Shown here: positions 1 to 44,360 of the stretch, piece by piece
How positions within the stretch are numbered: the first letter of the stretch is position 1
Layout: the number at the start of each line of letters is the position of its first letter
Source of the DNA: a virus
Virus record (IMG/VR): IMGVR_UViG_3300025655_000008
Coordinates: 1 to 44,360 of that record
DNA length: 44,360 bases
Direction: 5' to 3' (one strand)
Made by a program: the position numbers and the translations under genes
The notes under the pieces: generated by a model
What the model saw: the letters and a program-made list of their open reading frames with translations, nothing else
What the model was told of the DNA's origin: nothing
Database searches by the model: none

Positions 1-127
1 CCACAACATCGAAATTTACATTATCAGGATCAGACGAATAATCACTGCGCGTAGTCTCTGCTGATGTGTTATCTGTAAACATGACTTTGCCTGTCGCCAA
101 GTCCTTGTGATACACAACACCAGCCCC
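1..127. repeat. Left copy of 127-bp terminal direct repeat
   Basis: These bases are identical to 44234-44360. A repeat of exactly 127 bp is what a k=127 assembler leaves when it closes a circular or circularly permuted molecule. It is probably an assembly overlap and not a true terminal repeat, which leaves 44,233 bp of unique sequence. Confidence 0.95.
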
Positions 128-1927
128 AGCCGCATTTCGGTTGAAGTTGACTAAAAGGCCAAGTTCACTATCGAGGGCGGTGTCATATGTGATAGTCTGG
201 GTTGACGATGAGGCTGTCCACGTTCCCATCTGAAAATAGCTGCCGACATAGAACACCTCAACTAGATAGGTGCCGGTAGCCAATGCAGAGGGAAGCGTCA
301 GCGTTGTGCCGCTTAGATTTTGATCCGTCCATGTCGAGGTGTCTTCTGTTGCACCAGTTTCCCAAGTGACAAACTTATTGGCCCCACGCACCGTATCGAC
401 AACATACCAAGCACCAGTGCTGTCGGTGCGCTTGATCCGCGCCATTGCGCCACCGCTGACAGTCTTGGGCAACGTAACCGCTGTGGTCGCGCCGTTGGTG
501 TGGCTGATCCCCGCTTCGATGTAGTATTCGTCTTCATAGTTGGGAACGGCAGGGGCCGGGAGGTTTGCTGTGTTGAGCAGCTTGTCCCCCGCTTCCGGCG
601 CATAAGCGAAGTCCACCTGTCCGAAGTTGACGGTGCCATAGTTCGTATCGCCGGAACCAGTGGCGACAATCCAAGGGCCGTTGTCGCCAAGGGTCGTGAC
701 GGTCGTATAGGTGCCGGTGTTGTTCACGTCCAATTGCAATTCCCCGGTCGAGCCGTTGAAACGGAATTGCTGAACGTCACCATCCGTTGTCGCTTGGTAG
801 GACGCACCGAGTGCATTTTCAGTGTCCGAACCGCCGACAAAATAACCGTCCGGTGAAACACTGGTGCCAACACCCGCCGCACCGGATGCAGAGCCGGGAC
901 GGTAGTTGTCAATCGCGCGAAGGTTCAGGTAGTTGCCGACGCTAATCAGCGGATAGTTGCTGTCCGGCGAATGGACGGTGTGTTCCCAGTACCACCAAAT
1001 GTTATCGGTCGGGATGATGAGCGTTGAACCGACGGCATCAATGGTCGAGGGCGACGTGCTGCCGAAGTATCGGTTCCCCGTCGAGAGCGTGTAGCTGCCG
1101 GAGATATTCTTCGATGTGTTCAGCGGGTTCCAAATCGCGTAGTTCCCCACGCCACCAGCAGCGTTATCCGCCGGGTTGTCGTTCGTGGCGTTGGCGCTGG
1201 TGATGCTGACCAGTGTAAAGTCGTTGTTGTTGCCGGAAACATCATTGCCAAGATCGGCACTGTTGGCAAAGTTGAGCCAAAAACCGTTGGTTCCGAACGT
1301 CAGGCCGGTAGGATTGACGGGTATCCAGTTACCGTTGGTGTCGGTTTCACCGAAGCTCGTAGCGTCTAATTGAGTGCCATCAATATAGATGTATTCAGAA
1401 AGATAAACGTCAGCGTAATCTGAGGGGGTATGTGTTGACCCGATGTAGTGTGCAGCAGCATCCATAATTGTGCTGTCAGCATTTAAAGAAGGATTTACAT
1501 CAGCACTGAAAGCCGTGACCTCGGAGCCATTGACATACATACGCATCCGGTTACCTGCGGTGCCGTTTGACGTATCAAAATTGACGACAATGTGCATCCA
1601 AGCGGTTAGATCACGAAATACTTGTGTGGAGGTTAACTGCCCCACTTGCGCCCCGGCTGTATCTTCTAAGCGCCAATATAAAACATTTGAGCTATTTATA
1701 TTTAATTGGCTAGAGCCAGAAGATGATCGAGCGTGAAATAGCTGGTGCGTGACACCTGTCTCGTTCCGTTTTATCCAAAACGACAAAGTGCCTGTTTTGT
1801 TATCACCCGCACCTCCAGGCGTCCACGAAAGATAATCCGCGCTACCGTCGAGGAAGATTGCACCAGCCGGGACGTAGCCACCAGCAACCCAACTAGAAGG
1901 AAAACCTGCAGGCATTACATGGTGCAT
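1..1927 (-). CDS. Tail fibre / receptor-binding protein, N-terminal part (gene continues across the circular junction at 43815-44233)
   Basis: This is the N-terminal 642 codons of a 781-aa protein that ends at 43815 once the circle is closed (1927 + 419 nt = 782 codons). The start ATG at 1927 lies 2 nt after the stop of the upstream fibre gene, behind a purine-rich GGTGG stretch. Residues about 25-170 look like a concanavalin A/laminin-G-like sandwich: a DGSADYLSW strand, LSFWIKRNE, then WMHIVVNFDT and MRMYVNGSEV. A block FWLNFANSADLGND near residue 220 recurs in fibres of environmental phages. The remainder is rich in Gly, Thr, Asn and Ser, as in beta-structured adhesins. It probably binds host glycans at the tail tip and is paired with the adaptor fibre encoded just upstream. 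The fold is inferred from motif pattern only. Confidence 0.85.
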   Translation of the reverse strand, partial: MHHVMPAGFPSSWVAGGYVPAGAIFLDGSADYLSWTPGGAGDNKTGTLSFWIKRNETGVTHQLFHARSSSGSSQLNINSSNVLYWRLEDTAGAQVGQLTSTQVFRDLTAWMHIVVNFDTSNGTAGNRMRMYVNGSEVTAFSADVNPSLNADSTIMDAAAHYIGSTHTPSDYADVYLSEYIYIDGTQLDATSFGETDTNGNWIPVNPTGLTFGTNGFWLNFANSADLGNDVSGNNNDFTLVSITSANATNDNPADNAAGGVGNYAIWNPLNTSKNISGSYTLSTGNRYFGSTSPSTIDAVGSTLIIPTDNIWWYWEHTVHSPDSNYPLISVGNYLNLRAIDNYRPGSASGAAGVGTSVSPDGYFVGGSDTENALGASYQATTDGDVQQFRFNGSTGELQLDVNNTGTYTTVTTLGDNGPWIVATGSGDTNYGTVNFGQVDFAYAPEAGDKLLNTANLPAPAVPNYEDEYYIEAGISHTNGATTAVTLPKTVSGGAMARIKRTDSTGAWYVVDTVRGANKFVTWETGATEDTSTWTDQNLSGTTLTLPSALATGTYLVEVFYVGSYFQMGTWTASSSTQTITYDTALDSELGLLVNFNRNAAGAGVVYHKDLATGKVMFTDNTSAETTRSDYSSDPDNVNFDVV

Positions 1928-1929
1928 GA

Positions 1930-3318
1930 TTAAGCCACCGTGATCCCACCAGCGAGCCAAGTATCCGTGCCTACTTTAAGCAACGAACAAGCCCCATATT
2001 GCGCCAAGTCGCCAGAGCCAGCGGACACGCCATTGACAGTAACGCCAGTGTCACCAGTGATCGTTGTTACGCCTGCACCTTTCATCCAAACGTCGATACG
2101 GTCGCCGGTTGAGAAAGCCACACTGGCATTCGTTGGGATAGTCAGCGTATTAGCTGAAGCGTTATCCATCGTTACCGTCTTGAAGGCGTCACCAAGAACG
2201 AGGGTGTAGGTCGTGCCGGTCTGGGCGTTGACGGAGCCGGAGACTTTTGCGGGAGTGATGCCATCGTCTTTGACCTGGATCGTGCGGCCTGAAAGCTCAA
2301 CCGTGCTGCCATCGACCTTGAGGGCGGACGCCTGGACGACGATCCAGTTGTCCGGCGTCCCATCGTCAGCAATGATCTGGATCACTTGACCAACCTCGAC
2401 CAAGCCGGTGTAGTTTCCAGCCACGCCGTTGATCGTGTCGGTGCCATCCCGAACCAGCGTGATTGTGTTGGATACGTCCAGAACTTCAATGGTGTACGAA
2501 AGACCGTCGTTGCCGGTGCCGATAGACGGCAAGTTGATGCTAACCGTGTTGCTGCTTGCGTCCACTTGGTAATACTTGCGGGCGTCGGTAGTCTCAACGT
2601 CTTTCGATGACGCCGTGACAAGCTCAACACCGCTGAACCCCTGGGCCGATGCAGCAGCAGAGGCGGCGCTGTTCGCCGCGTTTGTTGCAGACGTTGCGGC
2701 GTTGGTTTCGCTGGTCGAAGCCGCCGCTGCGCTGGCCGCCGCGTTCGTTTCACTTGTTGATGCGTTGGATGCCGAGGTGGCAGCAGCCGAGGCAGACGCA
2801 GCAGCCGCTGCTTGCGAGGCTGATGGTTCATCCACAAGCTCAAAACCCGTGTTGTCCGATTTGATGACGATAGCCTTGGATGCCACAGGGGCGGGTATCG
2901 TAGGATCGAAGCTGGATAGGTCTGAGGATACTTGGAACTTGGGGGTGCGATCCAGTTCCTCCTGCAAGTCCTGGGTAATCTGTACCACCCGATCCGTCAT
3001 AGTCTCCAGCGTTTGAGGCTGTACGCCCCCACGGTTCTGTAGATCAACGAGCTGAGTTTTGGGGACACTCCGAGTGATAGTGAGGGTCTCTCCTGTGGCC
3101 GGGGCCGTCAGCATCGTGACGTTGCCGCCGCCGTCGTTGCCGACGCCGCTGACGGTGTAGTGGGTGCTAATGGTCTGGACGATCTCGACCCCGGCGCTGC
3201 TCGTCAGAGTAACAACAAGGTGGCTCTCGTCCAGTACCTTGAAGTCGTAGGCGAAGACAGTCGTACTGTCGTTACCATTATACGGGCCAGATCGACCGTC
3301 TTCGTTGGCTACAGTCAT
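1930..3318 (-). CDS. Tail fibre protein with T7 gp17-like N-terminal domain
   Basis: 462 aa. Residues 1-115 match the virion-anchoring N-terminal domain of T7-type tail fibres (NDSTTVFAYDFKVLDE near the start, a GETLTITRSVP strand, then TMTDRVVQITQDLQEELDR). This is the part expected to dock the fibre on the tail. Residues about 165-225 are an Ala/Ser/Thr/Asn-rich stalk of imperfect TSETNAAASA-type repeats, typical of trimeric fibre shafts. The C-terminus is beta-rich. The start has a good Shine-Dalgarno (AAGGAG, 7 nt before ATG). The next gene, the lectin-like fibre, starts 2 nt after this stop, so this protein probably forms the base and the next one the receptor-binding tip. Confidence 0.88.
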   Translation of the reverse strand: MTVANEDGRSGPYNGNDSTTVFAYDFKVLDESHLVVTLTSSAGVEIVQTISTHYTVSGVGNDGGGNVTMLTAPATGETLTITRSVPKTQLVDLQNRGGVQPQTLETMTDRVVQITQDLQEELDRTPKFQVSSDLSSFDPTIPAPVASKAIVIKSDNTGFELVDEPSASQAAAAASASAAATSASNASTSETNAAASAAAASTSETNAATSATNAANSAASAAASAQGFSGVELVTASSKDVETTDARKYYQVDASSNTVSINLPSIGTGNDGLSYTIEVLDVSNTITLVRDGTDTINGVAGNYTGLVEVGQVIQIIADDGTPDNWIVVQASALKVDGSTVELSGRTIQVKDDGITPAKVSGSVNAQTGTTYTLVLGDAFKTVTMDNASANTLTIPTNASVAFSTGDRIDVWMKGAGVTTITGDTGVTVNGVSAGSGDLAQYGACSLLKVGTDTWLAGGITVA

Positions 3319-3364
3319 TTAGCATCTCCTTGGTATGCGCTATACACCATTTTCGTCATTTTTG

Positions 3365-6300
3365 CTAGTCCCTTAGCTTCGCTCGGTCTTCGTCGTAGCC
3401 CATGAGCAGATCGAAATAAGACCAGTTGTTTTCCTCGTCTAGCTGAGCCGCCCAGCCATCCAAAAACCGTGTTGGCTGAACGGCGGGGATACCCACTATG
3501 ATACCGAGAGACATGACAATCGGCTTCAAGACTTTTACCCTATCGCTGTCCTCCCACTCGACCTCTTCATCCATCCAATCCGCCATAACCTCGAACGTCT
3601 TGATTAGGTTCTCCCCGAAAGCCGACAACGGTGTCGGGCTGTACCCGTAATCAGAGACCGCCCCTTGAATAAGGTCGCGAGCCAGCGGCACCGTAGCGGT
3701 CGCAGATAGCAGCGTTTGTCGGCCTAAGTAAGCGAGCATACTTTCGTCGTCCTCGTCTTCCGGCTCCCAGTCGGGCAGCTCCCCGCGTATGAGAGCCATA
3801 CCGAGTTCCTGCAGCGTAAGGACGACGAAGATGCGGCTCGCTGCCCGCAGCACGGTCATCGGGTTGGGCTTCTCTACTACTTCCCCGCCGACCTGCCGGA
3901 GGATGCCGTACAGAACAGAAAAGAAAGAGTAGAACATGGTGACGGACTTCCAGAGACCGCGCTTCCGTTGGATAGCAGACAGGTCTTTCTCGCCGCCCCC
4001 AGACTGCGATAGGCGCAGGACACGGTCAGCGTAGGCTACGGACTTGTCTACATCCTGCCCGCTGTCCCGCATCATTCGGTTGTACGCCGCCGTCCACGTA
4101 GGGAAGTCTACGGTGTTGAGCTGCATACCCGCGACCGACATCATGGCCATCATCTGAGCCTTAGCGCGTACCCCCTTCTTACCCTCAAGTGCCCGCATAC
4201 CGTTGCGGAGTTCGCGGTCCACGTTCTGCATACGGTGACGCATCTCGCCAGATAACCTATAAACCTCCTTGCGGTGTGCGGGGTCAAAGACCTTAGCGAT
4301 GCCGTGAGCGATGTCTCCGGTCGTAACCAGCGCCTGACCCGGCGTGTAGGTATTGTCTGCCGTCAGTCGATCAAAGGTCGTCAGTAGACCTAGGGTCTGG
4401 GCCATCATCGTCGTGTAAGACAGGCCGAGGATGGCGACCGTAGTATTTCGTCCCAAGGCAGCGACAATGCCGTCGGCGATGTCTAGGTGAGTGTTGTCTC
4501 CCGCCATCGCTGCGATCCAGTTGTCGATCATCTTGGCGTACTCGATGCCGACCTTGCGCTCTAGGTCTCCACGCAGCTCCTTGTTCGACATAAGGCGCTT
4601 GGCCTGCTGGACAGCCTTATAGTGCGTGATGAAGTGCGTTGTCGTCTGGAACCCGTGAGGCAGTTTATGTATCTCCAAAGACACCGGGGCATAGAACGTG
4701 TCAGACCTCTCCTTGGTCATCGAGCTGTTGACGCTGGCCCGCCCGACTTGAGACTGCATCATCTCCAGAGCCGTCATTTGCTCCAGCATACTGCGCTTGC
4801 CGTCTCCGCCGGGGATAGACGCATCGTACATCATCGGGAAGTAACCGCCCTTGAAGGTTCCGTGCGGCGTCTCGATGGGGCGCGGCTCGATACGGTCGGG
4901 GCTGCGCCCGTTCTCGGCCCGATAGATGGCATCGACCTGCGGCCACATTTTCTCAGCCAAGTCCCAAATCTCTTGCACCAGCTCCCACTCTTCTTTGGTG
5001 AGCTGCTCCAGCGCCTTGTCGATTAGCTCCTCGTTGATGTTCCAGTTGGGGCCGTCAGGGTCGGCGTAGCCCTTGATCAATTTATCGAGGTTGCTTTGGT
5101 TACCTGTGTTCAGCGCCAGCATGATGAGCATACTGCGCGTGAAGACGGTCTTCTCCGTCCCGAGGTCGCCGACATCGACGCGTTTGCCCATATTCTTGCG
5201 GACCTTGCGAGGCAGCGCCGACATCCTCTTGTTGATGGCGTCTGTGACCTCTTTCATCATGTCCTGCTTCTGCGCGTAAGCGTCAGCGAACGGTTGGTAT
5301 AGGGCTTGGTGCCACGCGCCGAGAGGCTGCCCGTCGATGGCCTCCATGAGCTGCTCTATTTTGAGCAGGACACTATCCACTTTGCTTACAGTAGCCGCCG
5401 CCCCGTGCAGGGCGTGCGCCTTGCCGCCAGCTCGCCGAAGCCGGGTCGTGATGGCATCGCTCTCGCCGACTAGAGGACGCCGCATATCAGCGACAACTTG
5501 CCGCATCTCTCGCTGCTCTTTACCGAAGATCGCACGCTTCTTATTGCGGCCCTGCTGCTCAAGCATCTTAACGGCATCGTTCACTTCGCGAAGCTCGCCG
5601 ACCGTCATGTCTCGGAAATTCTTTTTGGCGTCTTTCTCCCGCAGCCACTGGGGCAGCTCGATAATTGCCCCCTCTTTCTGCTCGTTCTCGATGAAGTCAT
5701 TGAGAGCTTGAAGCTCCGCATTCAGACGGGCGCGTTCGCTTGTCTTGCTGCCGAAGTCGAGGCGGTTGACTATGTTCTTGATGTTGTCAACGTAGTCGGC
5801 GTCGATACCCTTCCACTTCTTGCGCTTGAGCTGGAACGTCCGCAGGTACTTAGTGATCTTGCGGTGCTCCTCTTGGAAGCGGATCGCCTGTTTCGCCAGC
5901 TCGTGATTAACGAGCCGCTGAAACTGGTGCTGGTATGCCGTGGCTCGGTCGCCCTTTTTGAGTGCCTTGCCCGCCAGCTTGGCGTGACGCTTCTCGGCGG
6001 CAAGGAATTTGTACGGCTGAGACTGTCCGACAGGCATCTCGGCCAGACGCTTCTGCGCGTAGTACCGCAGGAACTTGGCGTCGAACGCAGGCTCCGTCGT
6101 GCGTAGGGCTTGCAGCTCGCTCATCAAAACACCCGTGACGGGATCACTGTGGATCGAGGCTGTTGCCTCTCCTATGGCGTCCACGTCCATGTCGCCGTGG
6201 CGGGCCTTCATCTCTGCTTCGATGGAGCTGTTGACGGCGCTATCAAACGACGGCAGCTCCAGCAGGGCGTCTATCATCTCCTCTGGGCTGGTGAAGCCGA

Positions 6301-9300
6301 ACATCCCAGCAGCGACTGCTGGAGAGGTGACGTTACCGTCCTTCGTTGCAACCTCGTAGATAGCCCGATTGTCCACTCGCGGCAGCTCCTCGACGATGCG
6401 CCCTTCCGGCATCATCTCAACGAGGGCTTTGCGGTCGATACGATTAAGTAGCAGCTCACTGGGTAGGGTGCTGCCGTCCGCCTCACCGCCCTGCGTGAGG
6501 GCGTAAAGGATGCGGTATTCGCGCTGTTGCGACACCGTGCTCTCGATGTCGGGACGCAGCTTCTCAGCCTCGTCCTGATACCACTCAAGGCGCTCGCGCT
6601 GCTTGTCCCTAATGTGCTTGCTGAGCTGCTTGCCCTTGGCTCGGTCCTTGGCGCGGGCCGTTGCCGCCTGCATCTCTTGGAACTTCTCCGGCGAGACGCC
6701 AGCCTCCTCTGCCGTCTCGAACAGCGCCGTCAGCTCGTACTGACTTGCGGCCAGCTCGATCTCGGCGTCAGACGCCAGCATACGGTCGAGGACGCCTTTG
6801 ACTTCCGGCGAGAACTCGACATCGAGGCGCTGGCCTCGGATGCGGCGATAGACGGATTTGATGAAGTTGCTAAACGCAATGAAGGCGTCCAGCAGTGCCA
6901 TCGACGGAGCTTCGCCAGTCTCAAAGTATTTCTCGACACCGCGAGCGAACTGCTCGTGCATAGCGACGCTGAGATAGCGGGTCGCGCCCGTACCTCGAAG
7001 TTCGCCCTGTCCGATGTAAGTGCGGACCTGCGCAGCCGTCATCTTTTGCAACGCGGCAACGGCAGCCTTGTCACCGTCTTTTCGGGCGCGTCTGATGGCC
7101 TCCTCTTTGACCTGCTCGGAGCGGCTCTGCCACCACTTGGTGACGGTACGCCAATCTTTCTCAAAGCTGTCTCCGAAGCGGGCGGCGTCCGACTTGAGCT
7201 GCTCAAGCCAGAAGTGCCCGCTTTCGTGCAGGAAGGTGGACGTGTCGCCCTTCTCAAAAATCTGGATCAGGTTGACGGGGTTGCCGTCTTGATCTGGGAT
7301 CAGGTCGCTGGGGGTGAACCCACCACGCGGCGGAGCCTTGCCTTCCGAACCCTGCTCAAACGCAGGGGTCGTCTCCTCGGGCACATTGATCGCAGCCTGC
7401 TGTGCGTTTAGAGCGTCGCCGTAATCAGTGAAAAGGGTGCCCGGTGCGTCTGCGGGCTTGTCGTAGTTGTCCACGTCCAAACCCATGAACACGACATCCG
7501 GCTCGCCGTTGTTGAAGGCAGAGAAAACGGACTTATCCCAATCTGGCGGGGCTTCACCTTCGTCCCACGCTAGACGGCCCCCGATGCGGAACCCGTGCAT
7601 AGAGTAGAGTTCCGGTAACACGGTGTCGAAGGCGTCCAGCCTCCGGCCCCCCGCTTGGATGGCCAGCTCCATCATGGAATGGACAACGCCGTCGTATTTC
7701 CCGGTCGAGAACACCGACACGATGTCGTCGCCCTTGAGCGCGAACCCTGCCTCCCCGTCTTCCGACATGAATAGACGCATCTCTGCGTACTCATGCTCCT
7801 TGTAGACGTATACGGACGCGCCGAACGGCGACGCCTTCTTGCTCTGCTGGATACGGGAATGAAAGTCCGCAGCGAACTCCGCGCCGTCTACCTCAAACAA
7901 AGGCGGCGTCTGGATACCCCCGGCATTAAGGTCGTTTACGGTTTTTCGTGCAGCGATTTTGTAGCGGTATAAACTCGGCTTTCCTAGAACCCGAAAGCCT
8001 TTGCGATTTCCTCCGCCTTCTCTTCGGTAAGGCCGGGGTGACGCTGCATCGCTGCTTCTAGCGGATCGTAGTCGAGTGATTGCTTGGCGGGCGAGGAAAC
8101 GCTTGCGCTGGCTGGCACTGAACTGGCCGCCTGCCCCCTGTTGCGCAGCACTTGATCCTGATCCACTTGCGCCTCGTCGTGCGCTTTTAATTCGTTTGAT
8201 GTCCGCATCTTTCGCACCTTTCTGTTTAGCCAGCTTGGCAGCCGCGTTTGCGTAGTCTGGAGCCTCGTCATCGTCGTATCCGCTGTCCGCGTCATCTTTG
8301 CTTTTGGCAGCGTCGTACAGTCGCTTCTCTGGATACCAAAGAAGAGCCTGTAAATCTGACATAGTCAGTGTCTGAAGTCCATGATTTTCTTGCAGGTCGC
8401 GGAGAGCGTCAGCGAACACGGCGCGGATAAAGTTTCTCTGGTTGCCGTCTCTGGGCTGCTCCACTTGGCCATCTAAATACTTAGTAAGGGCATTGGCCAA
8501 CTTGCGGATGTCATCGCCTAGAACAACGGTGTTTCCCTCAGTAAAGCGGATCAAGTTGAACGCGTCGCGCTTCTGTTTGGAAATGAAGATGCGACGGCCT
8601 AACAAGCCAGCGATGTCGGCAACATTTTCTGCGGTAACCTCGGAGGGGACAGTAACCCCAGCCAGCCCCTCGACGGCAGCGCGGGTGGTGTCGTCTGCTA
8701 GGAACGCCGCCAGCAACGGAGTAAGCTCCTCCGTTTTAGCTGCGACCATATCAGGGCGGCTCTCGATGAGTGTACCCGTCCAACGGCCCCACGTCCGCAT
8801 CAGCCAACGGTCCATCGTCAGCGCATCAAAATAGCCATACAGGTTCGAGAAGAACCCGTTGCCAATCTTCGGACCTAGAACGGCAGAACCTCGCAACACT
8901 GTGTCTATATTCTCGCCTGTCAATTTGACGCCGGATGTCTTTTCGATCTGCCCACGGGTGAACTCCGAGGTCATAAATCGACGCAGGTCAGCGTACCCCC
9001 AGCGGTCAATCAATTCGTTATATAGGGCCAGCCCCTCGTTGATGGCCGCTTGCGCTTGCCCAGCCTCGATATCGGTTGGGAACTTTCCGGTGTTCTTACT
9101 GCGCTGATAGACCTGCTCTGCAAGCTGGAAGTTTTTATCCACCTTGAGGCCGTTAGATGTAACGGCCAAGCCCCAGATGAAGCGGAGCTTCGCGCTCTCG
9201 TCGGTCTTTAACTCTGGGTGGATCAGCGATACGTATTCGAGGGCTTGGCTGACTTTCTCGTCATACCAGCCGACCGCGTTCGCGTTGTCCTTGAGAGCGT

Positions 9301-12300
9301 AAAGAGCATCTTGCACTGCGACGCGAGTGAGGTGTGCCTGTACCTCTGGGGTCTGCTCGGAGAGGTCGATGCCGTCCTGCACAGCCGCATCCAGAACCCG
9401 CTCTTGCAGGGTCACCTTTAGGCTCCGGTTATTAGGGAAGGTCGTCTTCCCGGCCTCATTGAATGACACCTCTAGGCTCGCAGCCTTCTCGGTGTTGGAC
9501 ATCGTCGGAAAATCATCTTGGAAGAGGAACGTCTCGGCGTCTCCATACGTCACGTTCTTGGCCATGACCAGCGGGCCGACTTGGATAACCTCGTCCGCGC
9601 TCAGGACCGGGCGTCGGGTGCCGCGCTCATAGAAGAACGTGTGCCGTCGCGGATCGTAGCCGACCTGCGTCCATGCCGGGTCTTCAAGGGCGGCAACCAT
9701 CTCATCTTTGAGAGCTACCGGATCGACTGATTGCAGGGTGCCGTTGATCTGGGCAAACGGAGCTTTCGGGGTCTGCCCGGTGCCTACCTTTGCGGCCTTC
9801 CGCTCGGCTGGGTCACCCGGCTTAGTGAACTCGACTTCGGTGATCTTGGCTGCGGCCTCGTGGGCAATAGGCTTGCCCTTCGGGTCGTGCATCGTCGGAA
9901 CCCAAGTGTCGTGGTTTGTGTAGGCCGGGATGTCGAGCCGAAGCCCCACCGCCTGCCCAATGAACTGCCCACCTTTGCCCACGCGCTCCTGTTGCCCAGC
10001 TTTGAGGGCCGCCCGCATCTCTGCCTCAGTGGCAGGGCGCAGACCGCGCACGTCTTCATCGGAGTAAACGGTAGCTGGCCGCTCGCGCTCGACGACGGCA
10101 TCATATTCTTCTTGCGTGATCTCTCCGGCGACGCGACGACGTGCGGCCTCGGCCACGATTTCGTTGGGGTCGTCAGCAAACCGTTGCCGCTGCTCAAATG
10201 CGCCCTCGACAATCTGCCCCTGCTCGACGCGAAGGCCGTCCTCTAGGAACAAGTCCAGTGCGCGGACAGGCGTACCCTCGGCCTTGGTGGCGCGGATGGC
10301 GCGAGCCATGTACCGCTGGGCAGTTAGCTGGGCAAATAGCCCGATCTCACGGGCGCTGTACTGCCCAACATTCTGTAGCTGCTGCTCCATCTCGACGCGG
10401 ATCGCGTTGGCGTCCTCAAGGAAGTCGTCGAGGTATTTCTCTTCGACGCCGAGGCTGCGCGTGATGCGGTCCATTGCCTCTTGGTTGATCTTGGCGAGAA
10501 CGTCCTCTTCCAGCGCGTCAAACTGCTCCGCTTCCGCTGGCGTGAACTCCTCGGCGTCGGTGCGGGTGTGGCGAAGCAGCTCCGAGAACCCATCCTTGCC
10601 TAAGATGTGGCGGACAAACGTCGCGGTGTCGATGGTAACGTCTTGGCCGTCCTTGGCAGCCTGCTTTACCTCTTCGGGATCGAGGCCGAGGGTCGCTACA
10701 ATGTCGGTGTCGTCGTCCTGATCGAACCGCATCAGCTCGGACGCGCTCAGGAGGACACGCTCGACGCCTTGGCCTTTCCATTTCTCAGCCAATACCTCGG
10801 ACGCCGTCCGCAGGCTCTCGGTGGGGATACCATTTATGTGACCGGCCACCTCAGTGTTGCCGCGCAACCATTCCTCGGCCCGCTTCTTACGACGTGCCTC
10901 GGAAACATCCTGCTGTCCGGCAATGGCGATGTCCGCCATGACTTGGCCGGGGTGTGCCTCCGCCAGAGCCTCGACAAGTGTCTCCACGACATCGATCTCA
11001 CCAAGGGATAGCAAACCAGCGCCCGCCTCACCCGCGCCTCCCAGAAACGCCTGTACGGGGGTCTGGGCTATGACGTTACCCGTCGCCGAGCTGGCTAGGG
11101 ACTTGGACGCCGTCCACATACTCAGGCCAGCGAATACGGCGATGGGCATAGCGCGGGCGCTGGAAAAGTCGATCTGTCGGCGCAGCGCCTCTGGGTTGTT
11201 AATGAACTTCTGCTGCCCTTCGGTTGTCGTCAGGTCGATACCGAACTCTTTTTTGAGCTGCTCGACTGCCGGGGTGTACCGCTCTTGAATGTACGCGGAG
11301 GCGACGGAGACGGAGGGCGCTAGGACTGCGCCAGCGGGGAGCCGCTTCGTCGCGAGTGCTGCGCCGATGGTCGGAGCCTGCTCCGCCATAACCTCAGTGA
11401 AGAACGCGGTGGCCGATAGTGGGTTGTCGCGAAGTGCGCGGATAAACGCGCCGACCTGCCCGAGCTTCCCACCTTCTTTGGAGATGGCATTCATCTGCTG
11501 CATGAATGGTTGGGCAGCGTCAGAGAACTGAAGGTCGCCCATCATTTTGTAGCGGGCCATCGCCTTCTTTAGAAACTCAGCAGCCTGCGCAGCCTTCTCT
11601 TTAGAAGTCTCGTCCGAGACCAGCCGCTCAAATAGTCTGGGGATGACGTTAAAGGCTAGGTTACCCGCCCCGATATCAACACCGAACTGCTCGTTGGTGA
11701 AGGCGTCGGAGATAACGTCGAGGATGGGTTTATCAGCGTCCTGTGCCGCTATCAACAGCTCCTCGGCGTTCTCCATGAAGTAATTCATCTGTATACGGAC
11801 AAGGCCACGCACGGTGCCGTTAGCGGCACCTTCACCGAAGGTTACCCGTTCACGGGGCAGCGAACGCAGGTAGTCGGCATACGGAGGGACGATCTGTAGC
11901 CCGAGGCTTTCGATTGCCTTCTCAGAGGCCGCCATAGGCTTGATGACGCCCTTGAGGACGGCAGCGGCCTCTGCGTCCACAGCCATGCGCAGGCGCGTCT
12001 GGCGGGCCTGTTTCAGACTGTGCTGGATGTCTTGTCGCTCCAGCATGAGGCGGCGCTGCTCTGGGTGCATATTCCGAGCTAGGTTGACGGCGGCAGCAGG
12101 CGGCCCCTTGAGTTCTTCGCCAGTCTCTGGATCGATGTCGGGCTGCATCCCCATACGCTGCACCAGCAGCTTGGCGACGGCCTCGTTCTCTTCGTCGTTG
12201 GTCGGCGGGGTGCCGTCCATCAGCGCCAAGTTACGCTCGACCTCTTTGGTCAGCGGGTGCGGAAGTTCTCTGGCGGCAGCAATGGTCGGTCCTAGCTGTT

Positions 12301-12469
12301 TAGGCGCAGCCTCCGGCTGCGTGGGAACCGGGGACGGCGTCGAATACGGCACCACGTTGCTAATAGCAAACGGGTCGTCTACAGGTTTTGGCGGCTCAAC
12401 TGGAGTTACCGACGGGCCTTGCGGCTCAGTGCTGGGAGTGAATGGTGCTATCGCAAACTTATCCGTCAT
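3365..12469 (-). CDS. Giant internal virion / polyvalent ejection protein with zincin metallopeptidase motif
   Basis: 3034 aa, about 21% of the genome. The ATG at 12469 overlaps the preceding stop (TAATG) and has GGAG upstream. An in-frame start 33 nt earlier lies inside the upstream gene and is less likely. Seen in order: a Pro-rich disordered N-terminus (1-60); hydrophobic segments near 356-390 and 435-486; a conserved block at 840-970 (WVPTMHD ... SADEVIQVGPLVMAKNV); a block at 1016-1236 ending ILGPKIGNGFFSNLYG; an acetyltransferase-like block at 1503-1673 (LPELYSMHGFRIGG); a zincin with HESGH at 1748-1752; long charged helices at 1950-2400; and a C-terminal block (about 2820-3034) resembling the LPD38 domain of polyvalent proteins. 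Such proteins are packaged and injected with phage DNA, acting in ejection and in early protection of the incoming genome. No RNA polymerase motif was found. Domain names are inferred from memory of the families. Confidence 0.85.
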   Translation of the reverse strand: MTDKFAIAPFTPSTEPQGPSVTPVEPPKPVDDPFAISNVVPYSTPSPVPTQPEAAPKQLGPTIAAARELPHPLTKEVERNLALMDGTPPTNDEENEAVAKLLVQRMGMQPDIDPETGEELKGPPAAAVNLARNMHPEQRRLMLERQDIQHSLKQARQTRLRMAVDAEAAAVLKGVIKPMAASEKAIESLGLQIVPPYADYLRSLPRERVTFGEGAANGTVRGLVRIQMNYFMENAEELLIAAQDADKPILDVISDAFTNEQFGVDIGAGNLAFNVIPRLFERLVSDETSKEKAAQAAEFLKKAMARYKMMGDLQFSDAAQPFMQQMNAISKEGGKLGQVGAFIRALRDNPLSATAFFTEVMAEQAPTIGAALATKRLPAGAVLAPSVSVASAYIQERYTPAVEQLKKEFGIDLTTTEGQQKFINNPEALRRQIDFSSARAMPIAVFAGLSMWTASKSLASSATGNVIAQTPVQAFLGGAGEAGAGLLSLGEIDVVETLVEALAEAHPGQVMADIAIAGQQDVSEARRKKRAEEWLRGNTEVAGHINGIPTESLRTASEVLAEKWKGQGVERVLLSASELMRFDQDDDTDIVATLGLDPEEVKQAAKDGQDVTIDTATFVRHILGKDGFSELLRHTRTDAEEFTPAEAEQFDALEEDVLAKINQEAMDRITRSLGVEEKYLDDFLEDANAIRVEMEQQLQNVGQYSAREIGLFAQLTAQRYMARAIRATKAEGTPVRALDLFLEDGLRVEQGQIVEGAFEQRQRFADDPNEIVAEAARRRVAGEITQEEYDAVVERERPATVYSDEDVRGLRPATEAEMRAALKAGQQERVGKGGQFIGQAVGLRLDIPAYTNHDTWVPTMHDPKGKPIAHEAAAKITEVEFTKPGDPAERKAAKVGTGQTPKAPFAQINGTLQSVDPVALKDEMVAALEDPAWTQVGYDPRRHTFFYERGTRRPVLSADEVIQVGPLVMAKNVTYGDAETFLFQDDFPTMSNTEKAASLEVSFNEAGKTTFPNNRSLKVTLQERVLDAAVQDGIDLSEQTPEVQAHLTRVAVQDALYALKDNANAVGWYDEKVSQALEYVSLIHPELKTDESAKLRFIWGLAVTSNGLKVDKNFQLAEQVYQRSKNTGKFPTDIEAGQAQAAINEGLALYNELIDRWGYADLRRFMTSEFTRGQIEKTSGVKLTGENIDTVLRGSAVLGPKIGNGFFSNLYGYFDALTMDRWLMRTWGRWTGTLIESRPDMVAAKTEELTPLLAAFLADDTTRAAVEGLAGVTVPSEVTAENVADIAGLLGRRIFISKQKRDAFNLIRFTEGNTVVLGDDIRKLANALTKYLDGQVEQPRDGNQRNFIRAVFADALRDLQENHGLQTLTMSDLQALLWYPEKRLYDAAKSKDDADSGYDDDEAPDYANAAAKLAKQKGAKDADIKRIKSARRGASGSGSSAAQQGAGGQFSASQRKRFLARQAITRLRSARSSDAASPRPYRREGGGNRKGFRVLGKPSLYRYKIAARKTVNDLNAGGIQTPPLFEVDGAEFAADFHSRIQQSKKASPFGASVYVYKEHEYAEMRLFMSEDGEAGFALKGDDIVSVFSTGKYDGVVHSMMELAIQAGGRRLDAFDTVLPELYSMHGFRIGGRLAWDEGEAPPDWDKSVFSAFNNGEPDVVFMGLDVDNYDKPADAPGTLFTDYGDALNAQQAAINVPEETTPAFEQGSEGKAPPRGGFTPSDLIPDQDGNPVNLIQIFEKGDTSTFLHESGHFWLEQLKSDAARFGDSFEKDWRTVTKWWQSRSEQVKEEAIRRARKDGDKAAVAALQKMTAAQVRTYIGQGELRGTGATRYLSVAMHEQFARGVEKYFETGEAPSMALLDAFIAFSNFIKSVYRRIRGQRLDVEFSPEVKGVLDRMLASDAEIELAASQYELTALFETAEEAGVSPEKFQEMQAATARAKDRAKGKQLSKHIRDKQRERLEWYQDEAEKLRPDIESTVSQQREYRILYALTQGGEADGSTLPSELLLNRIDRKALVEMMPEGRIVEELPRVDNRAIYEVATKDGNVTSPAVAAGMFGFTSPEEMIDALLELPSFDSAVNSSIEAEMKARHGDMDVDAIGEATASIHSDPVTGVLMSELQALRTTEPAFDAKFLRYYAQKRLAEMPVGQSQPYKFLAAEKRHAKLAGKALKKGDRATAYQHQFQRLVNHELAKQAIRFQEEHRKITKYLRTFQLKRKKWKGIDADYVDNIKNIVNRLDFGSKTSERARLNAELQALNDFIENEQKEGAIIELPQWLREKDAKKNFRDMTVGELREVNDAVKMLEQQGRNKKRAIFGKEQREMRQVVADMRRPLVGESDAITTRLRRAGGKAHALHGAAATVSKVDSVLLKIEQLMEAIDGQPLGAWHQALYQPFADAYAQKQDMMKEVTDAINKRMSALPRKVRKNMGKRVDVGDLGTEKTVFTRSMLIMLALNTGNQSNLDKLIKGYADPDGPNWNINEELIDKALEQLTKEEWELVQEIWDLAEKMWPQVDAIYRAENGRSPDRIEPRPIETPHGTFKGGYFPMMYDASIPGGDGKRSMLEQMTALEMMQSQVGRASVNSSMTKERSDTFYAPVSLEIHKLPHGFQTTTHFITHYKAVQQAKRLMSNKELRGDLERKVGIEYAKMIDNWIAAMAGDNTHLDIADGIVAALGRNTTVAILGLSYTTMMAQTLGLLTTFDRLTADNTYTPGQALVTTGDIAHGIAKVFDPAHRKEVYRLSGEMRHRMQNVDRELRNGMRALEGKKGVRAKAQMMAMMSVAGMQLNTVDFPTWTAAYNRMMRDSGQDVDKSVAYADRVLRLSQSGGGEKDLSAIQRKRGLWKSVTMFYSFFSVLYGILRQVGGEVVEKPNPMTVLRAASRIFVVLTLQELGMALIRGELPDWEPEDEDDESMLAYLGRQTLLSATATVPLARDLIQGAVSDYGYSPTPLSAFGENLIKTFEVMADWMDEEVEWEDSDRVKVLKPIVMSLGIIVGIPAVQPTRFLDGWAAQLDEENNWSYFDLLMGYDEDRAKLRD

Positions 12470-14571
12470 TAGCGCCGCTCCGCCATAAACCGTCGGAGCC
12501 ATTCTTCATAAACCCCCTCATTCGCACGTCTATTGAGGTCGCTCATAACGTGATTAAACCCTGCCAAATCTGGACGTAAATTAGGTTGTGAAGCCTGCGA
12601 CTTTTTGATGATGAACTCAATCACCTCCGGTGAGTACCCGTTAGCTAAAGCAGCGTCCTGCGCATCGGTGTACCCCCGATAAGCGGCGGACCAGCTCTCC
12701 CCTCGCCGAACGGTTAGCCCCGTGGCCCGAAGGTTATCCAGAGTGAGGAGCTTATTCTGGCTATCCAACTTGGAGATGGCGTCCTTGATGGTAGCGTCAT
12801 CCACGCCAAAATACGACTGAAGTATACTTCGGTTTACGCCGCTGTCACTTATCGGGAGTGATCCTATATTAGCGCCGTCTTGCTCGGCTTGGGTCAAAGT
12901 ATATGGCCCCGACTGAGTGACGGACATAAACCCTACGGTTTTTCCCGTATCGTAATCGTCAAGCCGAAGGACGTGCTCAGCCAATATAGGAACAATATCG
13001 GCGTCGGTAACGTCCTTACCTGTTTTTTCAAAAATGTCGGCGCGGACGTTGTTAATAGCTTTTTGCAGCTCCGTATCCACCAGCAGTTTGTTATAGTATT
13101 TGTCATCGGTCTTAAAGCCATAGGACTTGAGTAGGGTGGATACGTTGTATCCCTTAGTGTTTCCGGTGCGGATGTCCAGAACCTTACTGCGATGCTTTTC
13201 GACTTTGTTCAGCACCTCGTTGTAGTCGTCTACATCAAGAACCCGTCGAAGGGTCGCCCGCCCCTCCTCAGTCTCGACCATCTTAGTAAGCTGGTCGGGG
13301 GCGTTTTCGTAGAGCCTGTCGTAGGCTCGTTTTGCAGCAACTACAGAGGCGGCAGCGCCCCCGCTGTCCATGTGAGCCTGTGCGGCTACTGTCTGCGCCC
13401 CAATGTCCGCAGCCTTCCCCGGCAGCCGAAGGACCTGCATAAGTGCCTCGGGACTGGAAGAGGCAACGATGGCCAGTTTTGCGCGAAACTTCGGGTCATT
13501 AGCCGGGACGCCTTGCCCCATCATTCGGCTCAGGTCTTCGGAGGCTACCCGAACCGTTTCTCCGCGCTGTGCCGCCAGCACGCCTGTATAGAGGCGTAGC
13601 TGCTGCAACATATTGCCTTGCTTGATAGGGTCGTCTGCGTACTTCCTATAGATAGTATCGTACATCGTGACGACGTTGTCCTTGCTCTCCACGCGGAGGG
13701 TGTCGAACTCGGCTCGTGAAGCCTGCTCCTGTTCAAACCCAAGGACGGCTGCTTGGTGCTTCCGGCCAGCCTCGGTGCCGTCAAGTATGTCGGCGTGCTC
13801 CTTCATTACGGAGCGGGCGTCCTCGACATACCCCTGCGCTAACAGGTCTCCGATGTATTGATCTAGCAGGATAGCCTGCTGCTGCTTCTTGAGCACCTCA
13901 ACGGCGGCAGGGTCGGTGATGCCGCTCGTCTTGGCCATACCGAAACGCTTGGAGGTTACGACGCTGCTGATACCGTTTAGGGCGTCTTTTAGTTTCTGCC
14001 CCTGCATCTCTGTGCCGATGGCAGCCGTAGCGGCTTCGGTATGGCTGGCGATGGCCGTACCCTGCTCAGTGATATCGGCCTGCTTCTGTGCCTCGATCTG
14101 TAGGCCGTTAAGGGTGATGTTGTGCTCCAGCGACTTAATGCGAGCCATGTCGCGGATCGCCTTGGCACCGTCAGACGTTTGGACCCCATGCTTCTTTAGG
14201 ATCGCCTCGATCCCCCCGTCGGCGATGGCCGTAGCTTTATCCCCCTGATCGACTTGACCGGGGTGGCCCTTTGGCGTCAACGCGTCTAGTCGCTGCTGCC
14301 CAGACAGGGCTTTGAACTTCTGAGTATCAGACGCTAGGTAGGTGTCGATCTCAGCCTCGGCAGCTTTTACGGCGCGGTCGTCCTCGCTAAGTGCCAAAGA
14401 CGTCATCTCGTCGGAGAAGCTGGCCAGCCCCTCCGCCGCCTTGGCGGCGAGCGCCCCCCCGTCTCCGAACGCCTCTTTAGGTGCCTTGAGGTCAGAATAA
14501 GGGGTTCTGATCTCAGCCAGCGGGGCGCTGCCTAGCCCTGTCGATCCCGGTGTGGGTACGCGTGCAACCAT
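12469..14571 (-). CDS. Internal virion protein (T7 gp15-like position)
   Basis: 700 aa, mostly alpha-helical and charged, with no recognised catalytic motif. It lies between the small core protein and the giant ejection protein, the place and size class of T7 gp15-type internal core proteins. It probably forms part of the ejectosome that extends across the host envelope. The ATG at 14571 overlaps the previous stop (TAATG); an upstream in-frame GTG is less likely. Assignment rests on position and composition, not on a recognisable domain. Confidence 0.7.
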   Translation of the reverse strand: MVARVPTPGSTGLGSAPLAEIRTPYSDLKAPKEAFGDGGALAAKAAEGLASFSDEMTSLALSEDDRAVKAAEAEIDTYLASDTQKFKALSGQQRLDALTPKGHPGQVDQGDKATAIADGGIEAILKKHGVQTSDGAKAIRDMARIKSLEHNITLNGLQIEAQKQADITEQGTAIASHTEAATAAIGTEMQGQKLKDALNGISSVVTSKRFGMAKTSGITDPAAVEVLKKQQQAILLDQYIGDLLAQGYVEDARSVMKEHADILDGTEAGRKHQAAVLGFEQEQASRAEFDTLRVESKDNVVTMYDTIYRKYADDPIKQGNMLQQLRLYTGVLAAQRGETVRVASEDLSRMMGQGVPANDPKFRAKLAIVASSSPEALMQVLRLPGKAADIGAQTVAAQAHMDSGGAAASVVAAKRAYDRLYENAPDQLTKMVETEEGRATLRRVLDVDDYNEVLNKVEKHRSKVLDIRTGNTKGYNVSTLLKSYGFKTDDKYYNKLLVDTELQKAINNVRADIFEKTGKDVTDADIVPILAEHVLRLDDYDTGKTVGFMSVTQSGPYTLTQAEQDGANIGSLPISDSGVNRSILQSYFGVDDATIKDAISKLDSQNKLLTLDNLRATGLTVRRGESWSAAYRGYTDAQDAALANGYSPEVIEFIIKKSQASQPNLRPDLAGFNHVMSDLNRRANEGVYEEWLRRFMAERR

Positions 14572-15116
14572 TATGTCGTCCACTTATCTACGGCAGCGAA
14601 CTTACCCGCTACCTTGGGTGCTCCCGCCAACAGGGTTCCAAGCGCGGCCTTGCTGGCGTTACTGTTGTCGGCTTTGAGTTGGAACAGGGACGCCTCCATA
14701 TTAAAGTCATCCTGCTGGATACGGGCCTGTCGAACCGCCCCTGCAGTCTTATCGTCTACCTTGTCCAGATCATGGCGCTCAGCCGCTTTCAAGTCGGCGA
14801 GGAGGCTAACGTTGGTGCTGTTGGGGTCATCGATAAGGAAGCCCTTGGCCCCTTGAATAGCCCGAGCCGCTCCATAGTAACGCGCCGCCCGCTCTCTAAC
14901 CTCGTCGCGGGCTACCTCTCCCTCCTGCTGAATGCGCGTTACGTTCTGCTCTGCGATGGTGGCGTTTCTTAGTGCCATGTCGCGCTGAAATTGCGCTTGC
15001 TGCCGAGCCTGCTGCGCCTGCGTGTAGGCGGAGTAGACGCCAAAGGCGAGAGAGGTGACGGCACCGATACCAGCCCACGCGGCTGCGGTAAGACCTAAGA
15101 ATACAGGGGCTACCAT
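14571..15116 (-). CDS. Internal virion core protein (T7 gp14-like)
   Basis: 181 aa. The N-terminus carries a hydrophobic helix (VFLGLTAAAWAGIGAVTSL), followed by a long Gln/Ala/Arg-rich coiled coil (residues 30-75). This is the usual layout of small podovirus core proteins that insert into the outer membrane on ejection. It overlaps the start of the next gene by TAATG and itself begins at the stop of the nozzle-like gene, so it is translationally coupled on both sides. Confidence 0.78.
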   Translation of the reverse strand: MVAPVFLGLTAAAWAGIGAVTSLAFGVYSAYTQAQQARQQAQFQRDMALRNATIAEQNVTRIQQEGEVARDEVRERAARYYGAARAIQGAKGFLIDDPNSTNVSLLADLKAAERHDLDKVDDKTAGAVRQARIQQDDFNMEASLFQLKADNSNASKAALGTLLAGAPKVAGKFAAVDKWTT

Positions 15117-17914
15117 TAGTTACCTCCCACGATTGCGTCGGGGATCAGGGACAGGATCGTCAGCGGCAGAGGGTCGCGTTGCTGGATCACGTACTTACCA
15201 TCCTTGTTCCAGTCCGGCGGCAGGGTGACATCCTTGTCCCCTGTAAACAGAGCTGGCGGCTGTCCGTAGTTCGCGGGCAGCCCAAATTTAGCTTCGCGCA
15301 TCCTATCACGACTTACGCCCGCCCAGAAGCCCAGAGATCTGTTCAAGCGAACAGTAAGGCGGCTGACCTTCTTGGCCTTGCCTTGAATAGTCTCCTTGGC
15401 CCCTTCGGCGTCGAGGCGAAGGGTCTCCATATCAGCGGTATATAGCAGGCCGGTATGCACCCGGCTGGCGGCAGTGTCGAGGGTTAAGGTGCCGCCGGAT
15501 ACCGTCTTATCCTTGAATACGTAGCCATTAGCCAGCCCACCGACGTCTGTGCGCCCTTCGAGGTGCCAAAGGTTGGGGATCGTCGTCGTGGCTTTGCGAA
15601 CCTGTCCGCCATTGTAATAGACGCCGAAGGCCGTACCGTCCACGTTACTGCCCTCGTTCTGTACCTCGAACGTCGTCGGGGTGACATTGGCGACGGTGTA
15701 CCCGGTGCCGTTCAAGTCGGTGTCTAGGCTGTAACCTTGCGCCGCGTCAGTATCGGTGACATTGAGGGCGTTGATGTCCACCGTGTCGCCGTTGCTGAAC
15801 CCGTGGGCGCTGCTGGTGGTGACAACAACAGGATCGGCATTGGTGAACCCAGTGATGGTGAAGGGGCTGTCCAGGGTAACACCAGCGTCCACAAAGAATG
15901 CGTCTTGGATGTCGTCATCGAAATCGCGTTCGTGCATCCGCTCAATGTACTTGACGGTGCGCCCACCGACGACGCGCTCCACGATGAAGTAGGCGGCGTC
16001 CTTATCGTCTTCGCGAACGCTGGCAATATCCTTGAAGTCGCCCTTCGTCGTGTGCCGGGACCACGCATAAATCTCCTGCTCCCGCAAATACGTCTGGGCC
16101 AAGGCGACACCGTCATTGCGGATCGCCCAGATCAGGGAGTAGGGGGCCGGGGCGAAGTCCCACGCAGCCAGTGTGTAATCATCGAACAAATGTCGGGCTA
16201 AAATTGAAATATCATTACCCGAGTAAGCGTCCGTCTCGAATTTGTACCCGAGATCGCGAACCGTATTACCCGGCTGCAAGAATATGGCGATGTCGCCAGC
16301 CACAAGCGGCTTGAGCTGCTCAGCTCCGTAGTATGACTGCGGGGTAATCTGGATGCCGGACGGCGTGATGACGTCGTCTACCCCCGCGATGATCCACTCG
16401 CCGCCCGACGTGATGACAATCAGGTCTGTTAAGGGGATGAAATGCCTGATTTCATTAACCCGAAGGGCGGCGATGGTAGCGGTGATGGCGTCATCATCGC
16501 GAGCAGGGGAGGACGTCGCAAAATTGTAGAAGTTCCCGGTCTGGGTCATCCATATACGTTGGCGGTTGTTGGTCGAGTTGCCAAACAGACGGCGCTGCTG
16601 GAAGTACCCGGAGGTGCCTGGGTAGTTATACGTACCAAGGAACGGGTTTTTCGCCTTCGGAGGCGTGTCCGTCGTGTCTGGATCGATGTTTTCGTCGGTG
16701 AAGGCGAGCAACTCACTCTTACCGATAAAACCGTACAAGCCGTTGTCGCGTCGGTATATGTTGTAGCTTTCGGCGTTAGCAACCTCAGACCAAGAGATTT
16801 GGTTGTCGCGGGTGGTGTTGGAATTGGTCACTTCGACGAAGGTCAGGTTGCTGCTACCGCCAGAGCTGTAGGCGGTGTAGCCCGTGCTGTCCACATTGTC
16901 GCCGTTGACGTCTTCCAGCTCGAAAGTATTCGTTGTCGTTGCGCCGACCTTAAACTGCCTGCCATTCACCTCGGTCATACCTACGACGCTCGTGATGTAA
17001 ATGTCATCGCCATCACTGTAGGGATGGCTGGCTATGGTCACGACCGCTGGGTCCGCTTGGGTGATACCTGTAATGGTCTGGGTCGTGTTGTTCAGTCCGG
17101 CGAGGCTCTCCTCAGCAGTGTCCCTATTGACTGCCGTTACAATATAGCGATCCGTCTCGGTGCCTGTGGTGTTGACGGTGACCTGGACCCCAGTCGGCTG
17201 CGTCTGCTGGGGCTGAAATACGATGGAGGAGAGTGTCCAGGCATCGTTGCCCGTGCGGGTCAACTCACGCGGCTCATAGGATGGGTGGCAAAGCGTCATC
17301 ACGTCTGCGGATTGAACATAGTCTATTTCGCGAAGGTCAGCCGTCACGTATGGCGTGGAGATCTCGTATATCTTGTATGACGTGCCGCCGGATGACCATG
17401 CGGTGTAGGCCGAGCTATCAACATCCGTCCCACTCTTGTCCTGCACCTCGAAGGTCGTGCCAGTCACGTTTGCCACCAAGAGCTGTCGGCCATTAAGTTC
17501 ATCCATACCTACGATGCCGGTGGTGAAGATTTCATCGCCGTTGCTGTATCCGTGTGCGCCGCTTGTTGTTACGACGGCGGGGTCGGCCTGAGTGATGCCC
17601 GTGATTGTCGCTGCGGTAGCGCTCTCGACGACGAGGCCGCCATCTACGACGACCCGCATATACTGATTACCAAACTCAAGGACGTAGGTCTCGTCGGTGT
17701 TGAACTCAAAAGGGATCAGGCGCGTGTCAACGGAGCTGTCCTTAACTTCTCCGACGAACTCAAGACCAGGGCGGTTGGATAACCCACCGGATGTCCGCAC
17801 ATAAAAGTTCTCCGCCTTAGCGACGGAGGATTTATATTTGGCTAAATCGACACGAGCGCCAACAGCTTCGGAAACTTCCCCCCCTGCAAAGCTCGGCTGG
17901 ATTAGTTTGACCAT
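15116..17914 (-). CDS. Tail nozzle-like / tail tubular protein B-type protein with three FCCH-like repeats
   Basis: 932 aa. The N-terminus (IQPSFAGGEVSEAVGARVDLAKY ...) is characteristic of large podovirus tail proteins found directly after the gp11-like adaptor. Three copies of an 80-residue module (about 101-178, 278-355 and 681-765) each start ITGxTxADPxVVTT, continue with H(G/P)(Y/F)SxGD and end in FEVQ/FELE ... SSGG. They resemble the FCCH domain first named in E1 enzymes and seen in phage tail proteins. The first two copies are close paralogs and the third is more diverged and slightly longer. The protein probably builds the distal tail tube; the inserted modules may decorate it. Starts at TAATG with the upstream stop. 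Confidence 0.85.
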   Translation of the reverse strand: MVKLIQPSFAGGEVSEAVGARVDLAKYKSSVAKAENFYVRTSGGLSNRPGLEFVGEVKDSSVDTRLIPFEFNTDETYVLEFGNQYMRVVVDGGLVVESATAATITGITQADPAVVTTSGAHGYSNGDEIFTTGIVGMDELNGRQLLVANVTGTTFEVQDKSGTDVDSSAYTAWSSGGTSYKIYEISTPYVTADLREIDYVQSADVMTLCHPSYEPRELTRTGNDAWTLSSIVFQPQQTQPTGVQVTVNTTGTETDRYIVTAVNRDTAEESLAGLNNTTQTITGITQADPAVVTIASHPYSDGDDIYITSVVGMTEVNGRQFKVGATTTNTFELEDVNGDNVDSTGYTAYSSGGSSNLTFVEVTNSNTTRDNQISWSEVANAESYNIYRRDNGLYGFIGKSELLAFTDENIDPDTTDTPPKAKNPFLGTYNYPGTSGYFQQRRLFGNSTNNRQRIWMTQTGNFYNFATSSPARDDDAITATIAALRVNEIRHFIPLTDLIVITSGGEWIIAGVDDVITPSGIQITPQSYYGAEQLKPLVAGDIAIFLQPGNTVRDLGYKFETDAYSGNDISILARHLFDDYTLAAWDFAPAPYSLIWAIRNDGVALAQTYLREQEIYAWSRHTTKGDFKDIASVREDDKDAAYFIVERVVGGRTVKYIERMHERDFDDDIQDAFFVDAGVTLDSPFTITGFTNADPVVVTTSSAHGFSNGDTVDINALNVTDTDAAQGYSLDTDLNGTGYTVANVTPTTFEVQNEGSNVDGTAFGVYYNGGQVRKATTTIPNLWHLEGRTDVGGLANGYVFKDKTVSGGTLTLDTAASRVHTGLLYTADMETLRLDAEGAKETIQGKAKKVSRLTVRLNRSLGFWAGVSRDRMREAKFGLPANYGQPPALFTGDKDVTLPPDWNKDGKYVIQQRDPLPLTILSLIPDAIVGGN

Positions 17915-18507
17915 TAAGCCCTCGCGTCAATCCATGACGCCTCGGGAGCGTCCTGTGTTTCGCCCTCAGAGCTATCCGTATCGGAAGCGTGGCCAACGGC
18001 GCGGATAACCTCCTGGCCAAGGGAGCTTTTAATATCGAGGCTCCCGGTCAAAGCCATCGCCATCCGCTCTGCGAGGAGGAACGAGAAGGCCATCGTGAAC
18101 TCTGGGTCAAACCGAGTAGGGTCTGAAACATCCGCCGTGTAGAAAAACTCCGCTGTCTGCTCGTCTGTCAGCAGCACCTTGGTGTCATCTTCCAGCAGAG
18201 CTACCTCATAAGCCAGGATCGGATCAGTGCGGTCGGCGGTGTTGGTAATACCGCGAACCTTCAACGCGTCAGATGGATACTGGTAGGCGTAGTCCCACTG
18301 CCCCGGCACGGTGACGCTCAGCGTAGCGGGGCTGGTGTACTTCTTGGCAAAGCGCCACGGATAGCGCCGCAGGAGTTCCTTGCGCGTATCATCGTATATC
18401 AGATTGGCCTGCTCCGCCTCCACCGTCTCTTCGGTGATGTCGGCGATGTCATACCTGTCTCCGATGTGCTGGAGAGCCAGCTTTACAATTTGAACCTGCG
18501 ACGCCAT
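17914..18507 (-). CDS. Tail tubular protein A-like head-tail adaptor (T7 gp11 family)
   Basis: 197 aa, the normal size for T7 gp11-type adaptors. The N-terminal pattern (IVKLALQHIGD ... EEQANLIYDDTRKELLRRYPWRFAKKY) is diagnostic: a helical protein that joins portal to nozzle. A good RBS (AAGGAGC) precedes ATG 18507. It lies between a small unknown gene and the nozzle gene, as in other podoviruses. Confidence 0.92.
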   Translation of the reverse strand: MASQVQIVKLALQHIGDRYDIADITEETVEAEQANLIYDDTRKELLRRYPWRFAKKYTSPATLSVTVPGQWDYAYQYPSDALKVRGITNTADRTDPILAYEVALLEDDTKVLLTDEQTAEFFYTADVSDPTRFDPEFTMAFSFLLAERMAMALTGSLDIKSSLGQEVIRAVGHASDTDSSEGETQDAPEASWIDARA

Positions 18508-18518
18508 CCGTTAGCTCC

Positions 18519-18797
18519 TTAGCTGGCCCTTTTCTTCGCGGGGGCGTTCCGCTTCGGGCCTGCGCTGTTTCGCTTGGTGACTTCCTTACCCCCGACCTTG
18601 TCTTTGTTGATACCCGAAGTGATCAGGCCGTCGAAGTTCTTAGACGTCACGTTGTCCATTTCCGTGGGGCTATCGATTTCCTCGGACCCGCTGGGGAGCT
18701 TGAAGTCGTCGGGGATGTCCGTATAGACCCGGTCTTTTGAAAAGAACCCATACTCATTGTGATATGCGTTCTCGTGAAATCTTACTGTCTTAGGCAT
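18519..18797 (-). CDS. Hypothetical small structural-module protein
   Basis: 92 aa from the second in-frame ATG (18797), chosen because GAGGAG sits 9 nt upstream of it, whereas an ATG at 18806 abuts the RBS. Acidic in the middle with a Lys/Arg-rich C-terminus (PKRNAPAKKRAS). No family recognised. Its place between cement protein and tail adaptor suggests a minor virion or assembly role. It is separated from the cement gene by a strong GC hairpin. Confidence 0.7.
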   Translation of the reverse strand: MPKTVRFHENAYHNEYGFFSKDRVYTDIPDDFKLPSGSEEIDSPTEMDNVTSKNFDGLITSGINKDKVGGKEVTKRNSAGPKRNAPAKKRAS

Positions 18798-18828
18798 TGT
18801 GTGCATCTCCTCTACACGATGAGAGTTA

Positions 18829-18850
18829 GGGGGCCGCAGACGCGGCCCCC
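18829..18850 (-). terminator. GC-rich perfect hairpin between cement protein and next gene
   Basis: On the minus strand GGGGGCCGC pairs with GCGGCCCCC around a 4-nt loop, 8 nt after the cement-protein stop. What follows (TAACTCTCATC) is only weakly T-rich. It is more likely a partial terminator or mRNA-stabilising/attenuating element that keeps capsid expression higher than tail expression. Confidence 0.55.
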
Positions 18851-18857
18851 GTCACCC

Positions 18858-19316
18858 TTAGTTGGTTGCGTCAGCCGGAGCAGTCCAGCCAATCGGATCG
18901 AGCGTCAAGAACGCGTTGATCGCGCCACCCGTTACGGCAGCGGTCTCAGTGTTCTGGATGATGCCCAGATACCGCTCATACGGCACCAGATCGCCGGACG
19001 GCAGCGGCAAGACATACGTCTTACCAGCAGTCCACGAACCAGTGTCGAGAAGCGGCGTTTCCGCGTGAACCGACGCAGTTGCGACGGTCATAGCGGCGGC
19101 GGCATCAGAGGCAAGTTTGAAGCTGACCTGCGAAGTGCCGCCAGTGGTGAAGGCAGTCGTGACTTGGATTACCAAGTACATCGGTTTGCCATTACCCAAG
19201 TCCTGCACCGTGCCGGAACCCAAGTCGTACTGATCGCCCAAAAGGTCGAGGCCAGTACCCGTGGTGTCCAGAGCGGTTGCGTCGCAGAACTCGGCAAGTT
19301 CATCGAGAATAGCCAT
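18858..19316 (-). CDS. Capsid cement / decoration protein, Bbp16-like
   Basis: 152 aa, beta-rich (YLVIQVTTAF, SQVSFKLASD, YLGIIQNTETA). Size, sequence style and position directly downstream of the major capsid gene match the Bbp16 family, the cement protein that stabilises the BPP-1 capsid. It starts at 19316 with an upstream AGGAG. Highly expressed capsid genes are expected here; the hairpin after the gene fits that. Confidence 0.82.
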   Translation of the reverse strand: MAILDELAEFCDATALDTTGTGLDLLGDQYDLGSGTVQDLGNGKPMYLVIQVTTAFTTGGTSQVSFKLASDAAAAMTVATASVHAETPLLDTGSWTAGKTYVLPLPSGDLVPYERYLGIIQNTETAAVTGGAINAFLTLDPIGWTAPADATN

Positions 19317-19344
19317 GTTAGCTTACTCCTGTCTGTTCGCTGTC

Positions 19345-20352
19345 TTAGTTCAGCGAGGTTTCGTTAGTGCGGAGGGCGTCCACACGGCGGATCGGGTAAC
19401 CCCCCCACGACGTCTGCAGCGTGCCGCCGACCATATCGGTCGTCAGCGTCGAGTTCGCCACCGCGTTGGAGGTCTGACGGCGCAAGAAGGCTAGAACCTG
19501 CTTGTCCATGTACCACGCGCAACGGCCCATCGAGGCGTTGGGGATTTCCGTCAACGCTTGGTGCATCAGATCGTTCAGATCGGCACCCGTCGAGACGTCA
19601 GCCGTCAACAGGCTGCGGTCGATAGAGTGGATGCGAACGATGTAACGCCAGTCGCGAACAGTCAGACCAACATCCCAACGGTAGTGGGTGCGGTATGCCT
19701 GATACAGACCGGTCGAACCACCGACGGTATCCTGCACGGTAACTTCGCCGAGGTCACGCTGCTGGAGACCAGCTTTGGAACCTTTCGGGATGATGCCGTG
19801 GCAGGTATTCGGAGACCAGCAGATCAACCAGATGGATGCGCAGTCGGTCTGACCGTTTGCCGCACCGCCGTTGATCATGTTGTCGCCGTTCTCAGCCGAC
19901 GTGTCGTTGTAACGCGGCGTGAGACCCGTGAACTCTTCCGGTGCCGACGCTTCGTCGCCGTAGAAGAGTTTGGTGGCCAAGGTTTGGTTCATGCCCTCGA
20001 TGTGAGGACGATCCTCTTGCAGACGGAACGCAGCCGGGTTGCCAGCCATATCGACCAGCGCCTTATCGACCTGCGAGTAGTCTTCCATCATCGCGGTGTT
20101 GTCAGTGACTTGTGTCGAACGCGACTTCGTCGGCTGCACAAAACCGTACATTTTGCGGAAGGTCGGCGACGGCAGGCCGGTGCGGATCGAGGTCCGGTGA
20201 CCGGTCGTGAGGTTGCCTTCCATCCACGTCATGTCTTCGAGGATTTCGTTCGTCTGGTTTAGGATTTCAACCACGTCGGCAATGGAGCCGTCGGGGTCGG
20301 TGACCTTCGCCAAATCAGCGAGGGTCGGGTTTTCAGTGCCAAGCGCAGCCAT
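19345..20352 (-). CDS. Major capsid protein (BPP-1 Bbp17-like)
   Basis: 335 aa. The pattern NPTLADLAKVTDPDG, VVEILNQTNEILEDMTW, GHRTSIRTGLPSPTFRKMYG and the RPHIEGMNQTLATKLFYGDE block is that of podovirus capsid proteins related to BPP-1 Bbp17. That group builds a T=7 shell with a topologically permuted HK97 fold (known for BPP-1; inferred here). Strong RBS (AAAGGAGAT). Preceded by scaffold and followed by cement protein. Confidence 0.93.
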   Translation of the reverse strand: MAALGTENPTLADLAKVTDPDGSIADVVEILNQTNEILEDMTWMEGNLTTGHRTSIRTGLPSPTFRKMYGFVQPTKSRSTQVTDNTAMMEDYSQVDKALVDMAGNPAAFRLQEDRPHIEGMNQTLATKLFYGDEASAPEEFTGLTPRYNDTSAENGDNMINGGAANGQTDCASIWLICWSPNTCHGIIPKGSKAGLQQRDLGEVTVQDTVGGSTGLYQAYRTHYRWDVGLTVRDWRYIVRIHSIDRSLLTADVSTGADLNDLMHQALTEIPNASMGRCAWYMDKQVLAFLRRQTSNAVANSTLTTDMVGGTLQTSWGGYPIRRVDALRTNETSLN

Positions 20353-20364
20353 GATTTATCTCCT

Positions 20365-21054
20365 TTAGCTTGCTTGTTGCTGGAACATGGTCGGGTAAAG
20401 CCGTTGTAGCCCAGCCGTATCGGAAGCGGGTGCCGAAGCATCCCCCTCGATAAGCTCGGCGTCGGTCAACGATTTACTGACCCGGTGAAGAAAGCGCAGG
20501 AAGGCGGGGTGGTTGCCTAGCCCGAGACCTTCAGGATTGTCAGGAGACGGTGCGCCGATCAGCTTAGAGAATGCTTCGTCGGCGTAGGCGTCGGTGACTT
20601 TCTTGATGGCCCCGAGGTTGGCTTGAAGGTTGTCGCCGCCGAGTTCTTTGTCGGCCTTGACCTCTTCGCCCCATTTTTCGATGCGCTCTATGTATGCATC
20701 CGCCATCTCTTGAGATGCGCGAATGCCGGTCTCGATGTCCAGCTCGACCAGCTTTTGGAACTGCTCCTGTGACAGTTCTAGTTCCGCAGCTTTCGTCTTG
20801 AAGGCGTCGAGACGACTTTGGGCTTCCTCGCTGATGTCGAAACCCTCGGGCGCGGTGAACTCATACTCGATGGGTTCTGCGTCCGATCCTTCACCCCCGG
20901 CATCCGCCAGCAGGGTGTCAGTCTTTTTGGCCTCGCCCCCTTCGGGCTTGGCCTCGGCCCCCGGCGCAGCCTCTGCTGCGGGAGCCTGTTGTTCAGCTTC
21001 GGCAGCCGGGGCTGCCTCTTCGTTCACTTCTTCGTTTTGTACTTCGTCTGCCAT
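20365..21054 (-). CDS. Capsid scaffolding / assembly protein
   Basis: 229 aa, strongly acidic. The N-terminal 75 residues are low-complexity Glu/Ala/Pro (probably disordered), followed by a helical region (EAQSRLDAFKTKAAELELSQEQFQKLVEL split over two helices) and a C-terminal helix ending in a short basic/hydrophobic tail. Length, composition and place immediately before the major capsid gene are classic for T7 gp9-like scaffolds. No protease motif seen. Confidence 0.85.
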   Translation of the reverse strand: MADEVQNEEVNEEAAPAAEAEQQAPAAEAAPGAEAKPEGGEAKKTDTLLADAGGEGSDAEPIEYEFTAPEGFDISEEAQSRLDAFKTKAAELELSQEQFQKLVELDIETGIRASQEMADAYIERIEKWGEEVKADKELGGDNLQANLGAIKKVTDAYADEAFSKLIGAPSPDNPEGLGLGNHPAFLRFLHRVSKSLTDAELIEGDASAPASDTAGLQRLYPTMFQQQAS

Positions 21055-21070
21055 GTTCTCCTCCTATGGC

Positions 21071-21334
21071 CTACTGGTTTTCTTCGAGCATTTTGAGGTA
21101 GTGCTGCGGGTGCGCATCAGTGACCTCTTGTAACAACGCCGTGCCCACCGAGCGTGCGCCCTCGTTAAAGGCTGTGCTATCGCTGCACCCCGGCACATGG
21201 CTGATCGAATAAAGGTGGCAATGCATCGTGAGGAGGTCGTGCATAAATGCGCGACCGTTCTCAGAACGCATGATCTCTTCGAGACCGCGTGCGCGATGCT
21301 CAGAACGATCATTCTTTTTATCCTCCTCGCTCAC
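21071..21334 (-). CDS. Bbp19-like small protein
   Basis: 87 aa. The core (GRAFMHDLLTMHCHLYSISH, AFNEGARSVG, HYLKMLEEN) matches the Bbp19-type phage domain found between portal and scaffold genes in BPP-1-like podoviruses. Function unknown. Starts by ATGA overlap with the portal stop, so it is coupled to portal translation. Confidence 0.8.
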   Translation of the reverse strand: MSEEDKKNDRSEHRARGLEEIMRSENGRAFMHDLLTMHCHLYSISHVPGCSDSTAFNEGARSVGTALLQEVTDAHPQHYLKMLEENQ

Positions 21335-23067
21335 TGTACCGTCGCCCCCGTGCCGAGAAGATCAGTCAAGGCGTTGGGGTTCTGCGTGTCGGCCTCGCTC
21401 AAGACCTTAGCGCTCTGAGCCAGTTGGCCGCCCATCTCCATACCCTGCTGAGCCTGCTGCGCCTCATCACGAGCTTGCCGCGCCTGCGCCACCGTCTCCT
21501 TGTCCTTGGTCGAGGTCGCGGGAACGCCGACGATGTCAAAGTAGTTGCGGATCATGTCGTCGGCATCGACGACATCCATCACCTCTGGGAAGATTGCAGA
21601 CATATTGCCGACGAAGCCCGCTCCGCGTTCGATGGCGGAAGCGCCGACAGCCTGCTGGGCCTGCGCCAACAACGAGACATATTCAACGTCCAGCTCCATA
21701 CCTTCCAGCTCAGGCGGAGGTGGCGGGAGGAGACCGCCCTCCAGCGCGTACTCGAACACGTCGTCGAGGAGCGGGTCGAGCAGTTCGACGTTGAGCCGTT
21801 GTAGCACAGGCCCAAGCAGCACGAGTTTTTCTTCATGGCGCTCGGCCACCTCAGTCGCCGTCATCTGACGACGATCGGAGTTGATCATCATCGCGAAGAG
21901 GTCTGCATAGAAGCCGCGTTGGATGCGCTGCTGCACCTCTTGGATGTCCATCATCATTTCGTTGATGCGGGGCTGCACGATGTAGGCGGGCTGGAAAGCC
22001 GTCTGGCCCTGCGTCGGATCGACGTATGTGTTTGCACCCGGCAGCGTCGAGGTCGGCTTGCCCCGCAGCGCAACGCTGGCGACCATCGGCGGGTTGACCA
22101 TCTTGTCGATGGCCTGCGCCTTGCGTTTCTGTTGGTGCTGTAGCTGCTTGATGTCGCCAAGCGTATCCATGCCGGGGCTGCGCCCATACACGTCGCCGTA
22201 CAGCACGTCCCAGCGAGGGACGTAGGCAGGGAACTTGCGATAGCCGCCTTCCATCAGAAGGTCGTTGCCCTCTCCGCCATACTCGAAGTAGCAGGAACGG
22301 AACGGCATATTCATCTGGTCGCGCTTGGTGATGTCGCGCTCGGCCAGCATACGCGGCTCGATCATGTGGATGATTGGGATCAGCGTGTCGTAGTTGCCCT
22401 TGTCCCAAAGTGACTTGGTCGTGCGGCTGACGCCGCGCCAGTCCATAGAGCCATCAGGCTGAGACACAAACTTGGAGACGATCTGCCACACGCTCATCGT
22501 GAAGTAGCGGCCAAGGGTATCGACGATGCCGAGATCATTCTCAGCAATGACGTACTCACCAGCAGTGAAGGGACGGAAGCGGAGCATCTCGAACGATGGC
22601 TGCCGGTAGAGCGGGGCGGTGCCGAAGCTGCCTAGCTCGGTGTAGACGTTGGCCATCGCCGTGTAGAAGTTGGAAGCGTTGAGGATGCCGCGCTCGATCA
22701 TCTCGACTTGGCTCAGCCATTCCTTGACGGCTTGGTTGTCCATCAGGTCGTCGTCTGCGACTTTGCGGCGGTGCCACGGTCGGCTCGGGCTGGTCATGCC
22801 GGACATCATGCCCGCCGCCATTGTGCGCAGAGCCTGCGTCCCGGTGCTGTCGATGATCTTGTTGTTGCGCTTCCGGCCACGTGTGTTCGATACGTCCTCG
22901 ATAAGGTAACGGCCACGGCGCGGAGCGAGGTAGTCGGTCAGCTCCATCCAATGAGAACGCCACGAGCTGCGATCATCTTCTAGCCGCTTATACCGCTTGA
23001 TGATCGGCCCCTTCTTGGTGGAGAGGCTGACGCTTTGCAGGTTCTCAGGAGTGGCGACGATGCTCAT
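21331..23067 (-). CDS. Portal (head-tail connector) protein, T7 gp8-like
   Basis: 578 aa. Typical podovirus portal features: KRYKRLEDDRSSWRSHWMEL, DYLAPRRGRY, and LRTMAAGMMSGMTSPSRPWH near the N-terminus, followed by GSFGTAPLY and a C-terminal Gln/Ala-rich helix (about 540-565). Forms the dodecameric DNA channel at one vertex and docks the terminase. Starts at TAATG with the preceding stop. Slightly longer than T7 gp8 because of the C-terminal helix. Confidence 0.95.
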   Translation of the reverse strand: MSIVATPENLQSVSLSTKKGPIIKRYKRLEDDRSSWRSHWMELTDYLAPRRGRYLIEDVSNTRGRKRNNKIIDSTGTQALRTMAAGMMSGMTSPSRPWHRRKVADDDLMDNQAVKEWLSQVEMIERGILNASNFYTAMANVYTELGSFGTAPLYRQPSFEMLRFRPFTAGEYVIAENDLGIVDTLGRYFTMSVWQIVSKFVSQPDGSMDWRGVSRTTKSLWDKGNYDTLIPIIHMIEPRMLAERDITKRDQMNMPFRSCYFEYGGEGNDLLMEGGYRKFPAYVPRWDVLYGDVYGRSPGMDTLGDIKQLQHQQKRKAQAIDKMVNPPMVASVALRGKPTSTLPGANTYVDPTQGQTAFQPAYIVQPRINEMMMDIQEVQQRIQRGFYADLFAMMINSDRRQMTATEVAERHEEKLVLLGPVLQRLNVELLDPLLDDVFEYALEGGLLPPPPPELEGMELDVEYVSLLAQAQQAVGASAIERGAGFVGNMSAIFPEVMDVVDADDMIRNYFDIVGVPATSTKDKETVAQARQARDEAQQAQQGMEMGGQLAQSAKVLSEADTQNPNALTDLLGTGATVQ

Positions 23068-23348
23068 TAGTCACCTGCCACACTGGGGTACATCTTGTCG
23101 GCTGCCGTCGGCTTGTCCTTTTCGGCAAGCTGCATCTCGATGACTTCGAGCGATGCGCTGCGGCTGCCGTCGGCTGCCTTGCCCACCTCGGAAATGCGGA
23201 CCTTGATCGTGCCCATCACCTCATCGCCAACGGCGTGGTCGCCGATGACGCTTGTGTCGCCGTCCATCAGATAGATGCGAGGGTAGTTCTTGCTCTCATC
23301 AGCGCCTTCGATGAGCGTACCTTTGAGGGGCTTCGATCCGAGTTCCAT
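23067..23348 (-). CDS. Hypothetical small protein upstream of portal
   Basis: 93 aa, acidic with predicted beta strands (GTLIEG, PRIYLMDGD, GTIKVRISEV). Comparable small genes occur next to portal genes of marine and environmental podoviruses, but I cannot assign a function. Starts 1 nt after the upstream stop and its own stop overlaps the portal start (TAATG). Confidence 0.75.
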   Translation of the reverse strand: MELGSKPLKGTLIEGADESKNYPRIYLMDGDTSVIGDHAVGDEVMGTIKVRISEVGKAADGSRSASLEVIEMQLAEKDKPTAADKMYPSVAGD

Positions 23349-23349
23349 G

Positions 23350-23577
23350 TCACTGTCCTAACAGGGTCTTTGTCGTGGTCGCCATGCCGACGCCAGTGAC
23401 AGGGGTTTGAATTGTGCCGCCTTGGCCAGCCTTGATACGAGCACGCTTCTGCTCGTCGCGACGTGCAGTGCGGACAGCCTCATCGGTTTTCTTCGGAGGC
23501 TCTGGCGGAGGAGCGGGAGGTGGCGGGACTGCAGGAGCACCGCCGCCGCCGAAGCCGGGGATTGTAAACATCATCAT
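23350..23577 (-). CDS. Small proline-rich virion-module protein with KTLLG tail
   Basis: 75 aa. FTIPGFGGG is followed by a poly-Pro stretch, a basic helix (RDEQKRARIKAG) and the C-terminal motif KTLLGQ. This architecture is common next to portal genes in podoviruses; function is unknown, probably a connector or assembly peptide. It is a paralog of the last 70 residues of the gene just upstream. Starts by ATGA overlap at 23577; two further in-frame Met codons follow, so the exact start is uncertain. Confidence 0.75.
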   Translation of the reverse strand: MMMFTIPGFGGGGAPAVPPPPAPPPEPPKKTDEAVRTARRDEQKRARIKAGQGGTIQTPVTGVGMATTTKTLLGQ

Positions 23578-24143
23578 TTGAGGAGCGTCCCTTTATCGCT
23601 GGTGCTTTCTTCGGTCTCCATCAGTGTGGAGGTCGTCTTCTTACCTGCGCGAAGGCGGCGACGTTTGTCGGGGTCTTCATGCGCCGGGTAATCTTCCTCT
23701 GGGCTGCGCTTGACCTTCACAGGTTCCGGCGGAGGCGTGTACGCCGGGGCGGAGCTGCCGCCACCAAAGCCGGGTACTGTCAGCATCGACAGACGCGGCT
23801 GGCGCGTTGCCCACTTGTAAAGCTGGTATGGGGTCAATGCCCACGACGTGATGCCGAGCACCGACTTCACATGGCCGACGCAGTTGTTTAGTACGAACGG
23901 GGTGCCGACGGCTACCGGATCGTCCTTGACCTCAACGACTTCCCAGCCCTGCTCCTCATAGTGGCTGACGATGTCGTAGTTTAGATCGGCCTCGGCTCGG
24001 ATCGACGGAATACCTTGGTGCCAGTCGTATGCGACCCAGCAGTGCGGCGTCTCTACGATGCACCAGACGTGACGATAGTCACGGTGCAAGAGCCATGCGA
24101 GCGGGTGGTCATTTAAGCTGCCGAATAGAATATACCGTCTCAT
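23574..24143 (-). CDS. Putative permuted papain-like (LRAT/NlpC-type) protein with proline-rich tail
   Basis: 189 aa from ATG 24143, chosen for the AAGGCGG RBS 6 nt upstream in preference to a GTG 18 nt earlier. H25 in HVWCIVE and C88 in NNCVGHVKSVLGI come in His-then-Cys order, as in circularly permuted papain-like folds (LRAT/YiiX), followed by TPYQLYKW. The C-terminal 70 residues (TVPGFGGGSS ... PDKRRRLRAG ... TLLK) duplicate the next gene's product. Possible role: a virion-associated hydrolase or acyltransferase, or a structural derivative. The peptidase call is inference. Confidence 0.6.
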   Translation of the reverse strand: MRRYILFGSLNDHPLAWLLHRDYRHVWCIVETPHCWVAYDWHQGIPSIRAEADLNYDIVSHYEEQGWEVVEVKDDPVAVGTPFVLNNCVGHVKSVLGITSWALTPYQLYKWATRQPRLSMLTVPGFGGGSSAPAYTPPPEPVKVKRSPEEDYPAHEDPDKRRRLRAGKKTTSTLMETEESTSDKGTLLK

Positions 24144-24213
24144 GGGTAACCGCCTTACCACAAAACGTGAACACAGTCTAGTCAGTTAGATTTATTCGCA
24201 AGCGAAGCCTGCG

Positions 24214-25092
24214 TCAGGGTGTAAAATACTCGTTGATCCGGTAACGCACGTTGATCGTGGCACCGTTGCTGTCGGTGTTTGCCTCCCAAACTAAATTGTC
24301 AGCAGGGCTTAAAGGGAAATTTTCATTTTCTAGTTTGAGCGTCTGCTCAGCCGACGTGTTCACGATGAACGGGCCGTAGACGACATACCAACCGTCCACG
24401 CTGCGGTTGTAGACGCGTCCGCGCACCTCAACCTGCGGATTGCCCCCACCGCTTTCTTTAGTGCCGATTTGGATAAAAAAATTTTTTATGATCGAGTAAC
24501 CGTCGCTTTCGGAAAAGAACATGGACTGCGAGGTGACACCATCTCCGGCAGGGCAGATGGCTTGGGTCCCGTATGTTGGCGTAGTGATGGTGATGGCAGA
24601 GTTGTTCTGCTGGTCGCCGCCATTACTCGCCACCGCCACGCGGTGGATGCCGATACCGCTAATTCCAAGAGCATCGCTGCCCGTGTTGCTTAACGTGTGA
24701 ATTATCGTCTGGCGCTGACCGGCGGCGTCTAGGTAGATAACCAAAACCGTCAACGCCCCAGTCGTGCCCGCCCCGTCCGTAGAACTGTTGTAGACTAAGG
24801 TGAAGGCTTCAGCCGTTCTCATTGGGGACCAGTTACCAGTGGTCAGCTCCCACACGGTCTCCCAGCCATTGGCTGCGGTGAGGTTTGTGCGGCGGGCAAA
24901 CTTATTGCTGACACGCAAGTTCCTGACGCGGCCAAGAACCGCCTGATCATCAGCGATGCCCACAGGCATGGGGGTACCGTGACTAACATTGACGAAGCTG
25001 CCGTCGGCCAGCTCGATGAGCGGCATGGTGCGGTAGCGTTCTGCCTTCCAATCATTGGTGCCGGGTACATAGCTGTATGTTGGGTTGGCCAT
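24214..25092 (-). CDS. Hypothetical structural protein, beta-rich
   Basis: 292 aa, starting at ATG 25092 in a TGATG overlap with the terminase stop. The N-terminus (YSYVPGTNDWK ... GSFVNVSHGTPMPVG) is followed by long beta-sandwich-like stretches (FTLVYNSSTDG, ALTVLVIYLDAAG, VEVRGRVYNRSVDGWYVVYG) and a C-terminus ending RYRINEYFTP. No Cys-rich or catalytic motif. Its place between terminase and the portal cluster suggests a head decoration or fibre component. Not recognised as a named family. Confidence 0.6.
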   Translation of the reverse strand: MANPTYSYVPGTNDWKAERYRTMPLIELADGSFVNVSHGTPMPVGIADDQAVLGRVRNLRVSNKFARRTNLTAANGWETVWELTTGNWSPMRTAEAFTLVYNSSTDGAGTTGALTVLVIYLDAAGQRQTIIHTLSNTGSDALGISGIGIHRVAVASNGGDQQNNSAITITTPTYGTQAICPAGDGVTSQSMFFSESDGYSIIKNFFIQIGTKESGGGNPQVEVRGRVYNRSVDGWYVVYGPFIVNTSAEQTLKLENENFPLSPADNLVWEANTDSNGATINVRYRINEYFTP

Positions 25093-26582
25093 CAATAACT
25101 CTCCATCGGATCGTAATCCGTTTGTGTGTACGCCTCACCAGCGAAGCCAAGGCGCGTCGGTGCGACGGGGAACGCATACGTCAGCGCGAGAGCATCAGCC
25201 AAGTCAGGCGATGCAATGCCGCGCTTCTTGGCGTCCTCTTTCCTTTCGAGCTGTATCTGGTTGCGCAGGTTGTAACCGTACTCAAGGCCAGTGAGGTCGC
25301 TGATCAGGTCGTGGTCATCGGGCAATCTGATGCCGTTGTTGATCGCCTCGCGCATATTGCCCCAGCACTGCGCTCGAAGATTTGCGTACAGAGGATCGGT
25401 AGCCTTGCTGCCGAAGTTGACCTCGACGACGTCGAGGCCGAGCTGTCTGCACCGGTCAACTACGCCACCGCCGACACCGCCCCCGTCGATGAAGACCTGA
25501 TCCGCACGCTTCGCATTGGCGATCTCCACCACCTTGGAGGCGAGGGTCATCGTGTCCACACCTCTGAACTTGTCCCAGCCTTGGCTTTCAGCGTCGCGGC
25601 CTTGGCGCACGCAGATGACGGACTGGTCATCACCAAAGCGTGCCACGTCCACGCCCACGACGACGGGATCGAACGGCTGCACCACCACGTCCTGCATGAT
25701 GCAGGCTCGGGCGGCTGCGCCTTTGATGAACTGCAGAGCACCAGCGTCTGGGAATACGCCCTTGACGCGGACCTTGAAGAAGTCGCTGTCCTCGCCGTAT
25801 GCCTGCGCCCATTCCTCGAACAGCTCCTTGTTGGTGATCTTGACGGTGCGACTGTCGATGAAGCGCCGGATGTACCCGTTGCGAAAGCGGCCCATCATGT
25901 TCTCGTAGAAACGGCCAGTGTTCCGCGTCGGGTTGCCAAACGCGAAGAACATTGGTTCCCCGTCCGTCTGGCCCCCCTCAGATGTCTCCCAGATGCGGTC
26001 AGGCACTGCGGACGCCTCGTCGAAGATGTAGAACGGCGTCGAGCTGGCTGCGTGCAAACCAGCGAACGCCTCTGCGTTCCGCTCTTCGCAGGTCTGCGCA
26101 TCGACCCGCCACGTTGATGGCGATGCGTTGGCGTAGATGTTGAGGCTGCCCATCGAGCCGCCGTTGTATGTGAACCAATGCTTGAATAAACATAGCTCGA
26201 CCCAGCGGCTCAGCTCGGACCACGTTTTTGACCGGAGCTGCTGCGCCGTATTCGCGGTCACAACGCCTTTGCAGTGGGGCCGCGTCACCATGATGAAGAG
26301 GATCAACCACGCCACCATCGCGGACTTGCCAATGCCGTGGCCGCTGGCTGTACTGAACCTGATAGGCCGGACCGCGTTGCTACCGTCGAAGCCGCGATCC
26401 TTGATCTGCTCACCTAAATCGATGAGGAACTCACGCTGCCATGTGTCGGGACCATCGAAGCCCTTGAGCGTGCCGCTGCCCCACGGAAACACGTTGAGCA
26501 CGAACCCCAGCGGATCGTCGTAGAACTCAGCAGCCAATGCCGCGAGTTCGTCTTCACGGGAGCGGGTCGTATTCGCTTTCAT
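25092..26582 (-). CDS. terL: Terminase large subunit (TerL)
   Basis: 496 aa packaging motor. ATPase domain: Walker A-like SGHGIGKSAM near residue 82, and Walker B with catalytic Glu in FYIFDEAS (about 190). Nuclease domain: first metal-binding Asp in VVVGVDVARFGDD (about 305), then VFIDGGGVGGGVVDRC. All core motifs are intact. An RBS-like AGGA lies about 15 nt before ATG 26582, and the start overlaps the small Cys/His gene by 29 nt. It works with the upstream small terminase and the portal. Confidence 0.95.
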   Translation of the reverse strand: MKANTTRSREDELAALAAEFYDDPLGFVLNVFPWGSGTLKGFDGPDTWQREFLIDLGEQIKDRGFDGSNAVRPIRFSTASGHGIGKSAMVAWLILFIMVTRPHCKGVVTANTAQQLRSKTWSELSRWVELCLFKHWFTYNGGSMGSLNIYANASPSTWRVDAQTCEERNAEAFAGLHAASSTPFYIFDEASAVPDRIWETSEGGQTDGEPMFFAFGNPTRNTGRFYENMMGRFRNGYIRRFIDSRTVKITNKELFEEWAQAYGEDSDFFKVRVKGVFPDAGALQFIKGAAARACIMQDVVVQPFDPVVVGVDVARFGDDQSVICVRQGRDAESQGWDKFRGVDTMTLASKVVEIANAKRADQVFIDGGGVGGGVVDRCRQLGLDVVEVNFGSKATDPLYANLRAQCWGNMREAINNGIRLPDDHDLISDLTGLEYGYNLRNQIQLERKEDAKKRGIASPDLADALALTYAFPVAPTRLGFAGEAYTQTDYDPMESY

Positions 26583-26733
26583 GGTAGCTCGAATGATCCT
26601 GCGGCTTTGCGACGCAGGTGTGGTCAGGGTGATCAGGGTTGGCGATGTCTGGCAGCTTACGTGCTCCGCACACGCGGCACACTGGCACGCGGCTCTGCCC
26701 TGCTGGAGGTTCTTTCCATTGATGCTCAGCCAT
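26554..26733 (-). CDS. Small Cys/His (zinc-ribbon-like) protein between TerS and TerL
   Basis: 59 aa: CRVCGARK, then HPDHTC after about 17 residues, giving a plausible C2-H/C zinc site. The ATG at 26733 overlaps the small terminase stop by 8 nt (ATGGCTGA), and the 3' end overlaps the TerL start by 29 nt, the compact coupling seen through the operon. Many phages carry such a small Cys-rich ORF in this place. Function unknown; perhaps a terminase accessory factor. Confidence 0.6.
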   Translation of the reverse strand: MAEHQWKEPPAGQSRVPVCRVCGARKLPDIANPDHPDHTCVAKPQDHSSYHESEYDPLP

Positions 26734-27481
26734 TGACGACCTTCAAGTGTTGGCGTTGTTCCGTCAGCCGCTCACGCGCCTCTTGAATGCGCTTGTCGAG
26801 AGCAGTCATGTCGTGGTTCTCGTTGATGTTCTTCGTCGCAGGGAATTGATCGAGGAGCTTCGATTGAAGCTCGATGCCTTTCATCGCTGCCGATACTTGA
26901 TCGGTGTCGATGGCTTGCTGGATCAGATCGTCGAGCCTTTTGATCTGGCTCGCTACCGTTTTCTCCAGCCCCTCGATGATCGGCTCCCGCAGTTCCTCGA
27001 TCCTAGCCGCAATCAGCCCGTCAGCCATCAAGTCTTTAGCACGGTTGTGGATCGTGTTGGGCTTCATGTTCTCAGCGTCATACGCTGCGCGATATGCGTC
27101 GCTCTGGTTCATTCCTTCGACGATGCATTGGCAGAACTTTTCCTGCTTCGGAGTAAGACGCTTCGGTGAGGTCGAGGGCTTTGTGCGATCACCAGCTCCC
27201 CCGCCGTTTTGATTTGTGAGCTTGTCCAAGCCGATGCTCGCGATGCGGCGCTGTTCTTCGGCGTATGCCTGATCATCAGTATCGTGCCACGAGAGTACAA
27301 CAGCCTCGGGTTTGAACCCATCGGCCTTAATCTCCTTGATGCGCTTTGCCTTGTCGCCGGACTTTTCGACGTCACGAGGAAGGTCTCTGAAATGCTGAAA
27401 GCGACGAGCCGATGACCCCTTGCCGATGTAAAACGGCTGGAGATCACGCGGGTCGATCAGTGCGTAAACGTAGTGTCTCAT
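26726..27481 (-). CDS. terS: GIY-YIG nuclease domain fused to terminase small subunit
   Basis: 251 aa from ATG 27481, which overlaps the upstream stop as ATGA. Residues 1-95 form a GIY-YIG domain: YVYALID, PFYIGKG, Arg and His in ARRFQHF, Glu in AYAEEQRRI and Asn in LTNQNGGGAG. All the usual catalytic positions are present (LEM-3-like arrangement). Residues about 105-165 are a small-terminase HTH: LTPKQEKFCQCIVEG, SDAYRAAYDA, TIHNRAKDLM. The rest is helical and suits oligomerisation. TerS binds the packaging site and recruits TerL; the fused nuclease may cut at or near that site. The next two genes are a zinc-ribbon-like ORF and TerL, which supports the packaging role. Confidence 0.88.
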   Translation of the reverse strand: MRHYVYALIDPRDLQPFYIGKGSSARRFQHFRDLPRDVEKSGDKAKRIKEIKADGFKPEAVVLSWHDTDDQAYAEEQRRIASIGLDKLTNQNGGGAGDRTKPSTSPKRLTPKQEKFCQCIVEGMNQSDAYRAAYDAENMKPNTIHNRAKDLMADGLIAARIEELREPIIEGLEKTVASQIKRLDDLIQQAIDTDQVSAAMKGIELQSKLLDQFPATKNINENHDMTALDKRIQEARERLTEQRQHLKVVNG

Positions 27482-27810
27482 GGCGCAGAGCATAACCCAG
27501 CTTTGCGCATCAAGTCCAGTAGGGTCTCCTCCTCCAGCACGTAAAGCCGACGCTGTCTATCTTCTCGTATGCACAGCATATCGTTGACCTCGTCCTGATC
27601 GAGGCTCTGATACAAAAAACGGTAGCCGCTCTTCTTGCGCTTACATTCGATCACATACGGCCCGAGCTTCACGTCTCCGGCGAGGTCTTCGCTGTAGTTC
27701 TTGAACGCGCCGGACCCGACGTTGCGCTGAACCTCCGCGCCGTGCTCTCGCCAGAATAATACCGTCTCTCTCTCCAGCTCATAACCACGCTGCTTATTTC
27801 GATTTGCCAT
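27478..27810 (-). CDS. Holliday junction resolvase-like PD-(D/E)XK nuclease
   Basis: 110 aa, the size of archaeal Hjc. The motif order fits: Glu13 in RGYELERE, GSGAFKN, Asp46 in DLAGDVK, and E55-C-K57 in YVIECKRKK. The following SGYRFLYQSLDQDE helix is also Hjc-like. It probably resolves branched replication or packaging intermediates before DNA is packaged. Good RBS (AGGAG) before ATG 27810. Its 5' side is the TGCTAC repeat region. A VRR-NUC-type or other restriction-fold nuclease is the alternative. Confidence 0.78.
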   Translation of the reverse strand: MANRNKQRGYELERETVLFWREHGAEVQRNVGSGAFKNYSEDLAGDVKLGPYVIECKRKKSGYRFLYQSLDQDEVNDMLCIREDRQRRLYVLEEETLLDLMRKAGLCSAP

Positions 27811-27834
27811 CTCAATTTCTCCTCTTTAAATCGG

Positions 27835-28052
27835 CCCTAAAGGGCGGTTGCTACGCCAGTAGCACAGCCCCCTTTAGGGGGTAGCAATGTAGCAAGCAAT
27901 TAAACTTCAACAAAATCAACACCTTACGGCGTTTTGCTACATTCGCTACGCTGTAGCAAATGTAGCAAGGTAGTTTGCAATGATTTCAAAGGGTTACTCT
28001 GTAGCATTTTTTCAATTTTCCTCGTTTGCTACACAACAGATGAGTTTGCTAC
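27835..28052. repeat. TGCTAC/GTAGCA repeat cluster with nested hairpins (candidate replication origin or operator)
   Basis: About ten copies of TTGCTAC(A) or its complement (TG)TAGCAA lie in about 205 bp: 27848, 27859, 27881, 27889, 27934, 27952, 27961, 28000, 28026 and 28046. Two make a 9-bp inverted repeat (TTTGCTACA / TGTAGCAAA, 10-nt loop, 27933-27960). Another pair (TGCTAC-GCCA-GTAGCA, 27849-27864) sits inside a 10-bp stem CCCTAAAGGG/CCCTTTAGGG (27835-27844 with 27870-27879). The region is AT-rich, mostly noncoding, and lies just 3' of the primase-helicase gene, the last copies running into its 3' end. Iteron-like origin or multi-site operator are the two readings. Confidence 0.6.
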
Positions 28053-30144
28053 GGCCTTGTTTTTTCGTCTCCACATAGCCGTATTCGCAGGCCGTTGGCT
28101 CCTCAAATAACGAGGTCAACGCACCCCAATCTCGGTTGGTTGCTTCGCGTGATTTGACGACCCAGCCGTCCTTGTTTTGCATCGCATCGTGGACGTCTAT
28201 GGTCTTGTGTTTCCCCTTCCCCATGACGCGGAAAATCTCCGTCGCCCAGTAGCCTGCGATGTACTCATCATCGCCAGCATGGAGGAGGCTGTTCTCTGCA
28301 TTGTGGGCGGTGCTGAGGTGGCATACACCGATCTCGTAGCCCTCGGGTAGGTCTTCGCCCTGCAGCTCATACACGACAGGCTCCAACGGACGACCCTCTC
28401 GTATCTTACCTGTGTCCAGCACCACCCACCGGCTCAGCTCCTCTTCGAGGTACTTCGCCTTCCACGTCTTTCGGCTATCCTTATTGCTGGGCATCCAAGG
28501 TGCCAGCGTGAACCCGCAGTCCAATGCGCTGTAGATGGCACCCGAGCCCCGCCACGCCCCACTGTCGCCTCGATACCAGTCGAGGTCGTGGGTGCGATCC
28601 TTGGGCGTGTGGTGGGCGTGTATCAGGGCGCAGCCTGTGAGGCTGGTGATGTGAATGAACGCCTTCGTAAGCATCGCTGCCGACTGTGCGCTGTTCTCAT
28701 CCATCGCGTCGCTTAGTGTGACGTAAGGGTCAAGGAACACACATCCAAAATTGTGCCGTCGGATGTGTGCAACGAGACGTGCAATGTTCTCCTCGTCAAG
28801 TTCCGGTGTTCCCACTTCATTGATAGCGACCAGTCTGAGGGTGCCTTGTGTTTTAGGACGGACGCTAATTGGCTCTCCACCATCTCGAATATCGTAGTGC
28901 TGAGCTGCCGCCTTAATGCGTCGTTTGATGTCATCGCCGTGTTCCTCGTTTGCGATCCATAAGATGCCTGTCTGCTCCCCTACTGGCAGGCCCATGAGAT
29001 CAGTGCGTCCGACACTGAGGCAAGCAGCCAACCCGGCGAGCCATCTAGTCTTACCAACATTGGATGTACCCCCCAAAGATACGGTGCCGCCCTTCGGCAC
29101 CATGCCTTCGACGAGCCACTCTATTTCGGGGAGGGTAGTTTCATTTAGTTCACTAATCGTAAAGGTATCGAACTCGTCGTCTTCGACGATAGCCGCAACG
29201 CGCTGTTCGATGTCATCGCTTTTTGTTTCGCGCTGCGGCCCAATGGGGCGGGATAGTGCCTCCAAATTCATAACGGGTCGCCCTTCTGTTATGGCGGCCA
29301 CGTCGTCGTCGGAGAATGTTGGTTGGAGCCTGTCGTTGGCTGAGACGACTAGGTCTTCGATCTTCCCCCTCCGATCAATCCAATCGTTATGCCGGGGGTG
29401 GGCTGGGCTGACTGCGTCACTGGCATCGATGACTGCGGTCAGGGTGGCGATCTGCTGCTCGACTGTCAGCCGGACGCCGTTGATGCGCCGTGTGGATAGC
29501 CTCACTGATAACGACCTCAGCGCCGGGTATAAATCCTCCGCTGTCTGGATGCGCTCGATCAGCTCCTCGTCGGTGGCCGCGTTCCATGACGACATCGTGA
29601 GCGATCCTGTGCCGCCCTTCTCTTTCATCACGTCTCGTAGAACATCCATCGGGAACTTAGACGGCGGTGCCGCGTCCAATATCTCGTAGCCCTCAGTACC
29701 GGGCCAACAGATGTAGCCGTTGCCTGTTGCCTTGACATCGACGCCTCGTCGCAGTGTCGCAGGGAAGCGGATGTCGCCGGGGTGCTTGAAGAGGAAGTGA
29801 AGGCCGCCGGATCGCGTCTTATGAGATCGCGTCTCATGCAGCCAAGGGTTCTCTTCGACCCACGCCGCGAGCGTCGGGTCTTTATGAAGATCGACATCGA
29901 TGCACATCAGGCCGGACAGCTCGCCCATTGGGACGGCGATCTCTTTGGCACGGGGGTGGGCGAATAGTTCCTTGACGCGATCCGGGTCCGTCGTGGCTAT
30001 CTTGTATCCGCCGTCGCCTTTCTTCACGTTCAGCTCGTCATTCGACCACGCAGGCATTTTATCGTTGGTTGGAAATACGGGAAGGCCGCTCTCAGCGATG
30101 GACAGGGCGGTCTTGATGAGGTAATTATTATTTGTCGACGGCAT
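28012..30144 (-). CDS. Primase-polymerase / RepA-like helicase fusion
   Basis: 710 aa. The N-terminal half is a bifunctional primase-polymerase: LSGLMCIDVDLHKD (metal-binding DxD, near residue 80), GGLHFLF, RGVDVKATGNGYICWPG. The C-terminal half is a RecA-fold helicase: Walker A GGTSNVGKTRW near 350, ILWIANEEHGDD, Walker B NFGCVFLDPY and ALIHAHHTPKDR. It should unwind and prime at the origin for the plus-arm DNA polymerase. Start at ATG 30144 because GGAG lies 8 nt upstream; an in-frame GTG three codons earlier overlaps that RBS. It is the first gene of the leftward arm. Confidence 0.88.
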   Translation of the reverse strand: MPSTNNNYLIKTALSIAESGLPVFPTNDKMPAWSNDELNVKKGDGGYKIATTDPDRVKELFAHPRAKEIAVPMGELSGLMCIDVDLHKDPTLAAWVEENPWLHETRSHKTRSGGLHFLFKHPGDIRFPATLRRGVDVKATGNGYICWPGTEGYEILDAAPPSKFPMDVLRDVMKEKGGTGSLTMSSWNAATDEELIERIQTAEDLYPALRSLSVRLSTRRINGVRLTVEQQIATLTAVIDASDAVSPAHPRHNDWIDRRGKIEDLVVSANDRLQPTFSDDDVAAITEGRPVMNLEALSRPIGPQRETKSDDIEQRVAAIVEDDEFDTFTISELNETTLPEIEWLVEGMVPKGGTVSLGGTSNVGKTRWLAGLAACLSVGRTDLMGLPVGEQTGILWIANEEHGDDIKRRIKAAAQHYDIRDGGEPISVRPKTQGTLRLVAINEVGTPELDEENIARLVAHIRRHNFGCVFLDPYVTLSDAMDENSAQSAAMLTKAFIHITSLTGCALIHAHHTPKDRTHDLDWYRGDSGAWRGSGAIYSALDCGFTLAPWMPSNKDSRKTWKAKYLEEELSRWVVLDTGKIREGRPLEPVVYELQGEDLPEGYEIGVCHLSTAHNAENSLLHAGDDEYIAGYWATEIFRVMGKGKHKTIDVHDAMQNKDGWVVKSREATNRDWGALTSLFEEPTACEYGYVETKKQGRSKLICCVANEEN

Positions 30145-30259
30145 TTTTATCACTCCGCAGGTTGGTGTTGTCGATAGTCGGGGCTGCTACCCCGCGCCTT
30201 GAAAATCTTGGGGTCGGTGAGCGTTTGCTCCCGGCCCCAAAATTTAGGCAACGACCAGC

Positions 30260-30386
30260 TTGCACCCCATTTTAGTTTCTGTCAATATAACGACCTCACC
30301 GCTGTGGTGAGAAATCCTCTAGCGGATTACATTGATCCCTCCCTGTGAAAACTAAGCCCCCGGATTTTTCCGGGGGTTATTTTTTT
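30260..30386 (+). ncRNA. Candidate structured RNA upstream of first early promoter
   Basis: The stretch has two short hairpins, an exposed CCCTCCC (30337-30343) able to pair with the GGAGG Shine-Dalgarno of the early genes, and ends in an intrinsic terminator. A plus-direction terminator before the first early gene implies that some rightward transcript is made upstream, yet no coding sequence fits. No strong promoter is visible (TTGCAC to TATAAC spacing is too long), so the 5' end is a guess. Confidence 0.3.
30357..30386 (+). terminator. Intrinsic terminator before first early promoter
   Basis: CCCCCGG (30357-30363), 6-nt loop ATTTTT, CCGGGGG (30370-30376), then TTATTTTTTT (30377-30386). 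A textbook factor-independent terminator in the plus direction, ending 3 nt before the -35 box of the first early promoter. Confidence 0.88.
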
Positions 30387-30389
30387 GTG

Positions 30390-30417
30390 TTGACATCAGT
30401 GTCTGACGCCCTATAAT
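30390..30417 (+). promoter_or_regulatory. Early promoter 1 with internal dyad
   Basis: Perfect -35 TTGACA (30390-30395), 16-nt spacer, perfect -10 TATAAT (30412-30417). The spacer carries TCAG-TGT-CTGA, an inverted repeat placed to serve as an operator. Drives the gene at 30446, whose leader has CAACGGAGGTCAC. Confidence 0.92.
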
Positions 30418-30445
30418 CCTTCTCAGTTAATCAACGGAGGTCACA

Positions 30446-30670
30446 ATGTTTACTAAGTACATCAAAATCGAGCGTGAAGAAATCGGCGGCAAAGAAGTTG
30501 TCGCATGGCGCGCCTACGTCGAAGACGTCAACACCGACGCTATTGTCGCTGCCGTCCTCCCCACCGGCCTCCTGCTTTTAGAGGCTCACTCCACCGTAAC
30601 CGGGCACTCTGCGGCTGGCGTCATGCTCGACCTAGCCCGCTGGCTCCGCCGCAACCCCATCGAGAAATAA
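30446..30670 (+). CDS. Hypothetical early protein
   Basis: 74 aa. Beta-strand-rich N-terminus (TKYIKIEREEIGGKEVVAWRA is split by a turn) and a C-terminal helix (GVMLDLARWLRR). First gene of the rightward arm, with its own consensus promoter and GGAGG 5 nt before ATG, so it should be among the first and most strongly made proteins after injection. Host take-over or anti-defence roles are common for such genes, but nothing in the sequence identifies one. Confidence 0.72.
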   Translation: MFTKYIKIEREEIGGKEVVAWRAYVEDVNTDAIVAAVLPTGLLLLEAHSTVTGHSAAGVMLDLARWLRRNPIEK

Positions 30671-30683
30671 TTTTATGGGGGTG

Positions 30684-30711
30684 TTGACATCAGTGTCTGA
30701 CGCCCTATAAT
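30684..30711 (+). promoter_or_regulatory. Early promoter 2 with internal dyad
   Basis: TTGACA (30684-30689), 16-nt spacer identical to that of promoter 1 (TCAGTGTCTGACGCCC), TATAAT (30706-30711). The following leader is also the same as in promoter 1 up to the start codon region, so the whole cassette has been duplicated. Confidence 0.92.
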
Positions 30712-30739
30712 CCTTCTCAGTTAATCAACGGAGGTCACC

Positions 30740-30892
30740 ATGCATAAATCAATTCAAAACATCCTCGACCGCGAAACCCGCCGCCAGCGCATTCTGCGCG
30801 AGGCTATGGAAGAGATGCGACGCGAAGACGAGCAGCGTCAGGAGGCGGAAGAGGAGCGCCGCCACAACGCCAGCCTGCGCTGGCCAAGGTAA
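30740..30892 (+). CDS. Small highly charged helical early protein
   Basis: 50 aa, too short for most gene callers: a long Arg/Glu-rich amphipathic helix (ILDRETRRQRILREAMEE, MRREDEQRQEAEEERR). ATG 30740 has GGAGG 5 nt upstream and its own consensus promoter, strong support for a real gene. A coiled-coil peptide that binds a host protein is possible; no family recognised. Confidence 0.72.
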   Translation: MHKSIQNILDRETRRQRILREAMEEMRREDEQRQEAEEERRHNASLRWPR

Positions 30893-30906
30893 TTTATATG
30901 GGAGTG

Positions 30907-30934
30907 TTGACATCAGTGTCTGACGCCCTATAAT
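30907..30934 (+). promoter_or_regulatory. Early promoter 3 with internal dyad
   Basis: TTGACA (30907-30912), the same 16-nt TCAGTGTCTGACGCCC spacer, TATAAT (30929-30934). Third copy of the cassette; the leader diverges after the -10 (CAATCATTGAAACAACGGAGG). Drives ardC and the genes coupled to it. Confidence 0.92.
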
Positions 30935-30961
30935 CCAATCATTGAAACAACGGAGGTCATT

Positions 30962-31828
30962 ATGAAAAAGCAACGCATCGACGCCTACCAAGTCATCACC
31001 GACAAAATCATCGCCGCCCTTGAGGCTGGCACCCGCCCTTGGGAAAAGAGCTGGGCCACCACCGGGGGTCTCCCTCTTCGCCACAACGGTGTGCCTTACC
31101 AGGGCATCAACGTCTGGCTGCTGGGTATGTCCCCGGCCAACGTCGGTCGTCACTGGTTTACCTACAAGCAGGCTGAGGCTCTTGGGGCGCAGGTTCGCAA
31201 AGGCGAGAAAGGCAGCCAGATCATTTTCTTCAAGCCCCTCAAGATCAAAGATAAGGAGAGCGGCGAAGAGAAGAAAATTCCGCTGATCAAGATTTACAAC
31301 GTGTTCAACCAATCGCAGATCGACGGCCTGCCCGCCAAGTTCGACGCGCCAGTAGTTGAGCAGAACGCTGAGGAGCGCGACGCAGCCGCTCAGGCATTCT
31401 TCGATGCCGTCGGCTTCGCCACCAAGCACGGCGGCGACCTTGCCTTCTACATCCCATCGCAGGACTATGTGCAGATGCCTAAGTTCGAGACGTTCGAGAG
31501 CGGCGAGGCATACTACGCCACCCTCGCCCACGAGTACGTCCACATGACCGGACACGAGAGCCGTCTCGACCGTAACCTCAAGAACTCCAACGGCACCCGC
31601 GACTACGCCAAGGAGGAGCTGATCGCCGAGATGGGCGCAGCGTTCGTCATGGGCGGCCTTGGCCTCTCCGCCGAGCCGCGTGAAGATCACGCTTCCTACT
31701 TGGCCTCGTGGCTCGAAGTTCTCAAGGCCGACAACAAGGCCATCGTCCGCGCAGGCAGCGCAGCACAAAAGGCCGCCGACTTCATCTTTGAAGCGGCGGA
31801 CCAGAAGCTCAATAAGGAGGTAGCATGA
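30962..31828 (+). CDS. ardC: ArdC-like antirestriction protein (ssDNA-binding domain + zincin)
   Basis: 288 aa. Residues 5-125 form the ArdC N-terminal ssDNA-binding domain (YQVITDKIIAALEAG, PWEKSW, GINVWLL, GEKGSQIIFFKPLK). The C-terminal zincin has HEYVHMTGH (about 196-204) and ELIAEMGAAF providing the likely third ligand. ArdC proteins shield incoming DNA from type I and II restriction; early expression from a consensus promoter fits. The downstream gene starts by ATGA overlap. Confidence 0.9.
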   Translation: MKKQRIDAYQVITDKIIAALEAGTRPWEKSWATTGGLPLRHNGVPYQGINVWLLGMSPANVGRHWFTYKQAEALGAQVRKGEKGSQIIFFKPLKIKDKESGEEKKIPLIKIYNVFNQSQIDGLPAKFDAPVVEQNAEERDAAAQAFFDAVGFATKHGGDLAFYIPSQDYVQMPKFETFESGEAYYATLAHEYVHMTGHESRLDRNLKNSNGTRDYAKEELIAEMGAAFVMGGLGLSAEPREDHASYLASWLEVLKADNKAIVRAGSAAQKAADFIFEAADQKLNKEVA

Positions 31829-32118
31829 AGCTCTATCGGATCAGCGCAGGGATCAATGGCGATCCCTGCGGCTTGGAGGAGCAGGCTCTCCTCGAAGTCG
31901 TCCTCGATCACGCCGCTGACCTGACGATGCGTCGGGTGCAGGGGTTCTGGAACGGGCAGCCCGTCCACACTTACGAGCTGGACGTGGCGTCCGATAGTCA
32001 GGACTATATTGAAGGGCTGGCCCGCGCCGTCGGGACGGTTTTGGACCAGGATTGTGTTATGGTGACTGAGATCGGCCACGCAACCTACATTAAAACATCA
32101 ACGGAGGATTTTCACTAA
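31825..32118 (+). CDS. Hypothetical protein coupled to ardC
   Basis: 97 aa, acidic alpha/beta (MKLYRISAGINGD, HTYELDVASDSQDYIEGLARAVG, VMVTEIGHATYI). Starts by ATGA overlap with the ardC stop, preceded by AAGGAGG, so the two are co-translated. No family recognised; possibly an accessory of the antirestriction step. Confidence 0.7.
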   Translation: MKLYRISAGINGDPCGLEEQALLEVVLDHAADLTMRRVQGFWNGQPVHTYELDVASDSQDYIEGLARAVGTVLDQDCVMVTEIGHATYIKTSTEDFH

Positions 32119-32297
32119 TGCAAGGCGGATTGTACGCAGAGACCCTGCGAGAAGAAATTAGAGCTGAACGTATGACGCTCGAAGAGGCGTTGGATTTTAT
32201 GACGCAGCATCACGTCCACCCCAGGATCGCGGCCAAATTGCTGGGCGCGGCATACGAGGAAAAGAATAATTTGACAGAAGACACTGACGCTTTATAA
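32118..32297 (+). CDS. Small hypothetical protein
   Basis: 59 aa, helical (YAETLREEIRAERMTLEEALDF split by a turn, then AAKLLGAAYEEKNN). The ATG overlaps the previous stop (TAATG) and is preceded by GGAGG at 10-12 nt. Its 3' end carries the promoter for the helicase gene; the stop codon lies inside the -10 box. Function unknown. Confidence 0.65.
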   Translation: MQGGLYAETLREEIRAERMTLEEALDFMTQHHVHPRIAAKLLGAAYEEKNNLTEDTDAL

Positions 32298-32298
32298 T
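32271..32298 (+). promoter_or_regulatory. Early promoter 4 (helicase promoter)
   Basis: TTGACA (32271-32276), 16-nt spacer, TATAAT (32293-32298). The spacer GAAGACACTGACGCTT keeps GACACTGA, the reverse complement of the TCAGTGTC half of the other cassettes, so the putative operator is altered and half-inverted. Overlaps the end of the 59-aa gene. Confidence 0.85.
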
Positions 32299-32323
32299 CG
32301 TGAGACGTTCAACGGAGGTCAAA

Positions 32324-33658
32324 ATGAAAACGCTTTTACAGCACCAGATTGAGGACGCCCAGTTCCTCGCCAGCAAAAAGTTCGCAGGGTGCTTTTCCGG
32401 CATGGGGTCAGGTAAGACCCTGACCGCCCTCGAAGCCGTTCGCCTGCGGAACCCAGCCATTACGATCATCGTCGGGCCGCCGATCTCTCTCCATATGTGG
32501 AAAGAAGAGTTCGAGGAGTTCGGTCTCGGCAAGGCACAGCTCCTCAAGACAGGCAAGACGCCTATCGACTGGGCAGCCAGCGCGATCATCTGCTCATGGG
32601 CCATCGCGCGCACCCGCGTCTCTGATCTCAAGCGGATCAACGCTGGAGTTCTCATCATGGACGAAGCCCACGCCGTCAAGTCTCCTGCCGCTAAAACCAC
32701 CCAGGCCATGATCGGTCGTGGCGGTTTGTGCGAGAGCGTAGATCGGACATGGCTGCTGACAGGTACGCCGATCACGCGATGGAACGACGACATCTTCACG
32801 TTCCTATGCCGCGCTGATATGGACGGCCTCAAGCAACGCTGCGGCGGCAACAGCCTCGACAAGTTCCGCCTGCGGTTCTGCGTCACCCAGATGAAGAAGT
32901 TCAGCCCCCGGCAGCCTAGTCCCGTCCCTGTGACGGTCGGCAACCGCAACACCGATGAGCTGAACCAGTGGCTCTTCGATGGCGGCCTCGCCGTCCGCCG
33001 CGAGCTGAAAGACGTCTGGGCAGCTATGCCGCCGTTGACGACCAACAGCCTCCTCGTCCCGCTCGATGCCGACGCTGAGCTGAAGTCGATGCTCAAGGAT
33101 ATGGGGAAGATGAACCAGTCCCAGATCGAGGAGGCCGTCCGCACCAAAGATCCTCACCTCGCAACCATCCGCCGCCGGATCGGTGCAGCCAAGGTAAAGG
33201 CCGCAGCGTCTGAGATCGCCGACCGCATCGAGAGCGGTGCGGGCGGTGTCCTCGTCGGCGCATGGCACACCGAGGTCATCGACGAGCTGGTCAAGGCGCT
33301 GTCCGGCGGTAAGGTCCGCGTCGCCTCTCTCGATGGGCGAACATCGGCAGCGTCGAAGCAGGCGATCCAGTCCGAGTTCAACAACGGGCAGCTCGACGTC
33401 ATCGTCGGGCAGATTAGCGCGATGGGCGTTTCCTTGAACCTCCAGCACGGCGGCAACCGGATCGTCGTGGTCGAGGAAGACTGGTCGCCGTCCGTCATGG
33501 ATCAGTTCTTCGCCCGCCTGCACCGCATCGGGCAGACGGATCACGTCCACGTAGACATCCTGCGGGGCGACAACAAGCTCGAAGCAGCCGTCGCCCGCAT
33601 CAGTGCAACGAAGCGCCGGGAACACGCCCGCGCTATGGATCAGGGAGACGCAGCATGA
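32324..33658 (+). CDS. SNF2/DEAD-like superfamily 2 helicase
   Basis: 444 aa; ATG 32324 chosen because GGAGG ends 5 nt upstream (an ATG at 32300 lies before the RBS). Motif I GMGSGKTLTALEAV, motif II LIMDEAHAVKS, motif III LLTGTPITRWNDD, motif V GQISAMGVSLNLQ and motif VI QFFARLHRIGQ are all intact. It is a short SNF2-type translocase without accessory domains, as found in phage replication modules. Likely remodels protein-DNA complexes or recombination intermediates with the adjacent exonuclease and SSB-like protein. Confidence 0.9.
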   Translation: MKTLLQHQIEDAQFLASKKFAGCFSGMGSGKTLTALEAVRLRNPAITIIVGPPISLHMWKEEFEEFGLGKAQLLKTGKTPIDWAASAIICSWAIARTRVSDLKRINAGVLIMDEAHAVKSPAAKTTQAMIGRGGLCESVDRTWLLTGTPITRWNDDIFTFLCRADMDGLKQRCGGNSLDKFRLRFCVTQMKKFSPRQPSPVPVTVGNRNTDELNQWLFDGGLAVRRELKDVWAAMPPLTTNSLLVPLDADAELKSMLKDMGKMNQSQIEEAVRTKDPHLATIRRRIGAAKVKAAASEIADRIESGAGGVLVGAWHTEVIDELVKALSGGKVRVASLDGRTSAASKQAIQSEFNNGQLDVIVGQISAMGVSLNLQHGGNRIVVVEEDWSPSVMDQFFARLHRIGQTDHVHVDILRGDNKLEAAVARISATKRREHARAMDQGDAA

Positions 33659-33819
33659 AGAGCTTCCTGATTGGGCTGGCCGTGTCCCCCGTCCTATTCG
33701 CCGCAGTCGTATTGTTCTGGTGGGTCGTCTTCGATGGTATCGACAGGCATATGGCTGAGGAAGAGCGGTTTTATCAAGAGTGCGGGGTCCATTACGGCCC
33801 GCCAACGGAGGTAGATTGA
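33655..33819 (+). CDS. Small single-TM membrane protein
   Basis: 54 aa, starting by ATGA overlap with the helicase stop. One hydrophobic segment (LIGLAVSPVLFAAVVLFWWV) is followed by an acidic tail (DRHMAEEERFYQE). Coupled translation with a helicase is unexpected for a membrane protein. Function unknown; membrane recruitment of replication or superinfection exclusion are guesses. Confidence 0.62.
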   Translation: MKSFLIGLAVSPVLFAAVVLFWWVVFDGIDRHMAEEERFYQECGVHYGPPTEVD

Positions 33820-33820
33820 A

Positions 33821-34807
33821 ATGAACATGAAAGCGTTGATCATCGGCGGCCAGAGAAATATGGACGCCAAAAAAGAATGGGGCTTCGACCGCACCAAGTA
33901 CCTCAACAGCTCGGAGGCGGACAACTGCATCCGCTGGCTCTGGTACGACAAGCAGGGCTTCGAGGGAGAGGAGCAGGAGTGGGGCTACGCATGGCGCGGC
34001 CACATGGCTGAGGAGTACGTCATCCGCTGCCTGGAGGCCCGCAACGACGTCGACTTGATAAAGGCCGGAGAGGAGCAGGAGAGCCTCCAGGACACCAAGC
34101 GCAGGCTGTCGGCAACACCTGATGGTTTCTACCGGGTCGAGGTGGGCGAGATTTTCGGGCTGGAGATCAAGTCTATTGATCCCAGGACTAACCGCTCCAG
34201 CCTACCGAAGCCAGAGCACATCACGCAATTTAAGATCGCTATGGCGCTGGAGAACCAGACCGTCGGGGAGCGAGAGCCTAAGATACGCGAAGGTAGCCTG
34301 CTCTACATCGACGCCTCGAACTACAACGACATCCTGGAATTCACCGTCGAGGCAGGGGACGACAAGCTCCTGGACGTCTACGCCAAGAAGGCCGCCAAGG
34401 TACTACGTGCCAAGTCCGCCGACGCGCTGGATCGCGAAGGTAAGCGCAATGGTGGCTGCACCTACTGCCCGCACAAAAAGATGTGTGGCGTGGAGATGAG
34501 CGACGTGCAGGGTCGTCAGAGGGTACGCCGGGGCAGTGGCCTCGACAGTGCCGCTCTCGAATACATGGCCATCAAGGAAGCGCAGGACGTGGCGAAGCTC
34601 CGCCTCGATGCACTCAAGGAAGACATCAAAGACGGCTTGCAAGGCCGTCCCAAGGTCATCGTCGGCAACGTCGAAGTGACGTTGCAGATGACGAAGGGCC
34701 GGGAGACCCTGGACAAGAAGGCCGTCGCGGCGGCTGGTATTGACTTATCTCCCTTTACCAAGGTGGGCGCACCCAGCGAACGCCTTACGTTGAAACGTGT
34801 TCAGTAG
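33821..34807 (+). CDS. Cas4-like PD-(D/E)XK exonuclease with probable Fe-S cluster
   Basis: 328 aa. RecB-type nuclease core: an early His/Glu motif (GHMAEEYVIRCLEA), ATPDGFYRVEVGEIFGLEIKS (split here as the TPDGF Asp motif plus LEIKS) and a downstream QFKIAMAL helix. Four Cys could ligate 4Fe-4S: one N-terminal (EADNCIRWLWY) and three in CTYCPHKKMC (about 213-222), as in Cas4/AddB. Works with the next gene's SSB-like product in end resection and recombination. GGAGG precedes ATG 33821 by 12 nt, with another in-frame ATG two codons later. Confidence 0.83.
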   Translation: MNMKALIIGGQRNMDAKKEWGFDRTKYLNSSEADNCIRWLWYDKQGFEGEEQEWGYAWRGHMAEEYVIRCLEARNDVDLIKAGEEQESLQDTKRRLSATPDGFYRVEVGEIFGLEIKSIDPRTNRSSLPKPEHITQFKIAMALENQTVGEREPKIREGSLLYIDASNYNDILEFTVEAGDDKLLDVYAKKAAKVLRAKSADALDREGKRNGGCTYCPHKKMCGVEMSDVQGRQRVRRGSGLDSAALEYMAIKEAQDVAKLRLDALKEDIKDGLQGRPKVIVGNVEVTLQMTKGRETLDKKAVAAAGIDLSPFTKVGAPSERLTLKRVQ

Positions 34808-34822
34808 AAAAGGATACTAGTA

Positions 34823-35524
34823 ATGAGCACCGCATTGACCGCCTTCTTGCAGAAGGCAAACGTACCCGTACTCTCCGACGACGCATTGGCTGATGCCATC
34901 GAGCAGGGCCAGCAGGAAACCGGGGCGCACGGCCAGATCGGCGAGGGGGTTCGGTTCCTCTCATTCTCCGGCAAGACGGGCCGCTACGCGCTCGGCAAGA
35001 ACAAGGACGATATGGACCCCGAGGATACTTACCTCGTGGAACCCATGAGCCTCTTGGCTGGGTGGGTCTGCTGGAAAGGCGGCAAACCTGTTGAGCGTCT
35101 CGAATGGTCGTTCTTCGGAGGCAGGGCTATTGCCGAAGAGGATCTGAAAGATCACGGGCCGTACAACACCAAGGCAGGCGAGGGCTGGGCTGACCTCCTC
35201 GGCTTCGGCTGCCTCTCGCTGGATGGCGAAGACGTGAACGTCAAGTTCTCGTCCAACACCGTCTCAGCGAAAAACGCGATGAGTGATTTGATTGAGGAGA
35301 TCAAATCCCGGTCGCGTAGACGGGAGCCTGCGCTTCCGCTGATCCACTTCGATAAGGAGCAGTTCGAGGCCCAAGGCCAGACAAACTACAAGCCTAAGTT
35401 CGTTGTGGAGACGTGGGTGACGCGGGATCAGGCGTCTCTCTTCTTCGAGGGCATCTTCTCGGCGGACGACCTTCTCGAAGGTAAGAACCCGACGAAGGCG
35501 CAGCTCAAGAAGCTGGACGCCTAG
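34823..35524 (+). CDS. Probable single-stranded-DNA-binding protein
   Basis: 233 aa, acidic and beta-rich with many aromatics (RFLSFSGKTGRYALG, LLAGWVCWKGG, RLEWSFFGG, FVVETWVTR). It lies between a Cas4-like exonuclease and a DNA polymerase and is followed by a strong terminator, the typical place of phage SSB or recombination-mediator genes. No SSB signature is certain; assignment is mainly by context. RBS AAGGAT is weak. Confidence 0.5.
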   Translation: MSTALTAFLQKANVPVLSDDALADAIEQGQQETGAHGQIGEGVRFLSFSGKTGRYALGKNKDDMDPEDTYLVEPMSLLAGWVCWKGGKPVERLEWSFFGGRAIAEEDLKDHGPYNTKAGEGWADLLGFGCLSLDGEDVNVKFSSNTVSAKNAMSDLIEEIKSRSRRREPALPLIHFDKEQFEAQGQTNYKPKFVVETWVTRDQASLFFEGIFSADDLLEGKNPTKAQLKKLDA

Positions 35525-35570
35525 AAGAATTGGCCCCGCCTCTTTCGGGGCGGGGCCAGTTCTTCAATTT
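35524..35570 (+). terminator. Strong intrinsic terminator after the SSB-like gene
   Basis: TGGCCCCGCC (35531-35540) pairs with GGCGGGGCCA (35549-35558). Outer GAAGAA/TTCTTC (35524-35529 with 35560-35565) and a U-G pair lengthen the stem to about 17 bp. AATTT T-run follows. The outer arms make it able to work in both directions. Confidence 0.85.
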
Positions 35571-35576
35571 TTATGT

Positions 35577-35589
35577 CACGTTCAACGTG
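35577..35589. promoter_or_regulatory. Perfect 13-bp palindrome in DNA polymerase leader
   Basis: CACGTT-C-AACGTG lies between the terminator and the polymerase RBS. The half-site ACGTTCAACG recurs in the leader of the helicase gene (about 32305-32314). Probably an operator or mRNA-level control site; no binding protein is identified and no -35/-10 pair is visible here. Confidence 0.45.
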
Positions 35590-35608
35590 CCAACACGGAG
35601 GTCAATCT

Positions 35609-37441
35609 ATGAAGACCCAAGAAAAATACGCGAACTATAGAATGGTGTCAACGAAGCTCGACCTCATCGGGGCGTTAAAGACCATCGGCGTTGGCCCCTG
35701 CGCCCTAGATTTCGAGACTACGGCATTGCGCCCCGAGCACGGTAGAGTGCGCCTAGTCCAGCTATTCGACGGCAAGCACGGCTACGTCGTTGACTTCGAC
35801 AAAATCAAAGGCGGCTTCGAGGCCGTCGCCTCTCTCTTCGACAAGGGGGAGTGGATCGTATTCAATTCCGGCTTCGAGTTGCGATGGTTCATCGCAGCCG
35901 GAGCCAGCCAAGTCCGCTGCCGGGATGTCGCTTACCTCCGTTGTGCGATCCTTGGCGGCGGGCGCTACTCCCTCAAGCAGGTCGTCGCCTGGGACTTAGA
36001 GCGCGAGATGGATAAGACCGAGCAGGCGTCCGACTGGGGCGCTAAGGAGCTGACGGCGGAGCAGTATCACTACGCATACAAGGACGCCGTCGATACATGG
36101 GATTTATACCAGCACTGGTACGACCGTGCCGACCTCGGCCACCTCGCCGGATGGAAACTATTCGACGATATGACACCCGCCATCATCGAGATGGAAGAGG
36201 CGGGGATGCTGCTCGACACCGAGCGCCATAAGAAGCTCGACCTCCACTGGCAGAAAATCCGGGTTGCCAAGGAAAAGATCGTCCGCAAGATTGTGCCGAT
36301 CGACGACGTCGCCAATATCAACAGCAACGCGCAATGGTCCGACTTCTTCGCCCGCATCCTAGATGACGACACGCTGGCCTCATGGCCTCGAACAGAGAAG
36401 AGCGGGCAGCTCCAGACGACTGGGGACGTACTGCGCTCCATCGCCGCCCAGTTCGAGCAGGCCAACGGGAAGAACCCGATGACGACGCTGCTCGACGCGC
36501 TGGCCGACTATAAGAAGATTGAGAAGTACATCTCCAGCTTCGGGGAGACCCTGATCACCAAGGCGCAGTTGTCGCCAAACAAGCGCGTCCGCGCCCGGTT
36601 CAACATCGCTGCGGCGAAGACAGGCCGCTTCTCAAGCTCGAACCCGAACCTGCAACAGGTGCCTCGTGACCTTGAGCTGCTCGGAGAGGAGACCAGCGTC
36701 CGATCGTCGTTCATAGCGAAGACAGGCCGGAAGCTCGTCTCTCTGGATTACAGCGGCATTGAGCTGCGCGTCCTGGCTCTCCTGGCTGAGGATGCCGTGA
36801 TGATGGCGGACATCCTAGAAGGCGATCTCCATGCCGAGGTCGCCTCGATGGTGACGGGCCGCCGTATCTCCATCCACAGCAGCGAGCGCAACAAAGACGA
36901 CGACCGTGCGCGTAAGTCCGCCAAGCCGATCAGCTTCGGCATCATCTACGGATCGAGCGCCGGGGGGCTGGCGACAAACCTGCGCGTGTCAGTGGCCGAG
37001 GGCCAGCGATACATCGACGGATGGGCGGATCGCTACACCCGCGCCTTCGACTACCGGAACAAAGTTATGGATGAGGCGAGGAGAACACGCTACATCCGCT
37101 GCGTCGATGGCGGCACCATCTACATGGGCCAAAACCCGGAGATGCCTAAGTGCGCGAACTATCCCGTGCAGCGGGCGGCCCTGTCGATCATGGCTCGGGC
37201 CATCGCCCGCCATAAGGACACACTCGATCAGGAGCGGGCTGCTGGCCGTCAGCGGTACACCAAGATGCTGTCCACCATCCACGACGCCTTGATAGACGAG
37301 GCGGCAACGAGGGACGCGAAGAAATGCCTGCGCTTCATGGAAGACGACATGATCGCCGGATACCTCGACATATTCCCCGGCAGCCCGACAGACGGGTTGG
37401 TCGAAGGCGGCATGGGGCCGAACTGGGGTAAACTAGACTAG
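35609..37441 (+). CDS. Family A DNA polymerase with 3'-5' exonuclease
   Basis: 610 aa; ATG 35609 has CGGAGG 7 nt upstream (an in-frame ATG 36 nt earlier precedes the RBS). Exonuclease: Exo I LDFETTAL (near 33), Exo II FNSGFELRWF, Exo III YAYKDAVDTW. Polymerase: motif A LDYSGIELRVLALLA (about 378), motif B R-KSA-K-PIS-FGIIYG (about 434-446) with Phe at the E. coli 762 position, motif C STIHDALIDEA (about 555), where the usual HDE is HDA. No 5'-3' exonuclease domain. Replicative polymerase of the phage. Confidence 0.95.
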   Translation: MKTQEKYANYRMVSTKLDLIGALKTIGVGPCALDFETTALRPEHGRVRLVQLFDGKHGYVVDFDKIKGGFEAVASLFDKGEWIVFNSGFELRWFIAAGASQVRCRDVAYLRCAILGGGRYSLKQVVAWDLEREMDKTEQASDWGAKELTAEQYHYAYKDAVDTWDLYQHWYDRADLGHLAGWKLFDDMTPAIIEMEEAGMLLDTERHKKLDLHWQKIRVAKEKIVRKIVPIDDVANINSNAQWSDFFARILDDDTLASWPRTEKSGQLQTTGDVLRSIAAQFEQANGKNPMTTLLDALADYKKIEKYISSFGETLITKAQLSPNKRVRARFNIAAAKTGRFSSSNPNLQQVPRDLELLGEETSVRSSFIAKTGRKLVSLDYSGIELRVLALLAEDAVMMADILEGDLHAEVASMVTGRRISIHSSERNKDDDRARKSAKPISFGIIYGSSAGGLATNLRVSVAEGQRYIDGWADRYTRAFDYRNKVMDEARRTRYIRCVDGGTIYMGQNPEMPKCANYPVQRAALSIMARAIARHKDTLDQERAAGRQRYTKMLSTIHDALIDEAATRDAKKCLRFMEDDMIAGYLDIFPGSPTDGLVEGGMGPNWGKLD

Positions 37442-37450
37442 GAGGTCATT

Positions 37451-38527
37451 ATGTCATTTATTCACACGTTCATCCGTTGGCTAAAACACCCGTTCTCGTC
37501 GAAGGTGGAGGCTACTTCCACTAAGAAAAAACCCTCGACGCGGGAGGCGGGTAAGGAGGTTGAGGAGGCGGGACGATGGTACTTTAAATCCGGCGTCTTA
37601 GAGCAGCTCCCCGCCTATATGCGCGACCTTAAACGTATGCGGAAAGGGGATACAGATAGCTACGCGTTGTACTCCCGCGTCGGCGCTTCTATTGTACCGG
37701 GAGGTAGTTTAGCAGCAACGGATAAAGTAGAGCCGTTGTTTAAGAATTGCCTACCCTCATTCACCGCCGTTTGCTTGTCTAAAGACGATGAGGAGGATGA
37801 TGGCTACGCTGCTCGGTTTATCTACGTACGTAAAATCGCCCCGTCTGCGGGGATAGAGCCGTGGGACGGCCCCATATATACCTGCACAGTTTTCCTGTAT
37901 TCCCCCACCGCTAAGAAGGCATATCGCCGGGGCTTTCTCACCTTCGTCGTTGGTATTTCCCCGGACCAAACAACGACGCTTCTGCGAGAGCTGCGTACAG
38001 TTAGCCAGATTATCCCGCATGGGGATGGCACCCGCTCGACGCTAAGCCGTAAGGAGTGGAATTACCCCTCGTGGATTAACGCTGTTGATGGGGTGACCCC
38101 GGATAAAGCTAAGGAGTACTTCTGCTGCGCCGCTAACTGGTACACGAACTCCGAGGGCGGTATTCGAGTTCAAGCGAAGAAGGATAATATTTCTGCCGTC
38201 TTCAACATCGATATGCTTAGAACACCGTACTTCTTCAAAGACCGCGACGATGTCATAGACCCGGAGACAGGGGTGAAGAAGCGGATATTTCATATCGTCC
38301 GCACCCATAAGAGAAAGACAGGCTCCTTCGTGAGGAGCCACTTTCGAGGGCTGCGCCGATTTAGTTGGAACGGCTACGCCGTGAATATAACTGTGCCAGA
38401 CTTGCATCACAGGTCATTGATGGAATTCTCCACTGAGGCATACGACAAGGATAATTCGCCCGAGGAAACCGTTATGTTGGATAGTAAGGATGTTGGCGAT
38501 CGACTGGCTAAGGTATTATCAGCTTGA
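37451..38527 (+). CDS. Hypothetical protein downstream of DNA polymerase
   Basis: 358 aa; starts 10 nt after the polymerase with TAGGAGG spanning the stop. Basic N-terminus (STKKKPSTREAGKE) then alpha/beta with many Lys/Arg/Asp pairs. No motif recognised. Its stop codon TGA is part of the -35 TTGACA of the next promoter. Co-transcription with the polymerase suggests a replication-linked or nucleotide-metabolism role but nothing proves it. Confidence 0.72.
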   Translation: MSFIHTFIRWLKHPFSSKVEATSTKKKPSTREAGKEVEEAGRWYFKSGVLEQLPAYMRDLKRMRKGDTDSYALYSRVGASIVPGGSLAATDKVEPLFKNCLPSFTAVCLSKDDEEDDGYAARFIYVRKIAPSAGIEPWDGPIYTCTVFLYSPTAKKAYRRGFLTFVVGISPDQTTTLLRELRTVSQIIPHGDGTRSTLSRKEWNYPSWINAVDGVTPDKAKEYFCCAANWYTNSEGGIRVQAKKDNISAVFNIDMLRTPYFFKDRDDVIDPETGVKKRIFHIVRTHKRKTGSFVRSHFRGLRRFSWNGYAVNITVPDLHHRSLMEFSTEAYDKDNSPEETVMLDSKDVGDRLAKVLSA

Positions 38528-38551
38528 CATCAGTGTCTGCGGGGTTACTAT
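38524..38551 (+). promoter_or_regulatory. Early-type promoter 5 (weaker -10)
   Basis: TTGACA (38524-38529), 16-nt spacer beginning TCAGTGTCTG, -10 TACTAT (38546-38551). The left operator half is conserved and the right half altered (CTGC for CTGA). The leader AACAGGAGGTCATT matches the other cassettes. Drives the DUF6011-like gene and those after it. Confidence 0.8.
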
Positions 38552-38584
38552 ACCCCTCAGACATTGAAACAACAGGAGGTCATT

Positions 38585-39019
38585 ATGTCGCATCAAGGTT
38601 TTGAAACAGCCCAGGAAGCACTCGATTTCATCTTCGCCGGGAAGTCCCGGTTCACGTTGACGTCGGCAGCTTCCGGCAAGCACTTCACCTTCAAGGTCAA
38701 CGAGAAGGACGGCGAAATCTTTTTCGTCAAAGTGCTGAACGGCCCCGACAACTCGTGGAACGGCGATTGGTTGTTCCTGGGGTTCGTTAAGGCAGACGAA
38801 GGTACGCCGACGTCCTGCCTGATCGCGGGCCGCAAGGGCCACCCAGACGCTGAGAGCTTCAAGGCTCTGAGCTGGGCGCTGGCTCACTTGAACCGGGGCG
38901 ACATCCCGGCTCAACTCACCGTCCAGCACGACGACGCCTGCGGGCGTTGCGGGCGGGCATTGACCGATCCAATATCGGTCTCCACCGGCCTCGGTCCCGA
39001 GTGCCGCAAACATATTTAG
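38585..39019 (+). CDS. DUF6011-like zinc-binding protein
   Basis: 144 aa from ATG 38585 (AGGAGG ends 5 nt upstream; an earlier ATG at 38564 precedes the RBS). The C-terminus CGRCGRALTDPISVSTGLGP-ECRKHI is the typical DUF6011 treble Cys/His signature, likely a small zinc site. The N-terminal half is alpha/beta. Found in many phages beside replication genes; function unknown. Confidence 0.82.
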   Translation: MSHQGFETAQEALDFIFAGKSRFTLTSAASGKHFTFKVNEKDGEIFFVKVLNGPDNSWNGDWLFLGFVKADEGTPTSCLIAGRKGHPDAESFKALSWALAHLNRGDIPAQLTVQHDDACGRCGRALTDPISVSTGLGPECRKHI

Positions 39020-39032
39020 GAGGAAATAGCCT

Positions 39033-39368
39033 ATGGTAAACAACACACCTCAGCCGGGGGCGCAGCGGGAGCTGCCCCTCGGGGACCGGCGGCAGCGGTT
39101 CGACGCTGCCGTCCAAACCATCACCAAGGAGCGTGGGGACGCATACGGCCACCCGGTCGATGACTTCGACATCGCTGCTCAAATCAAGCGGGCTCTGCGG
39201 CCATGTAAAGATCCCGTAGTGCGCCACGCCTTGGAGATGATTGGCGTCAAGATGGCCCGGCTCTGTACGTCGCCGGACCACCTCGACAGCCTGATCGATA
39301 TCGCGGGCTACGCTCGTACCATTACTATGATCCACGATGAGCGGGAGAGACGAGATGCCGACCGATAA
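39033..39368 (+). CDS. DUF6378-like protein
   Basis: 111 aa. KERGDAYGHPVDDFDIAAQI and HALEMIGVKMARL ... SLIDIAGYARTI is the DUF6378 pattern, a helical domain reminiscent of MazG-type nucleotide pyrophosphohydrolases (EHxD-like acidic helices). Possible role in nucleotide-pool control; the enzymatic role is inferred. Good RBS (AGGAGG) 12 nt upstream. Confidence 0.8.
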   Translation: MVNNTPQPGAQRELPLGDRRQRFDAAVQTITKERGDAYGHPVDDFDIAAQIKRALRPCKDPVVRHALEMIGVKMARLCTSPDHLDSLIDIAGYARTITMIHDERERRDADR

Positions 39369-39519
39369 AAAAGCCCACGCCAAACGTCAGCAGGCGTATT
39401 ATTCCATGAAGCAGAAGACCCATACGCGAATATGTTTTTGGGTACGCCGTGACGAAGTAGAGGTGTTCCGCAAGGCGGCGGAAAGTAAACTTGCCTCTCT
39501 GGATAGGGGGAGGAAGTGA
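39355..39519 (+). CDS. Small basic protein
   Basis: 54 aa from ATG 39355 (overlapping the end of the DUF6378-like gene by 14 nt, with GGGAGAG upstream). Basic, RQQAYYSMKQKTHTRIC then FWVRRDEVEVFRKAAESK; the order strand-helix hints at a small ribbon-helix-type DNA-binding protein, but no clear match. Confidence 0.6.
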   Translation: MPTDKKAHAKRQQAYYSMKQKTHTRICFWVRRDEVEVFRKAAESKLASLDRGRK

Positions 39520-39623
39520 TGTATAGCTGCGAAAAGTGCGCTGGTTACACAGCGCGTCTAGCCAAGGAAGTCGGAGGAGACGTTGGATGCTGGGTAGAGG
39601 CCCGCCCAGAGGAAATGGAGTAG
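39519..39623 (+). CDS. Tiny Cys-containing protein
   Basis: 34 aa: MYSCEKCAGYTARL with a C-x2-C pair and a later C at residue 24. ATG 39519 overlaps the previous stop (TGATG) and has GGGAGGAAG upstream. Coupling supports translation, but the protein is very short and unrecognised. Confidence 0.45.
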   Translation: MYSCEKCAGYTARLAKEVGGDVGCWVEARPEEME

Positions 39624-39626
39624 ATC

Positions 39627-40532
39627 ATGCAAGACAATACCATCAAGGCAATCAAGGGCTTCAACACCGACATGACGTGTCGGGGCTTCCAGTACGAGGA
39701 AGGCCAGACCTACAAGCACGATGGGCCACCGGCGCGCTGCACGGAAAGCGGCTTTCACGCCATCGATGGCAACCCGCTTTCCGTGTTCAGTTTTTACCCG
39801 CCGACCAAGAGCGTGTACCACGAAGCTGTGTGCGGTGGCGACATCGACCGAGACGGCATCGGTTCCAAAATTACAGCATCGGAAATCACCATTCACGCAC
39901 GACTTGAATTGCGTGAGTTGATCGCGCGCGCGGTCGATTGGATTTCAGCCAAGGCAAAAAGGGAAGGCGACAAGCAACTCGCCACCGGCTACGGGTCGAG
40001 CGCCGCCAGCAACGGCGAAAGGTCGAGCGCCGTCAGCAACGGCGAAAGGTCGAGCGCCGCCAGCACCGGCTACAGGTCGAACGCCGCTAGCAACGGCTAC
40101 GTGTCGAACGCCGCTAGCAACGGCAGATGGACGAGCGCTGCCAGCAACGGCAACTGGTCGAGCGCCGCCAGCACCGGCGACTGGTCGAGCGCCGCCAGCA
40201 ACGGCAACGGGTCGAACGCCGTCAGCACCGGCGAAAGGTCGAACGCCGCTAGCAACGGCAGATGGACGAGCGCCGCCAGCACCGGCGACTGGTCGAGCGC
40301 CGTCAGCACCGGCGACTGGTCGAGCGCCGCCAGCAACGGCAAGCATAGCGTTGCCATGTCGGCGGGCCTCGACGGAATGGCCAAGGGCGCGAAAGGTTGT
40401 GCGTTGTTTCTGGTCGAACGCAACGACGATGGCGAAATTATCGCCGCCTGGGCGGGCATCGTCGGGAAAAAGCGCATCAAGCCCGACACGTTCTACACGC
40501 TCAAGAACGGCAAGCCGGTGGAGGTTGAGTGA
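39627..40532 (+). CDS. DUF7666-like protein with thirteen 9-residue SxAxSxG repeats
   Basis: 301 aa. N-terminal domain (1-110) is DUF7666-like: TIKAIKGFNTDMTCRGFQYE, ESGFHAIDGNPLSVFSFYPP, then ITASEITIHARLELREL. Residues 123-239 are thirteen tandem 9-mers with consensus S-S/N-A-A/V-S-N/T-G plus two variable residues. C-terminal 60 residues (GCALFLVERNDDGEIIAAWAGI ... RIKPDTFYTLKNGKPVEVE) are a compact beta domain. The repeats probably form a beta-solenoid. Function unknown; such proteins are widespread in phages and host genomes. Confidence 0.8.
   Translation: MQDNTIKAIKGFNTDMTCRGFQYEEGQTYKHDGPPARCTESGFHAIDGNPLSVFSFYPPTKSVYHEAVCGGDIDRDGIGSKITASEITIHARLELRELIARAVDWISAKAKREGDKQLATGYGSSAASNGERSSAVSNGERSSAASTGYRSNAASNGYVSNAASNGRWTSAASNGNWSSAASTGDWSSAASNGNGSNAVSTGERSNAASNGRWTSAASTGDWSSAVSTGDWSSAASNGKHSVAMSAGLDGMAKGAKGCALFLVERNDDGEIIAAWAGIVGKKRIKPDTFYTLKNGKPVEVE
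39993..40343 (+). repeat. Thirteen 27-bp tandem repeats within the DUF7666-like gene
   Basis: Each 27-bp unit encodes one 9-residue repeat. Most of each unit (GGTCGAGCGCCGCCAGCAAC type) is nearly constant while the six bases that encode the dipeptide between GGC and TCG change: Glu-Arg, Tyr-Arg, Tyr-Val, Arg-Trp, Asn-Trp, Asp-Trp, Asn-Gly, Lys-His. A fourteenth degenerate unit follows. Strand slippage should change copy number readily. Confidence 0.93.
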
Positions 40533-40588
40533 TGGCTGACGATTTGATTGCCCGCCTTCGCCAGTATCGCGCCTTTGAAAGGAAGTGA
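40532..40588 (+). CDS. Micro-ORF, possibly remnant of a phage gene
   Basis: 18 aa (MADDLIARLRQYRAFERK). ATG overlaps the preceding stop (TGATG) and the next gene starts 1 nt after its stop. The start looks like the N-terminus of many longer phage proteins (DLIARLR), so it may be a truncated remnant, or a coupling peptide. Confidence 0.3.
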   Translation: MADDLIARLRQYRAFERK

Positions 40589-40589
40589 C

Positions 40590-40796
40590 ATGAAAACAGA
40601 AAAAGGGCTGCAACGATCTGCCAAGTCCCGCCTAAACGAAACAATTCGCCGAGCCGGGGCTGTCAACGACATAGCCGAAACTATCCGCAATGACGGGTTC
40701 AGGCATGAACGGATGGCAGCGCTGCGGGAGGAAACTGAACGGCTTTTGCAGTGCGTCCACGAATTCAACGCTTACACCAACGCCCTCGGTCGCTAA
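40590..40796 (+). CDS. Small helical hypothetical protein, last gene of the rightward arm
   Basis: 68 aa from ATG 40590 with AAAGGAAG 5 nt upstream (an earlier in-frame ATG at 40548 lies inside the micro-ORF). Arg-rich helical protein (SAKSRLNETIRRAG, ERMAALREETERLLQ). Probably coiled coil; function unknown. Confidence 0.6.
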   Translation: MKTEKGLQRSAKSRLNETIRRAGAVNDIAETIRNDGFRHERMAALREETERLLQCVHEFNAYTNALGR

Positions 40797-40821
40797 CGAG
40801 CCTTAGCGAGTTTAGGGTGGT

Positions 40822-40893
40822 TTAGGAGCGCTTGTCTGATCCATCAACGTAGCGCCAAATAGCCGCAGCCATTCCAAATGCAATAGGTTCCAT
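40822..40893 (-). CDS. Micro-ORF after the holin
   Basis: 23 aa (MEPIAFGMAAAIWRYVDGSD plus three residues), starting at the holin stop in a TAATG overlap. Partly hydrophobic. It is the last possible gene of the leftward arm before the convergent boundary. May be only a consequence of the overlapping start/stop. Confidence 0.3.
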   Translation of the reverse strand: MEPIAFGMAAAIWRYVDGSDKRS

Positions 40894-41315
40894 TATCGGT
40901 TCTTATTCGCGCCTTTCCACTTTTCAAATGAGCGCATACCACCAAGGCCAAGCATTCCCATCAACACCGGCATCATCACCGAAAGCTCTAGCGCCGGTAG
41001 AAGGGCGATTTGCTCCTTTGTCATAATGTCGCCCGCAATCGCCACAAATACGGCAAATGGCTTCAATAGATACTCCCACGCCAGCGACGCACCGCACACC
41101 CAACCGACGAAGGGACGCCAGCCAGAAACAAACCAGTTTTCGCTTTCTGCTTCCTTCATATTGATCTGAAGCTGGCCCATGACCTTTTGAAGTTCGCCGT
41201 CAATGGCCATCTTTTCCATTTTGCGCCGGGCTTCCGCGCGTTCTTCATCACTGGTGAATAAATCGTCAATGAGATTGAATAGCGGGCCAGCCGCACCAAG
41301 GATTGCCGGTATCAT
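40893..41315 (-). CDS. Holin (GTA-type, three transmembrane segments)
   Basis: 140 aa. N-terminal hydrophobic helix (PAILGAAGPLFNLIDDLF), cytoplasmic charged stretch (TSDEERAEARRKMEKM), then two membrane segments (FVGWVCGASLAWEYLLKPF, and ELSVMMPVLMGMLGLGGM) and a basic tail. This is the GTA_holin_3TM pattern, common with alphaproteobacterial phages and gene-transfer agents. Starts by ATGA overlap with the endolysin; releases it through the inner membrane at the end of infection. Confidence 0.88.
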   Translation of the reverse strand: MIPAILGAAGPLFNLIDDLFTSDEERAEARRKMEKMAIDGELQKVMGQLQINMKEAESENWFVSGWRPFVGWVCGASLAWEYLLKPFAVFVAIAGDIMTKEQIALLPALELSVMMPVLMGMLGLGGMRSFEKWKGANKNR

Positions 41316-41722
41316 TGTTCACAACTCCTATATAAGTCTGCGATCCGCCGCGCCCTGTCGCCCACCTGTGCGGCCCATCGGCTGTCTAGCGCTTCATTTG
41401 CCGCCGCGCCGTATACGCCGTTTCGAAGCGCCCCCAGCATGTTGCGGAACTTCGACAGGCGGGGCCACCCGAGGTTGAAGCACATATTCACCAGCGCCCG
41501 TTGCGCCGGTTCGGGAAGGTCTCGCCACCAGGGCGCTTCGCGGTCAAGTTCGGCCATCGCAACGCCGATATCATTTTCCAGCAAATAGCGCGCCTCGTTC
41601 TCGGTAATCCCCACGTCATCAAGGTTGCGCCCGACGCCGATCGTCAGCTTTCCAACTGTATCTCGATACGGTTTCAAGCGAAGCCCCTCATCTAGCGTCA
41701 GGTCATCGATGATTTGCGTCAT
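41312..41722 (-). CDS. Endolysin, GH24 muramidase (T4 lysozyme family)
   Basis: 136 aa from ATG 41722 (ATGA overlap with the small membrane ORF; longer starts would place 17 extra residues inside it). Catalytic triad visible: E12 in TLDEGLRLKPY, D21 in YRDTVGK, T27 in LTIGVGRN. Later conserved ALVNMCFNLG and DSRWAAQVGDRARR. No signal peptide or SAR anchor, so export depends on the holin. Cleaves the NAM-NAG bond of peptidoglycan. Confidence 0.95.
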   Translation of the reverse strand: MTQIIDDLTLDEGLRLKPYRDTVGKLTIGVGRNLDDVGITENEARYLLENDIGVAMAELDREAPWWRDLPEPAQRALVNMCFNLGWPRLSKFRNMLGALRNGVYGAAANEALDSRWAAQVGDRARRIADLYRSCEQ

Positions 41723-41841
41723 ATCCATATCAACAGCCCCCCGAATAGCAACGCCACGGCAGCGCAGCCCCAAATAATCTTGCGCTTGATCGGCTTGGAA
41801 ATGGGCACATTAAACCCCATTTGCGGAACGTCCTTGGTCAC
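41719..41841 (-). CDS. Small single-TM lysis-cassette protein (GTG start)
   Basis: 40 aa from GTG 41841 (GTGA overlap with the previous stop; ends in ATGA with the endolysin start). Soluble basic N-terminus (SKPIKRKIIW) and a C-terminal TM segment (GCAAVALLFGGLLIWI). Its location directly before endolysin and holin suggests a lysis accessory such as a pinholin, antiholin or inner spanin; which one cannot be told. Confidence 0.6.
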   Translation of the reverse strand: MTKDVPQMGFNVPISKPIKRKIIWGCAAVALLFGGLLIWI

Positions 41842-42020
41842 TTAATGCCCCACCCTTTGATTGTGAAGTGCCGCGCCTCGTCGGCGGTAAACCTCATATA
41901 TTCCTTGCGCTCGTCGGTCTGCGTCATGATGTAATACGGTCGAAGCGGGTTTTTTGCGTCAATGCCGAAACTTACCTTCGGCGCGTCAACGTATTTTTGC
42001 ATGGTGTTTTGCTTATTCAC
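41838..42020 (-). CDS. Small hypothetical protein (GTG start)
   Basis: 60 aa from GTG 42020 in a GTGA overlap with the metallophosphoesterase stop; ATG 42002 (54 aa) is the alternative. Mixed alpha/beta (KVSFGIDAKNPLRPYYIM, EYMRFTADEARHFTIKGWG). No family recognised. Chained to its neighbours by stop/start overlaps. Confidence 0.6.
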   Translation of the reverse strand: MNKQNTMQKYVDAPKVSFGIDAKNPLRPYYIMTQTDERKEYMRFTADEARHFTIKGWGIK

Positions 42021-43060
42021 GCACCATCCCTCTTTTGAACGATCTTGAGATAGTCGCAGCCGTCCTCAATGTCAGCGAAGCTCCGAATGAACTTGATCTG
42101 GTTGTCTTGCATCTTCGGACGAATAACGAACATGACCGACGCGCCATATTGCTGTTCATGGAAGCCGTGCCGATGCGCATGATCGTCAATGTACTTGTAC
42201 CCCCGCGCGCGGGCCAGGTGGACGACACGTCCATCCGGCATTTCCTTCTGCTTTAGCGCCCAGGTGTGATGGTGGCCGGCGACGAAGATATCCGCGTCCT
42301 CGTCCATGTTGGCGGCCCGCTCTTGGCCGTGCAACTCGTTCCACATGGAATGACCCTTGTGGTTGTGCGCGGCGTCCACGCGCGCCTCAACGCCGCCGGG
42401 GAACACCAGCCGGAACCGCGCCCGCCAATCGAGCATGGGGATCATCTGAGCGTTGATGGTCTTGAGGTAGGTCGAGAATGACGGCTCCATCTCGTCGTGG
42501 TTCCCCATGAGCCAGACGAGCCACGGAACGTTGCTATCTTCAAGGAACCATCGCGCGAGTCGCCGCTCCGTTGAGCGAGAGACATCGTTTTCGGCGTAGA
42601 GCCTGACCAGCCGCCCGCCCCAGTTGTCTGCGGTGTCGCCAATGTTCACCGCATAGCAGTTTGGCGTCTCGCTCATGAGCTTTACGTGTTGGCGTAACAG
42701 CGGGATATTACAGCCGTTAGAACCAAGATGCGGATCACCCACCACCACGACTCCGATGGGCTCACTCGTCTTGAACTTGATGGGAAACCAGTGCATCGAT
42801 CTGGTGTGCTCGGAACGCTGCTTAAAACGCTTTTCCATCGTGTCAAGGATTTGCTCGGCGTCAATGTCGTCGTCGGGGAACTCGGGCAGCATGACTTTCG
42901 GCTCTGTCTCGCGTTCCAGCGCCCTGTTGTATCGGTTGCTCAGTGTCTTGCGCGGCATTCCAAGAGCGCGAGCGGCGGCGGCAACGGAACCATGAATATC
43001 AACCGCTGCAACGGCGTCGTCCATATCGTCGTCTGTTAGAGGCGACCATGTATCACTCAT
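42017..43060 (-). CDS. HTH-domain metallophosphoesterase
   Basis: 347 aa. Residues 12-50 hold a Fis-type helix-turn-helix (AVDIHGSVAAAARALGMPRK, TLSNRYNRAL). The rest is a calcineurin-like metallophosphoesterase: D109-x-H111 in VVVGDPHLG, GD at 141-142, GNHD at 186-189, H in AAHNHKGH and GHHHTW near 273. All metal ligands are in place. Comparable phage enzymes have been called DNA-repair or Mre11-like phosphoesterases; substrate here is unknown. Unusual to sit between fibre and lysis genes of a late operon. Confidence 0.85.
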   Translation of the reverse strand: MSDTWSPLTDDDMDDAVAAVDIHGSVAAAARALGMPRKTLSNRYNRALERETEPKVMLPEFPDDDIDAEQILDTMEKRFKQRSEHTRSMHWFPIKFKTSEPIGVVVVGDPHLGSNGCNIPLLRQHVKLMSETPNCYAVNIGDTADNWGGRLVRLYAENDVSRSTERRLARWFLEDSNVPWLVWLMGNHDEMEPSFSTYLKTINAQMIPMLDWRARFRLVFPGGVEARVDAAHNHKGHSMWNELHGQERAANMDEDADIFVAGHHHTWALKQKEMPDGRVVHLARARGYKYIDDHAHRHGFHEQQYGASVMFVIRPKMQDNQIKFIRSFADIEDGCDYLKIVQKRDGA

Positions 43061-43063
43061 ATT

Positions 43064-43534
43064 CTACGCTCCTCGGCAGTTTGCGCAATCGGGCTGGCGG
43101 TGATCGTAGTGAACCTTTTTCGCCAGATTTTTCAGGGCCAGCATGTAGAAATTCTGGCCCGGAGCCCTGGGCGAAATGATGCGGAGAACTTGGGTGGTCT
43201 CCCCGCCCCAATCCGGGTACTCCGCCAAGACTTCGGCGACGACGCCAATAAATCTCGGCTGCCCGAACGATACGCAATTGCGCTTTTTCGCCTCGACTAG
43301 AAACGCGGCCTCCGCTGCCTCTTTGCTGGTTCTGTCTCCATCGGCAATAGCCATGATGGATTCCTCGCTTCGGCAGAATGCCTCCATCGTGATCTTTTGC
43401 CCCGCCTGCCATCCGTTGATGATGGGGTGTGTGGTTTCGGGCATCGACGTGTTGGCGGTCTGACACCCGGTGATAAAGAGAATGAGAAGGGGGCCTAAGC
43501 CCCTGGCTAAAAATACATGGTGGATCCCTTTCAT
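43064..43534 (-). CDS. Putative phage lipoprotein
   Basis: 156 aa. N-terminal signal peptide with lipobox I-T-G-C at C24 (GPLLILFITGC), then a 130-residue exported domain with four further Cys (CRSEES, KRNCVSFG, CANC). Probable outer-membrane lipoprotein with disulfides. Late expression beside the lysis cassette suggests an outer spanin-like or superinfection-exclusion role; sequence does not prove either. Starts 22 nt after the upstream stop. Confidence 0.65.
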   Translation of the reverse strand: MKGIHHVFLARGLGPLLILFITGCQTANTSMPETTHPIINGWQAGQKITMEAFCRSEESIMAIADGDRTSKEAAEAAFLVEAKKRNCVSFGQPRFIGVVAEVLAEYPDWGGETTQVLRIISPRAPGQNFYMLALKNLAKKVHYDHRQPDCANCRGA

Positions 43535-43555
43535 GTTAATTATTTTGGCTCGCTG

Positions 43556-43786
43556 TCATCCGCCGCCGACCTTCGCCTTTAGCCCATCCCAAAATATGGC
43601 AGCAGCGCCACCAGCAGCAATTAACGTCAGGTAGACGATGATCTTGCCTGTTAGCGTGGCGCACCGGACGCGGTTCGATTGTGTCCATTCCATATTCTTG
43701 CGAAAATTACGGAGTTGATCGTGGTCATCAGGATCAATACCCATCAACTCAAGATCATGCTTAGTAATCGGTCTATCGTTGGTCAT
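43556..43786 (-). CDS. Small C-terminal-anchored membrane protein
   Basis: 76 aa. Charged N-terminal half (TKHDLELMGIDPDDHDQLRN) and one TM segment (KIIVYLTLIAAGGAAAIFW) near the C-terminus. Similar proteins are common next to phage fibre and lysis genes; function unknown. Lies 28 nt after the fibre gene stop. Confidence 0.65.
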   Translation of the reverse strand: MTNDRPITKHDLELMGIDPDDHDQLRNFRKNMEWTQSNRVRCATLTGKIIVYLTLIAAGGAAAIFWDGLKAKVGGG

Positions 43787-43814
43787 GGCTTTTGCCTTTC
43801 AGATTGATCCGGCA

Positions 43815-44360
43815 TCACCGCGCCCTTCCCTGACTGATGCCACTGCCACCAATCGGCGTGATGCCGAAAGCCATATATAGATGCTCAATACCGGAGCCAT
43901 TTATGTTGTTGTTATCACCGTCGCGCACCTTGTAGCCAGTTGCCGAAAAATCAACTTCGTTAACCGTGGTCGTTGCGTTAATGGCATTGGTAGCGTTGGG
44001 AATGAGGTATTGATAGTTTTCGTTTGCGCCGAGTGCTTGGGCGTGGAAAGCCCAATTCCATGCGGCTTCATTCCGCTTGGTCATGAATGAGGCTGGAGAG
44101 CCTCCAATATAAACAACTGGCCCATTTGCATTTAGGTTCCCTGTATAACTTCCAAAGGCATAAGGCCCGCTGTTGGCCCAAGCCCAATAAACAAAAGTGC
44201 GCCCCGTAACAAAGTCTGGCGATGTACCCCCGGCCACAACATCGAAATTTACATTATCAGGATCAGACGAATAATCACTGCGCGTAGTCTCTGCTGATGT
44301 GTTATCTGTAAACATGACTTTGCCTGTCGCCAAGTCCTTGTGATACACAACACCAGCCCC
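43815..44360 (-). CDS. Tail fibre / receptor-binding protein, C-terminal part (continues from 1927 through the junction)
   Basis: In the window this stretch is open at the right edge; 44234-44360 duplicates the left end, so only 43815-44233 adds new codons. C-terminal 140 residues: TGRTFVYWAWANSGPYAFGS, then VVYIGGSPASFMTKRNEAAWNW and GYKVRDGDNNNINGSGIEHL ... YMAFGITP, the usual end of environmental ConA-type fibres. The reading frame joins perfectly to the 5' part (total 781 aa). Confidence 0.85.
   Translation of the reverse strand, partial: GAGVVYHKDLATGKVMFTDNTSAETTRSDYSSDPDNVNFDVVAGGTSPDFVTGRTFVYWAWANSGPYAFGSYTGNLNANGPVVYIGGSPASFMTKRNEAAWNWAFHAQALGANENYQYLIPNATNAINATTTVNEVDFSATGYKVRDGDNNNINGSGIEHLYMAFGITPIGGSGISQGRAR
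44234..44360. repeat. Right copy of 127-bp terminal direct repeat
   Basis: Identical to 1-127; see the left copy. It should be removed when the circular molecule is annotated, otherwise the fibre gene is counted twice. Confidence 0.95.

Follow-up and report, generated by a model that had tools for sequence, protein, structure and literature searches.

A giant gene that takes up about one fifth of the genome (9105 of 44360 bases), as a preliminary description had stated, encodes a protein that by sequence comparison is a member of a large family including Bbp10 of Bordetella phage BPP-1. The window denotes the whole stretch of DNA that was analysed, 44360 bases, which is a complete single virus record. 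Comparison with relatives showed that two parts of the protein are constant, namely the N-terminal region and a C-terminal unit in which a predicted zincin-like domain is joined to a helical core of about 1200 aa, and that the middle is exchangeable; in the window, it comprises a stretch called module X, a helical block related to DUF7178 (block A) and a predicted GNAT domain. Our working model, in which we have moderate confidence, is that the protein occupies the gp16 position among the ejection proteins of a T7-like podovirus and combines a constant machine, exchangeable cargo and a zincin that would act in release or refolding. The features concerned are listed below.

3365..12469, minus: whole gene, 3034 aa; PHROG 9880, E 5.1e-241
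10373..11479, minus: N-terminal family region, residues 342-710, common to PHROG 9880 positions 249-617, E 6.7e-9
9518..9958, minus: module X, residues 849-995; weak likeness to phrog_586 and Mycobacterium phage L5 gp82, E 7.5e-4
8093..9454, minus: block A, residues 1017-1470, helical; putative remote relative of DUF7178
7469..7909, minus: GNAT acetyltransferase-like domain, residues 1532-1678; phrog_2563, AF2 model and VIA-align
6893..7327, minus: zincin-like domain, residues 1726-1870; alignment and AF2 model
7214..7228, minus: HESGH, residues 1759-1763; motif conserved in relatives
6932..6955, minus: EQFARGVE, residues 1850-1857; candidate third ligands Glu1850/Glu1857
3368..6892, minus: C-terminal helical core, residues 1871-3045; residues 2380-2838 weakly like T7-type gp16
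4382..4438, minus: hydrophobic segment in the sequence, residues 2689-2707
3788..3844, minus: hydrophobic segment in the sequence, residues 2887-2905
3476..3532, minus: hydrophobic segment in the sequence, residues 2991-3009
12469..14583, minus: 704-aa gene at the T7 gp15 position; Pfam search without a lytic domain
14571..15116, minus: T7 gp14-like internal virion protein; phrog_418
30962..31828, plus: ArdC, separate from the giant protein; ArdcN and MPTase-PolyVal

The longest open reading frame, 3365..12502, begins at an upstream ATG at 12502 and encodes 3045 aa. The ATG at 12469 overlaps the stop codon of the upstream gene as TAATG and is preceded by GGAG. A start at this codon yields 3034 aa, and the coordinates 3365-12469 of the preliminary description, which gave no strand, are therefore correct; the strand is minus. 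Residue numbers refer to the 3045-aa form (P0001), and subtracting 11 gives those of the 3034-aa form.

The whole protein matched no family at cut-off in Pfam or NCBIfam and no PDB sequence above cut-off. PHROG 9880, a group of no known function, covers residues 1726-3019 and, with its positions 249-617, the N-terminal region, and this profile match over the C-terminal half plus the N-terminal region places the protein in the PHROG 9880/Bbp10-like family. Between the two matched regions, the window protein has about 690 residues more than PHROG 9880. When searched against a phage collection, the last 1320 residues matched 42 records, including BPP-1, CP2, AF, Carin1 and HU1, 36 of them over at least 80% of the length and all at less than 60% identity; the first 1725 residues matched 30 records in patches only. 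It was this difference that first pointed to a rear part that is constant and a front part that is mobile. A genome-contig search with the zincin and core of the window returned no relative; zincin-coding sequences occur in at least 485 IMG/VR stretches.

HESGH is the sole HExxH in the whole protein. In the zincin alignment (A6, 60 rows), HExxH is present in 59/59 covering rows, and Glu1850, Ala1853, Glu1857, Tyr1859 and Pro1866 are each conserved in 60/60. Because A6 was partly fed by a search whose patterns contain the zincin motifs, we recounted the motifs in loci found through other blocks. Here, HExxH lay at most 420 aa upstream in 43/43 distinct core tails, and a fixed pattern for the second, downstream Glu motif fitted 37 of the 43 and missed six; both motifs were present in 17 of 17 named phages. 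In the biased set of loci found through the zincin itself, HExxH occurred in 80/82, the two misses being one locus cut at its start and one reading-frame fragment that begins within the tail. HESGH, on which the preliminary description had remarked, is thus corroborated in cores collected without use of the motif and, judged by this conservation, is not a chance occurrence. The lack of a third metal ligand had been named as evidence against a zincin; it did not apply, since Glu1850 and Glu1857 are plausible candidates.

An AF2 model of residues 1716-2890 (pLDDT 86.7, pTM 0.66) predicts for the zincin part two short strands, a helix bearing HESGH (model residues 39-61) and a later helix (model residues 125-146) that carries both glutamates, so that HExxH and the candidate third ligands lie on helices in the order expected of a zincin. 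This predicted layout is close to that described for the zincins of polyvalent proteins (Iyer et al. 2017, PMC5512222; cited here and below from part of the text). No structural match was obtained for the zincin because helical parts filled the VIA-align match list for residues 1716-2890, which hardly probed the zincin part. The zincin alignment gave weak sequence matches to Spartan/SprT (E 0.41) and no significant match in a PDB profile search. MPTase-PolyVal (PF18818) did not match P0001 and was absent among 25 of the 41 Pfam families listed for 23 family members, and no other peptidase model matched the giant protein. Zinc binding and proteolysis are candidate functions of the zincin.

The constancy of the rear was evident from lengths. 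Among 79 complete distinct proteins, the distance from HExxH to the end ranged from 1193 to 1424 aa (CV 0.033) and that from the start to HExxH from 255 to 2893 aa (CV 0.323); 67 reading frames that were truncated or had no motif inside the match were left out. We also took a census of domain order in 282 carrier reading frames, some of them cut by locus ends, which form 212 clusters at 95%. Zincin-core alone was found in 86 clusters, block A-zincin-core in 23 and block A-GNAT-zincin-core in 18; 42 had block A-GNAT without zincin-core and 18 GNAT alone, besides rarer orders. The gap from block A to GNAT had a median of 56 aa (range 38-140, n=67). Middle blocks thus move independently of the core, and into other giant proteins as well.

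Exchange is nevertheless not free, since core and block A identities correlate across the 1275 pairs formed by 51 carriers with both (Spearman 0.59). In 410 pairs, cores less than 30% identical accompany block A more than 45% identical; the reverse, cores more than 40% but block A less than 32% identical, was found in five pairs, three of which join the window to L010, L013 and L038. These are the window's nearest block A-bearing cores (45-52%), and their block A is just 26-28% identical to that of the window, whereas cores 29% identical to the window's carry block A at 49-50%. Near cores with a distant block A and far cores with a near one argue for a separate lineage, and the middle of the window protein most likely derives from another lineage than its core.

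The acetyltransferase-like block named in the preliminary description was confirmed by structure prediction. PHROG 2563, of no known function, matches residues 1570-1675. In an AF2 model of residues 1017-1712 built from a 47-row alignment (pLDDT 90.4, pTM 0.87), VIA-align placed model residues 516-662, that is residues 1532-1678, on 1yvk_A (Z 10.0, rmsd 2.6, 129 aligned), and the RimI structures 2cnm and 5isv reached Z 9.6; all of the 50 matches listed are acetyltransferases by title or fold. The block is thus predicted to adopt a RimI-like GNAT fold. With this model, Foldseek alone returned nothing at E <= 0.001, and a PDB profile search with the GNAT alignment gave no significant match. The CoA loop of GNAT enzymes carries the motif R/Q-x-x-G-x-G/A. 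In the alignment, the loop has G1605 in 40/47 rows without the canonical pattern; Tyr1633 is conserved in 46/47 rows, and Gly1637 and Phe1638 in 45/47. In Streptomyces phages and HATV-2, the same GNAT makes up a protein by itself. We also observed it as the C-terminal domain of gp4 of Microbacterium phage Caron (L022 3765-5342), a minor capsid protein in which the region before GNAT matches head maturation protease PHROGs.

Block A is strictly conserved at W1079, Y1080, S1116, N1124, G1210, K1212, F1217, N1220, D1231, W1233, R1236, Q1385 and W1389 (47/47 rows). The closest relative of the window, L008, with a core 56% identical, has a DUF7178 domain in its middle (28.3 bits against a cut-off of 27), and a profile of this L008-type domain matched block A across 69 columns (probability 94.5, E 7.8e-8). 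The Pfam model of DUF7178 (PF23802) did not match block A of the window, and direct and deep profile comparisons of block A with the other DUF7178 set were not significant; a comparison of the L008-type domain with the DUF7178 set was circular, as L008 is in both, and was set aside. Because the link runs through the L008-type profile and not through other DUF7178, we describe block A as remotely related to DUF7178 by sequence and not as a filed member. The sole PHROG match of block A, phrog_3842, is weak (E 0.17), and L008 matches it too. A wholly unrelated replacement middle in L008 was considered and dropped, since its DUF7178 is a distant relative. In loci where block A is absent (L014, L248/L251, L249/L252 and L256/L259), DUF7178 precedes the same GNAT. 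A tblastn search of the named phages with the L008-type domain gave no match.

The block A motif G-P-K ... T-x-D-x-W-x-x-R has by eye what we take to be a resemblance to HhH-GPD, which no search found. This would allow a modular injector in which a release zincin is combined with base-processing cargo, block A/DUF7178 being a divergent HhH-GPD-like domain of DNA glycosylase type that works with GNAT at entry, either on bases of the DNA or on targets bound to it. We regard this as very improbable. HhH-GPD (PF00730) was detected neither in P0001 at E <= 1 nor in block A members, and in 0/4 records searched, where the HATV-2 gene annotated as endonuclease III was not recognised either. PDB profile searches with block A, DUF7178-type and cassette alignments gave no significant match, and in the structure comparison of the 1017-1712 model GNAT matches filled the list ahead of block A. 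In HATV-2 (Haloarcula virus; L024 2881-3987, gp117-gp118), a lone GNAT adjoins the endonuclease III-annotated gene; gp118 was tried as a relative of block A/DUF7178 and rejected, as it matched neither profile.

Module X recurs in gp54 of Roseobacter phage CRP-9, which is encoded close to the portal gene, and in MW202701; its alignment gave no significant match in a PDB profile search. It lies before block A and GNAT in the window and behind them in the carrier L002. In L002 and L158 (a 4829-aa protein), we observed block A, GNAT and module X reordered in a giant protein without zincin-core.

The preliminary description had placed the gene in the ejection-protein position, and the gene order agrees. 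Genes for portal, protease and major head protein and gp11-, gp12- and gp14-like genes make up a late block, in which they are followed by the 704-aa gp15-position gene, the giant gene and a tail-fibre-like gene; the giant gene thus lies after gp14/gp15-type genes, as in T7-like gp16, and among virion genes, as in the polyvalent class. Named phages keep the same order, and there the preceding gene frequently carries the annotation structural lysozyme, transglycosylase or M23. The hydrophobic segments mentioned earlier were also recovered, all three within the last 360 residues. VIA-align gave weak matches of the core model to T7 9jyy_I (Z 5.8, rmsd 5.4, 221 aligned, model residues 665-1123), PhiM1 8vb2_A (Z 5.7, rmsd 6.9, 235 aligned) and E1004 9vvp_L (Z 5.1, rmsd 5.7, 212 aligned), all beginning at model residue 663-665. 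Just 10 of 396 aligned chains reached Z 5 and none reached 8, with two unrelated helical proteins ranking higher. Foldseek with the core model against PDB returned nothing at E <= 0.001, and a PDB profile search with the core alignment gave no significant match. The modelled likeness to T7-type gp16 is a hint in line with the place of the gene. In BFVD, 73 proteins matched the core at E <= 0.001 under names such as large polyvalent protein associated domain, ART-PolyVal, MuF C-terminal, N-acetyltransferase, nuclease and type I restriction enzyme; by model comparison, these are related cores carrying other cargo.

The giant protein is likely to be carried in the virion and to enter the cell along with the DNA. 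In our model, it would be packed together with the gp14- and gp15-position proteins and leave the virion first, before the DNA, and its core would thread the inner membrane like T7 gp16. The zincin, lying between cargo and core, would cleave a chain, its own or that of a partner, whereby the cargo would be released or the core become able to refold once ejected; GNAT would then acylate a host target, probably a protein. A fixed protease beside a swappable cargo suggests such a cargo-release step. As zincin-plus-core is nearly constant and the middle mobile, we consider the zincin to be integral to the ejection machinery, where it may free or refold cargo, and not to be an ArdC-like anti-restriction device. 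In relatives it accompanies the core irrespective of the content of the middle, even in minimal proteins of about 2050 aa such as BPP-1 Bbp10, which favours a general role in ejection or processing.

A separate ArdC zincin had been reported for this phage, and it is indeed encoded at 30962-31828 (+), with matches to ArdcN (E 1.5e-30) and MPTase-PolyVal (PF18818, E 2.7e-46). It shares a zincin with the giant protein and differs from it in being its own gene on the opposite strand, with ArdcN and the PF18818 match that the giant protein does not have. Directly behind it, at 31825-32118 (+), we noted an S-adenosylmethionine lyase-like protein (PF23780, E 4.6e-5, below cut-off), and the pair is a possible two-gene anti-restriction unit. 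It had also been proposed that the giant protein's zincin protects the genome beside ArdC, which is possible; the comparison did not bear this out, in that the zincin follows the core and matches no anti-restriction model.

A related alternative is that the zincin is an injected effector that cuts a host protein, for example a defence factor. Host-directed action is one option proposed for polyvalent-protein zincins (PMC5512222), and the phage invests in anti-restriction, as ArdC and the SAM-lyase-like gene are present. However, place and company of the zincin are constant in phages of hosts from Bordetella to cyanobacteria and it is the middle that swaps, so that, together with the lack of an anti-restriction match, we consider an effector rather unlikely. 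The same constancy of place and length would also fit a zincin-like fold that serves the core as a structural element stabilised by metal, without catalysis, and the zincin-bearing virion RNA polymerase of phage N4 is packed uncut, with the region needed for packaging (PMC5512222). The general-base Glu of HExxH would be dispensable at a zinc site with a purely structural role, yet this residue is as strict as the metal ligands (59/59 rows), which makes such an element unlikely.

The zincin might instead act on the cell wall during ejection, as a peptidase that replaces the lytic enzyme in the gp15 position of relatives. The window's gp15-position gene is without a lytic domain where relatives have a structural lysozyme, transglycosylase or M23, and some records name the homologue lysin or lysis protein. 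These names are annotation only, however, and the zincin is kept in relatives with a lytic gp15-position gene too; we therefore judge a cell-wall role improbable.

Polyvalent ejection proteins are already known. Zincin and GNAT domains in polyvalent proteins, and possible processing by the zincin, were proposed by Iyer et al. (PMC5512222), and the window protein resembles that class in being one giant phage protein, encoded among late genes, with disparate domains including zincin and GNAT. Two disparate predicted activities thus reside in one chain, the zincin by motif and helices and the GNAT by fold. The Pfam polyvalent-protein models did not match its domains, and it differs in that its zincin is a fixed component of the core of a podoviral ejection protein, with cargo being exchanged to one side of it. 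The virion RNA polymerase of N4 and DdrB of P1 are likewise large packaged zincin proteins, one cut before packaging and one not (PMC5512222); Pfam finds neither a polymerase nor a ParB-like domain in the window protein. With T7 gp16 and podophage ejection proteins, it shares the operon place, C-terminal hydrophobic segments and a weak likeness of core fold. Domain swapping of enzymatic parts and mosaic ejection proteins have been described, and gp16 homologues span 609-1337 aa (PMC8954989, from part of the text, in which no metallo-, protease or acetyltransferase term occurs), whereas the window protein has 3034 aa and a predicted zincin and GNAT. Bbp10, annotated as crystallin beta/gamma motif protein, shares family and operon place and has HExxH at residue 797; it differs in its 2052 aa, a core about 27% identical and no block A/GNAT match in this comparison. 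Literature searches on Bbp10, Carin1, DUF7178 and a podovirus ejection protein with metallopeptidase gave nothing usable, and the accessible part of the Ab31 paper holds no mass spectrometry or proteome term. What appears new, from sequence comparison, is a podoviral ejection protein family in which the zincin-core is fixed and a slot accommodates cargo. If our model holds, a very widespread phage group possesses a standard injector that has its own protease and a site into which cargo can be plugged; a small number of mutants of cultured phages, for example BPP-1, could then test what zincins do in giant phage proteins, and the swapped middle would be a place to seek unknown effectors.

Several further observations were made in the window and the related loci. 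A terminase small subunit at 26726-27493 (-) carries a fused N-terminal GIY-YIG nuclease domain (PF22945, E 8.6e-12; PHROG terminase small subunit; Terminase_2, E 1.7e-5, slightly short of cut-off). A calcineurin-like phosphoesterase at 42017-43060 (-) has a helix-turn-helix-like stretch at its N-terminus, and proteins with DUF7666 and DUF7483, of no known function, are encoded at 39627-40532 (+) and 43815-44348 (-), respectively. Limnohabitans phage DC33 (L019, PQ492659.1) has a podoviral giant protein of this family in a tailed-phage-like neighbourhood, yet its record is classed Inoviridae. In Vibrio phage 1.185.O (L025 19923-20318), four CRISPR spacers are annotated within a coding gene on the opposite strand.
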